A stretch of DNA of 64,000 nt, taken from NCBI GenBank assembly GCA_037903355.1, contig JBAJFE010000001.1, positions 992,001-1,056,000 of the forward strand, read 5' to 3'. The notes beneath the pieces are model-generated. The model had not been told where the DNA came from. It did no database searches and saw only the letters and a list, made by a program, of their open reading frames with translations. This document shows positions 1-64,000 of the stretch, piece by piece. The DNA is from Trichuris trichiura. Lineage: Eukaryota > Nematoda > Enoplea > Trichinellida > Trichuridae. The position numbers and the translations under genes are program-made. The first letter of the stretch is position 1; every line of letters begins with the position of its first letter.

Positions 1-748
1 CTTCTTTGGCAGCCTCTTAAATATGACCATAGGCTTCAGCTTCACTCCATTAGCCAGGCAAAACAGCGCCACCGTGAAATGAGTTCTTTCATGGTCAGTG
101 GTCTTCACCATAATAGATCTTGTGTCCTACTATCCATGGTTCTATTCCCAATCACATTGGAAAAATATTGGCCTCTCACCGGTGTCACCGATGTTGCCCA
201 ATGGAAACCCATTTTCCCTTCTTGTCGACAGATTACTGACATGCCTGGAAATACGATTTGGTGAGATGGAGTACACTTTCATTTCTTCTGCGAAAACAGG
301 GCTTCCACTTCTGCTTATTTGGCGATTGCACACTACGCTTCTTCAAAACACATACGCGGAAACCTACCGCCTGAAGTCACGCAGCTTATGCACCAAATCC
401 ACAGGCATTTTCTGTGCAATTTTCGTGTTCTGTCTCAGGAACAGGTCCTTCCTTTTCAGTAAACAGTTCCATCATCCATTCGTTGTGGTAAAGCCATAGG
501 ACAAGTGTGGACTGCAGTGAGCTTAGTTCATCGCTTGATCTCTCTTGTTTGTCCTTGTCTCTGTTGTCGTATCCATTCTGGCAAATTGTTCTCCAGTTCC
601 GACCAATAGGCGATGCCTGAGCGCCTTGCAGGGTTTTTCTTCAGCATCCTCTTCAGCGCGTCTTCCTGACTCTTCCAATCTATCAACACCTTCAGGGCAC
701 CGCTACACTTTCTGACCGTCTGTGAATTGTTGGCTTCTTTTTTGCCAT
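1..748 (-). pseudogene. Tigger/pogo-like transposase fragment, left palindrome arm
   Basis: This is the mirror copy of the fragment at 1762-2710 and continues beyond the window. Read on the minus strand it begins with the short peptide MAKKKPTIHRRSESVAVP and soon hits a stop. Further on it is broken by several frameshifts and stops, so it cannot make a transposase. The family call comes from the better preserved right copy. Stop-free reading frames on the opposite strand, such as 98-499, are shadows of this relic. Confidence 0.7.
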
Positions 749-2510
749 CTTGACGACTTCGAACTCGAATCCGGTTCTGTAGCTTCTCGTCGTAATAAAT
801 CGCGCGCGCAGTGCACTAAGTGCAGCTGAAAAATTCCTCCGGTAAGGAGGCGTATTCTTCTTTAGTCGCGCAGTTTCTTCAGTTGCTACTAAGAGCGCGA
901 TACAGAGCGACACGCGGCACGCAAGGACAAATTTCAAGAAAACGTGAAGAAAACAGGTGTGTTCAAACTGTCACTGTTACGTACGAACCAACGAAGCACA
1001 ATAGTCAGTAGGAACAACTTCGTCCCTTTTCAAATGCTAAGGCCTAGGTAGCACCGCCTTCCAATTTTTCACAAACACGAAGCGAATGTAGAAGCACTGT
1101 TCAGCGTTTTAATGAAAAACGATTAACTTCATCTTCATTGGTTGTTATCAGCTCACATGTCGCGCTAAGCTTATATATCTGATGCAACAAGGGATGGGCG
1201 ACAACTGCAAGCTCAGTCGATGAGAACCTTGCGCTCGCTTAGAACTGAGCTTACAGTTATCCTCAATGGAGGTCACGCAGCGTTATTATCGAATCTCAAG
1301 AGCTATAACTTTCCGTTCCTTGCTGCACCGTCATATCAGCTTAGCGCGACATGTGAACTGATAATAACCAATGGGGATGAAGTGAATCGTTCTTTCGCTG
1401 AAACGCTGAACAGTGCTTCTACATTCGCTTCGTGTTTGTGAAAAATTGGAAGGCGGTGCTACCTAAGCTTTAGCATTTGAAAAGGGACGAAGTTGTTCCT
1501 ACTGACTACTGTGCTTCGTTGGTTCGTACGTAACAGTGACAGTTTGAACACACCTGTTTTCTTCACGTTTCCTTGAAATTTGTCCCTGGGTGCCGCGTGT
1601 CACTCTGTATCGCGCTCTTAGTAGCAACTGAAAAAACTGTGTGACTAACGAAGAATACGCTTCCTTACCGGAGGAATTTTTCAGCTGCACTTAGTGCACT
1701 GCGCGCGCGATTTATTACGACGAGAAGCTACAGAACCGGATTCGAGTTCGAAGTCGTCAAGATGGCAAAAAAGAAGCCAACAATTCACAGACGGTCAGAA
1801 AGTGTAGCGGTGCCCTGAAGGTGGTGATAGATTGGAGGAGTCAGGAAGACGCGCTGAAGAGGATGCTGAAGAAAAACCCTGCAAGGCGCTCAGGCATCGC
1901 CTATTGGTCGGAACTGGAGAACAATTTGCCAGAATGGATACGACAACAGCGACAAGGACAAACAAGAGAGATCAAGCGATGAACTAAGCTCACTGCAGTC
2001 CACACTTGTCCTATGGCTTTACCACAACGAATGGATGATGGAACTGTTTACTGAAAAGGAAGGACCTGTTCCTGAGACAGAACACGAAAATTGCACAGAA
2101 AATGCCTGTGGATTTGGTGCATAAGCTGCGTGACTTCAGGCGGTAGGTTTCCGCGTATGTGTTTTGAAGAAGCGTAGTGTGCAATCGCCAAATAAGCAGA
2201 AGTGGAAGCCCTGTTTTCGCAGAAGAAATGAAACTGTACTCCATCTCACCAAATCGTATTTCCAGGCATGTCAGTAATCTGTCGACAAGAAGGGAAAATG
2301 GGTTTCCATTGGGCAACATCGGTGACACCGGTGAGAGGCCAATATTTTTCCAATGTGATTGGGAATAGAACCATGGATAGTAGGACACAAGATCTATTAT
2401 GGTGAAGACCACTGACCATGAAAGAACTCATTTCACGGTGGTGCTGTCCTGCCTGGCTAATGGAGCGAAGCTGAAGCCTATGGTCATATTTAAGAGGCTG
2501 CCAAAGAAGG
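1..2510. repeat. 2.5-kb palindrome of two head-to-head Tigger-like copies
   Basis: Position x on the left matches the reverse complement of position 2510 minus x on the right, over nearly the whole stretch. For example, 1011-1019 pairs with 1491-1499, and the first bases of the window pair with 2500-2509. The arms differ by only scattered substitutions. Near the middle the register shifts: 1189-1217 pairs with 1244-1268, leaving a loop of about 26 bases and a 50-base one-sided insertion near 1269-1318. The left arm runs off the window edge. Both arms carry the same Tigger-type transposase fragment in opposite orientation. Confidence 0.9.
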
Positions 2511-2710
2511 ATCTTTTTCTTGTTGCTTTTGTCCACTTTCATGAGAACGGCTGGACGGATGAACAGGGTATGGGATTTTAGATTGACAACATCTGAAGAA
2601 AATGACCTGGGCAGAGCTATGGTAACCACGGTAACAACAGCAGTTTACTGGCGTGGGACTCATCCTGTAATCAAGTAGCTGAAGGAATAAAATCACATTT
2701 AAAGAAAATA
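1762..2710 (+). pseudogene. Tigger/pogo-like DDE transposase relic, right palindrome arm
   Basis: The best stretch is 2399-2581. There the words HFTVVLSCLANGAKLKPMV and HENGWTDEQGM match the DDE_1 domain of Tigger/pogo transposases (first catalytic block and the following NGW(M)-type block). An upstream frame around 1900-1960 gives a CENPB-type patch (NLPEWIRQQRQ). After 2620, SLLAWDSS followed by IKSHLKK resembles the block with the second catalytic Asp. At least four frameshifts or stops separate these pieces, so the gene is dead. It ends where the foldback at 2753 begins. In life such an enzyme cuts and pastes the element at TA sites. Confidence 0.75.
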
Positions 2711-2752
2711 TAGCTTTTCGTACGGGACTGAAGGTTTTCACGGTTTTATTGT

Positions 2753-2923
2753 TACTTCTTACAGAATGTGTGTCCCGTTTGAATTACAAAAACTTTTAAT
2801 GTCGGTAGCTTTAGGGCCGCGCGTGTCCCGTCAATACCGCTGAGAATGGGTTACTCACGGCCTGAAAGCTACGGACATTAAAAGTTTTTGCATTCCAAAC
2901 GGGGACACATTCCGTAAGAAGAA
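2753..2923. repeat. Foldback repeat with degenerate hammerhead-like core
   Basis: Arms 2753-2812 and 2865-2923 are imperfect inverted copies, sharing AACTTTTAATGTC and its complement, and ending in a CACATTCCGTAAGAAG-type sequence. The spacer carries CTGAGAA...CCTGAAAGC at 2840-2867, a decayed version of the hammerhead-like core seen elsewhere in the window. The terminal CATTCCGTAA sequence recurs after other copies (6710, 14465), so this belongs to the Penelope-tail foldback family. Confidence 0.7.
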
Positions 2924-4143
2924 AAAATCGAACATTCAAAGAAATGTGAAGTAGAAACGACCGTAATTCTCATTAGGCTTACATCAGTTCTGCAGCCGCT
3001 GGATGCCTGCATTAATAAGCCCTTTAAAGACTCTGGAAAGAATGGATGGCATATGAGCAGAAGAGCCACGCGGCGGGGGGACGCATGTGAGCACCGTCGC
3101 TGAATTTGCTGCAACAGTTCGTAATAAAGGCATGGAGCAAACTACAGACAGAAACTATTATGAGGTTTTCTTGAAAATGCTCCGTCTGTACCACTCTGGA
3201 TGACACGGAAAATGATGGACTACTAGACAGCGACGAAGACCATGCCTAGCTTAACCGTTTTGTTTCCTCTGCTTTCAGTGCTCTGCGCTTCATGCAACAC
3301 GTTCGTCCGCCTCTACAATCTATTCACCCATGTTTTACATACATGCGGCAGTTGTAGCAGACGTCCAATAAATTTATTCAGTACTATTCATTTCTCATGC
3401 TTATTCTCTATTTTCCTAGCTTATGTGCTGCTGTACAACACGCGCAAATGGGCAGCTGATGGGTTTTCCCGTTAATTAAGTTTAGGCAAGACAGTTTCAA
3501 TTGAAAGGACAATTAGCATTCACAGGAAACTGACTAATCAGAGTCGACCTAGAATTGAGCAATCAGCGTCGCCGTAACTGGGCCAATCATCACCACCCAT
3601 TACGAGGGTAGAAAGTGTTCTTATACGCTGGTATATGCGATAATATAAGATAAACACAGGTCACCACGAATATGAACAAACTTTCACATGTACAAGGTCA
3701 TTACCTGCTCCTATATGCCTATGGCAGAGTCTAATTCACAAACTTTGCCGAGTAACAGGTCTGATAAACGGTAATTAAGGGCAGGATTCCGCAACTGCTG
3801 TTGTTGTCATGTCACCGGATGTTTTCTCTTCTGAAACTGAGTGCGCACCTGTTGTTGTTATGGTCATGTTCGCGTTGGCTTAAGGGGCCATGAAAGCTGA
3901 GGGGCTGATATAAGAGCAATCAACGCTGAGGAGGTCGCTAGAGAGCAGTTCGTGGTAATGAGAAAGTAGCCGATTATTGTGGTTGTGAATGTAATTGTTA
4001 AAATAAATCATTGCGAAACAGAATGTTGCTGCACAAATAAGGCACATTATACCATGAGCAGTAATAACTGACACCAGTATTTGCAAACTCTCTGTTCAAC
4101 TGGTAAAACAGAACTGACTAAAACCAGTTTGACCTACAACCGC
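2924..4143. other. No recognisable gene
   Basis: Only short reading frames without family motifs are present (for example 3242-3475, hydrophobic and Cys-rich). I see no splice-supported gene and no clear repeat boundary. Confidence 0.4.
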
Positions 4144-4370
4144 AATCAATCCTCCCTCACACTGCTGACGATGGAACAGGAGCAGTTCTGAAACGTACGG
4201 TACTCGAATCGTTCTGTATTTTTCCCAACAATTTGCTCATCCATTTGTTGGTAGGGCACTTTGAAGTTTACTTACAGATACATCAAACAGGCCAAACCCG
4301 TGAACCAGAAGACCAACCATGAAACAACCTAAGCCTGTTAAAAGACACCCCGTCTTCCGCAATCAATGAG
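4144..4370 (+). repeat. Penelope-like element tail with hammerhead-like motif
   Basis: The stretch from the hammerhead-like core (4165) to about 4370 is the reverse complement of 45165-45360, which lies just downstream of a Penelope-like endonuclease coding region. Shared blocks are the core, then TTGGTAGGGCACTTTGAAG near 4248-4266, then TTACAGATACATCAAACAGG, and finally the pair AAAGACACCCCGTCTTCCG. The relationship makes this a detached 3' end of a Penelope-like retroelement. Confidence 0.65.
4165..4202 (+). ncRNA. Hammerhead-ribozyme-like motif
   Basis: CTGACGA is followed by GGAAC/GTTCT arms that can form helix II, then GAAA, then a very short helix III (AC..GT) ending in GGTA, where cleavage would fall after the A. 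One extra base sits between CTGACGA and helix II in all copies of this window. Helix I is not obvious, as is common for minimal Penelope-type hammerheads. Activity is untested. Confidence 0.55.
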
Positions 4371-4470
4371 TTCATATAAGTGAACTGTGGACAAATATTG
4401 TTACGCGCTGCAATTGCTGCTCAGAAAATGAATGACATACAAGAGCGCTTGGAACAAGTAAAGAAACAAG

Positions 4471-4844
4471 GGATCTTTGATGTTGGGCTCCCACCGGAAT
4501 TTGGAGCGGCAACTCCAAGGATGTCAAGTGCAACTAAGACAACAATGCCGGCCATCTTGTCCTGCTCTAGCCTAAGCCTAAGCCTAAACATAAGGGAATT
4601 CCTCGGCCAAGTGCAACTAAGACTACAATGCCGGCCAGATGTTAAGCTCCCACCAGGTCAAGTGCAACTAAGACAAAAATGTCGGCCGGCGTTGTGCATT
4701 GCACTTGGCTGAGGAATTCCGTTATGTTTATGCTTAGGCTTAGGCTAGGGCAGGACAAGATGGCCAGCATTGTTGTCTTAGTTGCACTTGACATCCATGA
4801 AGTTGCCGTCTCAACTTCCGGTGGGAGCCCAACGTCAAAGACCC
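4471..4844. mobile_element. Merlin-type MITE, 374 bp, perfect 8-bp target duplication
   Basis: The element begins GGATCTTTGATG and ends with its complement-like CATC..AAAGACCC form. It is flanked on both sides by GAAACAAG (4463-4470 and 4845-4852). Long inverted arms of about 130 bases carry telomere-like hexamers (CCTAAGCCTAAGCC at 4569 and TTAGGCTTAGGC near 4735) and the AGGACAAGATGGCC-type block found in the other MITEs. It encodes nothing. The 8-bp duplication and GGRTC ends match the Merlin element at 38144. Confidence 0.85.
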
Positions 4845-5142
4845 GAAACAAGTAATTAACAAATATGGAACAAATGGGAAATGGCTAAAATTGCGTAGTA
4901 CATGGAACAAACAACAAATGAATTGACATATATGGAACAAAGAAAAAATGGATAAAAAACGTGAATTAACAATGGAGGAACAATTCAAAATAAATCAACA
5001 GGCACACAAAGAATGCTACAAGATACACGGAACAAGAGAAGCGGACAGCTGACAACAGAAGACTTTAAAACACTCGTTTTAAATCGTTAAAAACGTTTGA
5101 AGGCTTACTTCGCACTCGCAAATTGCATTTATTTTAAGACTA

Positions 5143-5180
5143 CTGAAAACGGGTAACGATTGGCCCAAAAGCTCCGGAGA
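5143..5180 (+). ncRNA. Degenerate hammerhead-like core
   Basis: CTGAAAAC, GGGTA, then GGCCC, AAAAGCTCCGGAG follows the order of the motif seen at 14399 but has lost core bases. The continuation (ACATTCCGTAA at 6710) lies beyond the hAT element at 5196-6697, so that element appears to have inserted into a Penelope-tail copy. Confidence 0.4.
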
Positions 5181-5195
5181 ATTGTACCTTTGAAG

Positions 5196-6697
5196 CAGTG
5201 TTTCTCAAGCGAAAGGCCGTTTGGACCCCCCTGGGAACGTTCCCGAGCGTCCAGGCCCCCCTATTCTGATTAGCCAACTTCGAGGGCACTGATTGGCCAA
5301 TTTCAAAGCACTGATTGGATGAAATGGTTGCAACGCTAGAAGGTCAACTACAGCTGTACAGATTTATTTCTGTAAACTGTTTTTCGAGAAGTCAATGAGA
5401 GCTGCTTAGCTCGCGCAGATGCGACCGAACTAGCCTGTCGATGTTGGACTCGATCGAGGTAACTCGCAGACGCAGATCGCCGCGTCTGACTACTTGCAGC
5501 TTGCTGCGTTTCTTCGTCACTAGATCTGTAACGATACTAAATGCGTGCTCGACTAAACTCGATGAGGGAAGACAAACCAGTAACTTTTTTACCACATCCC
5601 ACACGCCAGGGTGCTACTCCAGGATTTCTTTCTGCAGCCAAAGCTGCTGATAACCCTGTGACAACCTGGCCTTCAGCTCTTAATTACCTTCTCCCTCAGG
5701 GCCCGGTAGTACAACACGTCCTTATTACTCATGTTCGGGTGCCGCCCTATTAAATGGCATTTCAGCCTGGACGGCTTCATAGATTCGTTTGAGAAAAGTC
5801 TTTTGCATAGCAAATATACTGGTAGATGTTCTGTACCCGGCATAACAGCGAAACCAAAGCGCAGATATTCGCTACTATATTGCCTACATTTCTTGCTCGC
5901 CAGAGCCATGACTGAGCCTCTGCAAAGTCACTTCTCAAAATCAACTAGACAAGTATATCAAAGATTTACAGCGATGACGTTCGAAGCACAATATGGCTCA
6001 CTGAATTTGCGCTGGCAAACCTGGAGCGAACGTAGGAGAAAAGCAACCGTACAGACAAAGTGTTTCCAGAAAGTGTGCGAGCAGCACACGTGATTCCCCG
6101 TTGCTAACGCGTATACTTGCATTGTCGCTGCGTGGACAATAGACGCAAAGAAAGAAAGGGAAGAAAAAGAGAATCGACTTTTCACAGAGTTGAGGCAAGA
6201 GATGGTAATCGTTGACAAATTTGTAAAGCAGAGTCATTGCTACGCCAGTTTGCGCTAATTGTTGGTTGAATCGTAAATCAGGTGCAAATATATTACAAAA
6301 ACTATGGCGCATCCTGATAACGCGGGCAACTATTCTCTGATGTGAATTATGTGCTCTGCGCTCAATGCTTCTCAGCCGAAAGCTACCCTTACTCAACCCA
6401 ACGCCGGTGACAAACATGCGATCCTTTTGCCGCATGTTCTGAATTCATTTTCACGAGCGGTGATTCGTTCATGTGGTGGATTGTGGGGTAGCCGGCATCA
6501 TACATAGCATGAAGCGTTATCTTAACCAGTACGCACAATACCTGACCCTCAAGCCTCACCTTCCGATGCCCCTCAACACGACATCCAAGGTGGGGCATGT
6601 GCCCCCCACCCCAGCGTGCCCCTTGGCACGTTGGGCCTCCCTGGATTCTAAAAGGGCTCCCCCTGGTGGGGCACGTGACCCACCATGAGAAACACTG
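5196..6697 (-). mobile_element. hAT element, deletion derivative
   Basis: The ends are CAGTGTTTCTCAAGC and its inverted match ATGAGAAACACTG. Flanks CTTTGAAG (5188-5195) and CTTTAAAG (6698-6705) are an 8-bp target duplication with one change, typical for hAT. The right end is GC-rich (GGGGCA/TGCCCC runs). It encodes a deleted SCAND3/ZBED5-like transposase on the minus strand. The element at 49487-50705 is a close relative in the opposite orientation. Confidence 0.85.
5392..5909 (-). pseudogene. SCAND3/ZBED5-like hAT transposase, N- and C-termini joined
   Basis: The minus-strand frame at 5909-5673 gives the N-terminal part: KKCRQYSSEYLRFGF, a BED-like finger with Cys and His residues (LLCKRLF...LKCHLIGRH), then NKDVLYYRALREK. 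The frame at 5604-5392 gives the C-terminal dimerisation part: SSSLVEHAFSIVTDL, KKRSKLQVVRRGDLRL and the terminal SSH. Everything between, including the catalytic core of a roughly 600-residue protein, is missing. This is the usual structure of a non-autonomous hAT copy. It cannot encode active enzyme. Confidence 0.8.
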
Positions 6698-6705
6698 CTT
6701 TAAAG

Positions 6706-8235
6706 GGACATACATTCCGTAAAAAAGACGATTCACGTTAAAACAGAACAGTTGTGTTATCGTGTAATAAAGGTCATGGTATCATGAAGTTCTTCTCAAG
6801 ACGATGACGTAACGCTAATGCACCAAGTTGAACTAAAGTTAATGAAGCAACCAATGTGATAGAATTATTTTGCATACTCTTTTGCATCAAGAGGAAACTC
6901 TGCAAATCGTGAAATCATAAAACTTAGAGAACTGCGACAAGCGGTCTCGTTTTCGTTGACAAACTGTTACTTGTGTTGTCGTTCTTTGGTTTGTTTCACT
7001 GTGCACTATCGATAGTAATAACCCTGGACAGGTAGAATGGTTTTTTTGGCATACGAGAATTGCGACCGTCTTTAACCCGTCTCTTTGATGTCATCGTTTA
7101 GTACTAATAAAGCAGGGGTTACTTCTCTACAACATACGACGTGTAAGGGCAGGCGGTCTAATAACAAAACCAGACGCCAAGTAAATAACGGGTACGCTGC
7201 ATCAGCAGCATAAATCAGTTGGACAAACCAATATCTCGCGCGGTAGGGAAGAATGTACTACATGATTTCGTCCGTGTGCGTAGAACGGCATTCAAATCAT
7301 GATTTATTCGTCTCCAGAAATCTTCTTTTATATACTTGGTCCGCCGTCAACTGCTGATAGTCAAAACTGCGCGGCAACCTAAACCACTGATAAGGTGGAC
7401 AATTTTTTTTTCAACCATCTGCTAGTCAGAAACGACCTGGTTAGTGAAGCGGCATGTCGAAAAGACCACGCTGACAACTGCTACTGGGATTGGCTCAACA
7501 GGTAGCTGAGGAAGGAGATACAGAGGCACGGGCAACCGATTTATTTGCTTATAGTGCAATTACATCAGTGCTTCCTAAGCCAGTGGTTGAAAGCTTAGGA
7601 TGGGTCGACAGTTTTTTGAGCGAAAAAACCATGGGCTGGTTCTCAGGCAGAAATGTAGAGTCGAACGAAAGAACAAAAGACCCTTGACTAAGCGGATAGC
7701 CGGCGAGCAGTTCGAATGATGAACGCCCTAAAACCCTTTCAGTATCAGACAAACGTTCATGCTGACACGCAGTGGGCTTGCGACAATGGAAATACAGAGT
7801 TGCAAACGCTGAGCGATGACGAAGTTGCTTAATCATGCCAAGTGTACTAAGGGAGCCAGATAAGAAAAAGGGTTTGACCAGAGAAAGATAAACAGAATAA
7901 GCCTTAACTGTACGGCAACTCATTTTAGAGCATGGATGTTGCTTCACAGTGGTTGCACAGCAAGACAGGTGCGGCTCAAAAGGTAGGTCACGTTTGAAAA
8001 GAGAGCATGACTTTGCTGAAAAGCTCAAAGCAGAGTTAAGACCAACTTGTACAGCAAATGTTTTCGAATAAATGCGAATTTTTCTTGTCTCGTTGAAAAA
8101 TTCTTGTATGACGTAAATATTTTTAGGGTATTTTTGAGAATAATCCTGAAACATGGATGCTTCTTAACGGGTCCAACAATGTTCGTATATTCAAACTTTC
8201 GTACGGTTGTTTCATGCGTGCCCTTGGTTTCCAAA
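6706..8235. other. No firm gene; long minus-strand frame of unknown origin
   Basis: A 201-codon minus-strand frame (8154-7549) lacks a convincing domain. A weak word, RLSDTERVLGRSSFELL, recalls the N-terminal region of Penelope-like proteins, and a Penelope tail follows at 8248, so a retroelement origin is possible but unproven. The rest shows short frames only. Confidence 0.3.
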
Positions 8236-8247
8236 ATTGAGATAAAC

Positions 8248-8450
8248 AAACGCCCTACCAACGGATGGATGAGCAGCTATTAGGGAAAACATCAGAACGA
8301 TGTTACTTCCAAACCTATTAGAACCAACCCTGCCCCATCTTTAGCGATGACGGTTGTGGAATTCCGAAAACTTCGAAAGTAACATCGTTTTAATGTTTTT
8401 CGTTAATTGCCTATCCATTCGTTGGTAAAGCGCCTGTTTGGTTTAATTTT
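8248..8450. repeat. Inverted pair of Penelope-tail repeats
   Basis: Left arm 8248-8316 (minus orientation) and right arm 8344-8442 (plus) share AAGTAACATCGTT, a TTTTCGTTAAT-type block and CCATTCGTTGGTAAAGCGCC. The right arm carries a decayed hammerhead-like core at 8344-8371: GCGATGA, arms around GTGGAATTCC, then GAAAA. The CCATYCGTTGGTA block also follows the cores at 4165, 35280, 45315 and 46102. Confidence 0.65.
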
Positions 8451-10975
8451 AGATATCAAGCACAGGCAAGAAACAACCGCAAGAAAATTCGAATATGATG
8501 ATCTTTGAGAATCATTAAAATCAAAAGACAAATAAAGGACTGCCAAACAAAACAAATCATTTTGATCCTTGAATTTTCGATTATCTAAGCAACCCTCTGC
8601 AGCAATTCTTCAGAGAGTCGAGTTTCTTGAGTGCCTAGAACATTTCATTTCATCTTCAAATAAACGTGTACCTCAACTGTGCGGTGAAAATGTTTATTCA
8701 TACCTTGTGCATAGTAGTTTTGGATCATATTCGAAAATATCAAAGTTTAGTGATAAATAAATCTGTTCCAGAAACGGTGAGTAGCTCAAAGCGGCAGATC
8801 CATTCGCGGCAAGTAGGTGGAGCGAGTGTCGAGGATGCTTTCAACGTATCAAGCCATCAAAGATTGGAAGAATTCTGATCGTGTCCTAGAAACCTGTATC
8901 TGTTGTTGGGGTTACAGTCGTTTCGTCGAGTGGTCGTTTCACTGGAATTTTTGTTTCGCTGAATTATTTCACGTAGGTAGTCTGGTCAGTCGCTTCAATC
9001 GAGCCGGCTACTACATAAGCATGATGCGCCTAGGAATTTTCCTAGGTACTTTTTTTAGTACAGCAATTTGGTTATCCACAACAGCGAAACAAAAGACCGC
9101 AGGGCAAGTCGAGTGAACTATTAATAGAACAGAACGACCGGAATCTGGATCTATTACGCGTGAAGGGTTAACAGGACGGTGATGCGATTCTTCCAACAAA
9201 ACCATAGAGCGCTTGACAAGGGCGGTCTCGTAAAAATAAAAAAAGAAAGAAAGCTATGCTGACTGACAACGCTTCAAAGCTGCTGTACAGAGATGCAAAG
9301 ACAGTGAGACATCAATGCGACAAGATCTCTACACTTACCCTGAAGCAACGGTTTAACACAGATCTGAAAAATTTCGACTTGCCTTGCCCTTCATTCTGAC
9401 GAGGTTTAATTAGGGAATAGTTCACCTCCTCATACATTAAGCAATTGAGCCAACTCGGGTTCAGTTTTAACCAATTCAAGTTTCGATCCCTTCAGAGTTC
9501 TAGCCTATCCACAATTTTTAGCAGGTAAAAAAAACCTTTTGGTGAGACAAAAAATTCAGCGAAGCGAAACTCTGTGAAATAACGATTCGAAAAATGATTA
9601 CTCAGCGCGATGTTCGTACCACGGAATGACCACTTGACGAAACAACTTTTGACGCAACGACCGCCACCGCTGTTTCAGATTACTTGCAATATGTGCCTAG
9701 TATAGGATCTGTGTTTAGAGAAAAGCTCCTTTAGCGCATTAACTAACGCGTAAGGAAATTAAGAAGCTGAATTCACTAACCAGCAGTGCCCCAGTCAGGG
9801 TTAGCCAAATTGTTGTACCATCCATCGTACCTCTGGAATTCCCAGTTTGGAACAGCCAGTTGAATAGACACAAGCATGTTTACGTAATGGAACAACAAGC
9901 ATCGCATGTTGAGCATTAGCTGATTGGCAGTCACAGTTAGGAATCAGGAGAAAAACCAGACGAGTTATGTAAACAGTACTCGTAATAGAGAAATTGCAAA
10001 GCGAAGGACATTTTATCACTGATGAACAAAATATTGTGTTTAGGAGCTGCAAAGTCGGTTAAAGTGACTGCCCTGATTCAAAACGTCTTCTTGAAAAGAA
10101 GAGCGCGTTTTGCCATTCGCTAATGCTCTGCTAAGTAGGCAAACGACCTATATGCGTACGCACGCTAGGGAAGATGGGGAAGTTAAAGCAAACCGTGGAA
10201 AAATTATATTCCAAATCGAAAACATTGGGTGAAAAGTTGAATTGTACACTTGTGCCCTTCCGTTCAGCTTGTTAGCCTTCCTGTCGTACATCTTTCCGGT
10301 GAAGAACTTGCAGCTGGCTCACACGTGTATTTCCTGGAAACATGGAACGCTTAGAGACAGCTGTTAAAATAACAGCAATGCCCTTGAACATTAGAATGAC
10401 GCTAGTGCTTTCATAAAACGAAGGTTTAGTTGAACTTTCGTTCCATACTATTGCTAAAGCTTTGCTACTAAACATCCGCCATTAATATTGATACTTTCGT
10501 GTGACCAGAACACGGCTAAGTCTACAATTTCAATGTCTGTGCTAGAATTATATTCTGTCAACATAAGCTTGGTTGTTTCTGACTTATGGCTGGCAGTCAG
10601 TGCCTATACTCACCACCGGCTTCGCGTAATAGAAGTTTCGTAATGTCGTCCGGTAGCGTCAAGTTTTTCTGGACTACTGGTGGCCGTAACCCGCTTTCAC
10701 CAGTTGCTGAAAATGGCAAAGTCAAATGTGAGTAATCGAATTTTCTGCAGCTGTTTGAACTGCCATCAATGTAGAAATAATTCCATATAGCTGTGTTGCC
10801 TAGAACAAACGAATTCCTCACCACTAATTATTATCAACTGGACTGATTACTTTGCATAATCACCAAATTATGTCTTTTCATTTCATCTTTCTCCAAAGTA
10901 ATAAAATTTCATTATCGTTCGACGATACGTTATCACAATAGGGAGATTTCGTTTATTAAAAGAAAAATGAAATAC
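8451..10975. other. No recognisable gene
   Basis: About 2.5 kb with only short frames and no family motif. Segments near 8917-8985 and 9540-9650 look like weak inverted copies of each other (a GAATTTTTGTTTCGCTGAAT-type block), perhaps an old foldback. Confidence 0.35.
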
Positions 10976-11165
10976 AGTGGAGCCTCCAAAGTTGACCACC
11001 TCTCTATGTTGACCGACATTTTGACAGGTTGGTTGATCCGCACGTAAATAAGCGCAAGCACAACCTCTATACGTTGACACCCTCCGTAATTGGGTAGTTG
11101 ACCGCTTTAGCCGTGACATGGTGTATCGACCCAATGCTAGTTTGCTCTCTATAAGTTGACCACTC
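10976..11165 (+). repeat. pogo/Tigger left terminal repeat with sub-repeats
   Basis: After a TA, the sequence CAGTGGAGCCTCCAAAG runs into GTTGACCACCTCTCTATG. Variants of 'CTCTATAAGTTGACCAC' repeat up to 11165. CAGT..CTCTATAAGTTGACC is the classic wording of Tigger/pogo termini. An inverted partner lies at 14188-14262. Confidence 0.7.
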
Positions 11166-11601
11166 CAGCTTACTCTGTGTCAGTTGCTGGAAGCTTATAA
11201 CCGTCGGTGCCTGAATGTGCTATCTATTACTCAACATTGTGAAGTTTTTCGTTACCGTGCATTGGAGGTTCCTGTAGAGAGAACCGCTTTCGTCGCGCTG
11301 ACAATGCTTCTTTTATGCTTGCTGTTGGAAGGTTTCGCCTTCGAAGTCAAGCATGATGAAGATAGCTTTATTGGTTATACAGTACAAAATGGAACAGTGG
11401 TGGCAGAACGAGGTTGCGATCTCCGGAGAAGAGAGAGATCAGCGAGAGGGAGGGAGAGACGAACCGAGGTGAGCGAGAGGGCTTTAAATAGGGAGCGTCT
11501 AGACCAGTCATTCCCAACGGGGGCCCCTGGGGCCCCTTGGGGGCCCTGGGGGAGACCAAGGGGGTCCTGAATGCTAAGGGGGCCCTTGGGGGTCCCCGGT
11601 T

Positions 11602-11985
11602 GTGAAAATGAGAATACCAGCCTGGATTTTGGATCCATATTCAAACGCTAACGAAGCAGAGACATTTTTGCAAGAAGAGCTGATTGAGTTGCAAGCCAAT
11701 GAAGAACTGAAGCCTAAGTTTAAGAGTGACTACAGTCATTTCTGGTTGCAGCATCAAATTGCGACACTTTACCCTGAATTATGGAAGATCGTTAAAAAGT
11801 TCCTCGTGCCGTTTCCTTCCTCTTATTTGGTTGAACGTGGGTTCAGTGCCGCAACAGATCTTTTGGTTAAAAGAAGAAACAGGCTACAAATAGCGCAGCG
11901 TGGAGACTTAAGATTGCTGCTAACGAATATTGAATCTGACGTGGAAAAATTGGTATTAGGGCACCAGCTTCAGCCGTCACACTGA
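11602..11985 (+). pseudogene. hAT transposase C-terminal fragment
   Basis: A single open frame of 127 codons contains IPAWILDPYSNANEAE, the acidic block EELIELQANEELKPKF, FWLQHQIATLYPELW, then PFPSSYLVERGFSAATDLL, RRNRLQIAQRGDLRLLL and the terminal LQPSH. This is the conserved dimerisation end of SCAND3/ZBED5-like hAT transposases, including the catalytic-region Glu in LVERGFSA. The BED finger and the first catalytic Asp blocks are absent, so the copy is an internally deleted derivative. The equivalent part of the fuller copy at 27951 is very similar. Confidence 0.85.
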
Positions 11986-12295
11986 TTTGCCAACATAGCC
12001 AACTTTTCCTACTTGTTAAAGTCAAATAGTAAACTTGAATGCAATAATACGGAGTTCGGAGAACCGACGTCCAGCATGATCAACGCATAATACTGTTGTT
12101 GTTAACAAGGTGACAAGTACAACAAAAAACAGACGTAGAATTTGACCGTGTGAGGTAAAAGCGCGTTGAAGTTTCTAACAAACCATTTTCATACACTGCG
12201 ACTGAAGCGTTAAGTGCCAGTTAGTCACAAGAGAAAAAGAGCGGTTTACTCCCGTTGTAAATAAGAGAACGCAGTAGTACCCAAACGATTAGGGC

Positions 12296-12429
12296 TTTCA
12301 CAATCCAACTGGATCCGTCGTCAGCGATAGGACACAAGCCCTGGGCGAAAGGGAGCACTTATCTAGTTTCATCGTTAGCGACAGGCCTTGTACCATGTTG
12401 CTGACGACGGAACCAGTTGAGTTCCGATA
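12296..12429. repeat. Inverted pair of hammerhead-like motifs
   Basis: The minus-strand copy at 12296-12324 reads CTGACGA, GGATCC/GGATT, then GTGAAAG. The plus-strand copy at 12401-12429 reads CTGACGA, GGAAC/GTTCC, then GATAGC, so GAAA has become GATA. Both lie inside the hAT element at 11505-13085, which suggests a Penelope-tail foldback inserted there and decayed. Confidence 0.5.
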
Positions 12430-13496
12430 GCTCCTATCGTTTGTATGCTCATACCTTCTTTGACTTACATTGGGAATAAACGACTCTTTTTTCTTATGAT
12501 AAAACTGCTAGACCGTATATAGACGTTCCATCTTCATGTGAGGTAGTCTTTGCAAACCTTGACTACAAATTCAATAAATCTTAATAGGAAACTTTTGTCA
12601 CACAAACCCATTTTCAAGACGAAAGTTTGGCAGCTGAGCGTGGAAGAAGTTTCGACCAATTCCATATGACTAAGGAACCTTTTTGACCTACGTTCATTCA
12701 CTCGGCAAAGAAGAGCAGTTACAGGTCGTCTGAAATACTTAGACCACGCGACTGAAAAACACTGCACACGTGTCAAGAATTAGATTTAGATTCGTTACTG
12801 CCTTTTCCATATGGCACAGACCAGTGCAAAAATCGAACTTTTAAATTGAAGAGTTTTAAAATGCAGATTAAAAGTTCGTTGTCCGGTTTTCACCAGATCG
12901 AAAAGACAACAGCAAATTCATTGTTGAAATCTTCGGTAAACTGCGTGTCACAGGTACTCTAATAAACGCGAAAGAACCTAGGGCGAGAAAAGAGAAGAAC
13001 ACAATCACGCAAGAACGGGAGGGGGCCCTGAGGAGATGTGCATCTCGAAAGGGGGCCCTGGCGCAGAAAAGGTTGGGAATCACTGGTCTAGACAGCTCCC
13101 AGACGTCGTTGTTCTCACGGCCTCGGATTAACGACATTAGACGGGTCACAGAGTGGCCAACAATTGACACCATCCATCATCGTTAATCTCGTGCCTCTGG
13201 TAGTGACCGACGTCCATTAACACCTCTGCTCTTATCTGTCAGACAGGTGTCTGGCGCAATAACTCCAACACTTGCCGATGCAGCTTGCGGGTTTTCCCGA
13301 TTACACGTTCTCCCACCTAGGCGTTGACAACATTCTTCCATGGCGCGAAATATGACGAATCGAACCTAATTGTATTCGTTCACTTCGAGCTCAATTCTAT
13401 TCATCCACTTTGCTGTATCCCGCTTCGCGTGTCTTGACGAGTACAGGCATTCCGACTTACGCAATAATAGCTACCAAGCGGATTTATGCTTGCTCT

Positions 13497-14065
13497 ATGG
13501 CTGAGCGGAAAGAATCGAGAGAGTTGGCACTGAAAGAAAAAGTGCATCTTATCCGTTTTCTCGAAACTAAAAGTCAAAGGAAGACAGTGCAATGGTTCCG
13601 TGTCAGCAAGGCTACTGTTAATAACATCCAGAGACGTAAACGTGAGCAGTTGGAAAGATATTATAGGGAAAGCGGAGACGCGCGGCGAAAAAGGAGGAGA
13701 ACCTCCATCGACCAAGTCAATGAAGCAGCGTGAAGTTGGTTTAAGAAAATGAGAGCAGCTAATGCACGGATCTTTGGCTCAATGATCGTGAAAGTTGCTA
13801 GAAGTTTCGCTCTGGAATTCGGCTGACAGGTTTCCACGCATCAAACGGTTGGCTCGAGAAGTTCAAGCTGTGTCATAAGATCTCCCAGAAAATCTTATGC
13901 GGCGAATCTAACGGAGCTCCCGTGGAGGTCTTGGAAAACTTCATCGCAAAGTTTCGTTATGTCGCCAGTGGTTTCAAGACATTTACAATGCTAATGAATG
14001 CGGCTTGTTCTTCAAGGCTATGCCTGATAGAAGCATTTTTGAAAAACCTTTTACGGTTTTTTAAC
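13497..14065 (+). pseudogene. pogo/Tigger transposase relic, HTH part and start of DDE
   Basis: MAERKESRELALKEKVHLIR followed by FRVSKATVNNIQRRKREQL is a Pipsqueak/CENPB-N helix-turn-helix. Shifted frames then give IFGSMIVKVARSFALEFG and a CENPB-type patch, HASNGWLEKFKL. Near 13978-14040 comes DIYNANECGLFFKAMPDRSI, the counterpart of the IYNADETGL block that carries the first catalytic Asp. Here that Asp is Asn, so the copy would be inactive even without its frameshifts. The gene breaks at about 14040 where the foldback begins and resumes at 14661. Confidence 0.8.
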
Positions 14066-14187
14066 CCGTTTTCCACATAACGTTTATTGCTGTCATAAAC
14101 GTTCCACACGTTATGTGAAATGCTTCCTGAAAAAAGAGTCTATTCCAGTCTGGTGCTTCTTCTCACTACAAACTTAAACGATATTAT

Positions 14188-14262
14188 TTACGTGCGGATC
14201 AACCAACTTGTCAAACTTCGGTTAACATGGAGAGGTGGTCAACTTTGGAGGCTCCACTGGTT
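14188..14262 (-). repeat. pogo/Tigger terminal repeat, inverted partner of 10976
   Basis: This is the near-exact reverse complement of 10976-11050, ending GGAGGCTCCACTG. It could be the right end of an element starting at 10976. The pogo coding frame continues beyond it at 14661, however, so it may instead be a fragment carried in by the foldback. Confidence 0.6.
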
Positions 14263-14331
14263 ATGACAGCAATACGCGTTTTCATAATGTAAAAGTTTTA
14301 TTACGGAAGTATTCCCGTTTAATGTGCTAAA

Positions 14332-14371
14332 TAACTCCGGAGCTTTCGGGTCGACCGAGACCCGTCTTCAG
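14332..14371 (-). ncRNA. Hammerhead-ribozyme-like motif (left palindrome arm)
   Basis: Exact inverted copy of the motif at 14399-14438: CTGAAGA, GGGTC/GACCC helix II, GAAA, short helix III, GTTA. Confidence 0.55.
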
Positions 14372-14398
14372 CGGTTGTGAATTCACAATTCACAACCG

Positions 14399-14438
14399 CT
14401 GAAGACGGGTCTCGGTCGACCCGAAAGCTCCGGAGTTA
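14399..14438 (+). ncRNA. Hammerhead-ribozyme-like motif (right palindrome arm)
   Basis: CTGAAGA, one extra C, helix II GGGTC/GACCC, GAAA, then AGC..GTT as helix III, with predicted cleavage after the A of GTTA. All invariant core positions of a hammerhead are present. In the transcript, the palindrome itself would compete with the ribozyme fold. Confidence 0.6.
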
Positions 14439-14660
14439 TTTAGCACATTAAACGGGAATACTTCCGTAATAAAACTTTTACATTATGAAAACATACGCTC
14501 CCGTACCAAGAAACCACATTTTCAAGCAACAAACGTTATGTGAAAAAATGGGTTAAAAAACCGTAAAAATTTTTTTTCAAAAAGAAAATTTAAAACCTGT
14601 TACGAAGAAGAGAGAAAAAAGATAGAAGCCTCGTACTAAAAGGCAGCAAATGAAAAAGCG

Positions 14661-15345
14661 GGAGGCTCTCCAAGGAACGCTTCACTGTGCTTCTTTGCGC
14701 TGGCAAACCTTGGGAGAAGCTGAAGCCACTGGTGATTGGAAGGTCAGCGAAACCTCACGCACTTAGGAACTTGAGACCTGACGACCTCTCTGTCACTTGG
14801 AGATCAAATAAATGCGTCTGGATGACAGTTGCCATATTCGTGGAATGAGTAAGAAGTGTCGACCGATAGGTGAAGCGAATGAAACGTTCCTTCTTATTGG
14901 TAGTAGATAATTGTCCCAGCCATCCCCGCGTGAGGTACCTCACAAACGTCACGTTGAAATACCTGCCTACAAACACTTCCTCAAAAAACAGCCACTAGAT
15001 CATGGAGTAATTAAGACATTTAAATCAAAATACAGGACCTAGCTTCTGCAGTGTGTCATTGGCAAAGCAGAGATCGCTAGCTCGTCTGTGGGAGCGACTT
15101 CAGTTGCTGCGTCCATTAATGCTTTGGATCAGGTCTTCCTGAAATAAGGTTTAACTGGAGACAATAAGGAAGTGCTTCAGAAGAGCTCGATTTGTCAGAG
15201 ACCAAGAAGATGGTATTGAGCTCCGACCTGATAGTCCGACTCGCGAGGCAAAGATTGAAGGAGTAGATTTCGAAGATTTCGTTGCGATAGATGATGAGGT
15301 GGCCACTTCTACCGAACCTGACCCACAAGCAATTTTCTAGTCTAT
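14661..15345 (+). pseudogene. pogo/Tigger transposase relic, DDE continuation
   Basis: From 14661 one frame reads RLSKERFTVLLCAG, then EKLKPLVIGRSAKPHALRNL, then WRSNKCVWMTVAIFVE before a TGA near 14844. This is the central Tigger DDE_1 region (KERLTVLLCAN, KLKPLVIGKS, WM). Later words such as KHFLKKQPLDHGVIKTFKSK recall the block with the next catalytic Asp and PLDQGVI, in shifted frames. With 13497-14065 it forms one broken gene split by the foldback. Confidence 0.75.
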
Positions 15346-16439
15346 ACTAGCCTAAGCGGGAATGAGCGTTGAAGCAAGTGGCGCAGGTGACAAGGCAGAG
15401 GAGAAAAGTGACAATGTTCTCTCCAAACGGTTGCCGATGAACGGTCGTAAAGTTTTACTGTCGATGAGAACAACGGTACAGAAAGGTACGTTGGAAAGTT
15501 GGAGAAAGCCAGGACCACTCGTGCTCTGAGCAGCGCGCTTATCTACCCTTCCCTGACCTGCACGTTGGCCACATGTCAGGCGCAGGTCAGGGATCAGCGG
15601 CCGTCAGGAGATTTGGCCCGCGGCCGGCGCAGGTATCCGGCGACGTCGCAAATGTTTACGTCCTCGCTTGGGAGAAGCGCCCTTCGCAAACAGGTTGCGC
15701 CCGCTTTGGGGTCTTGGACGTACGCAGCCGCCGGTACGGACAATGAGACAGAAATGGCACAAAAGCTGAAGGAAGAGGACGTCGAGCGCGTGTTATTGCT
15801 GCCGAGGTATTTTGCAGCCGAAAATGCCCAAAGATGATGAGCGGATATCTAGCGCGGAGACCGTCGTTACAGCTTAAGTTTGTAGTAAGAAAAAGCACTA
15901 GACTAGAACTGATTCTTTTTTCAGGAAGCATTCTAGCCCCTGAAAAGCCTTATGCATGGTTTTACAATGGCGTTCTTTTTATGCACCTCGCCATTTAATA
16001 GACTTCCAATAGATGCTGTGCAGCAGAATAAAATGCGTGCAGGCACTGATCTATTCATCCAAACCCATTAAACTCACAACCGGCCTATGTTGACCAGTTT
16101 TCTCTAGGCATCTGGGTGGTCCGCTTACGGAGGTTCAACCGTAGTTTCAACGGTGGATGCAAAAAGGCTAAGGGGGCGCATAATGTTTACGCCTCGTTCG
16201 CCACGGTCAAAACGTTTAATCACATCTAACTTGACGTTAAGAGGAACACACTGACGAACTTTCTTATGTTCGGCTGCCTTAGAGCACATTCCGGTAACGA
16301 ATGAAGAAATACTTTGACAAAGAGCGAAGATATTAGGGGTATAGACCAGAACTATGGGGAATTGCTATTAGCACTGTCCGTTCGTCTGTCAGCAGCAAGG
16401 CAGGACTGTCGCAACACGCTCGTAAAAGATCCGGAGTTT
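15346..16439. other. No firm gene; dispersed-repeat piece and degenerate Tigger end
   Basis: The segment at 15530-15660 resembles 41470-41620 (shared CCGYCAGGAGATTTGGCC and ACGTCGCAAATGT), a dispersed repeat of unknown class. At 16085-16140 an inverted sequence (TATGTTGACCAG...GGTGGTCCGCTTACGGAGGTT) resembles a decayed pogo terminal repeat and may be the true right end of the pogo copy above. No coding region is supported. Confidence 0.4.
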
Positions 16440-16722
16440 GGGTCTTTTCACGTCCGTTCAAGTGGTGGCGGCAACTTCAAATAGGCTCAAGTGTGTACTG
16501 TACGTCTGCCGGCCATCCTGTCCTGCCCTAGCCTAAGCCTGAACCTACACGTAAGGTGTGACGGCCCAATGTGCTCACCGCTCCACTTGCTCGGCATGTG
16601 CTCAGTGAGCCGCAGTAAGACGTCCCTCCCGTTGTTCCGCTGATCCGTGTTATCGTCGCGCATTACCCCTTGATATTGTCGCTTGCTTTTGCGGGGGGTG
16701 GGGGGACGAGCATGAAAAGATC
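16440..16722 (-). mobile_element. Merlin-type MITE
   Basis: In reverse orientation this matches the 44333-44587 MITE block by block: AGTGGTGGCGGCAACTTCAA, the CAGACGTACAGTA block, AGGACAGGATGGCCGGC, one telomere-like TTAGGC stretch, AACAACGGGAGGGAC and the GATATTGTCG end. The ends are GGGTCTTTTCACG and CATGAAAAGATCT. Flanks CGGAGTTT and CTGAGTTT resemble a decayed 8-bp duplication. It encodes nothing. Confidence 0.75.
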
Positions 16723-17186
16723 TGAGTTTTACTCAAGAGCAGCGAAACGAAGACTGAGTGAAGTTTGTCAGTCATCAACTAGTGCCCATTTCAACCTCTC
16801 TTTTTTGCCTCATCTTGCCCCCGGGTGCGAACAAGTATTGTCTGACTCTGTCTCTAATATTAAATAAGCAGGTGAATTCATAGCTGCGGGTTATGTAGCA
16901 ATTATATGCAAATTGCTGTCTCTAACGTCGAAAATCAATACAGCCCAAAGGTATGGTTTAGTAAACGATTTAGCACAAGGACACTTGACAAATTAGTGCA
17001 AAGGGCACTGACTGGACTCTGTAAGAAGTCAGGAAAACCGCACGAATTGTAAGTCTCCTATTGTTTCCTCCTACTTCTTCGTAAAAGCGAAAAGCGCCTC
17101 CGCAATTCGTTCTTAAAACGAAAATAAGTACAAATTTAGCTTCTTCGTAAAAGCAAACATTCGTAAAGCGAGGGATACTTGTATTA
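16723..17186. repeat. Tigger-type terminal region
   Basis: From 17060 to 17186 the text repeats CTTCGTAAAAGCGAAAAGCG and CTTCTTCGTAAAAGCAAAC, ending GCGAGGGATACTTG next to a TA. This is the outward-facing end of a Tigger1-like element (ends of the CAAGTATCCCTCGCTTTACG kind). A related end lies at 32462. The bases before 17050 show nothing recognisable. Confidence 0.5.
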
Positions 17187-17544
17187 TTTAACTCTAAATT
17201 CGTAACGGTTTTTGTAGTTATTATTTACAACTTAAACAGCATGGGTTAGAAGCAACCGTTGATAAAAGCTCAGTTAGAACAGATGGGAAAACATCCACCA
17301 AGTGTTTCCACTTGCTGGCACAAGTCTTTATGCACTGAATGCTTATGTTTTAACTTATATCTCACGATGGGGAGTTTAAAGACAGTAACTGATAAGAAGG
17401 TGATAGACAATTTAATAATCAGTTAACTCAGAATTGATTCATGAATTGTTTCCGCGAACAAAGATTAAGCTGTTCTTTATGTTCCTGTCCGACATTTAAC
17501 TGTTAACATTAAGCAGCAACGAGTAGGCCTAAGGTACACAAATC

Positions 17545-17847
17545 ATGTCCGCGCCAAGCGGTGGGACGAGGTCACTTGTGGCTCTGAAGATTGACTTAGC
17601 AAAACCAACAAGATCATTTGGTTTGGGAATTCGCATGCACAATGGAAAAGTCATGGTTTCGTCCATGAAACCAAACTCTATATCCAGTGATCATTTCAAG
17701 GTGGGTGACTTCATTGTAACTATCAACAAACAGCCAGTAACAACGAAGGTGGTCTGCCGTAATTTGATAACCAGCAACAGAGGGATAATTGAGGTAATAG
17801 TCGAACGTGAGGCCGATACGAAACTGACGCATGAAAGTTATGTGCAG
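17545..17847 (+). CDS. PDZ-domain protein, first exon (probable host gene)
   Basis: From ATG at 17545 the frame gives about 101 residues. Residues 10-92 form a PDZ-like fold: SLVALKIDLAKP, then SFGLGIRMHNGKVMVSSMKP (the carboxylate-binding loop is FGLGI), HFKVGDFIVTINKQPVTTK and GIIEVIVERE. The FGLGI...VGD.I..IN.QPVT pattern is typical of nematode PDZ proteins. A consensus 5' splice site CAG/GTAAGT at 17847/17848 ends the exon, after which the frame soon stops. No second exon was recognised, since a foldback occupies 18124-18841. PDZ domains bind C-terminal peptides as adaptors. Lack of stops in a repeat-rich region argues for a real gene, possibly itself partial. Confidence 0.7.
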
Positions 17848-18123
17848 GTAAGTTTCCTCAGTCATTATTATTGTAGCAGACGCGTGAGCACGGGGACACC
17901 TTAATGCTATGACATCGAACGAGGTACACTCAGCAGGAGAGGCGAGCTGGCTAATCTCTCAGAGACAACCACCATGTGTCCTGTTTTTGTACGCCTTACT
18001 GTCCGCCAATCCAGTGTGCAAGTTCTTCCATACACTACGTGATATCTGACTCCCCTCGCACCCAATTGACAATAATTGAAGGTAGAATGGCCGCAATCGC
18101 TTCTAAAAACCGATAGCATAGCC

Positions 18124-18841
18124 AGGTACAGGACAATTCGCCGCCGGGACAACTTGCCGCCAGGCAACTCACCGCGGCGAACTTTTGGGCACCAACTCGC
18201 CGCAGCTGGTTACGTTCTTCTCTATTCTTTGTTACGACCGTTCTGACGTGGTCATGACGGTAAGTTAATGCGATCTTCAGTTGGACTTGCTGCATTCTTA
18301 CAAGGTAGATCATTTTGCTTATGCCAGATAGAAACAGGGGAAAATGTAGTTCTTCTTGTTTGGACCCTTGTGCTGCTGTGCATAAAAAGGGCCCAATATA
18401 AAGGGAGCAAGCCACTTAGGGACATCCGACATGAATTGCAGTAGATGGACTGATTCATCCAACGAGCAAGAACAACTACCTTTTTCTTCCACTGTTTCCA
18501 CTTAGCATAAGCAAAATGTTGTACCTTGTAACAGCGCAGCAAGTCCAACTGAAGATCGCATTCAATTACCGTCATAGCCGCGTGAAAACGGCCGTAACAA
18601 AGAATAGACAAGAACGGAACCAGCCGCAGAGAGCTGGTATATTAAAAAACTCGCCACGGAGGCTTGGCGGTGATGAGTTGCTTGGTGTCAAGTTGTTCCT
18701 GTGGCGAGTTGTCCTGGTGACGCATGATCCGACAGCTTACTGTTCCATATCAACTTGTCCCGGCGGCGAGTTGGCCGCGATGAGTTTCCCGGCTTCAGGT
18801 TGTCCCGGCGGTGAGCTGGCGGTGGCGAGTTGTCCGTAACC
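18124..18841. mobile_element. Large foldback element with clustered 'gacaactcgccgc' sub-repeats
   Basis: Arms 18130-18365 and 18455-18840 are inverted copies (for example GATCTTCAGTTGGACTTGCTG and its complement). The tips are made of 4-6 degenerate copies of GGACAACTCGCCGCCG. The right arm has more copies than the left. Possible 9-bp flanks AGCATAGCC and AACATAACC hint at a MULE-type target duplication, with two mismatches. No transposase is encoded. The element lies downstream of the PDZ exon, probably in its intron. Confidence 0.6.
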
Positions 18842-19650
18842 GAACATAACCTCAGAACCACGCTGCATGGCGCACAAATCGCCTGGGACGCTCGATTGCC
18901 GGCTGCCTGAGCGTTGCAGGTAAAGCAGCGAGGAATCGGTGCCGCTTACAAACTAGTTGCGCGGCCTGACTTGTATACGCCTGAGGAAGACCGCAACAGT
19001 CTCCGGAGCATCTGAGAGAGCAGCGGCGTGAGTAAGCCGAGTTACACAGCGAGCAAGAGGGCTACGATCGTGCAGACAGTAATTCAGACGATCCACGTGG
19101 ACCACGTCAATGTCATTTTTCCGCCTAAAATCTTGAATTCGATAAGTTACCGGTGGCAGTTTCTTGAGTATTACTTATGGACTGTTCCAACGTTTCCTAA
19201 ACTTTTTTTTCTGTCCGGAGTGGAAGTGCGGTGAAAACAAATGACGCGGTTCCCTTTCTGGAACTGCTGCGGCCTAGCGTTAAGGTCATGATAGCTTTCC
19301 TGGCATTTTGCCGCCTTTGAAATGCGGTTCCTTACAGCATCGCTTAATCGGTTAAGTAATCTGGCTATTGTTGTAACTTGGGCGTGCGTGAGAGAGCCAG
19401 TCGACGTGAAGAACGTTTACTCGAGAAGCGCAAGTCAGAGAGAGAGAGACACAAACGACTACTTCTAGCGCTACAATGACACACACTGTGTCGTCCTGAT
19501 TCGCAGGAGACACACACAGTAACGTGATAAGCAAGAGTATTTGAGTGCTGCTATATACAACAGCTGTGTTGAACGTAATGTACTGGCGCCTCCAGGGAGG
19601 GCGACTTGTCAACCCTTCTGGCATACAGCACCGCCGTCTGAACATCATAA
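18842..19650. other. No recognisable gene
   Basis: A plus-strand frame at 19028-19234 has no family motif. The stretch at 19380-19560 contains AGAGAGAGAGAC and ACACACAGT runs. It may be leader sequence of the Gypsy relic that follows, but there is no firm evidence. Confidence 0.3.
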
Positions 19651-19652
19651 CG

Positions 19653-20110
19653 TTAGCTGCCTGTCCAGTTGAAGCGTGTCATTGATCGGTATGCCATCAT
19701 TATTTTTGGAAGGATTAGGTCCGAATCACTCTGGTTTGCGCCAGTACTTTTCGCCAACATGTTCTGAATTGTTCTGTTCATACGTTCTGCCTGTCCACTA
19801 CTTGATGAATAATAGGGTGTTGTCCTAGTTTTCCTTATGGTCACTTCTCAGCACGTTTCCCCAAACACCTGAGACTCAACTGTGGTCGTTGGGTCGCACC
19901 GTCTCAGAGCATCGTACCATCAGAAGATTTCGTAGACCAGGATTCCTCCTACCGTTGGCGCTTTCTGATTGGGCATAGGAATTGCTTGAGCGAACTTGGA
20001 AAATGCGTTTGCAACAGCAAGGATGTATCGGTTGCCATGCGGCGTGGTAATGACGTCAAACCATTGTGGCCCTTTGCAGTCAATAACTCACCTGTATGGG
20101 TCATTCCGCT
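19653..20110 (-). pseudogene. Gypsy-type integrase relic
   Basis: On the minus strand, frames near 20100-19950 read FDVITTPHGNRYILAVANAF followed by SKFAQAIPMPNQKAPTVGG, the first half of a Gypsy/Ty3 integrase core. After a frameshift, 19844-19653 reads RKTRTTPYYSSSSGQAERMN followed by RTIQNML and MMAYRS, which includes the catalytic Glu of GQ.ER. The middle part with the second catalytic Asp is scrambled. The wording differs from both Gypsy copies at 48-55 kb, so this is a third lineage. It is dead. Confidence 0.75.
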
Positions 20111-20785
20111 ACTTGATCCGGAAAATGTCATCAGCCGTAAAGTCAATAGCGTAAAACAAAAGGTTAGAGAAAAGACGCTGTTTTTGAAAAACGAGGATGG
20201 TAAATGCGTATTTACTGGTAAGAAAAAAGCGATGAACTTTCGGAACACCACACGTTCCATCGTCAGCGTAACAGGGAATTTGAAGCGTGAAGATGGTTGT
20301 ATTGTGAGGGGCCGCCCGCAGATACTGTCTGTTCGGTTAAGTGGGCCTCAGTAACTAATCTGTCAAGTTGCTGGATTGCGGCTCAACTGCATGATGTTGG
20401 CTGTTAACGGTAACCACTCTTCGTTGAAGCCTAAGCTGCCGGTTTTGTTGATCGTACGGTTTTGTCTTAAGTATAACGCTTCCAAGATCTTTCTCCTTCA
20501 GAGATGCGGTTCGTGAAGGGACATGGAAGCGGAAAATGAGATATAAGCTACAGCACAAGTTGCGGCGTGTTGGATGACAGCTTAGCAGTCTCGCACTTAC
20601 CTCATAAGCGGAAATGGTGTCAGCGTTTGAGGACGCCTCCTTGATTTGAAAGTCTCCCGCTTGAGTTTCGGCAAAGCCTCGCCAAATCTCTTTAAGCTCT
20701 CCAGACGTTTCTGCAACCTATCAGAGACTGTATTCACAGTTTCACCTGTTTAGGTCATTCTGCCTTTGCAGTTGATCATGTATAT
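20111..20785. other. No firm gene
   Basis: The segment may hold more of the Gypsy relic on the minus strand (a word like RLESLKRFGEALPKLKRETF near 20640-20720), but no domain was recognised. The plus-strand frame 19986-20354 is a shadow. Confidence 0.3.
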
Positions 20786-21270
20786 CAGCCATTCCCAACG
20801 TGGGGCCTGGGGCCCCCATGGTGCCGAGAGGGTGTCAGGGAGTGGAGCAAAAATGGAGAATTTTTCAGAAGGGGGGCCAGGAGGCCGTCAAGGGGGCTGA
20901 GAGGCCTTATTGGAACAGGCGTAGTTAGGTAAATCAGAAGGGTGAGAATTTATGCCAATCCTCTGTAGAGAATTGGTTAACCGTTAGCAACATCCCTCTA
21001 TAGAGGATTCGAATAAATTCTCACTCGACTAGACGGAGTGGTTTCATTGTTAGTTTCAAAGAACCCCAAGTGCTCTTTTCAAATGACTTGACGACTGTAT
21101 ATTCGCATTGTATCAGTGCATTAACTTGATCCTAGGAGGTTGCCATTGAAAGCTGATTGACTGCTGTACAAAAAACGCAAAAATTAATCGACCAATAGGA
21201 AAAAGGGGGGTCTGGCACCTAAGGACACCTTCCAAGGGGGGCCTAACGCAGAAAAGGTTGAGAATGGCTG
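20786..21270. mobile_element. hAT-type MITE, copy 1 of 2
   Basis: Ends are CAGCCATTCCCAACG and GTTGAGAATGGCTG. GC-rich runs next to each end flank an AT-richer middle that contains a short inverted repeat (CCTCTATAGAGGAT-type, near 20950-21010). It shares almost its whole length with 21282-21773. No coding sequence. A clear target duplication was not found for this copy. Confidence 0.75.
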
Positions 21271-21281
21271 CTGCTCTAGAT

Positions 21282-21773
21282 CAGCCATTCTCAACGGGGG
21301 GCCTGGGGCCCCCAAGGGGGGCTGAGAGGGTGTCAGGGGGGGGGGGGCTGAAATAGAAAATTTTTCAGAGGGGGGGGGGGCAGGAGGCCGTCAAGGGGGG
21401 CTGAGAAGCCTTATTGGAAAGAGCGTAGTTAGGTAGATCGGAAGGGTGAAAATTTATGCCAGTCCTCTATAGAGGATTGGTTAACCCTTAGCAACATCCC
21501 TTTATAGAGGATTGGCATAAATTCTCACTCGACTCGACGAAGTTGTTTCATTGTTAGTTTCGAAGAACCCCAAGTGCTCTTTTCAAATGATTTGACGACT
21601 ATATATTCGCATTGTATCATTGCATTAACTTGATCCTAGGAGGTTGCTGTTGAAAGCTGATTGGCTCCTATACAAAAAACGCAAAAATTAATCGACCAAT
21701 AGGAAAAGGGGGGCCTGGCACCTGAGGACACCTTCCAAGGGGGGCCTAGCGCAGAAAAGGTTGAGAATAGCTG
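21282..21773. mobile_element. hAT-type MITE, copy 2 of 2, perfect 8-bp duplication
   Basis: Ends are CAGCCATTCTCAACG and GTTGAGAATAGCTG. It is flanked by CTCTAGAT at 21274-21281 and 21774-21781. It is nearly the same as copy 1 with longer G runs. It may have inserted beside copy 1 or arisen with it by tandem duplication. Confidence 0.85.
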
Positions 21774-21781
21774 CTCTAGAT

Positions 21782-22216
21782 TACTGTTCAACTGGGAGTC
21801 TGACTTCGTCTGAACGAGGTGTGCTCCCAATGTTAGACGATCTGCAGTGGTGGATTAGAAACTGAGGCCTATTGAAAGCGACTGGATTTTGTCACTGATG
21901 CCCGGATAGAAGGGCAGTGAAATGGTGATCTTTTTAGGTCAAGTCAAGGTCGGCAGCTGCTGCCGAGGTTGTTGGGATGTCGCAGTTTATGGGCAAAAGT
22001 GGAGTCTATGAAACGGCGGGAATATCCATCGTGACAGACAACTGTCTTGATGCACCGGAGCTCTCGGTCCAGGATCTACGATTCGAACAGGTGGTAGGTG
22101 TAGCGTACGTCTGCTCGACACGAAGCACAGTTGTGGAATGAATGTTTACTCCGCTCTTGCTGCAGTTCTAGGTGCTCGTCTATTTACCTAAGCTAGCCAG
22201 GTTTCACAGTTTAAAC
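21782..22216. other. No recognisable gene
   Basis: No reading frame or repeat boundary that I can name lies in this 435-base stretch. Confidence 0.35.
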
Positions 22217-25200
22217 CATAGGTTCTCAACCTTTTTGCTCCATCGCCCCCCAGAGAACGTTCCTGACCGCTACTGCTCCCCAATTCTGATTGCTCAATTT
22301 TGAGCGCGCTGATTGGCAGGAAGGTTGGACGTGGCATGGTCGGGAGGTTAGTAGGTTCTCAAACATTTCCCTCCGTCGCTCCCGATGGGAAAATTTTTGC
22401 AAAACCGCTACTCGTGAGAACATTCTGCACAAAAGACTTCAACTCCTCATCACCTGAAAGACGTACTATACCACTCCTGCTTTCCCACCAACCACTTTAC
22501 GATGTGAAAATTTCTGCTTGCCTTTCACATCTCTTGTCACATTTTTCAGGACATGGAGTCACATATGCAAGAAGCATTCATTACCCTTTCCTGAAAAAAA
22601 CAACCAGTGTGCGTCTGTTTGTTTTCTTATGCACACCAAAAGAATTGTAGTGACAAGGAACCAGATTGAAGTGAAAGCGCTTAAGCGAGAAAATACAAAA
22701 GAAACTATAACGCAAGTTTGCGACTGCACATGAACGGACACTACTCAATGGGATGGGTGTGCTTAATGCAGTACGAGCAAGTTGTCTACGTTTGGCTGCA
22801 TCTTTATCATCATCGGTCTATGGTCGCCTCGATTCACTATGTCCAGCCGACTTCTCTCTTGCTACTTTGAAGCCTCGTAACTGCGCTAAATCAGCAATCT
22901 GCTAAATAAGACAATGGAAACGCAATAAGAATGTTTTCTACAGCAGCCCGTAACAGCGGAAACAGCTTCCTTATTTCGCTCTGTAGCCAAAACTGTTGAT
23001 ATTCACTTTTCAATTTCACTTTCAGCTCTTCATTGCTTTGCAGTTCAGTCAGTTTTCCCTGCAATTCCATCTCCGCTTCACCGACGTTGGACATAGGGTC
23101 TATTGCCCACTGTGGAATTTTCAAGTTAAGAATATCACTGAACCGTTCCCTGAAGTCAACGTGCAGCATTTCCAAGTGTTGTCAGTACACTTCAACTTCT
23201 TGCTCAGCGATGTCCTCTTCCTCCTTCAGTGCAGCTAGAAGGGTAAACTGATAGAACTCACCGGCCCGTAAGTTTCGTTTGAAAATTGGCAATTTCGCGA
23301 CGAAAGCAGATATAACTCCTTTAGTTTTAATCAAGTTTAAGTCACTGCCTTGGAGCTGCAGGTTCATTGCATTGAATTTGTAGTATATGTCTGCTAGATA
23401 CGCGATGTCCTTCTTGTTTTTTTTTTAAATTTTCTCGTAGAGAAGGGTTCACACACCACAGAAGTTCTAGAACTGTGTCAAAGAGGCTGTAAAAGCGAGT
23501 TAAACAAGCACCCTTTGACAATCAGCGAACGTCACTGTGAAGTAACAGGCGATTGAAATCTTGATCATTCTGTTCACCAAGCTGTCTGAATAATCCCTCA
23601 TTCAGCGATTTACTTTTGATGGTATCAACCGCTGTAAGAGTGATCAGTTTTATCGTTCGCTCAGGCGTCTTGTGGCTAAATGCTGTCGGTGAACGACGCA
23701 ATGAACCGTCAAAAGGCCAGCAACGAGCTGCTTCAGATGTGCAAGAAAGCCGCGGTAGCAGCCCACCATCGACGGTGCTCCATCGCTTGCCACAGCAACT
23801 ATGTTCGCCATAGGCATGTTTTTATCCTTGAAACATTTTTCTACAGCAAGGAAATAGGGCTTCTTCTCTGGTATCTGTCTGCAACTGTGTGGCAAACAGC
23901 AGTTCCTGTACCAGGGCTTCATCCATTAGGAACGTGACATAACCTATTAATAATGCTTCATTGTTAGGTAAGATCGATTAATCAAGCTGCAAAGAAAAAT
24001 GCGTTGCTCTCAAGAAGTCACATGAAGTGCGTTCTACGTCATTGCTCATTTCGTATATCCTTCTTTGCACCGTGTCATTACTCAGAGGTATCCTTCTGAT
24101 AATTTCAGTTGGTGACATGTGCAGTACAGTCTGGATAACTTCGTTAATCATGGGAAGCAACAGTGTTTCCCCAATGTTATGTGGCTTTCCAAATTTTGCA
24201 ATCAGTAGTGAAATGGTATAAGACGCACGCAGGCCATCTTTATCTTTTTCTGGTGCCGATGGCAACATACGCGGCAATATGTTCCTTGTACAAAATTTTT
24301 GGCGAAGCGACTGAAAGTAGCTGATGTTCTTGTCACGCATGTCTGGATGTACTCTATTAATGTGGTCGTATAGCCTCGATGGCTTCACAGATTCGTTCGA
24401 AAACGCTACCACAAATCAAACACAGAGATAGCCATTTATTCGCAGGTGATTGTGTAAAACCATACTTCAAATAGTCTGAGCTGTACTGCCTGCGTTTCTT
24501 TCATACTTCCGTCATTGAAAGAAGGCCACGAAATGATGGTTCTTGTTGTTGCTGTATTAGAGGGCTGAGAAGTTGCGGCAACGATTCCGTTTATTTGCAG
24601 TAAACGGCAAGAACAAGAAGCAAATATGTATGTATATTCACGAGTATGTCTTGTACAAAGGTAAAATGCCGTAAAATGTTGGGGGAACAAGGCACACGGA
24701 ACAGAAACAAAAATCCTCCGATGACGAAACAGGAACACGGAAGAACCCAAGCGGGAAGACACAGAAAGACTCTGCGCCCAGGAAGTATTAGCTTAAACAC
24801 AAGGATGAACGAGTAAGGTGACCACCAGGGTGCGAAAGGAACTTAGCTGACAGGTTGCCGCACCGGATATTTTTAACTCGTCTCCGCCACAATTGGAGGA
24901 GGCACTTTCAGAGGAAGTCAAGTGAGGATTAAGAGCGCAATGGAACAAAGGAACAGTGGACGTGATGGAATGAAACAGCTGTGCATGGATTGCTGGCACG
25001 CGAAACACAATGGGTATACACGTTATGTGTAAGCTTAGGCTAGGGCAGAATAGGATGAACTGTAAGCAATCCCCACTTGACCTTCTTTGAACTTACTGTC
25101 TCCAATTTTGGCGGAGTTGAGCCATGAAAAACGCCATTGTTCAATTGCGTCCTCCATCCCCACTTGACCTCCTTTAAAGTCCCCGCCTCTACTTCTGGCG

Positions 25201-25381
25201 AGAACGAGTTAAGAAAGGCTCTTCTTACGCCCGTTTTTCTGACAGCCTTTTTGCGCTAGAGACAATTCTGCCAGAATTCCTCTTATGCGATTCTCAACGC
25301 CCCCGCATGGGTTTCCCATCGCCCCCCTGTGCTCTCTCATCGCCCCCCAAGGGGCGATATCGCCCACTTTGAGAACCTAGG
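22217..25381 (-). mobile_element. hAT element (family with CATAGGTTCTCAA ends), full-length copy
   Basis: Starts CATAGGTTCTCAACC and ends GTTCTCAAA-type in inverse (TTTGAGAACCTAGG). Left-end text (CCATCGCCCCCC) and right-end text (GGGGCGATATCGCCC) match the copy at 54898-58664 over the whole length. Its right third also contains a stretch resembling a Merlin MITE (24865-25220, with CTTAGGCTAGGGCAG and TCCCCACTTGACCTTC). Target duplication is not clear. It carries a broken transposase. Confidence 0.8.
22745..24512 (-). pseudogene. SCAND3/ZBED5-like hAT transposase, frameshifted
   Basis: Read on the minus strand, in order: RRQYSSDYLKYGF and a BED finger (CLIC...HINRVH); SYFQSLRQKF; LRASYTISLLIAKFGKPHNI; TVQRRIYEMSNDVE; SLQLD; a frame at 23922-23650 with IVAVASDGAPSMVGCYRGFL and VHCVVHRQHLATRRLSER; then NLQLQGSDLNLIKTKGV; and finally PQWAIDPMSNVGEAE to PLSYLAD. 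The order and spacing equal the 27951-29729 copy. At least four frameshifts or stops break it. The second catalytic Asp (DGAPSM) is kept. Confidence 0.85.
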
Positions 25382-25510
25382 CCATAAAGCGACTTACGCT
25401 GTAGGTCTATAACAAACCTATTTGACTGAACGAAATCCGTGTCCGTTAAGCCAGCGTACTGGAGCCATTTTACCACTACAACATTAGCATGGAACTTCTG
25501 TGGCAGCAAA

Positions 25511-27120
25511 CCCGAGAGTGGGGAACTTTTTTTTGCTGCCGTGGGCTATTTGGACGTTATAAGATCATTCACTTGCCGTGCAGAATACTCAACCGAAAAA
25601 CAGCCTGGTTTGTTTGCACATATGCTCATTTACGTCAGCCCTAATGGGATGGTTGGAACTGCTTTTCCCTGGTAAAGCTTGCGATGTCAGCTCGTATTGA
25701 TGACGCTGCCATTCGCAGCTGGTTCACCAGATCTGCGTCCGTAAGTCTGGAGCGCAGACGAGCCTTTGCGATGGTAAGTTTTGAGAAGAACTGCCCCGCA
25801 GCAGCAAGTCGTTCTGAACACAGATGCATATTTTGATGCGTCTTTCGAAGCGGGAAACTCGTCGTTGCTAATGTAACGCTTAGAGAACTCAAGCAGCGGG
25901 AGGTTGTTTTATCCAGCTTTGAGCTCATGATCGCTTTGCAGCTGAATGATATCGTGCTGCAGTTTATCAGGTACATCACCTGGTTCTACATTGAATAGAA
26001 TGGCGACGATGTTCAGCTTCATCTGTCCACTTTTCACGTCGTTGAATCTTTAGCTAAACGCATCAAGCAGTTTCACAAGTTCGCCGTTCGCCGGTAAACT
26101 CTAGTGTCCTAGAAAGCTTCTGTCCTTCGAGTGTAAGGAAATGTATTGTGTTGCCCTTTTCAATTTGCAGTTTTCACAGCCTTAATTTAGCTTCAGATGA
26201 TTCCACGTTTGGAACCTGTGAGCTGAGAAGCTGGTTCAGACCGTACAGCTTCACATTCAGCTCTGACAGGTACTTGACAATGTCTACCATGAAGGCCAAA
26301 TCACATAGTCACTTGCTATCGGGAAGTTCTCAGACAGGTTTGCAACTGGCTTCTATGAACTGCTTGACTTCGCGCAGTTGGTAAACATCATTACTTTGTT
26401 CCTGCGACTCAGCTAGCGAACTTCGCGTTGATAAACGAGATCGCCATACTTCGACGAAAATTCATTCAAAAAATCCTTAAACAGGCGGTCGTTACACCCT
26501 TTGCTCTTGATAAAGTTTGCGCACGACACGACTATCGGCACCACATTGTTGAACTGCAGCGGCTGTGCACAGAGATTGTAGATGTATAGTACAAGGGCAC
26601 ATAACCAAATCGTTTGGCTCAGGGCTGAGATGATTCAGTTCCCTCTTAATAAGTGTAACCAGCCCCTTTTGCGAACCAACCGTAAATGATGCCTCATCCA
26701 TAGTAAGACCACTTAATTTTTTAAATGAGAGCACGGATCGTTCCATTGATAAAACAAGTTTCTCAAATATGTAATCCCCTCTTTTAGTGCCTTGCATGGC
26801 TTCCAATGATAACAGTTCCATTCGTGTCTCAAACTATGCGGTTATTCCACGAAGGAAATGGCCAGTTAAGCGGTATTTGTTATGCCTGTAGTTTGGTCAT
26901 AAGCCAGGGAAAAAGGTTTGAGATTACTTGCAGTATGCTTCAGTATTTTTTCAAGGTCCTCTGTTAAATCAGTGATTCGACCTGAAACAGTTCTTCAAGA
27001 CAAGCCAATACTTCGGAACAGTTCTTCGTTGTCCGGTGCTAATAACTTCACAGCTGCCACCATGCACTTTTCACAAACTCGCCTTATGCATGAGGCCTCA
27101 GCTTCTTCGTGATCAGTTCG
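25511..27120 (-). pseudogene. GTF2IRD2-like hAT transposase relic
   Basis: Minus-strand words in order: NEELFRSIGLS..TVSGRITDL (27050), EKILKHTASNLKPFSLAYDQ (26950), ELLSLEAMQGTKRG (26815), LSGLTMDEASFTVGSQKGLV (26700), CPCTIHLQSLC, FLNEFSSKYGDL, LQHDIIQLQSDHELK (25930) and LRSRLTDADLVNQLRMAAS (25730), with a terminal FTREKQFQPSH. This is the hAT lineage from which vertebrate GTF2IRD2 was domesticated. Its second Asp motif reads MDEASF rather than TDGAPS. Several stops break it. The left tip AGTGGGGAACTTTT (25517) is the family terminal repeat, and a deleted relative sits at 40734. Confidence 0.8.
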
Positions 27121-27249
27121 CTCACTACGCAACTCGTTTGAAGAACGAGATTGTACCGATCGCAGTGAGGCCTAGTGAAAGGGCTTGTTGCCACTTTAAA
27201 TTCCGTTGAAGCACACTGATTCTATCCAGACGCATTTGGCCTTGTAACT

Positions 27250-27951
27250 CAGTGTTTCCCAACCTTTTTTGAGCCAGGGCCCCCTTTCGCGACCTTCAAC
27301 TTGCCGGGGCCCCCCGTCATTCTCCCCAACGTAATTCTCCTGCTTCTGTTATCCTCAGGTGCGCCTACTGTGGTTACGTTGTTGTCAATTTGTACAAGTA
27401 GTTCAGCACTTGAAAGAGCCGGCAGAATGTAGATTTGATTTCGCTGCCTACCGTATTTGCCAAAGAAAAAACAGTTAAGCCGGGCCATCTTTAAAAACCT
27501 TATTAACCTGCGGATCTTGTCAGCTGCAAGTAGGACCCCATGGTTTGCGCTGTGAAAGTTGAGTGTGCAGCTGGAAAACCTGGCGATGCGAAGTCCACGC
27601 TGAGTTTCTTTTCTACACTAGAGCAAAATGGCTAGTAAGGAAGCCAGCCAGCTGCCATATACGGCGAATGCTCCTAGCGATATTCGAAGCCGTTAACGCC
27701 ATAAATTCTTTATTTGGCACTGAAGGCGTTCTTTTCGTATTACTGGACTTAAGCCGGCTAACTGCAGATCAGAGAGCATTCAGAGTACAAGCGTGGCATT
27801 GGGTTTCCTCTTCCTTAATTTTTCGGGCTGTTAGCAATGGTAGCGCAAATTGTAAGTGAGGCTCCGATGTTGTTCTCAGTGCTGCGCAACAATGAATCTA
27901 AATTCAATATTTCCTCGGAGCAAGACGACAGCCGCTTGATCTTACCTCACT
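27250..27951 (-). mobile_element. hAT terminus and 3' non-coding part of the near-intact copy
   Basis: CAGTGTTTCCCAACC at 27250 is a clear hAT end, followed by GGGCCCCCTTTCG. The stretch to 27951 is the 3' flank of the transposase gene. The opposite end was not identified with certainty. The best candidate is 32308, where CCACGTTGGGAATCACTG gives matching ends, but the flanking octamers (TTGTAACT and GTCTAACG) agree at only five positions. Confidence 0.6.
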
Positions 27952-29729
27952 TAGTGCGACGGTTGGGTCTGGTGCAATGCTAATAATTTATCCACGTCCG
28001 GGTCGATAGTCGTCAGAAGTAATCTCAAGTCGCCTCGCCTGACTATCTGTAAGCGGTTTCTTTTTTTTCCGAGAAGGTCCGTTACCGCACTAAATCCGCG
28101 TTCAACCAAATAGGACGACGGGAAAGGGATGAGGAACTTCTTAGCGACGTTCCATAGCCTGGGATACAGCTGTCTGATTTCCTGCTGCAGCCAGAAACTG
28201 GTATAGCCGCCCTTCATCTTGGGCTTCAGCTCCTCGTTGGCTTGCATCTCAATGAGCTCTTCCTGGTAAGCCACTTCAACCTCGGCGAGGCATGTAAACG
28301 GGTCCAAAACCCAGTCCGGTATCGTCATGGACAAAATATCTCTGTACCTTTCGCACATGTCCTCATGGAGCATGCTGAGATGGTCACAGAAGGAGCGGAT
28401 GACATCGTCAGGGAGGCCGCCATTCTTCTTGAGGTCGTCAAGGTTAGGGAACTGGCGGTACTCTCCGCGCCCCAGGTTTTGGCGGAAAATGGAAAGCTTG
28501 TCGATGAAAGCCTTTACAACCGTCTTCGTCTTGATAAGATTCAGTTGGTCTCCTTGCAACTGCAAATTCGTCTCGTTAAACTTTAAGTAGAGGTCCGCCA
28601 AGTAAGCTATTTCAGCTCTCGATTTCTCCACGTTGTCGCGTAATTCCGTATCTTCAGTTTTGAGAAACTGTACGACGGTGTCAAAAAGGGCATAGAAGCG
28701 GCTCAAGCAGGCGCCCCTTGAAAGCCAGCGTACTTCTGTGTGAAGCAGGAGCCGGTTAAAATCTTCGTCATTTTCTTCGCACAGTTGGCTGAACAATCTC
28801 TCTCTCAAGGCACTGCTTTTAATTTTATTAACCGCAGTGATCACGTACTGCAGCGAACGGTGCAGTCTGTCACTGAGCCGCTTCGCCACCAGATGTTGCC
28901 AGTGAATTACGCAGTGCACAGCCAGCAAATCCGGTACCTTTTCTTTTAGATACGAAAGGAACCCGCGATGGCGTCCAAGCATTGACGGGGCTCCATCCGT
29001 CGCGACAGCGATTGCGTTCGTTAGTGGTATCTCCTTCTCTTTAAAAAAGTTTTCTACAGTACGAAATATTGATTCTCCTCTAGTGTCAGTCAGCAGTTCT
29101 CTTGCGAAGAGTAACTCCTGAACTAACTTGCCTTCCTTGATGAATCTAACATAGGCCAGCAGCAGCGCTTCGTTATGTGGCAACGTCGACTCATCCACCT
29201 GTAAAGAAAATTCCTCTGTTCTCAAGAGGTTGCAGAGCGTATTCTCCACATCAGCGCTCATTTCATCAATACGTCGCTGCACCGTATTGTTGCTTAAGGG
29301 AATCTTTTTAATTATTTCAGTTGCAGGAATGCGCAACACAGTACGCAGCACTTCCGAAACAGCCGGCAGTATCAGTTCTTCTCCGATGGCATGCGGCTTT
29401 CCAGATTTTGCGATTAAGAGGGAGATGTTATAGGACGCGCGCAATCCGTCGGTGTTTCATCTTGATGCGGATGAAAAAATCCCTGGCAATTTAGGTCGCT
29501 TTTGGAAGTTATCTTGAAGAGATTGAAAGTAAGAAAGGTTTTTATTGGCCTTGTCACCGTGCATCGTTTTCAGGTGTTTTACTAATTTTGAGGGCTTCAT
29601 CAGTTCATTCGCAAAAGCCTTTTCCCAGATCAAGCAAAATGGTTGCTGCGAATTCGAGGGTGACGGTATAAAACCGTATCTTAGATACTCGACGTTGTAT
29701 TGCCTACATTTCTTTTTTGCTTCTGCCAT
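27951..29729 (-). pseudogene. SCAND3/ZBED5-like hAT transposase, one in-frame stop
   Basis: About 590 codons. Residues 1-90 (29729-29460) hold MAEAKKKCRQYNVEYLRYGF and a BED finger in which the second Cys is Trp (FCLIWEKAF...HLKTMH). A single TGA at 29457-29459 interrupts. The frame then runs 497 codons without a break. Landmarks are SLQVDESTLPHNEALLLAY (first Asp), AIAVATDGAPSMLGRHRGF (second Asp), VHCVIHWQHLVAKRL, HTEVRWLSRGACLSRFYALF, NLQLQGDQLNLIKTK, FPSSYLVERGFSAVTDLL (Glu) and the terminal QTQPSH. It is the best preserved of at least eight copies here and the natural reference for them. As it stands it would give a truncated finger domain or, from an internal ATG at 29444, a finger-less core. 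Confidence 0.88.
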
Positions 29730-29789
29730 CTGTAGAAATTTACATCCGTTACTAACAAGTTCAGAGCCAGACAGTAGCACAGTGGTATT

Positions 29790-31822
29790 AAGAAATCAAT
29801 TAGCCAGGCGTCATCTAAGCTCCCGCAGTAAGAACACAGGGGATTCCATACCGGACGGCACTGTCCCTCTACGTCGGTCCTGGAAGCGGGAGCAAATCGC
29901 TTTCATGTGATCACCCCGCTCTTTTCTGATGGTAGCGACGGACAAATAGGCTCAAAATAAGTCTATGAAGCATGAGGTTGCGACAGGGTCGTTCTTGTCC
30001 TCGCGCGGCGGACAACGGAAAGCACGCGATAAAATGTTCTGCCCAGGTTTGCGGACATCCTCCCTATCCCTGGTGTTGTCGTGTCATGTTTGAGAAGGTA
30101 GGCTGGCTGACAAGATTTCGCACGGTTTCAAGTTCAGAAATACTTCCGCCCACCAAGGTCTGATGGCAAACAATGCCCGCAGTTCAACGACGAACTCTCC
30201 GCTACTGGCTGTCTTTTTAGATATCAAACCAGTGAAGAGTGGGGGATACAAATGTTTGACTGAGTACTGCTTCAAACAGATCTACACCTCCCGTACTAAG
30301 CCTATTTTCCTTGCTGTTTTTGCGAACCGCAAGGCCATGCGTATGGAAGGAAGGCAGACGGTCGTAAGATGCTCCCACCTGTAAAGCAAACTGGGCGTGT
30401 ATTCTCCTTTTTGCTGGTGAGCGCTATCGAACTTGTGGGTTTATCATTCGCTACTTAAACATAGGCGTGGTTAAACATAAGCAAACTAATCCTTTCCCGA
30501 AAAAGTTGACGAACAACCGGAGGCTGATGCTAGTTCAAAGCCCAAGCATAGCAAAATGGGTGACGTCGTCGAGCGCTATAACTTAGGTTAAGACTTCCCC
30601 GACGAACCCTGTCGGCCGTCCTGAAGCCTGACACACCGTGAGAGTCGTCGCGCAAACCTGCTGGCGTTTACGGAGCGCGTTTCTTAGAAAGCACTGCCTG
30701 TGGCTTAGTTTCTCTGGGAAATATGATCACAAGGAGCGGTACTAGGCGTTGCCGAAGTCCCGCGGGCGATAAGCTTCAGGCACAATACATAGCGCCCGAC
30801 GTGCCTGTTAGCGGCCGAGAAAAAGACGTCCACTATAGTCATGAAATGGGCACACTTCGTCGTTTAAGTACCCGTAGTAGCGAGCATATGACTTCTTGAA
30901 ATCCCGTTAGGTATCTACACTAGATGTAGAAATCAAACTGAGAAGTAGTGCTTATAAGGTGTCCCCGTTAAGTGAAGAGCCACGGCAAGTGTTTCAGACA
31001 TGTAAAAGGTAACCTGTACAAAACTGTGATGTGATGTGCCTTTCGCGTTGATGAGGGCTCGGGGGTTAAGCTACCGCCGACGTATTAAAGAAGGATGGGA
31101 CGCATTGGGACAGTCAGAAGGAGCGCCGTCAGTCAAGGATCCCCTGTACTCACTAAACTAGCAGATCAGAGCTTATTATCCTTACAGATACTCCTATGGT
31201 TGCGACTGAATCTATTTTAATGCTCAAGCAATGCTGATCTCCTGGTAACGTAAGCCATGTTTCAACTAGAATCTTACAAGGCACTTACCTTTCTATTTTT
31301 AAGAAGTTCGTCGAATTTCAGGAGAGGTCCGTAGTCGCGACAAAGCAGTTTCCTAACAGCTGATATAACAGGATAGCTGAATAGATGAGAACTACAGCAC
31401 TGAGGAAACAAGACACAAGAAGGATCGCAGAGCTATTATCACTTTCCACCGTCAACGCACAGGAGAGAATAATCAGTGTCTACTGAGCATCTTCCCCGCC
31501 ATTACTCCCCAGGTGCGCTTGTCCGCCCCCGCGAAGAAGCTGTCATCGCCCCCTGCAGGTTGTAGTTTTCCGAGCCCTCCGATTTGCGCCAGGGTGGTAC
31601 GCTAATGCGAAAAAAAATCAAAAAGATTCATTTTGAATTGCGCTTTGGCACAGCAGCAGATGGCGAAGCACAGAAATCGGACAATTCGCCTTTCGGTCAG
31701 GCTATCCTTCGCCAATGGCTTTTTTGTAGTGTAGCTGGAATTCGCTACGCAGCGTAATATAGTAAGAAAAACTTTCGCCCGATACATCAGGGTAAACGAC
31801 AGGGCAATGATAACAAGCTATT
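29790..31822. other. No recognisable gene
   Basis: About 2 kb with short frames only. The frames at 29972-30163 and 30163-30384 have no family motif. A CGCCCCC-rich patch at 31520-31550 recalls hAT ends, but no paired terminus was found. Confidence 0.35.
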
Positions 31823-32107
31823 GGATTTCGTGTATCTTTTCCCCGCCAGAAACGGAGACGGCAGCATCAAAGGGACGCTTATTTACGTTAACTGTCATAG
31901 CGCGCTACGCTTGTGTATGAAGCTCGCCAACGTCTCACAATAACATCGAAGAACACATGTTCAGTCTTAGGCTTAGGCTAGGGCAGGACAGGACGGCCGG
32001 CACGGTTAAAGAATGCGAACCATTGTTACTGTGACGGCGTAATCTTCACTTGACCTCCCTTGATGTTGCCGCGTCAACTTCAGCCGGGGATACGATACAC
32101 GAGTCTC
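31823..32107 (+). mobile_element. Merlin-type MITE, diverged
   Basis: It starts GGATTTCGTGTATC and ends GATACACGAGTCTC. Inner landmarks of the family are present: GACGGCAGCATCAAAGG, TTAGGCTTAGGCTAGGGCAG, GGACGGCCGGC, and CACTTGACCTCCCTTGATGT. The flanks AAGCTATT and GCTAATTT suggest a decayed 8-bp duplication. The middle lacks the AACAACGGGAGGGAC block. Confidence 0.7.
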
Positions 32108-32149
32108 GCTAATTTCCATAGCCAAACTACGTACAGGCACGGCTGCGCG

Positions 32150-32308
32150 CTCTCGTCCTGCGGCACCGAATACCAGGGACCCCCTGGGGACCCCCTGGGG
32201 CCCCCCTAAGCTCCCAGGGACCCCCTAAATCCCCAATCCTTCTCAGGGCCCCCTTCAAGTCTTCCAGGGCCCCCAAGGGGTCCCTGGGGCCCACGTTGGG
32301 AATCACTG
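32150..32308. repeat. GC-rich hAT terminus
   Basis: A run of CCCCCTGGGGCCC-like units ends in CCCACGTTGGGAATCACTG, an hAT right end. The left partner may be 27250. Collagen-like translations of this run are artefacts of the repeated G and C. Confidence 0.55.
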
Positions 32309-32316
32309 GTCTAACG

Positions 32317-33754
32317 TCACATCCCTCTCGACTCAAACTGATAAGCAGTATCACTTAGACGCCCCCGCGCGTACTGTGTTGTTTTTAATGACACTTTTAA
32401 ATATGCAGGCAGTTAGAGAGAATTGGGTAGATACATCAACTTATCAGCCACAGATCTAATACAGGTAACCCCGGTTTTAAGAATGTTCGCTTTTACAAAG
32501 AAGCCGTTAGTACCTGTTTTCGCTTTACGAACCAGTTGCGCACGCGTTTTTTTTGCTTTTACGAAGAAACATGACAGAGCACTAGCGGACTTTTACAATT
32601 CGTAACCTTTTTCTGAACTTATCCAGTGGCCAGTCAGTGCCCTTTCGCGCAAATTCGTCGAATGTCCTACTTCGGTGGCGACTGACGAACGAAGAGCCCT
32701 GGTTGCAAGTCTCCGTAGTTCTGACCTACTCTCTTTCTAGAACTATATTTTCATTCTTGTGGCAAGCAAAACAAGGCAGAGGCGGCTAATCCGTTTCCCA
32801 GAGAATTGCCTTCTACCTCAATTGCAGCAGCAGAAGATTTGCGGCAACTGTCTACGATAGAGACAGACGTGTAGATTGGACGATAGTACCTCTTCCAGGT
32901 CGAGCCGTAAGATCCTGCGACTCTCTCCGCTTGCCATTCCTTCAGGGCTTACCAAGCTTGGTCAGTGGGGTCAGTGGCTTACCAAGCACAGCAGTGGAAG
33001 TACGACTTGCACAAGTTGCTTTTACTTAACACGTATTTTGTCTCCCGCGCTTTTGCTATTTTTACTATGCATTATTGCACTGCGTGTTTCCTTGCGCTGA
33101 GTATCCAGTGTCAGTAAGGTCTGGCAAACTATTTTCTGGGGATCAGGTCTGCTTAAAATGGCTTTCAGTGCAAAAGAATAGCAATCGCTTCTTCGGCGTA
33201 CGAAAGTTCGCTTTACAAACAATTTTTTCGGTTCCGCCTGTCTTCATTAACAGAGGGATAGATGTATTGATACTTTGCCGGCATAAGGTACTATGTCATA
33301 TAACTAGGAAATGCGTAAAATATTAACTGTATCACACATTGCTTGAAGATCTAAAGATGCCTAAGAATCATTCTATAGATTGCCTCTGTTGGAGACACCC
33401 TGTGTACTCATCCAACGTAATAAAACAGAACGATGTAGAAATCTTTACTCGTCTTGCAAAAACCCGACACGTAAGTAGCCCAGACCCACACTTCCTCTCC
33501 AGACTACAGTAGACTAAACGATCATCAGGTTGCTGCGGAGACATGCAACTGGGCCCGGAACTGGTTCGCAACAGCCTCATTTCATACATTGCTTTTAAAA
33601 TACATATTTTCATCAGCGGTGCGAGAGAAGTACTGCGGGTCCTTACTTGACAAGCGCTTCCTAACTGGAAGTTGTATGCGGCTGTCAGTCAAGTGAGCTG
33701 CAACAGTCTGATTGAAAGCTGGATGCAGCCATTCGACGAAAGCTCAGTAGGTAG
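32317..33754. other. No firm gene; Tigger-type terminal sequence at 32462
   Basis: At 32462, after TA, CAGGTAACCCCGG is followed by AATGTTCGCTTTTACAAAGAAG and similar units to about 32580. This is the same kind of terminal repeat as the end at 17186. The remainder has only short frames. Confidence 0.4.
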
Positions 33755-33934
33755 GTATCAGGGCAGAATATCCCCATCAACTATTCGGTGGAAACTCTGC
33801 ACGAGTTCTGGTGGAAGCTGAGTGCGCAACTGCTGGTCTCCCAGATAGAAAAAGATGAAATCAGTCGCTCTGCCGTAGGAATATTGTTGCATCTTCTTAG
33901 AGTTTATATTAAACTCTTGTGTCATTAAAGCTTA
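33755..33934 (+). other. Short open stretch, possible exon
   Basis: An ATG-less open frame ends LHEFWWKLSAQLLVSQIEKD, EISRSAVGILLHLLRVYIK and a TAA. It has protein-like composition but no known domain. It lies 230 bases upstream of the exon candidate at 34168. I see no convincing splice signals joining the two. Confidence 0.2.
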
Positions 33935-34167
33935 CGATTCAAAACTTCATTCAGGAATCAGTTAAATGAATCTTTCACCCGCGAAGTTTTTACTGAATTT
34001 CTATCTCTGCCTGCTGTTTGACCGCAAAGAGCATATTTTCTTTATCTGCTTGAAGTCAGGGTATAAGACAGCGTAGAGGATAGAACATTTTCACTGAAAC
34101 GCTCACATCCATTGTCTTAATGCGTAGGAAAGAATATACCTCATTCTCTATAAATATAAACTTTCAG

Positions 34168-34488
34168 GGACCTGCTATCAAGGCAGGACAAGGAACGCAA
34201 AGTAAATGTTACAATATTACACAAACTGAGGCTGACATTTCACTTTCAGAACCTGACGACGAAAATGTTGACCCATCCCAATGGAAAGGTCTTCCTGTTG
34301 ACATTCAAGATATCCTCATAAAACAGTTCAAACTTGCAAGAAAGGAAGGTGTTCCGCAACCTGGTCAAGCTGAAGTGCGAAAACCGGGCGACAGTTTACA
34401 TATATCTCTCGTCGAAGGAGTAACAAAGCATGAAATTGGGAGCGACGTTGCCCCCGGGAAGTTTCTGCGACGTCCTCCTCCACTGTAA
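34168..34488 (+). CDS. Unassigned terminal-exon candidate
   Basis: An open frame of about 106 codons ends in TAA and is preceded by AACTTTCAG, a good nematode 3' splice site, at 34159-34167. The peptide is hydrophilic: SEPDDENVDPSQWKGLPVD, then IQDILIKQFKLARKEG, then HEIGSDVAPGKFLRRPPPL. No transposon motif and no named domain was recognised. It is flanked on both sides by sequence without identifiable repeats, which makes a host gene more likely. The frame also extends upstream to an ATG at 34120, so an unspliced short gene is possible. Function is unknown. Confidence 0.4.
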   Translation, partial: GPAIKAGQGTQSKCYNITQTEADISLSEPDDENVDPSQWKGLPVDIQDILIKQFKLARKEGVPQPGQAEVRKPGDSLHISLVEGVTKHEIGSDVAPGKFLRRPPPL

Positions 34489-35279
34489 AATGATACTCTT
34501 CAAATGAGCATTTAGTTACAGCAAGTTCAGTCTACGTTAGTAAAGCATTGACGTCAAAGGATGTTTCGATGGTACCTGCCGCTGGATGCGCATATTCCAA
34601 CATTCTGACTCTCAGCTATTCAACATCTGTACATAGCTTTGTCAAACCTTTACCTTTTTCTTATTGCTGCGTTCAACCCTTTGTTCTTAAACAGTTTCTG
34701 TACTGTATGCTGTATCTGATACTCTAGACTTGGGATGCACGCTGATTTGCTCGAGGAGCCTGAACTTGCGGCCATTTAAGGACAGTGAGAAAATTGAACT
34801 TATTACCATTATGATTCGAATAAATAAACGTAGTACACAAATTCTTTCTGTTGCCCCACAAGACGCACAAATTACTGACTTCGGTCGTTTCACCGCCGCT
34901 GTTATACATTTCAAGTAGACAACAGCTACCTGTTAAGGACAACACAACGGCAGCGAAGCGTCTTATGCGCAATAATCATAGCCAGTTCTCGCATAGCGCG
35001 AGTTTGATTGCTGGGAAATCCTGAAAAATCTTGCATTATAGGAGGCAAGTAAAGTATAAAAAAATTACCATTTAATTCAAAGCGTCAGATAGATTCTTTG
35101 CTCGTAAACAACAGCAAAGAAAACTTAAATAAGGCGAGTTCACAAAGGTGTTATGCTGTATCTAAGCAGTTTATTCAATCGTCAGGCACTAGAAGGTATG
35201 AACCTTTTTACACAGCACCTAAATAGTATATTCATTCGTTTTAAGGCTATCATACGTTAACTCCACCTCCACCACCTCA
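34489..35279. other. No recognisable gene
   Basis: AT-rich sequence with overlapping short frames on both strands at 34687-34972. The overlaps carry no motif. AATAAATAAA near 34820 could serve as a polyadenylation signal for the exon candidate upstream. Confidence 0.35.
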
Positions 35280-35307
35280 CTGACGACGGAACTAGAGCGT
35301 TCCGAAA
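35280..35307 (+). ncRNA. Hammerhead-ribozyme-like core
   Basis: CTGACGA, extra C, GGAAC/GTTCC helix II with loop TAGAGC, then GAAAGC. The core is intact, but helix III and the cleavage site are less clear (GCTTTGAACATTA). Confidence 0.5.
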
Positions 35308-35460
35308 GCTTTGAACATTAAAAAGTTGAGTGCGTTGATATCTGTACATTTTCTTAATAACGGCTCATCCATCCGTTGGTAGAGCAGTTGTTTTAGTTTA
35401 ATTACAGATAACAGCACAACGAAAAACGGGAAAAGCCGTAGAAGACCTTACAACCATGAT
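35280..35460 (+). repeat. Penelope-tail repeat with hammerhead-like motif
   Basis: The block 35280-35460 is the reverse complement of 46000-46130: core, then AAAGTTGAGTG, TCATCCATCCGTTGGTAGAGCA, a TTTAATTACAGATAACA stretch, and GAAAAACGGGAAAAGCCGT. It is a detached Penelope-like end. Confidence 0.65.
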
Positions 35461-35623
35461 CATACGTTAACTGGATAAATTTTATGATAGAACTGTTTAC
35501 AGCGGATAGAGCTCAAAATGGCTTTCAGGAGTTGCACGATTACTTCTTTAGCTCATGGGAAAAGGCACATCTAGTTCTAAAACAACCTCTTACCTAGAAA
35601 AGAAAGAAATTTATTGAGCTTGC

Positions 35624-35991
35624 TGTAGTTTATACGCATCGTATCGATCTGCACGCGTAAAGCTGCTAGTACACAAGAGCTTTGCTTTGTCTTTATAGAG
35701 GAACAACAACGAACTGAGCAAAAACAAGAGTGTCTCCGAAAATGCGACCTTCCTACGTCGTACCAACCATCACAACCCCCCATGGTCTGTCCTTCTCTTT
35801 TTATAGTCCCGTCTGCGGGGTCTGGCCAGGTCGCACAGCCATTGGCTGACTGTCCCTGTTTTCGACATGAGCTTCGTGTCATGCGGCATAGGGAACGTCG
35901 TCCAGCGCTATTTACCTCAACAGCACCCGCATCGCTGCGCTCCTAGGTCAAACACCCGTTGGCGGAGCCACACCTCGGGTTATTCGCTACA
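35624..35991 (-). repeat. Solo LTR with perfect 5-bp target duplication
   Basis: The 368-bp sequence begins TGTAGTTTATACGC and ends TTCGCTACA, and is flanked by CTTGC on both sides (35619-35623 and 35992-35996). It matches the LTR at 53139-53497 of the Gypsy element that encodes the 53513-54890 integrase. Loss of the interior by LTR-LTR recombination is the usual origin. Confidence 0.88.
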
Positions 35992-36205
35992 CTTGCTTTT
36001 TTGGTCTCAGTATCCTTAGTTACTGGCGAACTGAGACGTAGACGGTAGCGCTTTGCTTTCCACACGTTTCTTCATCTCAGTAAGATAGAATTCGAAGTTC
36101 TTCTACTTCGCGCATGTTCTTCTCTTGTACAGTAGTTGCTTATTTGGCTACAAGCTATCCTGGCTCCCTCTTGTGGCTATGCTGATTTGTTGTATATTAC
36201 AGTTA

Positions 36206-36245
36206 CAGGTCTCCCTCGTACAACGCGGGGTTACGTTCCTGGTAT
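36206..36245 (-). repeat. Tigger terminal inverted repeat
   Basis: After TA, CAGGTCTCCCTCGTACAACG is followed by CGGGGTTACGTTCC, the CAG..CCCTCG..CGCGGGG wording of Tigger1-type ends. It bounds the transposase relic that follows. The matching end upstream of 40629 was not found and may be lost. Confidence 0.65.
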
Positions 36246-36639
36246 GACTGCTTTGTAGAAAATCCGCGTACAACCGCATTCTGTCTAAGGTAAGCTGCTA
36301 TTGGCCAGTGGCTCTTCGGTTTCGCCGGCTCTCTTACGAATATGTAAGGGAGAAATGCCTACTTGCTTAAACGCCATGCTGGAGATGCAGTGCATGTGCA
36401 GAGTGGATAAGAAATAGTGTTTGCAACGAGCGCGTATTTATGCATAGAGTATACAGGCAGTTCATCATTATAATAATTTCTGTTGCCGAGAGTATTCGTA
36501 GTCTAATGGAAAAGTTAAAGATAATCAGCTTGATAACCGAGAGCCTGTGAAAGAAGAGAATTGGCTAATCCTACTCCCCCAGTCGTCGAAGATGTGGAGG
36601 GAGAGGTCTCCGGGTCTGTTTTAATCTTGGGAAAATACA

Positions 36640-38135
36640 TCGTCATTTTTGTTTGACGTCTGTCTTTTCATTTCAACAAAAATATTTTTATATGGCAACA
36701 ATCCCTCTTCTGCTAGCTGCTTCAGTTTCAGTAGCCGTAAAAGAGAGGGGTCCATATCAAAGAAGAAGTCGAAGGCTGATCTAAATAGTCAAAATCCCTT
36801 CACCAAGTTCTCCAGAATGAGTTTATTTTCCGGCATTGCTTCCTCCAAGTCCTCATCCTCGTTTCCTGGAAACGTTTCGGCCCCCGTCATTTCCAGCAAA
36901 TCGTCTTCTGTCTGTTCTTCTGGTATGGTGTCTATCAATTCTTTGTCTCTAATGTTTATAGCATCAAACCCTTCATCTCCAAGCTTACTATCTCTTCCAT
37001 GACTTCTTTTATCGGTTCTGCTTTCAGTGGAGCAGAGCCAGGCGCAGCATCAGAATTCCAACAGGTAATAACCGTTGCCAGCTTGATGGCTGTTATAGCT
37101 TTGTCAACGGCAACTATTGCGTCAGCGATCGAAAAGTCTTTCCAGATGTCCATGACGTATTGCTTTTAGAAACTCTCTCATACTTCTAACAATTTTTCCA
37201 TATAAAAGCGCAAGTAATGAGTCTTGAAGGTGTAGCGACCTACACTAACGAACAGGAACCAGGCCTCGCTATGACTCACAAGGCGACAGACAACTCAATT
37301 ACAATTGTTTTTCTAGAAGACAGGGTCACGACCCAGCCTTGACCCGCTACATATACATATATACAGCGGATAGGTTGCGACACTCAGTCTTGTCTTGTCG
37401 TTGGATGAAGTAAAGCTTTCGTGTGACGCTTCAAAGGCTTTAATGATCCCCTGGTCTAGCGGTTGAGTTAATGCGCTCGCGTTCGGAGGCAAGTAGACTA
37501 CTTTAACGCCCTCAGTGGTAAATTCTTGGGTCCCTGGGTGGCCCGGGTTATGGTCCAACACCAAAAGGACTTTAAAGACTTAATCTCTTTTTTCAGCTAG
37601 AATTTTCCTAACCTCAGGGAGAAAACGACGATTAAATCAGTTTAGGAAAAACGTCCTCGTAGTCCAGGCCGTCTTGTTATACCTCCAGAAGATCGAGAGC
37701 CGATGTTTGTCTTTTCCTTTCAAGGATCGAGGCTCGGCCGCTTCATAGATTAGGGCGCGCTTGATCATATATTCAGCCTGGTCCGCGCAAAGCAGCAAGG
37801 TCAGTTCCTCTTTGTGCTTTGAAGCCGGGTGCACTCCTGCATTCTTTACTAATGTAAGTACGTTGCAGCATTCTTTTTCAGAATAGCACAGTTTCATCCG
37901 CATAAGAGATTTGTTCGGGCAAGTTTCCGTTGTCATTGATTCTTTTCTTCAAGTCAGCCTGGAACTGTATAGCTGCTTCATAATCGGCAGAAGCAGCTTC
38001 CCCTGTGACTTTCATGTTTCTAAGGCCATACGTTTTCCTGAAGTTGTTAAACCATCCTTCGCTTGCGGTAAAGTCATTAGCCTTGGAGCTTTCACCTGCT
38101 CTTTCTCTTAACTCATCGTACAATGGCTTCCTTTT
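36640..38135 (-). pseudogene. Tigger1-like transposase relic, main part
   Basis: Minus-strand words in order: FDKRKPLYDELRERAG, FTASEGWFNNFRKTYGLRN (CENPB-type HTH), LPEQISYADETVLF (first catalytic Asp kept), ELTLLLCADQAEYMI, LSIFWRYNKTAWTTR, VLDHNPGHPG (second Asp), VVYLPPNASALTQPLDQGII, then a C-terminal part with WKDFSIADAI and TVITCWNSDAAPG. Shifts and stops separate them, so it is inactive. A Merlin element lies between this part and the N-terminus at 40381-40629, exactly at the point where the coding sequence breaks. Confidence 0.85.
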
Positions 38136-38143
38136 GTCGAATC

Positions 38144-40286
38144 GGATCTAGTCAACGGTTGTACCTCCACTTGTTTTTGTCGGCAATATCAATCGTTAAT
38201 ACGTGACGGTACTGTGTAATGAAGTGTGATTAGCGTAACAAAGGGAGGGACAGTCTACTGTAATTCAGCACACTTTTTATTACCGAAACAATAGGTGTCC
38301 CTTGCGAACTTGCGCAGCTGTGAAGGTTAGTGACCCTGATAGTGATACTGAAGGTCAATGGTATAACCGAACATCAAACAATGAATTACTTTCACTTCCT
38401 TTCACTGCCTCATAACGCTGCGCTGGCTCTATGAGACCGTGAAAGGAATTGAAGCAGCTGCGCCTACGAACGCCGTAGGTCAACGGTATAGCCGAACATC
38501 AAACAATGGAACAGACGAATTACTGTAACTGAACATATGCTGAGTGTTTGGCACAGAGAGCACAATGGAGCCGTGAGAATTGTCACTGAAGCGGTTACTG
38601 ACCCTTGCGAAACAGTAAAATGGAGGAGATGAAACACCTGCGCACAGGTTGCAGCCACGGAGAGCACAATGGGGTAGCAGTGGCGCACGCAAGGGTTCGG
38701 TTAGTGATTCGTCGAAAACATCGAAGGTCAACGATCTGATCCGCATCGGGACTTAGGAAACGATCGACGGCTCATTCTGCATAATGTCTGCTGATATGCA
38801 CATGCGCTGGCTGTATGACACCGTGAGAGACGAAGCAGCCGCCGTACAGTTTCTGCGCAAAAAAGGCCTGCTGCACAGTGAAAGGCGATGCTCCTCGTGC
38901 GGACAGATGATGCGGCTGGGACGCGGTGGCTGGACCTGGCGTTGCTTTAAGCGATCCTGTCGCAAGGAAATATCCCTACGCAACGGCACTTGGTTTGACG
39001 GTAAGCGCACTAACATCAGTGACCGCCTTCAGTGCTGCTATGCATGGTATCTGTTGCAGGTCCCAGGCACGGAATGAAGTTGCACAAGGCTGTAGAGTTC
39101 ATGTACTGGTGGAGCCGAGAGCTCACCACAATGAAAGTTTGCGTCAAGGAGCTAAGTATGCACCCGCGTCCCGAGCGTTGTTCATGTAGGCAGTGTTTAT
39201 ATTGCAGAGGTGAACCGCATCACTGCAATGCGTTGGTGTAGGTATCTGCGGCAGGTTGCAGCAGATGCGCAGGCCCTAACACCGGTGCAACTTGGAGGCC
39301 CGAAGATGACGGTAGAGCTGGACGAGTCGCTCTTCTCCCGGAGCAAGTACAACAGAGGGAGGAGGTATCCACCAGCGTGGCTCTTCGGTGCCATGTGCCG
39401 GGGAACCACTGATGTCCACATCGAACCTGTTAAGGACCTCTCGTCCAGCTCGTTGCTCCCTGTTATACGGTCTCGCGTAAGGCGCGGGTCTGCAGTGATG
39501 ACTGACGAGTGGCGTGCCTACCGGCGTCTCGGCCGCGAGGGTTACCGCCATTCACGTGTGAACCATTCGGTCAACTTCGTGGACCCAGACACGGGCGCGC
39601 ACACGCAGGCCATAGAATCACTGTGGGCCCAGCTCAAATGGGGTAATAAGCGGCGTTGTGGAACGCACCGGAGTGCACTCCCCTTACACATCTCCGAGTT
39701 CACGTGGAGGAAGCCCATAGGTGCCTCCGATCCGTTCGACGCCATCCTCGAGGCCATCCTTACGTTGCACCCTCCCCGAGAGGACTCACCGCCAGCGCCC
39801 ATGTCCATCCCGCAGGAAGCGGTTCGTAATTACAGTTTACAACAGCCGCTGTCCGTATGCCCGCAACTGTGTTTAGGTTGAAGCACACCCGACTGAGCTA
39901 ACCGATCGTCCATGTCACCCTGCCCCGGAGAACGGTATAACATTTCTGTCACTGTTATTTTGCCTTTCGATGTCGCTGCCGTCAGGTTGAACCGTTCCCG
40001 AGTGTCTGCATCGCCTGCGATCGTCTGCTTTCCCGAGTGATTGGTACATACGCTTTCGTTAACGGTTACTTACACCGTGCGCGCTAATGATACGTCTGTA
40101 ATGTTACGCTTCGTGTGTCCATTAGTAAACGTTGGACCGCTGAACTGCAGACATCTGCAATTCTCGCGCGCAGATGTTCTGATCCGATTACGTAACCCTG
40201 GTTGGCATAAGCCGTCGTAATCCCCACTTGACCTTCTTTGATCTTGCCGACAAAAACACGTGGAGGTAGAACCGTTGACTAGACCC
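38144..40286 (+). mobile_element. Merlin DNA transposon, apparently complete, perfect 8-bp duplication
   Basis: The 2,143-bp element is flanked by GTCGAATC on both sides (38136-38143 and 40287-40294). Its ends form an inverted repeat: GGATCTAGTCAACGGTT at the left and the complement of GGGTCTAGTCAACGGTT at the right, continuing for about 50 bases with few mismatches. Merlin transposons (IS1016/IS1595 relatives) make 8-9 bp duplications. It encodes one spliced transposase. It sits inside a Tigger relic, which is therefore older. Confidence 0.92.
38784..39881 (+). CDS. Merlin transposase, two small introns, catalytic triad intact
   Basis: Exons 38784-39000, 39060-39155 and 39208-39881 join to 987 bases, a 328-residue protein. 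The introns (59 and 52 bases) start GTAAGC and GTATGC and end TTGCAG and TTGCAG, and both are phase 1. Residues 36-59 form a zinc ribbon (C36, C39, C54, C59), followed by KEISLRNGTWFDG. The ISXO2-like DDE domain has D143 (VELDESLF), D204 (MTDEWRAY) and E241 (THTQ-like block AHTQAIESLW), with KYNRGRRYP and NHSVNFVDPDTGAHTQ between. No stop or shift is seen. The gene lies inside its own terminal repeats. The start could be an earlier ATG, but none in frame is better. It would catalyse cut-and-paste of this element and probably of the related MITEs. Confidence 0.9.
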
Positions 40287-40380
40287 GTCGAATCATATGA
40301 GGGTTAATAGGTATCCCTTTCCTGTAGCAATCTTGCGCCAAGATGAAAACGAGACCTTCGATCTGAGATAGCAAGCTATG

Positions 40381-40629
40381 TCACAAACTGTGCAACGTCT
40401 TTGCTCCTTCTTGCTTAATGGCAGCGGCGGCTGCACGAGTTTCTTTTTCTTTTTTTAGAGTAGTCCTCACGGTGGAGTCGTTCATATTGAAATGGAGGGC
40501 AAGCGCGGCTGCACAGTTCAGGCTATGGTACATGTCAAGCTGTTCAATCTTTTCTTGCAGTCTCATGCCCTTTCTTGTCTTCTTCAGCGCACTTCCCGTA
40601 GCAGCAGTTTCACTTTGTATTGGTTCCAT
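40381..40629 (-). pseudogene. Tigger1-like transposase relic, N-terminal HTH
   Basis: MEPIQSETAATGSALKKTRK begins the frame, followed by LQEKIEQLDMYHSLNCAAAL, LHFNMNDSTVRTTLKKEKE and EGAKTLHSL, a Pipsqueak-type DNA-binding domain as at the start of Tigger1. It belongs with 36640-38135, with the Merlin element inserted between. The frame stops at 40381. Confidence 0.8.
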
Positions 40630-40733
40630 ATTTTAACGAGGATCGGGCAATGAAACCGTATAGTGGCAAATAATGTATTGAAGTAAATAAAGTATTAATG
40701 TTTAACTATATCTGAGCATATAAAGATGTAGAG

Positions 40734-41408
40734 CAGGAGTGGGGAACCTTTTTAGTGCCGCGGGCCGTATAGCATACTTGAACGAAAAACAGCCTAGTTT
40801 GTTTGCACGTATGTTTATTAAGTCACCTCTAATGGGATGCTTCGAACTGCTTTTCCCTGGCGAGGAAACTCCGAGATAAGAGGCAGAATTTTGAGACAAT
40901 TCTGCGACCCAGTTGTAAAGAACATAATCGCAACTGCAGAGAACGAAATAACCTTTTTGTACTTCGAAGACGAAAAGAACAGGCGGCCGGCGCAAACCGC
41001 TGAGAACGATAGCAAGAGAAGGCGCGAACAATGCCAATGACTACTGAGAGCAAAAAGAGCAGAAGTGCTCTAGCAAGGTGGACAGTCGTTATTTCGAACA
41101 AAGCAATGGGTCCACGCTACTTACGCGCGCACACACACTATAGTGCCGCCTAATGCTTGTCACCGAGGACTAACAATGTCGCTTTGTCGACAGAGAGCTG
41201 TCAGCAACGCAGTCCTCCGAGCCAGCCTGACGCTCCCTGCTTGTTACGCAAGATTTATGTTCTTACTAGGATTTACATAAAATACGTTTACTGCTTTATG
41301 AAAAATAACCTCCTACAATCACATTTCACTAATCTCGCATCCGTGGACGGAAAATGGTCTCGCGGGCCGGATGGAATGGCCTCGCCGGCCAGACGTTCCT
41401 CACCCCTG
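40734..41408 (-). mobile_element. Deleted hAT element (GTF2IRD2-like family), perfect 8-bp duplication
   Basis: Ends are CAGGAGTGGGGAACC and CGTTCCTCACCCCTG. ATGTAGAG flanks both sides (40726-40733 and 41409-41416). Near the left end a minus-strand frame finishes with AREKQFEASH, matching the end of the relic at 25640. The rest of the transposase is missing or unreadable. Confidence 0.85.
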
Positions 41409-41416
41409 ATGTAGAG

Positions 41417-41836
41417 GGTGGTTTACCAGACCAAACAAGTCGAAAGATGTAGGAGCGCACGACAAGTCAAGTAGGAGTATATAAGCGCACGACCCCTGCT
41501 TGATCTGCCCATGGGTCACTTGACTGGCATAAGTCAGGACTCGGCGACCGCCAGGAGATTTGGCCAGGAGCCGACGCAGACCTTCGACTACGTCGCAAAT
41601 GTCGACGACGTCATCTTCTTCAGTTATATAATCTGTGGACAACGTTATGCCAAATGGATAGGTTTGTACCTCCTGTATTGGATTTCACGTTCCCGCTTGT
41701 TCCAGAGAAATTGTCATTTCTATCTGAACACACGCGCTTTGTAAGTGCTTTCTGGATTACTGCTAATGAATGACTGCTAATATTCATGTTAGGCTAATTG
41801 CTCTAGGGATTGCATGTCCCGTTGAAAATTTTATTT
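41417..41836. other. Dispersed repeat, possible retroelement leader
   Basis: GTATATAAGCG at 41477 looks like a TATA box. 41510-41620 matches 15560-15660. It could be an LTR or leader of an unidentified retroelement. No coding region is supported. Confidence 0.3.
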
Positions 41837-41845
41837 CTAATTTTT

Positions 41846-42310
<465 letters not shown>

Positions 42311-42326
42311 CTAATTTTTCCGGAGC

Positions 42327-42354
42327 TTTCAGGTCAAACGCGACCCGTCTTCAG
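42327..42354 (-). ncRNA. Hammerhead-like core, 3' side damaged
   Basis: On the minus strand: CTGAAGA, GGGTC/GACCT, GAAAGCTCCGG, then an A-rich run in place of GTTA. It is therefore probably inactive. The MITE insertion lies immediately beside it. Confidence 0.45.
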
Positions 42355-42649
42355 CGATGTTAAATTGATATAGTGAGTAAGGTGCGTGAATGACGTACAA
42401 ACTAATTTAGCAGTTTAAAGGCGAGTGTTTGAAGGTCGGCTTTTGGAATTCTTCTCTGTCTGTCAGCTAGCTGTTTTTTCTGTTGTGTATATATGTTGCT
42501 ATTGTTCGTATAGTTAGTTCGTTTTTTGAAAAATTCTTCTTCATTCTTCTTTTATGTCTTGTCCATTTTTGGCTCCATGGCATTTGTTGAGAAAGCTGTA
42601 ATTCAGAATGCTGCTGCTGTAATTTTTGGTTGTTGAGAATGCTGTAATT

Positions 42650-42925
42650 CATTGCATGTTAATTCCCGACGACGACTACCAAAAATTCTTTATCGACCAA
42701 GTATTCAAGCATAAGCTCCGCAACCAGCATGCACATCAACCAAACATCATGTCCGACATACGTTTAGTTATTCCCTCTGTGGCAGGACTAGGAGAAAAGA
42801 TTGTCCAGCCAGGAAAACGCTTTGGTTTCTGAGTTTTTTTCAAGAATTTCCTCAACCTCAGGACAATTCTCCGGAAGGACAAAACAAAACTCCCAAAAAC
42901 AAAAGGACACGGCTAGTCTAGGTAA
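42650..42925 (+). pseudogene. Penelope-like reverse transcriptase C-terminal fragment
   Basis: The frame reads IMSDIRLVIPSVAGLGEKIV, QPGKRFGF, then after a stop FKNFLNLRTILRKDKTKLPK. This is the region between the RT thumb and the GIY-YIG endonuclease of Penelope-like elements (compare LVLPYYSGLSEKIRKLG and FKSSSNLRLIVRNDKIKVPF at 47.9 kb). One stop breaks it. The endonuclease is missing, and an hAT element begins soon after. Confidence 0.65.
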
Positions 42926-42977
42926 TCAAATGTCCTTGTTCAGGGGTGTACATTGGGGAACGGGCAATACCCTAGAA

Positions 42978-44012
42978 CATAGGTTCTCAAAGTGGGCGAT
43001 ATCGCCCCCTGGGGGACGATGGGAACCTCGTGCGGGGGCGTTGGGAATCACATAAGAGGAACTCTGGCAGAATTATCCCTAGCGCAGGAGGGCCCTCAAA
43101 GAGACCTTCGTAAGAAGGGTTTTTCTTAACTCACCCTTACTAGAAGTGACGGCGGCAACTTCAAAGGAGGCCAAGCGGGGGTGGAGGGCGCAATGGAACA
43201 ATGTCGTTTTTCTTAGTTCAACTCCGCCAGAAGTGGCGGCGGCAAATTCAAAAGCATTATGGGACAAGGAGCGGCAAGTTATGGGCTGCTGTAGAAAACC
43301 TTCTTTATTGCGTTTCCATCATCTTATCTAGCGGAATGCGGATTCAGCGCGGTTACGGAGCTGTTAAGCAGCAAGAGAAGTCAGCTAGATAAAGTGAATC
43401 AAGGCGACCTTAGACTGATGATGACAAAGATGCAGCCAAACATAGACAACTTGCTCGTACTGCATCAAGCACACCCATCACATTGAGTAGTTTCCGTTCA
43501 TGCGCAGTCGCAAACTTGCGTTATAGTTTCTTTTGCATCTCTTCGCCTAAGCGTTTTCACTTCAATCTGGTTTGTTGTCACTACAATTCTGTTTGGTGAG
43601 GGTAAAAAGACAAATTGACGCACATTGTTTTTTTTCAGGAAAGGCTAATGAATGCTTCTTGTTTATGTGACTTTATGTTCTGGAAAACGTGAGAGGCGAT
43701 ATGAAAGACGAGCAGAAATTTTTCCATAACAAAATGGTTGGTGGAAAAGCAGGAGTAATATAGTACGTCTACCACGTGACGAAGAGTAAAAGTTTTTTCT
43801 GCAAACATTTCTCTTGAGTAGTGGTATTGCAAAGATTTTCCCACCGGGGGCGACGGAGGGAAAAGTTTGAAAACCTAATGACCTCCCGGCTACTTCACGT
43901 CCTACCTTTCAGCCAATCAGCGGACCCAAAATTGACCAATCAGAAGTGGGGGGCACTAGCGGTCAGGAACTTTCACAGGGGGGCGATGGAGCGAAAAGTT
44001 TGAGAACCTATG
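42978..44012 (+). mobile_element. hAT element of the CATAGGTTCTCAA family, deleted
   Basis: Starts CATAGGTTCTCAAAGTGGGC and ends GTTTGAGAACCTATG. The left 250 bases match the right end of the 22217-25381 element inverted. The interior jumps directly to the transposase C-terminus (43275-43486). A copy of the same derivative is at 46273-47321. Target duplication is doubtful (CCCTAGAA and TCCTAAAG). Confidence 0.8.
43275..43486 (+). pseudogene. hAT transposase C-terminal fragment
   Basis: With one frameshift the text reads KLWAAVENLL, LAECGFSAVTELLSSKRSQ, GDLRLMMTKMQPNIDNLL and HQAHPSH, the C-terminal end of the SCAND3/ZBED5-like enzyme. The frame is shifted in the middle (...YCVSIILSSGMR). Confidence 0.75.
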
Positions 44013-44020
44013 TCCTAAAG

Positions 44021-44186
44021 CATAGTTTCTCAGACTTTATGGCGCCAGGGCTCCCCTAGGCCTTGCCAGGGCCCACCAGGGCCCCCCTAATCCTGGTAAA
44101 GGCCCACCGTTTACTGGGACAATCTCCTGCCGCATTATCCTCCAGGGCCCCCCAGGGGGCCCCAGGGCCCACGTTGAGAAACACTG
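44021..44186. mobile_element. 166-bp hAT MITE, perfect 8-bp duplication
   Basis: Ends are CATAGTTTCTCAGAC and GTTGAGAAACACTG. The flanks are TCCTAAAG at 44013-44020 and 44187-44194. The interior is rich in CCAGGGCCC units. It abuts the hAT element ending at 44012. Confidence 0.8.
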
Positions 44187-44670
44187 TCCTAAAGGATATA
44201 ATTGCTGAATACGATCCGTCCATGGAACGTGGCATCATGGTTACACAAGAAATAACGGCTCCGTTGAAGCCGCTACAAGATCTATTCGATAAAGCGAAGA
44301 AAAGACAGGTACAGCTCCCTATAACAATGTTTGGATCTTGACAACATTCTTCCCCCAGGAGTAGTGGCGGCAATATCAATGGGTAATACGTGACGATAAC
44401 GCGGGTCAGTGGAACAACGGGAGGGACATCTTAGTGCGGTTCAGTGAACAATGGATAATCACATCTTATGTGTAAGCTTAGGCTTAGGCTAAAGCAGAAC
44501 AGGACGACCGGCAGACGTACAGTACCCACTTGACCTCCTTTGAAGTTGCCGCCACAACTCCTGCGGGGAAGAATGTTGTCAGGACCCCAATGTTTTTAAA
44601 TAAAGCTTCGGCAGCTGCGGAGATTAACATTTTAAGGCGAGAAGTTTTGCTACCAAAAAGTTGAAGAAAC
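44187..44670 (+). pseudogene. Tigger-like transposase C-terminal fragment split by a MITE
   Basis: LKDIIAEYDPSMERGIMVTQ is followed by PLKPLQDLFDKAKKRQVQLP up to 44324. After removing the MITE and one duplication, the frame continues in register at 44596 as a KASAAAEINILRREV stretch. The wording recalls the C-terminus of Tigger-derived proteins. Upstream parts are absent. Confidence 0.5.
44333..44587 (+). mobile_element. Merlin-type MITE, 255 bp, perfect 8-bp duplication
   Basis: Flanks are CAATGTTT (44325-44332 and 44588-44595). The left 100 bases parallel the left end of the Merlin element (GGCAATATCAAT, TAATACGTGACG, GGGAGGGACA) and the right 70 its right end (CCCACTTGACCTCCTTTGA). The centre has CTTAGGCTTAGGC and GAACAGGACGACCGGC. 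This is the clearest link between MITE and autonomous element. Confidence 0.92.
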
Positions 44671-45164
44671 CTTAGGACTGGCCGTTGTCAGGGGGTTATC
44701 CGCCCACCTACAGAAAGTGGGTAAATTAATTCATGATGCCCTAAACGTTTCTGCCGTAGGCGTTTTGCTCTGTGTGGATATGGTCTGTGTGATGTTCACT
44801 ATTTCTCCGTAAGTACGCCTATGTATCTTATATTTCGCCTGCTCTGTACCCATTCCGCACACCAGTACATCGTTTAACTTTTTAAAGCAAGGTGATGCCT
44901 AGGTGTTTAAAGAAAGAGCATCCTACTTTCATCCTCTCTTGTATCTAATGGCGGGACTCTAATGGCTGGCCCCATTGGATAAGCGCAGTCTCACTGATGT
45001 CCTTATTTCGTAGCTAGATCCTGTAGTACCAAGCTTCGAAGGATCACTACGTATGATAACCGTTCCGGAAGGAATTCAAGCGAGCAGGACGAAATACGCG
45101 GCTGGCGTATGAGCTATTTGGCTTTTCTCAGAGGGTATCCTATATAAGCCGGATTTTTCGAAAG
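44671..45164. other. No recognisable gene
   Basis: Nothing coding or repetitive was recognised in this stretch. Confidence 0.35.
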
Positions 45165-45314
45165 ACGGAGTGTCTTTTAACAGGCTTAGGTTGTTTCATA
45201 GCTGGCCTTCTGTCCACGGGTTAGGCTTGTTTGATGTATCTGTAAGTAAAAACTTCAGTGCCCTACCAACGAATGGATGAGCAAATTGTTAGAGAAAATA
45301 CAGAGCAATTTGAA

Positions 45315-45352
45315 TACCGTACGTTTCGGAACTGCTCTTGTTCCGTCGTCAG
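45315..45352 (-). ncRNA. Hammerhead-ribozyme-like motif downstream of Penelope endonuclease
   Basis: CTGACGA, extra C, GGAAC/GTTCC helix II with an AAGAGCA loop, GAAA, short AC..GT helix III, cleavage expected after GGTA. It lies about 115 bases past the stop codon of the endonuclease frame on the same strand. Confidence 0.6.
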
Positions 45353-45466
45353 CAGTGTCAGGGAGAAGATATTTATTCGGTACAGGGGTTAAATAGCACA
45401 TGGGAACAGTGGGTGTTTGATTACTTGGGTAGGGTGCAGCATTGGAATTTATTAATTAGCGCAGCT

Positions 45467-45960
45467 CATGCCTCACTAACCGCTACCCCATTGTCGCGAT
45501 TAATAGCGGAGTTGCTCTGGATGTAGTGAGCCTCCCTAATACGCCTTAGGCGTAACGTGCTCTCGTGGCAGATAATCTTCGGTTGCGAGACGAGTGTGCA
45601 CCGAGATGCGTGCTCCACGATCACCGAGGCACTTATCGCGTTTTCCATAACTTTTCGAGTGTCCGTTGTCGGTGGACGACCAGGGCTGGTGGCCTGTTCT
45701 CCCTTGAGTTTTCGTTTGGGGTTCTTGTACGTCAACACATTCTCCATGTGTTGGCCGAATCTTGGCCGTTTCTCCTATTTAGGAAGCGTTGCAACCACAC
45801 TTTATTTCGTAAATGACGCCAGGTCTGCTGTCAAAGGGAACCTTGATCTTGTCATTCCTCACCATTGAACGAAGATTAGTGAAACGTTTAAATCTAACAT
45901 TGAAATTTAAGGAGTCTTAACCTGCTGATCTTTTCACTTAAGCCACTGTATGGTTTGTTA
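45467..45960 (-). pseudogene. Penelope-like element GIY-YIG endonuclease region
   Basis: Minus-strand words: NLRSMVRNDKIKVPFDSRPG, VIYEIKCGCNAS, a broken copy of the YIGETG motif (Y of the motif is a stop), then a frame with YKNPKRKLKGEQATSPGRPP, ASVIVEHASRC, PKIICHESTLRLRRIREAHY and SNSAINRDNGVAVSEA. The RRIREAHYI and NRDNG blocks are characteristic of the C-terminal end of Penelope endonucleases. A frameshift and a stop make it inactive. The enzyme would nick target DNA for reverse-transcription priming. Confidence 0.8.
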
Positions 45961-46101
45961 GATTTTTTACGGCTTTTTCCGTTCTTGTCTGTGTTGGTAT
46001 CTGTAACTTAAACGAAACAATTGCTCTGCCAGCAGGTGGATGAGCGATTATTAGGACAAAAATAATACAGGACCAATACACTCAACTTTAATTTTCAAAG
46101 C

Positions 46102-46129
46102 TTTCGGAACGCTCTAGTTCCGTCGTCAG
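46102..46129 (-). ncRNA. Hammerhead-ribozyme-like core
   Basis: CTGACGA, extra C, GGAAC/GTTCC with loop TAGAGC, GAAAGC. Same subtype as 35280. Confidence 0.5.
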
Positions 46130-46272
46130 TGAGATGGAGGAGAAGGCGTTATTCGCCGAAACGGTGTTATATAGGCGTACGTAGCAATAAGGAGTGGGGC
46201 GAGGTCAGCGTGGCAGTAAGCAACACTTGGTTTTACTGATAAGTGGGTCTCAAGCCGTGCTAACCTCTAGTC

Positions 46273-47321
46273 CATAGGTTCTCCAAGTGGGCGATATCGC
46301 CCCCTGGGGGGCGATGAGGGAGCACGGGGGGGCGATGGGAAGCCCGTGCGAGGGCGTTGTGAATCACATAAGAGGAACCCTGGCAGAATTATCCCTAGCG
46401 CAGGAGGGCTCGTAAGACCTTCGTAAGAAGGGTCTTTCTTAACTCGCCCTCACTAGAAGTGGCGGCCGCAACTTCAAAGGAGGCCAAGTGGGGGTGGAGG
46501 GCGCAACGGAGCAATGGCATTTTTCTTAGCTCAACTCCGCCAGAAGTGGAGGCGGCAAATTCAAAAGCATTGTGGGACAAATGGCAGCAAGTTATGGGCT
46601 GCTGTAGAAAACTTCCTTATTGCGTTTCCATCATCTTATCTAGCGGAATGTGAGTTCAGCGCGGGTACGGAGCTGTTAAGCAGCAAGAGAAGTCGGCTGG
46701 ATATACTGAATCGAGGTGACCTTAGACTGATGGTGACAAAGATGCTGCCAAACATAGACAACTTGCTCCTCCTGCATCAAGCACACCCATGACATTGAGT
46801 AGTTTCCGTTCATGTGCAGTCGCAAACTTACGTTATAGTTTCTTTTGCATCTTTCCACTTAAGCGTTTCACTTCAATCTAGTTTGTTGTCACTACAATTC
46901 CGTTTGGTGTGGGTAAAAAACACTTAGACGTACATTGATTTTTTTCGGGGAAGGCTAATGAATGCTTCTTGCTTATATGACTTTGTGTTCTGAAGAACGT
47001 GAGAGGAGATATGAAAGGCAAGCAGAAATTTTCCCATCATAAAATGGTTGGTGAAAAAGCAGGAGTGATATAGTACGTCTACCACGTGACGAAGAGTAAA
47101 GTCTTTTCTGCAAACTTTTCTCTTGAGTAGTGGTATTGCAAAGATTTTCCCACCGGGGGCGACGGAAGGAAAAGTTTGAAAACCTAATGACCCCCCGGCT
47201 ATGCCACGTCCTACCTTCTGGCCAATCAGCGGACCCAAAATTGACCAATCAGAAGTGGGGGGCACTAGCGCTCGGGAACGTTCACAGGGGGGCGATGGAG
47301 CGAAAAGTTTGAGAACCTATG
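46273..47321 (+). mobile_element. hAT element of the CATAGGTTCTCAA family, deleted
   Basis: Ends are CATAGGTTCTCCAAG and GTTTGAGAACCTATG. The flanks CTCTAGTC and CTCTAATC differ at one position. It matches 42978-44012 almost throughout, so the two derivatives spread as a subfamily. It carries only the transposase C-terminus. Confidence 0.85.
46514..46792 (+). pseudogene. hAT transposase C-terminal fragment
   Basis: A 92-codon frame holds KLWAAVENFLIAFPSSYLAE, CEFSAGTELLSSKRSRLDIL, GDLRLMVTKMLPNIDNLLLL and HQAHP, the C-terminal region without the catalytic core. The first 25 codons are translated terminal sequence, not protein-like. Confidence 0.75.
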
Positions 47322-47386
47322 CTCTAATCCTATGTCATGGTTGTTCGTATGGCTATGGCGAATGTAAAGAGGTTAAGCCACCGTAC

Positions 47387-48095
47387 TAGGGAAGTATCAG
47401 AGCCGGGCGTTGTTGGTTATTGGGTGGGGACGGTGGTAAAGTTTTATTTAGTTGACGCCTTCTGACGGCGCCGCCGTGAATAAACTCTCCTGAAACACCT
47501 GAATATTCTCTTTCCTAAATAGATAATGCTAACCATTGAGAAAGAAAACAACTTTAGACTTGCTTTTCTAGATGTCTTAGTCATAAAACAAGGAAATAAA
47601 TTAAAAACAACAGTTTGTAGGAAACGCACCCACTCAGACCGGCACCAACATTTTTCTTCGCAACGCACCATTTCAGTTAAAAGAGGTATAGTTAAAGGGA
47701 TGGTTGATAGGGCCCTGACGGTATTTGACCCCAAATATTTAAATGCAAAATTAAAGCATATTTTAAACGCATTACGAGGTAATGGGTACTGCAGTAAAAT
47801 CATCATTCTCATTATTAAACGGCGTCAACTAAATAAAACTTTACCGTCGTCTCCACCCAATAACCAACAACGCCCGGTTCTGGTACTTCCCTACTACAGT
47901 GGCTTAAGTGAAAAGATCAGGAAGTTGGGACTCTCCTTAAATTTCAATGTCAGATTTAAAAGCTCCTCTAATCTTCGTCTGATTGTTAGAAATGATAAGA
48001 TCAAGGTTCCCTTTGACAGCAGAACTGGTGTCATTTACGAAATAAAGTGTTTGCAACGCCTTCTACATAGGAAAAACGGGCAACACTTTACTTCA
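47387..48095 (+). mobile_element. Penelope-like copy with inverted 5' part
   Basis: 47387-47463 is the reverse complement of 47820-47902, and 47464-47525 on the minus strand carries related Penelope coding text. The plus-strand coding part starts at 47526. Such 5' inversions are typical by-products of target-primed reverse transcription. The right side is cut by the Gypsy LTR at 48096. Confidence 0.65.
47526..48095 (+). pseudogene. Penelope-like RT C-terminus and start of GIY-YIG domain
   Basis: The frame reads MLTIEKENNFRLAFLDVLVI, THSDRHQHFSSQRTISVKRG, LNAKLKHILNALRGNGYCSK, PVLVLPYYSGLSEKIRKLGL, SSNLRLIVRNDKIKVPFDSR and GVIYEIKC. One extra T near 48052 shifts it, after which FYIGKTGNTLLH (the GIY-YIG motif) appears in the next frame. 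The N-terminal RT palm is missing. The FLDVLV, RK.THSDR.. and VPFDSR..GVIYEI blocks are characteristic of Penelope-like elements. Confidence 0.85.
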
Positions 48096-48239
48096 TGTAG
48101 TGTATTAGTGGGCCAAGTGACGTGTACGCACAGGTCACCTGAGGATCACGTTACAGTCAGTCTGAATTCATCTGGTTAGCTTCGGTCGGTTGGCTCGTTC
48201 TTTGTCAATAAACGTTGTCTTCGCGGTTTGGACACAACA
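48096..48239 (+). repeat. Gypsy element 1, 5' LTR and adjoining primer site
   Basis: TGTAGTGTATTAGTGGGCC through GACACAACA, about 144 bp. The start matches the 3' LTR at 53055. AATAAA at 48207 could be its polyadenylation signal. TGGCGACGATG at 48245, just past the end, is a typical Gypsy primer-binding site. It interrupts the Penelope endonuclease. Confidence 0.8.
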
Positions 48240-48252
48240 TATATTGGCGACG

Positions 48253-49486
48253 ATGTCGAGTGCTCACGCCCCAGCTGCAGCTGCACGCCCTGCTATAGCG
48301 GCACCCGCATTTTCGTTTGAACGCCCAAATGCGTGGTCCAGCTTCGAGGAGCGTATCGAGTTTTACTTTGAGGCTCAATGCATTACCGATGCCAGTCAAC
48401 GACGTGCTGTGTTGGTGAGCTCACTTTGTGATCGTACTTACGAACTCCTTAGAGCTTTGGCCGACCCAATGCGAGCACTTTAACTTACTCGCAGCTCGTC
48501 GATCTGTTGCACAATCATTTCGTCCCGAAGCCGAATGAAATTTTGCGTCGCTACCATTTTTGCTCCCGAGTGCAGAAAGAGAGATTGTCAGCGACTTTGT
48601 AGCTGATTTGCGCCGTTTGAGCGCAGACTGTAACTTCGTTGAACTGGGCAACATGCTTCGAGATCGATTGGTTTGTGGAATCCGCGACGAAACGCTCCAA
48701 CCAAGGTTGTTTGCAGAAAAGAGCCTAACTTCGCCACTGGGCTATAGTTAGCGCAAGCTTTCGAAAATACTTACAATGACGTGAGCGCCATCCGAAGCGC
48801 TGCTCAAGTGCATGTCGATATCGAAAGGCTACGCGTAAATAAGCAGCCTAGAAGCGTGCGGAAACAACCGGACAGTCATGACGTTCCAAGCAGATGTTCT
48901 CGATGTGGTGATAGCAGGCATCAAAAGAATGAATGCCCCTTTCGTAAAGCTCGCTGTCGTTTTTGCCATCGAACAGGACACAGACAACGTGTTTGTCGCG
49001 TTAAGCAGAACGCCCAACGTGTAAAGAAACATGACTCGCACGATCTGCAGGCTCACGTGGTTCATGAAGACACTGCTATCGTGGAACATCAAGGGCTAAG
49101 CCCTGAAGGCATCGCCTCCGTGTATAGCATTAGTTTGCAACAGCGGAGTTATCCTGCAAGTACGGTACTGGTGCGCGTCGATGACATTCCATTGCGCATG
49201 GAAATAGACTCCGGCTCAAGCCGTAGCGTTATCAGCGAAAGAGCTTATCGAGACGTTCTTTTGGGAAGGCCACAGTTGGAAAAGGTATCATTGACTATCC
49301 GGACCTGGTCCGAAGCGACGATCTCCTTGTTGGGGTCCGTGAAAGTATGTGTGTCGTTTAATGGACACAAGCAAGGTCTCCAATTATTATTTGCTCAGGG
49401 GACAGGACCTAGCTTGCTTGGACGCGATTGGTTCGCACCGTTAGGCATTTCAGTAGTCTGTAGGCTTCTAAGCCAATCGTCTGTAC
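48253..49486 (+). pseudogene. Gypsy element 1, Gag and protease
   Basis: From ATG 48253 a Gag-like start reads FERPNAWSSFEERIEFYFEA up to a stop at 48483, continuing in other frames (REIVSDFVADLRRLSADCNF). From 48781 an open frame has two CCHC knuckles (CSRCGDSRHQKNEC and CRFCHRTGHRQRVC) and an aspartic protease with EIDSGSSRSVI as active site and GPSLLGRDWF near the end. The order Gag-knuckles-protease is that of Ty3/Gypsy. The frame breaks at 49487 because an hAT element inserted there, and it resumes in register at 50714. Confidence 0.85.
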
Positions 49487-50705
49487 CAGTGTTTCTCACG
49501 GTGGGGCAGGTGCCCCACCAGGGGGGCCCAGAGCGCCAGGGGGCCCGCTGGGAGGGCCCATTTGAGCTATGTGGGGCACATGCCCCACCTAAGCCGTCGT
49601 GTTGCCGTGCATCCGAAGGTGAGGTCCGAGGATGAGGTATTGTGCGTACTGGTTAGGATAACGTTGCAGGCTATGCCTGATGCCGGCTACTCCCCAGTCC
49701 AGCACATGAACCAATCACCGCTCGCGAAAATGACCATTCAGAACACGCGACAGAAGGGCTGGCATGTTTGTCACTGTGACCTTCCCGGCGTAGGGTTGGG
49801 GAAGAAAAACTTCCTGCTGAGAAGCATTTAGCGCAGAGCACATGGTTCACATCAGAGAATGGTTGTCCGCGTTATCAGAATGCGCCATAGTTTCTGTGAT
49901 GTATTTGTACCTGCTTTACGATTCAACCAGCGATTAGCACGTGTTCGCAGCTGCAGCTTGGTAGCAATAACTCTGCCTTAGAATTTTGTCAACGATTACC
50001 ATCTCTCGCCCCGGCTCTGTGAAAAGTCGGCTCCCTTTTTCTTCCCTTTCTTTCCTCGCGTCTATTGTCCACGCAGCTACAATGCAAGCATCCGCGTTAG
50101 CGACGGGGAATCACGTGTGCTGCTCACATATTTTCTGGAAACACTTTGTCGGTACGGTTGCTTCTCTCCTATGCTCGTTGCAGTTTAGCAAGATATCACT
50201 GCAAGAAGAGCTGCTGGAGTTGCAGTTGAACGTGGAGTTGAAGGGCAGGTTGTCACAGGGTTGTCAGCAGTTCTGGCTGCAGAGAAATCCTAGAGTTGTA
50301 CCCTGGCGTATGGGTTGTGGTAAAAAATTTACTGGTTTGTCTTCCCTCATCGAGTCTAGTGGAGTGCGCATTTAGCATTGTTACGGACCTAGTGACAAAG
50401 AAACGCAGTCGGCTGCAAGTAGTCAGACGCAGCGATCTGCATCTGTGAGTTACTTTGATTGAGTCCAACATCCATAAGCTAGTTCGATTGCATCTGGGCG
50501 AGCCAAACAGCTCTTGTTGACTTCTCGAAAAACAATTTGCAGAAATAAATCTGTACAGCCGTAGTTGACCTTTTACCGTTGCAACCATTTCAGCCAATCA
50601 GTGCGTTGAAATTGGCTAATCAATGCGCTCGAAGTTGGCCAATCAGAATAGGGGGCCCGGACGCTCAGAAGCGTTCTCAGGGGGGCCCAAGCTTGAGAAA
50701 CACTG
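49487..50705 (+). mobile_element. hAT deletion derivative inside Gypsy 1, perfect 8-bp duplication
   Basis: Ends are CAGTGTTTCTCACGG and CTTGAGAAACACTG. GTCTGTAC flanks both sides (49479-49486 and 50706-50713). Removing the element and one octamer restores the Gypsy reading frame across the site. It is a relative of 5196-6697. It retains a scrambled transposase C-terminus at 50180-50520 (LQEELLELQLNVELKG, FWLQRN). Confidence 0.93.
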
Positions 50706-50713
50706 GTCTGTAC

Positions 50714-53043
50714 GATTTGCCGACATGGTTAAAGCAGAAGTATCAGGCGTTTTCGAAGAGTGTCTCGGAACATTCAGAGGTCCGCCAGTACCCCTTACAA
50801 TGCTACCGGACGCGGTACCTAAATTTTTGCGCCAGCGTCCCGTTGCATTCGCATTGCAAAAGAAGGTGGCAGAGGAAATTGATCAACTAGTGCAAAAGCG
50901 AATATGGGAGCCAGTTGCCGATTCGAAATGGGCAGCGCCAATTGTACCAGTCTTAAATAGAAATGGAACCGTTCGCTTATGCGCCGACTACCGCGCGACC
51001 GTAAATCCAGCCGTCGCTTCAGATGTGTTCCCGTTGTTGACTTTGGATGAAGCGTTAGCAACCCTGGCGGGAGGAAAGTGCTTCACGAAGCTCGATTTGA
51101 AGGACGCATACGCGCAAGTTCCGGTCGATGAAGCAGCGTCTGAGGTCCTCACGGTTAATACCCAGCGCGGGCTGTTCCAAGTGAAGCGATTCCCGTTTGG
51201 TCTTAAGGCAGCGCCTGGGATATTCCATCGTTCAATGATTTCTCTGATGAAAGGACTGGATGGCGTAATTGTTTTGTTAGATGATAAACTGATTATGAGT
51301 TCAACATTCTATGACGGGAAACGACCGGTGGTCGTAACGTGTGATGCATCCTCTGTTGGGGTTGGTGCAGTAATGTCCCATGTCAATGATGACGGAGTGG
51401 AGCAGCCTATCTACTTCGCTTCGCGAACGCTGCATCATTCTGAGCGAAACTATGCACAGGTTGACAGAGAGGCACTGGCAATTATTTTTGCCTTACAGAA
51501 GTTTTGTCGGTACCTGCTGGGACGTAAGTTCACTATATGTACGGATCACCGATCCCTGCTAGGCTTGTTAAATCATGGCAGAGCAATTTGAGATTGTGTC
51601 TCCACGAATGCTCAGATGGAGTTTGCTGCTGAGCAACTTCGGTTATGAGCTACGCTACCGGCCAGGTAAGCTGATGGGAGGCGCAGACGACCTGAGTCGT
51701 CTGCCAATGCCGTACAAGGGAACAGAAATTGAACCGCAACCCCCAGAGGTGTTCTTGCTGGAAGTCGAACCAGAAGGACCATGCACTGCAGTCGAAATTG
51801 CTCGAGCTACGAGTAATGATCGGACGTCGCGGGTACGTTCATGGATCATTCCAGGTTAGCCTAAAAACAGCGTACCAGACGAGTTAACGCTGTTTGCATT
51901 CAAATGGCAATCTCTATCGGTCCAAAGAAATTGTGTGTTGTTCGGCAGTCGCGTCATAATTCCGACGTCATTGAGAAGCGGAATTTTGAAGATGTTGCAT
52001 CTGAACCACCAGGGAATGGTGGCAACAAAGGCTATCGCCCATGCGTACGTATGGTGGCCAGGCATCAATGCGGATATCGAAAGAGTTGTTGCGAACTGTT
52101 CGGCATGCGAAGCAACACGACATGATCCGCGTAAAGCTGTACCATCCTTTTGGCCTGCTGTAGATAGCTCCCCGTGGAGCCGTTTGCACACAGATTTTGC
52201 CGGTCCATTCTTGGGCAAATATTCTTTATAGCAGCGGATGCCACCAGTAAATGGCCTGAGGCGAAAATAGTCTCGGGTGTCTCGTCGTCTGTGGCAATTC
52301 GCTCCATTAGAGAAATTTTCTCGTCGCATGGGCTTCCAAGAATGCTGGTTTCCGACAACGGACCCGCGTTTAGGTCAGCGGAGTTCAAAGCTTTCGTTCA
52401 GCGTGCTGGATTGTGCTATTTGTTCACGGCACCCTTTCATCCCAGCTCGAATGGGCAAGCCAAACGTGCTATGTAAACTATTAAAACGTTTTTACTGAAG
52501 CTAGCATCAAGAAGCAGGGACATCGAGAGAAATTTGGTCGATGCTCTCTTCGCAATGAGGACGACGCCCTCTTGCGTTACTGGACAGACTCCAGCGCAGT
52601 TACTAATGAATCAAAAGCTCGTCACGGCGTTTGAGCGCGCCCTCCCAAGCTTTGGTCAATCGGAAACACCGATCCGTGGCACCCGCAGCGGTAAGCTGCG
52701 TTTCTTTAGTATCGGTGACGCCGTAATGGCTAAAAATTTCGCAACCACAAGACCAAGGTGGGTCCAAGGCACGGTAGTGGGCACGCGAGAACGATATGTA
52801 TATAAAGTGCAGTTGGCAACCAACGGCATTGTTTCCAGGCACATTGATCAATTGCATAAAGCGCCGGAAAAACAGATATCGTCGGATGATTTTTCTGCGG
52901 TTCCCTTTGACGTGGGCAGACCAGCGGCGCGCAGCTCATTGAGCGTGCAGCCCCACGAGCCATCCCTGATTTTGCCGAGAAGAAATTCTCGTGACAGAAG
53001 ACGTCCACGCCACCTACAAGATTACGTACTTCTGCCAGCGTAG
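50714..53043 (+). pseudogene. Gypsy element 1, reverse transcriptase, RNase H and integrase
   Basis: RT: PVAFALQKKVAEEIDQLVQK, PIVPVLNRNGTVRLCADYRA, FTKLDLKDAYAQVPV, FPFGLKAAPGIFHR and VLLDDKL (the catalytic YxDD box reads LLDD). At about 51300 it jumps straight into RNase H (VVVTCDASSVGVGAV), so the RT connection region is deleted. After a shift near 51590: RYRPGKLMGGADDLSRL. Integrase: YVWWPGINADIERVVANCSAC (zinc site), HTDFAGPF, LVSDNGPAFRSAEF and HPSSNGQAKRAM, where the catalytic Glu (usually GQAER) is Lys. The last frame (52534-53043) ends the polyprotein. The element is defective in several ways. Confidence 0.88.
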
Positions 53044-53138
53044 GGGAAAGGCAGTGTAGTGTATTAGTGGGCCAAGTGACCAGTACGCACAGGTCACCTG
53101 AGGATCACGTTACAGTCAGTCTGGGTTCATGTGGTTAG
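53042..53138 (+). repeat. Gypsy element 1, polypurine tract and truncated 3' LTR
   Basis: AGGGGAAAGGCAG (53042-53054) is the polypurine tract. The LTR starts at 53055 and matches the 5' LTR until 53138 (TCTGGGTTCATGTGGTTAG), where the LTR of a second Gypsy element begins. Confidence 0.8.
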
Positions 53139-53497
53139 TGTAGTTTATATGCAACGTATGGACTTGCACGCGTAAGGCTGCTAGTACGCGAAGGCTTTGC
53201 TTTGTCTCTATTGAGGAACACTAACGAACTGAGTATAAACAACGATCTCGTCGAACACAACTTTTCTGGTCCTACCAAACCGGATCCGTGGTCCGTCCTT
53301 CTCCTTTTATAGTCCCGTTCGCGAGGTCTGGCCAGGTCGCACTGCCATTGGTTGACCATGCCTGTTTTCGACATGGGTTTCGTGTCATGGGGCACAGGGA
53401 ACGTCGTCCAGCGCTGTTTACGACAAGAGCGCCCGTATCGTTGCCCTCTTAGGTCAAACCACCGTTATCGGAGCTAAGCCCCGGGTTATCTGCCACA
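53139..53497 (-). repeat. Gypsy element 2, LTR (3' in its orientation)
   Basis: Read on the minus strand it runs TGTGGCAGATAACCC to CATATAAACTACA, about 359 bp, the same LTR as the solo copy at 35624-35991. A polypurine tract (AATCAGGGGGGAG) lies directly before it on the minus strand, at 53498-53512. Confidence 0.85.
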
Positions 53498-53512
53498 CTC
53501 CCCCCTGATTTT

Positions 53513-54890
53513 CTAATCACTGTTAATGCGGCAGCGGCGTCGGCGAATTCGCGTGCTGCGTCCCACTGGTGATTGGTCAGGTGGTTCTGGCATCATTGGT
53601 ACGAGTACCTGTTCGGCCACGGCGGTCGTCTTTGTGGAGCCCTCCTGTTCTTCTTCGGGAGCTTCAGAGAGTGCTTCTAAATCAGGTAGTGTCATGCCGG
53701 CATCTGTCTCTGCCAAGGGCATGTTTTGGCCTTCTCTGTCTGGCGCCAGTGTGGGCTCCAGATCTCTTGCGTCTGCGCTGCACGGGACGCCCTCGCCTAC
53801 CGTGGAGCTCTCTTTAGAGACACAGTCTTGAAGCAAACAATGCCGAGGCCAGAGCCTCCTTGTCGAACGGCGCCGGACTGCTTGGGCTTGTGTTGCTCTG
53901 CGCTCAGAGGCGGGCTGATGTAGGGGTCGCCGTTCTATAGTGGTGCCAATCATAATGCCCGCTGGCTCCCTGCTCCAATCTGCAATTGGACCACTGACAT
54001 CGCCGTCGTCATCGGCGTTAGGCGTCGCACTCGCAGGAGGGATCGACACGAATCCACGGCGACGGATGTCGCGAACGTGGCGAGGCACCCCATTGACTTC
54101 CGCTGCCTGATCCGAGACAAGCCTGGTGACTAAGCCCTCGTCATAACGGGCGTCGCATCTCCCGCCGCGCGACTTTACCCACACGGTGTCCCCGACCGTA
54201 TAAGGACAGTGCGAATCCTGGGCATCGCTGCTAACCGATGCTTCGTTTCGGTCCTTCATCGTGTATCGGTAGACTGCATTGGCGGGGGCGGTGGCCGAAG
54301 AGCGATCATCCAGTGGCATGAGATTGTACCGATAGACTGCCTCCTGCGCTGAGCATCCTGCTCTTGCTGCGATCACCTTGACCGTCCTGTGGCACCGCTC
54401 TATTATGCCGTTCCCATTTGGGGCATAAGCGCATCGGAAACGGAGGCGTGTCCCCCATAGTTCAGCCAGCTGAGCGACCTCGCGACTCCGGAATGCGGTG
54501 TCATTGTCCGCTAGTAATTCGTCAGGCGCGCCGCGCTCACAAAAAATTGATTCCAACTGTTGCGCGACCTCAGCGCTGGAGCGTTGGTACAGACGGCGCC
54601 AAATTGCAAACCGTGAGGGCCCACAGTCAATCAGAGTTAGGTATAGCTCACTCCCGCAGTGAGCGACATCAATTCCAACTCTTTGCCACAGCCTGGGAAC
54701 CTCTAGCACTCCATGCCTCCATTTGGCAAGAGCCGGGTCTATAGAGCGGCAAATGTCGCACTTGCCCACCACGCTGCTGACATCACGTTTGGATATCCTT
54801 GGGTCACGACGGCGGGCAAAGTACAGCGTGCGCCGTACGCCCGGATGGCCTGAAACGCGATGCACTTCTGCAATCAGGCGTTTAGACCAT
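53513..54890 (-). CDS. Gypsy element 2, integrase, long open frame
   Basis: The minus-strand frame has at least 450 codons without a break. It starts in the zinc-binding part (HRVSGHPGVRRTLYF and VGKCDICRS, HHCC type). The core has the first Asp in GIDVAHCGSELYLTLID, the second in ELLADNDTAFRSREV, and the Glu in NGNGIIERCHRTVKV. A chromodomain-free basic tail follows (YTVGDTVWVKSRGGRC, RHVRDIRRRGF) with a long acidic, low-complexity C-terminus. The upstream RT part is missing, because an hAT element begins at 54898 and no Gypsy sequence was recognised beyond it. It is thus a partial polyprotein, although the integrase triad is intact. Confidence 0.85.
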
Positions 54891-56967
54891 AGGTTCTCAA
54901 ACTTTTTGCTCCATCGCTCCCCTGTGAACGTTTCTGACCGCTACTGCCCCCAATTCTGATTGGTCAATTTTGAGCGCGCTGATTGGCTGGAAGGTTGGGC
55001 GTGGCATAGTCGGGAGGTTAGTAGGTTCTCAAACATTTCCCTCCGTCGCTCCTGATGGGAAAATTTTTGCAAAACCGCTACTCGTGAGAACATTTTGCAC
55101 AAAAGACTTCAACTCCTCGTTACCTGAAAGGCGTACTATACCACTCCTGCTTTTCCATCGACCACTTTACGATGTGCAAATTTCTGCTTGCCTTTCACAT
55201 CTCTTGTCACATTTTTCAGGACATGGAGTCACATATGCAAGAAGTTTTCATTACCCTTTCTTGAAAAAAACAATCAGTGTGCGTCTGTTTTCTTATGCAC
55301 ACCAAAAGAATTGTAGTGACAAGGAACCAGATTGAAGTGAAAGCGCTTAAGCGAGAAAATAGAAAAGAAACTATAACGCAAGTTTGCGACTGCACATGAA
55401 CGGACACTACTCAATGTGATGGGTGTGCTTAATGCAGTACGAGAAAGTTGTCTATGTTTGGCTGCATCTTTATCATCATCGGTCTAAGGTCGCCTCGATT
55501 CACTTTATCTAGCTGACTTCTCTCTTGCTACTTAGAAGCTCCGTAACTGCGCTAAATCCGCAATCTGCTAAATAAGACAATGGAAACGCAATAAGAATGT
55601 TTTCTACAGCAGCCCATAACAGCGGAAACAGCTTCCTTATTTCGCTCTGTAGCCAAAACTGCTGATATTCACTTTTCAATTTCACTTTCAGCTCTTCATT
55701 GCTTTGCAGTTCAGTCAGTTTTCCCTGCAATTTTATCTCCGCTTCACCGACGTTGGACATAGGGTCTATTGCCCACTGTGGAATTTTCAAGTTAAGAATA
55801 TCACTGAACCGTTCCGTGAAGTCAACGTGCAGCATTTCCAAGTGTTGTCAGTACACTTCAAGTTCTTGTTCAGCGATGTCCTCTTCCTCCTTCAGTGCAG
55901 CTACAAGGGGAAACTGATAGAACTCACCGGCCCGTAAGTTTCGTTTGAAAATTGGCAATTTCGCGACGAAAGCAGATATAACTCCTTTAGTTTTAATCAA
56001 GTTTAAGTCACTGCCTTGGAGCTGCAAGTTCACTGCATTGAATTTGTAGTATATGTCTGCCAGATACGCGATGTCCTTCTTGTTTTTCTTTAAATGTTCT
56101 CGTAGAGAAGGATTCACACACCACAAAAGTTTTAGAACTGTGTCAAAGAGGCTGTAAAAGCGAGTTAAACAAGCACCCTTCGACAACCAGCGAACTTCAG
56201 TGTGAAATAACAGGCGAATGAAGTCTTCAACATTCAGTTCACCAAGCTGTCTGAATAATCCCTCATTCAGCGATTTACTTTTGATGGTATCAACCACTGT
56301 AAGAGTAATCAGTTTAATCGTTCGCTCAGGCGTCTTGTGGCTAAATGCTGTCGGTGAAGGACGCAATGAACCAGAAAAAGGCCAGGAACGAGCTGCTTCA
56401 AATGTGCAAGAAAGCCGCGGTAGCAGCCCACCATCGACGGTGCTCCATCGCTTGCCACAGCAACTATGTTCGCCATAGGCATGTTTTTATCCTTGAAACA
56501 TTTTTCTACAGCAAGGAAATAGGGTTTCTTCTTTGGTATCTGTCTGCAACTGTGTGGCAAACAGCAGTTCCTGTACCAGGGCTTCATCCATTACGAATGT
56601 GACATAACCTATTAATAATGCTTCATTGTTAGGTAAGATCGATTAATCAAGCTGCAAAGAAAAATGCGTTGCTCTCAAGAAGTCGCATAGAGTGCATTCT
56701 ACGTCGTTGCTCATTTCGTCAATCCTTCCTTGCACTGTGTCATTACTCACAGATACCCTTCCGATTATTTTAGTTGGTGACATGTGCAGTACAGTCTGGA
56801 TAACTTCGCTAATCACGGGAAGCAACAGTGTTTCTCCAATGTTATGTGGCTCTTTTTTCTTTTTTTCCCTCTTCGTAACGGGTATTGTAAATTTTTATTC
56901 TGAATTTTTCGCGGAATTTTGGATCCCGTTCTTCTATTTAAAATAAGTTTATTTTATTTTAAAACAC

Positions 56968-57005
56968 TAACGGAGCTTTCGGGCCTCTCCGTGGCCCGTC
57001 ATCAG
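56968..57005 (-). ncRNA. Hammerhead-ribozyme-like motif (left arm)
   Basis: Mirror copy of 57350-57387, with CTGATGA, GGGCC/GGCCC, GAAA and GTTA. One loop base differs. Confidence 0.6.
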
Positions 57006-57349
57006 CGTAATTGTACCGCCAGTCGGGTCGGTCTTTATGGTTGCAAGCCGCCCCATCCGACCAACTTTGGCAGAGACCTACCGCCGTCAGCGGGAAAGCA
57101 TGTTTAAAATCTGTTTGCTTGTTTAAAACAAAACGGGCAAACGTCGATTGAATGCTCGTTGGTTCTCATTTGTTCGCATGCCGCCGTCGTGGGAGGTCGG
57201 TTGGAAGCTCGCTGCGCCGTCTGACTGACTAGGCGGGACCGAAACCTGACGGCTCAAGGTACAGCTGACGGCGGTAGGTCTCTGCCAAAGTTGGTCGGAT
57301 GGGGCGGCTTGCAACCATAAAGACCGACCCGACTGGCGGTACAATTACG

Positions 57350-57387
57350 CTGATGACGGGCCACGGAGAGGCCCGAAAGCTCCGTTA
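57350..57387 (+). ncRNA. Hammerhead-ribozyme-like motif (right arm)
   Basis: This has the canonical CTGATGA, an extra C, GGGCC/GGCCC helix II with loop ACGGAGA, GAAA, then AGC..GTT helix III and A at the cleavage position. It is the best match to the hammerhead core in the window. Confidence 0.65.
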
Positions 57388-58673
57388 GTGTTTTAAAATA
57401 AAATAAACTTTTAGAAGAACGGGTTCCAAAATTCCGCGAAAAATTCAGAATAAAAATGTTATGTGGCTTTCCAAATTTTGCAATCAGTAATGAAATGGTA
57501 TAAGACGCACGCAGGCCATCTTTATCTTTTTGTGGTGCCGGCGGCAACATACGTGGCAATACGTTCCTTGTACAAAATTTCTGGCGAAGCGACTGAAAGT
57601 AGCTGATGTTCTTGTCACGCATGTCTGGATGTACTCTATTAATGTGGTCTTGTAGCCTCGATGGCTTGACAGATTCGTTCGAAAACACTACCACAAATCA
57701 AACACAGAGATAGCCATTTATTCGCAGGTGATTGTGTAAAACCGTATTTCAAATAGTCTGAGCAGTACTGCCTGCGTTTCTTTCATACTTCCGTCATTGA
57801 AAGAAGGCAACGAAATGATGGTTCTTGTCGTTGCTGTATTAGAGGGCTGAGAAGTTGCGGCAACGATTCCGTTTATTTGCAGTAAACGGCAAGAACAAGA
57901 AACAAATATGTATGTATATTCACGAATATGTCTTGTACAAAGGTAAAATGCCGTAAAATGTTGGCGAAACAAGGCACACGGAACAGAAACAAAAATCCTT
58001 CGATGACGAAACAGGAACACGGAAGAACCCAAGCGGGAAGACTCACAGAAAGACTCTGCGCCCAGAAAGTATTAGCTCAAACACAAGGATGAGCGAGTAA
58101 GGTGACCACCAGGGTGCGAAAGGAATTTAGCTGACAGGTTGCCGCACCGGATTTTTTAAAACTCGTCTCCGCCAGAATTGGAGGAGGCACTTTCAGGGGA
58201 AGTCAAGTGAGGATTAAGAGCGCAATGGAACAAAGGAACAGTGGACGTGATGGAATGAAACAGCTGTGCATGGATTGCTGGCATGCGAAACAATGGGCAT
58301 ACACGTTATGTGTAACCTCAGGCTAGGGCAGAATAGGATGAACTGTAAGCAATCCCCACTTGACCTTCTTTGAACTTACTGTCTCCATTTTTGGCGGAGT
58401 TCAGCCATGAAAAAGGCCATCGTTCAATTGCGCCCTCCATCCCCACTTGACCTCCTTTAAAGTCCCCGCCTCTACTTCTGGCGAGAACGAGTTAAGAAAG
58501 GCCCTTCTTACGCCGGTTTTTCTGACAGCCTTTTTGCGCTAGAGACAATTCTGCCAGAATTCTCCTTATGCGATTCTTAACGCCCCCGCATGGGTTTCCC
58601 ATCGCTCCCTTGTGCTCTCTCATCGCCCCCCAGGGGGCGATATCGCCCACTTTGAGAATCTAGGCTTTAGGAC

Positions 58674-58990
58674 GTGCGCTTGTCAGAAAATACTGGCAAG
58701 CTTTTGCAGCGTCCAATGCGAGGATGTTTAAGCTCCTGTATCTTCCATAACGTCGTTGTCGCTGCCCGTAGGCAATTGCATCACTTTCTCGAGCTTCTCG
58801 TTGGTGAACGGTTTTCCACAATCTCCTGTGTGCTCTCTGATATCGACTTCTTTCGTGTCGGAGAAACCCTCACCTTCCAACTCCTTGGCAGCATTCACTA
58901 CGTCCATGACCTTCTCACCAATGGCCCCTAGGTTTTCGCATTCACTAATTGCGTCTTCCCACAAACGCTTCCAGCAACCACTGGCTGCTC
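58674..58990 (-). pseudogene. Tigger/jerky-like transposase C-terminal fragment
   Basis: The minus-strand frame reads LWEDAISECENLGAIGEKVM, DVVNAAKELEGEGFSDTKEV, DIREHTGDCGKPFTNEKLEK and VMQLPTGS. The acidic context with PLTNEELLEL-like wording is common at the C-terminus of Tigger and jerky proteins. Only this piece is present. Confidence 0.5.
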
Positions 58991-58996
58991 TAGGCT

Positions 58997-59510
58997 TTAT
59001 CTCGTGTACTGCTGTGTAAAAAATGACGTCGCTATTTCACGCCGGACAAACCGCGTTGTATAGAATCCGCGGATGACGAGGGCTGATTGTATTTCAGTCG
59101 GTGATATGTGCAGAAACGGATGCAAAACTTCACTCATGATAGGAAGCAACAACTCTTCTCTGATGTTATGCATCTTTCCTGATTTTGCAATTAGTAATGA
59201 AAAAATATGGTAAGAAGCAAAATGCCCATTATTTTTCTCTTGCGAAGCAGAAGACAGGATACTTCGCAACGTTGGCTTTTTGCGGAACTTTTTCAAATGC
59301 GACTGAAAATAAGCTATCTCTTTATTAGACTTGTCAGCATGTACTCTTTTGAAACCTTCATGCAACCTTGATGGTTTCGTCGATTTGTTTCAGAACACTT
59401 TCTCGCAGATCAAGCACATAGGTGAATGCTTATTAGCTAGTGAACGGATAAAACCATATTTCAAAGACTCGAAGCTGTATTCCCGCAATTTTTTTCCCTT
59501 CCACCATAAT
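58997..59510 (-). pseudogene. hAT transposase N-terminal fragment
   Basis: Minus-strand words: LKYGFIRSLAS, a BED-like finger (CLICEKVF...HEGFKRVH), NKEIAYFQSHLKKFRKKPTL, FASYHIFSLLIAKSGKMHNI, ELLLPIMSEVLHPFLHISPT. These match the first 150 residues of the SCAND3/ZBED5-like enzyme. The remainder is absent, and an unrelated Tigger fragment follows. Confidence 0.75.
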
Positions 59511-59511
59511 G

Positions 59512-61838
59512 AAAAAAACTAAACATTAATTACTCTTCAATTAGAAATGTCGTGTTGGGTACAATTGAATACGAGGAATGGCAGAGTAGCTGCCAGCATG
59601 CATGCAAAGTCTCGGTTGCATAATCAGCATCTACACAAGCCTTATAGTAAAATTGAGACAAGAATCGTTTCCTGTAATGGCTTTTACTTTCGAACAACAC
59701 TTCGTACTGCTTTCAAAGAGTAAACGGATAAAATATTTGCAGTAATAAGTTGAAATGTGAAGATATACGCACTATTACAAAATCCTACGCTTTTAATTGT
59801 AACGATTCTAAGTAATAGTTCAATATTAGCAATCAGTCATTAGCAGCAATTCCAGAAAGCACTTACAAAGTGCGTGTAGTCAGATAGAAATGACAATATC
59901 TCTGGAACAAGCGCGAACGTGAAATCCAGTACTGGAGGTACAAGCCCATCTGTTTGATATAGCGTGGTCCACGCTATATATAGCTTAGGAACAAACTGGA
60001 ACTTGACAAGTCCGCGTTCGCCAATGAAGTGATGAGTCAACGACCAGTCACTTGGCGGATGGTGTCATAATTCATGACAAGTTCAGGCCCGCAATTTCCG
60101 GAGAGGTGTATGCAACATTTTTCGAACGCAACCCATCATTGGTCATAAACGTGCACCTGTCTGCGGACCTGTCAGGGCTCACCATGTTCCATTCTTAGCA
60201 CAAAATGACATGGCTGTAGTCACGTCGACGGTAACCCATGAATCACGCGACCTCCCGGAAATAAAAAGGCGTGAATTTGTCACGAATTGTCACTGCTCTT
60301 CTGATTAAAATTAATTGCTGGTTGATTACTTCATTTAACCAACCTACATGCGAAATTTTAGTTTTAGATCATTAAGTATAAATCTTGCGCAACGTTCTAA
60401 TAAAATATTTTGGTTTTATTTCTCCTATCGCTACCGCACCTTCATATGCGTCCTTGTTCCACAAAGGTCGTACCAGCATTAAGGAAACGAAGACAAAAGG
60501 TAATAAAATATAATAAAATAAAACATATTCGAAATAAGATAAAATAAATTGAATAAAGACTTTAATAAATAGTAATAAATGCGTACGTTGTCCCAATCGC
60601 TGAACATGGGTCGTCTCTGGCATACATAAACGCAGACTTTAGTCAAATCCTGGGATTGTCCGTAGATAAATTGCAGAGTAAATGGTGTGATCGATGATTA
60701 AGGTATCCGGTCTTCAATAAACACAAGCAAAAAGTTTACGTGTGGTTTACGTGATTAATAGCCCGCTGATACGTTACAAAAATGTCCAGTTGATGTTACC
60801 TTAAATCTGCTCGCAACCGATACTATAACCGGCGTTCTGTACTCCACAATTGAGTGATGAAATCTTCACGAGGCGCTGAAGTCATTGCAAAGCTAAATTC
60901 GAAAGGGAAATTCAAAAATGACATCAGCTAAGGGAAATTCGACTCGAAAACTGAAAAACCTAAAATAATTTTCCTAATTTAAAACGGCAAAATTAATCTT
61001 GCAATGGAAAGAATTGGAAAATTTTTCAAATTAAGTGGACGTGAAAAGCCTCAAGTAAGGAAGAGTGCAGCTTGGCGAGTAATACAGTGTATGACTGCAA
61101 GGTTACACGAAAAGGTGAAAACAAGGAAAAGATTGTCGAATGATTGACATAAAACATCGGATGATTGACATAAAACATAAAACACGCTGCTTACAATATT
61201 CCATGAAAAAATAGTTTACTCTTGCGACAAAGATATATAAGAAATTTACTTCAAAGATGGATTCCATAAAGAAAGAATATAACTGGACTGTTACGGACGG
61301 CTTTAAGCAGATGGCAATTTTGTGACCGTTCTCTCACTTCGTTCTCCTATTCATTCTCTTCGTTGTTAAGAAATCACTATTTCTAAAGTCTGACATTTCG
61401 ATTGAGACATCAAGAGAATTAAACAAATAATGGAAAGGTGGTGTTGTTGTATCTATAAAACTCGCTCTGGGAGGTGAAAAAATGCAAAACTTTGAGCGTC
61501 TGCTAATGCACTATTTTACTCATTCACTTCGGGTTTCCTTCTTTTCAAAAGCTAACTATAACGACTTCTGAAGTTTCAGTAATAAGCATCGAAAAATTAC
61601 GGCTGGCGAAGTTTGGACAGAGAAAGGCTGCTTTTTCTACTTAACGCCAGGCGCTCAGACCACCACTCGTTTATTAATATTAGAAGTCAACAGTTTCAGT
61701 TACTTGAGGCAGGAGCTGTCAGGGCAGTTAATTGGAAATGATGGAATCAACGCTTCATTACCCATATTAACATGAAAGCGTGATAAGTTATATCACTGAT
61801 ATTGTTCACTTTTCGCAAGTTCCATCATGCCTTCCTAT
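59512..61838. other. AT-rich stretch without recognisable genes
   Basis: About 2.3 kb with few frames over 60 codons. Runs of AATAAAATA near 60500-60560 are simple. No transposon end or family motif was found, so this may be unique intergenic sequence. Confidence 0.4.
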
Positions 61839-61848
61839 CATCGAGAAG

Positions 61849-63980
61849 GGAGACGTTCATTTCCCGTACGGTTATTTGCCGGACGGTCATTTGCCGAACG
61901 GTCATTTGCCTGAACGGTCGCTTGCCGGATAGGCCACTTGCCTGAATGGTCAGTTGCCAAATGATCATTAGCCTGAAGGTACGTCTGCCGGACGTTTATT
62001 TATCCGAATGGTCATTTGCCGGAAATTCATTTCCGGAATAGCTATTTGCCTCAAATGTTCGTTTAGGGTCAGAACGTGCACACATATATAGGTATGGCTT
62101 GCTGAGGGCAATTATTAGCTATTTCTCGGAAATGTAATTTCCTGGAAAATGCAGTTCCAGGAATCAGCAATTTGTCTCAAATGACCGTTTACGGTCAGAA
62201 CGTGCTTATATAAACGAATGGCTTTCTGAGGGTAATCACTTGCTGCTGTAGCTGATTTGCGGAAGTTCATTGCCGTATTTCGTTTATGAGTATGGAAGAA
62301 ATTTGTGAGACAGTTCGTTCTGCGAGAGGCGGCGATAAGCTAAGTGCGCGAGGATACTTGTTCGTGAAGGATAGATGCTCTGGAGATCGTTTCTACTAGT
62401 CATGCGACAATAGAAAAACATTGTACTGTCGTGGTCGGGCAGTTAGTAGGAGACTTTCACATGGACGGCACCTACTGGTTACATTTGCGGACCACAACCA
62501 CGTGCCAAATCCAAATGGGGCAGGCGTCCTGAAAGTTCTTGAAGAAGTTAAGACTGCGGCGCGAAGTGGCAGGGATTTGCCTTGCCAGATAATTCAGTCA
62601 TGCACAACCTCTTGTTCATTGGATGTGGCCGCGTCTTTACCATCGTCGGGTGCATTGCGGCAAATAGTGAAAAGAGTACGACGAGCTCAACGACCACCGG
62701 AACCAACAACGCTGACAGACGTTGACATTCCTGCGCTGCTGCGAAGCACATTAGATGGACGGCCATTCATGATTAAAGATACAAGCATTCCTGAAGGAAG
62801 ACTACTTATTTTTGCAACTGCAGACAATATTCAGAAGCTTGCAAATGCCTCTTATTGGGTAATGGACGGCACTTTCAAGACGTACCAACTATCTTTTACC
62901 AGCTGTATACGATCCATGCTCCTGTCGGTCAGGACAAGCGGACGACGTTTCCGCTCATTTACGCAATAATGACTGGAAAACGAGAGGCACTTTACAAGCG
63001 ATTGTTTGAAGATCTCTCTGATTCTGCAATAGAAAAGGGATTCCAACTGTCACCGTCAATCATAATGACAGACTTAGAGCTGGCCGTCATCAACCCTTGT
63101 AGAAGCACTTTTGAAGGCGTTGAAAACTCAGTCTGTTACTTCCATTTTTCAGTGTATTTGGCGAAAAGTACAGTCGTATGGATTATCTGCACAATACAAC
63201 ACGGACGCAAGCTTAAGGTCAAAAATTAAGTACTCGTTCGCTTTGCCTTTCCTTCGACCAGAGGAAATTCCGGAAGCTTATGACGAAATAAAAGACAGCA
63301 TATCAATCGAAATCGCTGAACTGTCAGAATGGTTCGATGCAACTTTCGTAAGGGGTAAGGTAAGGAGAAGGCTGCGCAATGGTACATGCGTACGGTCGTC
63401 ACCGATGTCTCCGCTGAATTTATAGTCCGTGCATCGCTGCGTCCTGAATAGAATGTCGCGTACACAAAACAATGTGGAGGCATGGCACAGCAGATAGGAA
63501 AACTTAGTCGGCCGAGCACATGTCGGTGTGCACCGAATGATAAATGAAATTCGAAATGAACAGCGGAACGTTAAAAACCGATGTGAACAAATCCGACGAG
63601 GAGAGAAGACGACTAACAAAAAGCAGAATCGTGTTCACGGGGAAGAAAAACTTGTGGAAATAATCAACGATCGAGTAAGTCACCCTGCAATTATGGACTA
63701 CCTGGGCGCAATAGCCTGCAATCTGCCTACATGAGTCCGCTTATAACTTATATTGTTCTACACCAGTTATAGGTGTTATTCTTGCGTCCACAGACTTGCA
63801 TTTTCGTATTCTCGTAATAAACAATCTCACCGTGATGATGCTAGCGCGCCATGCTTTAAAATTTCGTTAAACGGAAGTTATTGCAAGCTTAATCCTTCGG
63901 GCAAGTAATCGCTCAGGCAAATGACCGTTCGGCAACTGACCCGACGGGCACATGACCGTTCGGCAATCGAACCAAACCCC
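61849..63980 (+). mobile_element. MULE transposon, near complete, perfect 9-bp duplication
   Basis: ATCGAGAAG flanks both sides (61840-61848 and 63981-63989; the preceding C also matches). The left end is a cluster of about ten degenerate copies of GGTCATTTGCCGAAC (61855-62050). The right end (63895-63980) carries about four in inverse (AAATGACCGTTCGGCAA). Sub-repeat-rich ends with 9-10 bp duplications are typical of Mutator-like elements. It encodes a FLYWCH-MULE transposase. Confidence 0.9.
62286..63734 (+). pseudogene. MULE transposase with FLYWCH zinc finger, three to five lesions
   Basis: From ATG 62286: a FLYWCH finger (GYLFVKDRCSGDRFY, then C, then HNHVPNP) in which the conserved Trp is a TAG stop (62397-62399). 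Then IPALLRSTLDGRPFMIKD and NASYWVMDGTFKT (first Asp). A shift near 62880 leads into TIFYQLYTIHAPVGQDKRTT, PLIYAIMTGKREALY, PSIIMTDLELAVINP (second Asp) and CYFHFS (the C..H block). A second shift near 63150 leads to FALPFLRPEEIPEAYDEIKD and FDATFVRGKVRRRLRNG, with a third to RMINEIRNEQRNVKNR at the end. It is about 480 codons if read through. Few lesions and an intact site duplication imply a fairly young copy. Confidence 0.88.
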
Positions 63981-64000
63981 ATCGAGAAGACTGAGTGACA

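Follow-up and report, generated by a model that had tools for sequence, protein, structure and literature searches.

Minimal hammerhead ribozymes are known from Penelope-like elements (PLEs) through Cervera and de la Pena (2014) and Lunse, Weinberg and Breaker (2017), as cited in passages of PMC6155905, PMC7761336, and PMC10085705. Dimeric hammerheads have been reported from the newt and the axolotl, and dimers have been suggested for the Penelope forms (parts of PMC7229834, PMC6155905, PMC7761336, and PMC10085705). The alignments of known hammerheads described in the relevant passages of PMC10085705 admit one or two additional bases next to CUGAnGA.

Passages of PMC11167929 describe what a purified Penelope-like protein does. 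Here, the protein nicks both strands of the target and extends both. Reverse transcription begins at two adjacent start sites inside the RNA, and the tail of the insertion is the stretch between them; according to the same passages, no difference in start site was seen between the strands. The hammerhead cleaves only when the protein is present, and it is uncleaved RNA that is used.

Here, we consider a 64-kb stretch of a whipworm genome (C24:992001-1056000; “the window” is that whole stretch) within the 72.7 Mb, in 62 contigs, that were searched. A sequence-only reading of the window had pointed to dispersed hammerhead-like motifs, one of them at 57350. We consider it very probable that the motif represents a type I hammerhead fold in minimal form, that it resides in the pLTRs of Penelope-like elements, and that it has been scattered by a two-start insertion of element RNA.

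Cores in the window and in the genome

The nine intact cores that had been claimed are all present. The sites are real; their coordinates needed repair, as copies on the minus strand had been given plus-strand coordinates. The true core starts are 4165 (+), 14371 (-; given as 14332), 14399 (+), 35280 (+), 42354 (-; given as 42327), 45352 (-; given as 45315), 46129 (-; given as 46102), 57005 (-; given as 56968), and 57350 (+). A tenth intact core, at 20266 (-), had been missed.

A hammerhead covariance model had been suggested as a check, and the refuting condition tied to it, no score from such a model, holds in part. The Rfam hammerhead models give zero matches in the 64-kb window, at the gathering score and at E <= 10 alike; we put this down to helix III having one pair only and to the additional base in the core. 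A model built from the cores themselves, which is no independent substitute for the Rfam test, recovers all ten intact window cores (E <= 2.8e-9). This model was trained on 19 loop-7 cores, four of these from the window. The five loop-6 window cores, which stand outside the training set, score with E from 1.3e-10 to 2.8e-9. Among the sites that had been listed as decayed, the model finds 12401 (E 8e-11), 2840 (1.3e-4), 5143 (3.7e-4), and 12296 (0.0075), but not 8344, whose E of 1.3 is not significant alone.

The matches fall into several families. The core at 4159-4203 (+; 51.3 bits) belongs with that at 45314-45358 (-; 59.8 bits), an autonomous-type family with helix I ACTG/CGGT and helix III ACGT, and shares with it a 213-bp match to 45156-45365. 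Three cores outside the training set represent a family with helix I TCA/TGA (35274-35317, +, 39.6 bits; 46092-46135, -, 41.7 bits) and one with helix II GGGTC (42317-42360, -, 37.5 bits). The core at 20228-20272 (-; 41.8 bits) has a poorly paired helix I (ACG / ATC). At 12395-12439 (+; 42.4 bits), GATA replaces GAAA, and a mirror partner lies at 12286-12330 (-; 16.8 bits). Decayed cores are found at 5137-5180 (+; 21.0 bits) and, inside a palindrome at 2748-2928, at 2834-2877 (+; 22.4 bits). The palindromic element at 14278-14492, 215 bp long and 98.6% matched to its own reverse complement, holds the cores at 14334-14377 (-) and 14393-14436 (+).

The window also opens with a large palindrome (1-2509; 94.5% match to its own reverse complement). 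Short tandem arrays at 61853-62021 and 63900-63966, approximately 2 kb apart, are built from related 15/31-bp units and run in opposite orientations.

Across the genome, the pattern CTGANGANGGN{11,14}CCGAAAG has 3322 exact matches, versus 0 for the reversed pattern; without the final G, these numbers become 3888 versus 3. This rules out chance, or simple DNA palindromes, as the source of the motif. The sequence families number some tens (29 clusters among 71 instances). Certain copies stand in tandem units of 475-480 bp with one core each (C1:2085522, 2085997, and 2086472; C1:1271207 and 1271687).

The fold

The cores used to study the fold came from the window and 65 loci. These gave 100 instances, 71 of them unique, and 51 distinct short cores; one of the latter, without GAAA, was left out, and 50 were analysed. 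Selection asked for CTGANGA, GAA, and a helix II of four or more pairs, and made no use of helix I. The core features CTGANGA and GAAA are of course present, but both belonged to the search pattern. Helix II is likewise weaker evidence than helix I, because the cores were selected on helix II pairing. The claim that helix II arms change in sequence and stay complementary is correct (99.3% and 98.9% of cells are paired).

Written as RNA, the motif reads helix I - CUGANGA - extra Y - helix II - GAA - A(NN)U - H17 | helix I', with the predicted cut at the bar. Two oddities had been flagged by the sequence-only reading, an extra base before helix II and an unclear helix I. The extra base is real. 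Helix I, on the other hand, can now be defined: it joins the three bases 5' of CTGANGA to the three bases after GAAA-NN-T-H, and its three positions are paired in 46, 45, and 46 of the 50 distinct cores. When registers from -3 to +3 are compared, three well-paired positions are found at register 0 alone. The arms covary, as CCG/CGG, GCG/CGC, ACG/CGT, TCG/CGA, and TCA/TGA, and the third position is C-G in 29 cores, G-C in eight, T-A in seven, A-T in one, T-G in one, and unpaired in four.

Two alignments, together covering 48 of the 50 cores (L059:1448-1490 and L063:1409-1452, of odd length with an inserted base, were left out), were compared with shuffled versions. Over the whole structure, double-change cells number 26 versus 5.7 shuffled for the 29 loop-6 cores, and 28 versus 9.5 for the 19 loop-7 cores; helix I supplies 12 and 10 of these. 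Sliding the partners by one to three columns lowers pairing from 98% and 95% to at most 54%. A second measure counts against the fold: in the loop-6 alignment, pairs that show any double change are no more numerous than in the shuffles (4 versus 3.4), and 254 of 500 shuffles reach 4.

Of the 50 distinct cores, 49 have T at position 16.1; at position 17, 27 have C, 12 have A, 11 have T, and none has G. A hammerhead cut site requires both features, which make up the NUH rule. The motif thus fits a hammerhead because helix I covaries even though it was not selected for, because U16.1 is nearly constant, and because H17 avoids G. Together, these support the hammerhead interpretation of the earlier reader, here as a predicted minimal type I fold.

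At 57350 itself, on the plus strand, the 5' strand of helix I, ACG (57347-57349), pairs with its 3' strand, CGT (57383-57385). Between them lie the core CTGATGA (C3-A9; 57350-57356), the extra base “9.1,” a C between A9 and helix II (57357), helix II as GGGCC / GGCCC with the loop ACGGAGA (57358-57374), and the core GAA (G12-A14; 57375-57377). The segment 57378-57382 then holds A15.1-GC-T16.1, a reduced and self-complementary helix III, and C17. Cleavage had been placed after GTA or GTTA. The first holds for the 45315 type; at 57350, the predicted site is not GTTA but CTC, with the cut falling at 57382/57383.

Free-energy folding is less favorable. All three helix I pairs appear in the folds of only 29 of the 50 cores, which counts against the hammerhead reading. 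Pairing of loop II with downstream sequence is possible in one family, judged by eye only.

Departures from the consensus hammerhead

In the consensus, helix II follows A9 directly and helix III has two or more pairs. Neither is found in the 50 distinct cores. A pyrimidine stands between A9 and helix II in every one (C in 43, T in seven), and helix III is only A-NN-U. Minimal Penelope forms are described, in the passages cited above, as lacking helix III. In a wider list of sites, the extra base is A at a few (C1:1676385, for example). A search for CTGANGA followed directly by GG, which detects only helices II that start with GG, returned only 22 sites in the genome. Inspection by eye shows that the extra base is kept in most of these, as a G; a few are too degraded to judge, and C2:3225919 clearly lacks it.

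The extra base pairs with G12 in eight of nine printed free-energy folds. An alternative in which the extra C opens helix II by pairing with G12 was considered and rejected: it leaves no free G12 and spoils the register of A15.1, U16.1, and H17. The 9.1-G12 pairing may instead be a possible resting state of the modelled RNA, not the active one.

The reduced helix III has its own regularity. A-NN-U is self-complementary in 3511 of 3888 genomic matches, as AGCU in 3132 and ACGU in 379. The ACGU form is nearly restricted to one lineage among the listed sites, and the self-complementarity therefore reflects few evolutionary events. A self-complementary A-NN-U is what a dimeric hammerhead would need, and this suggests dimers. 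When nine cores were folded as dimers with ViennaRNA, some paired through the palindrome, and others formed full-length duplexes. Lunse (2017) is said to have obtained a dimer result.

The host elements

The sequence-only reading had linked the motif to Penelope-like elements. This membership is supported, since an intact core lies 3' of a reverse transcriptase on the coding strand in 24 of the 29 loci sampled (L007-L035). The window itself has, at 47523-48179 (+), a fragment of a Penelope-like reverse transcriptase ORF, recognised through its relatives; Pfam finds nothing in the fragment itself. The genome search with this fragment had 1527 candidates, of which 150 matches were scored. A protein search gave ten relatives, eight of which carry the name of a Trichuris species (T. 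suis or T. muris). The closest is a T. suis “GIY-YIG domain-containing” protein (86% identity over 32% of the query). These relatives point to a whipworm near T. suis, probably T. trichiura.

The names carried by the Trichuris relatives of the ORF are RT, HTH, and GIY-YIG. Two long ORFs match RVT_1 in Pfam; Pfam GIY-YIG was found in neither of these two. The GIY-YIG endonuclease of the host element is thus a putative one, taken from the name of a relative. The assignment of the host elements to the Penelope type is a reading of sequence and element anatomy, as no tool applies the label “Penelope.”

In five of the six copies checked, 71 bp separate the start of the core from the stop codon, measured from its first base; in the sixth, which has an earlier stop, the distance is 265 bp. 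That RT-linked family has a TATA-like TATATAAA approximately 43 nt upstream of CTGA, and one other family has a similar box. Matches of the TATA[AT]A type number 13 in 43 upstream regions, versus 3.3 expected; ten of the 13 lie at -38 to -44, and these come from two families only. The copy C7:4272092, a single case, begins 13 nt upstream of CTGA, near the transcription start that the TATA box predicts. At L066, the element has a direct terminal repeat. A second hairpin, ACGG..CCGT, follows the core in 23 of 45 distinct downstream sequences, versus 3 upstream (L041, L059, and L099 are examples); it lies 19-48 nt past the cut, with one case at 71, and the copy at 57350 has no match to it. This hairpin may mark the start of reverse transcription.

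Other mobile DNA is present in the window. An ISXO2/IS1595-like transposase domain lies at 39156-39881 (+; Pfam E 8.6e-20), and parts of LTR retrotransposons, with reverse transcriptase/RNase H and integrase, lie at 50620-51591 (+) and 53513-54940 (-). The reading frames 27951-29456 (-) and 55848-56486 (-) seem related by eye; the former has a hAT dimerisation match under the Pfam cut-off, and the latter lies directly to the left of the 57350 insertion.

Inverted insertions with one tail

The 57350 core is the plus-strand arm of an insertion of 603 bp (56852-57454), in which comparison of arms and ends shows two inverted, core-bearing arms around a unique middle. The mirror core is at 56967-57011 (-; 57.3 bits). 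A 14-bp target-site duplication, AATGTTATGTGGCT, flanks the insertion at 56838-56851 and 57455-57468. The two ends are not equal. Only the left one carries a tail, at 56852-56887, with an offset of 36, which becomes 29 once the overlap at the opposite end is subtracted. A related stretch without the insertion, 22209-25382, has the 14-bp target once, at 24173-24186.

Nine distinct pairs of divergent cores (minus, then plus) lie within 60 bp, with 4-58 bp between cores; convergent pairs number none within 60 bp and four at 300-1895 bp. These counts concern the best 116 of 132 covariance-model matches, with overlapping loci counted once. In an earlier set, 17 of 21 divergent elements had an exact shared target. 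In all, 39 inverted elements were scored, 19 from the window and loci and 20 fetched solely for their diverging cores; L034, with its right end at the edge of the locus, and L016, where the arms span the compared stretch and no target is seen, were excluded. A target duplication (score of at least 9) of 9-19 bp was found in 37 of the 39, the two without a resolvable one being 14278-14492 and L002.

All 37 have a tail at exactly one end, 19 at the left and 18 at the right; the opposite end finishes together with the inverted arms. Elements with equal ends, both tailed or both untailed, number zero among these 37. The net length of the tail is 13-49 nt, with a median of 33. As a control, the left flank of one element was paired with the right flank of a different one; in 74 trials, the cut-off of 9 was reached five times (scores of 12, 10, 10, 9, and 9). 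L063 and L094, each with a score of 9, are therefore not secure alone. Duplications that score at least 13, above every control, number 23 of the 37, and all 23 belong to one-tailed elements. Within one family, the tails are alike by eye (a GTCCCGTAC stretch), and are therefore taken as templated.

Proposed mechanism and its alternatives

Our proposal starts from what was computed: the fold and its membership in elements, and, in the elements examined, the target duplications, the inverted arms, and the single tail. The hammerhead would sit in the pLTR, the terminal part of a Penelope-like retrotransposon, and Penelope machinery, by inserting short element RNAs, would disperse the motif. Both broken strands of the target would prime reverse transcription on element RNA, with one start per end, drawn from two start sites approximately 33 nt apart. 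The two starts would leave inverted arms, each with a hammerhead, together with a target duplication of 9-19 bp and one tail. The hammerhead would cut after H17, most likely as dimers formed through A-NN-U and perhaps only with the element protein present, and its cutting would free unit RNAs from tandem transcripts. By analogy, the absence of a strand difference in the start site in the passages of PMC11167929 should be counted against one start per end.

Were cleaved RNA the usual template, the 5' junctions would be expected to cluster at the cut. Those of 20 longer copies (19 fetched, plus L066) are scattered from -210 to +141 relative to the cut, with one at +1 (L066) and one at -5 (L075); the L085 and L077 junctions are weak, being aligned over short or poorly matching stretches only. 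This scatter therefore gives no genomic sign that cleaved RNA is the template. Four copies (L072, L074, L078, and L080) begin upstream of the cut, at a distance of 78-210 nt, having read through an uncut core. By analogy, the scatter would agree with the in vitro use of uncleaved RNA and with the protein-dependent cleavage described in passages of PMC11167929.

One alternative is that the fold persists chiefly for a structural or protein-binding role in the element RNA, for recognition or dimerisation near the start of reverse transcription, and that cleavage is absent or unimportant. This overlaps with our proposal except on cleavage, and we regard it as possible, on the unlikely side. It would account for the missing pile-up of 5' ends at the cut and for the four copies that span an uncut core; it also agrees with the pairing of the extra base with G12 and, in the passages of PMC11167929, with hammerhead mutants that still insert in vitro. 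Against this, U16.1 and the NUH rule, which matter for the cut, are conserved together with the fold, and the hammerhead of the related element cleaves with protein, according to those passages. A different RNA altogether, such as a kink-turn or a C/D-box-like motif that merely resembles a hammerhead, has in its favor the likeness of CTGATGA to box C. Such RNAs fit no better than a hammerhead, as the helix I covariation falls exactly at the type I position, U16.1 is present, and H17 is not G; we consider the idea very improbable.

The palindromes themselves have been explained elsewhere as self-priming, where one cDNA is copied back on itself; passages of PMC3846280 propose this for rotifer Penelope elements. 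Long palindromes with short centres, including the nine close core pairs, are what such copying back would give. Copying back, however, predicts matching ends, and every one of the 37 resolved elements has an extra tail at one end, with tails that look alike within a family. This consistent asymmetry speaks against copy-back, which we judge decidedly unlikely, and favors two separate starts. Inverted arms with target duplications could also suggest DNA transposons (MITEs) that have the motif in their terminal repeats by accident. Here, the variable length of the duplications, the tailed and asymmetric ends, and the presence of the same core 3' of Penelope-like coding sequence make this hardly credible. 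Two-start insertion, as we propose it, admits a bolder version, which we offer as speculation and rate as rather doubtful: every Penelope-type insertion would comprise two separate reverse-transcription events at different RNA sites, one for each broken end, the minimal hammerhead would be conserved in part because the self-complementary A-NN-U pairs two element RNAs, a dimeric ribonucleoprotein would give each end one RNA, and the protein, by opening the 9.1-G12 pair, would switch cleavage on.

Comparison with known systems

Among the matches listed, there is no paper on Trichuris hammerheads or Penelope elements; the one word match, PMC5405514, is on telomerase. Nor do the passages and matches listed include a strict rule of one tail per insertion.

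As far as the cited passages go, the whipworm motif resembles the minimal Penelope hammerheads in its pLTR location, its near-absent helix III, its thousands of dispersed animal copies, and its suspected dimers. It differs in that an additional pyrimidine is conserved between A9 and helix II. The metazoan retrozymes, as described in parts of PMC7229834, are also small and non-autonomous; these repeats carry type I hammerheads, of which some have a weak helix III and act as dimers, and the tandem 475-480 bp units recall them. Close whipworm neighbors, in contrast, are mostly inverted, not tandem.

Poseidon of Anolis (PAc, in passages of PMC11167929) is similar in placing a hammerhead near two internal start sites for reverse transcription, in its tail of 30-40 bp, and in the use of both strands. 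The PAc hammerhead, however, overlaps the start of the ORF, while in the whipworm copy examined the core is near the stop codon of the ORF, whose first base is 71 bp away. A rule of one tail per insertion does not figure in those passages. The Penelope elements of Adineta vaga, as presented in parts of PMC3846280, have inverted pLTRs, a 31-bp tail optionally at one of these, a TATA box, and duplications of 8-10 bp; the word “hammerhead” is absent from the main text of that paper by word search. Their palindromes are put down to self-priming, whereas the whipworm asymmetry favors two starts.

Thus, the kind is already known, as minimal Penelope hammerheads. One genome here offers more than 3000 copies that match the pattern, with a recognisable cut site and insertion ends that would record the starts of reverse transcription. 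The variant core with its extra base and the self-complementary A-NN-U are worth following. Above all, this holds for the one-tail asymmetry, the most interesting part, as it makes both the mechanism of Penelope insertion and the purpose of the ribozyme testable.
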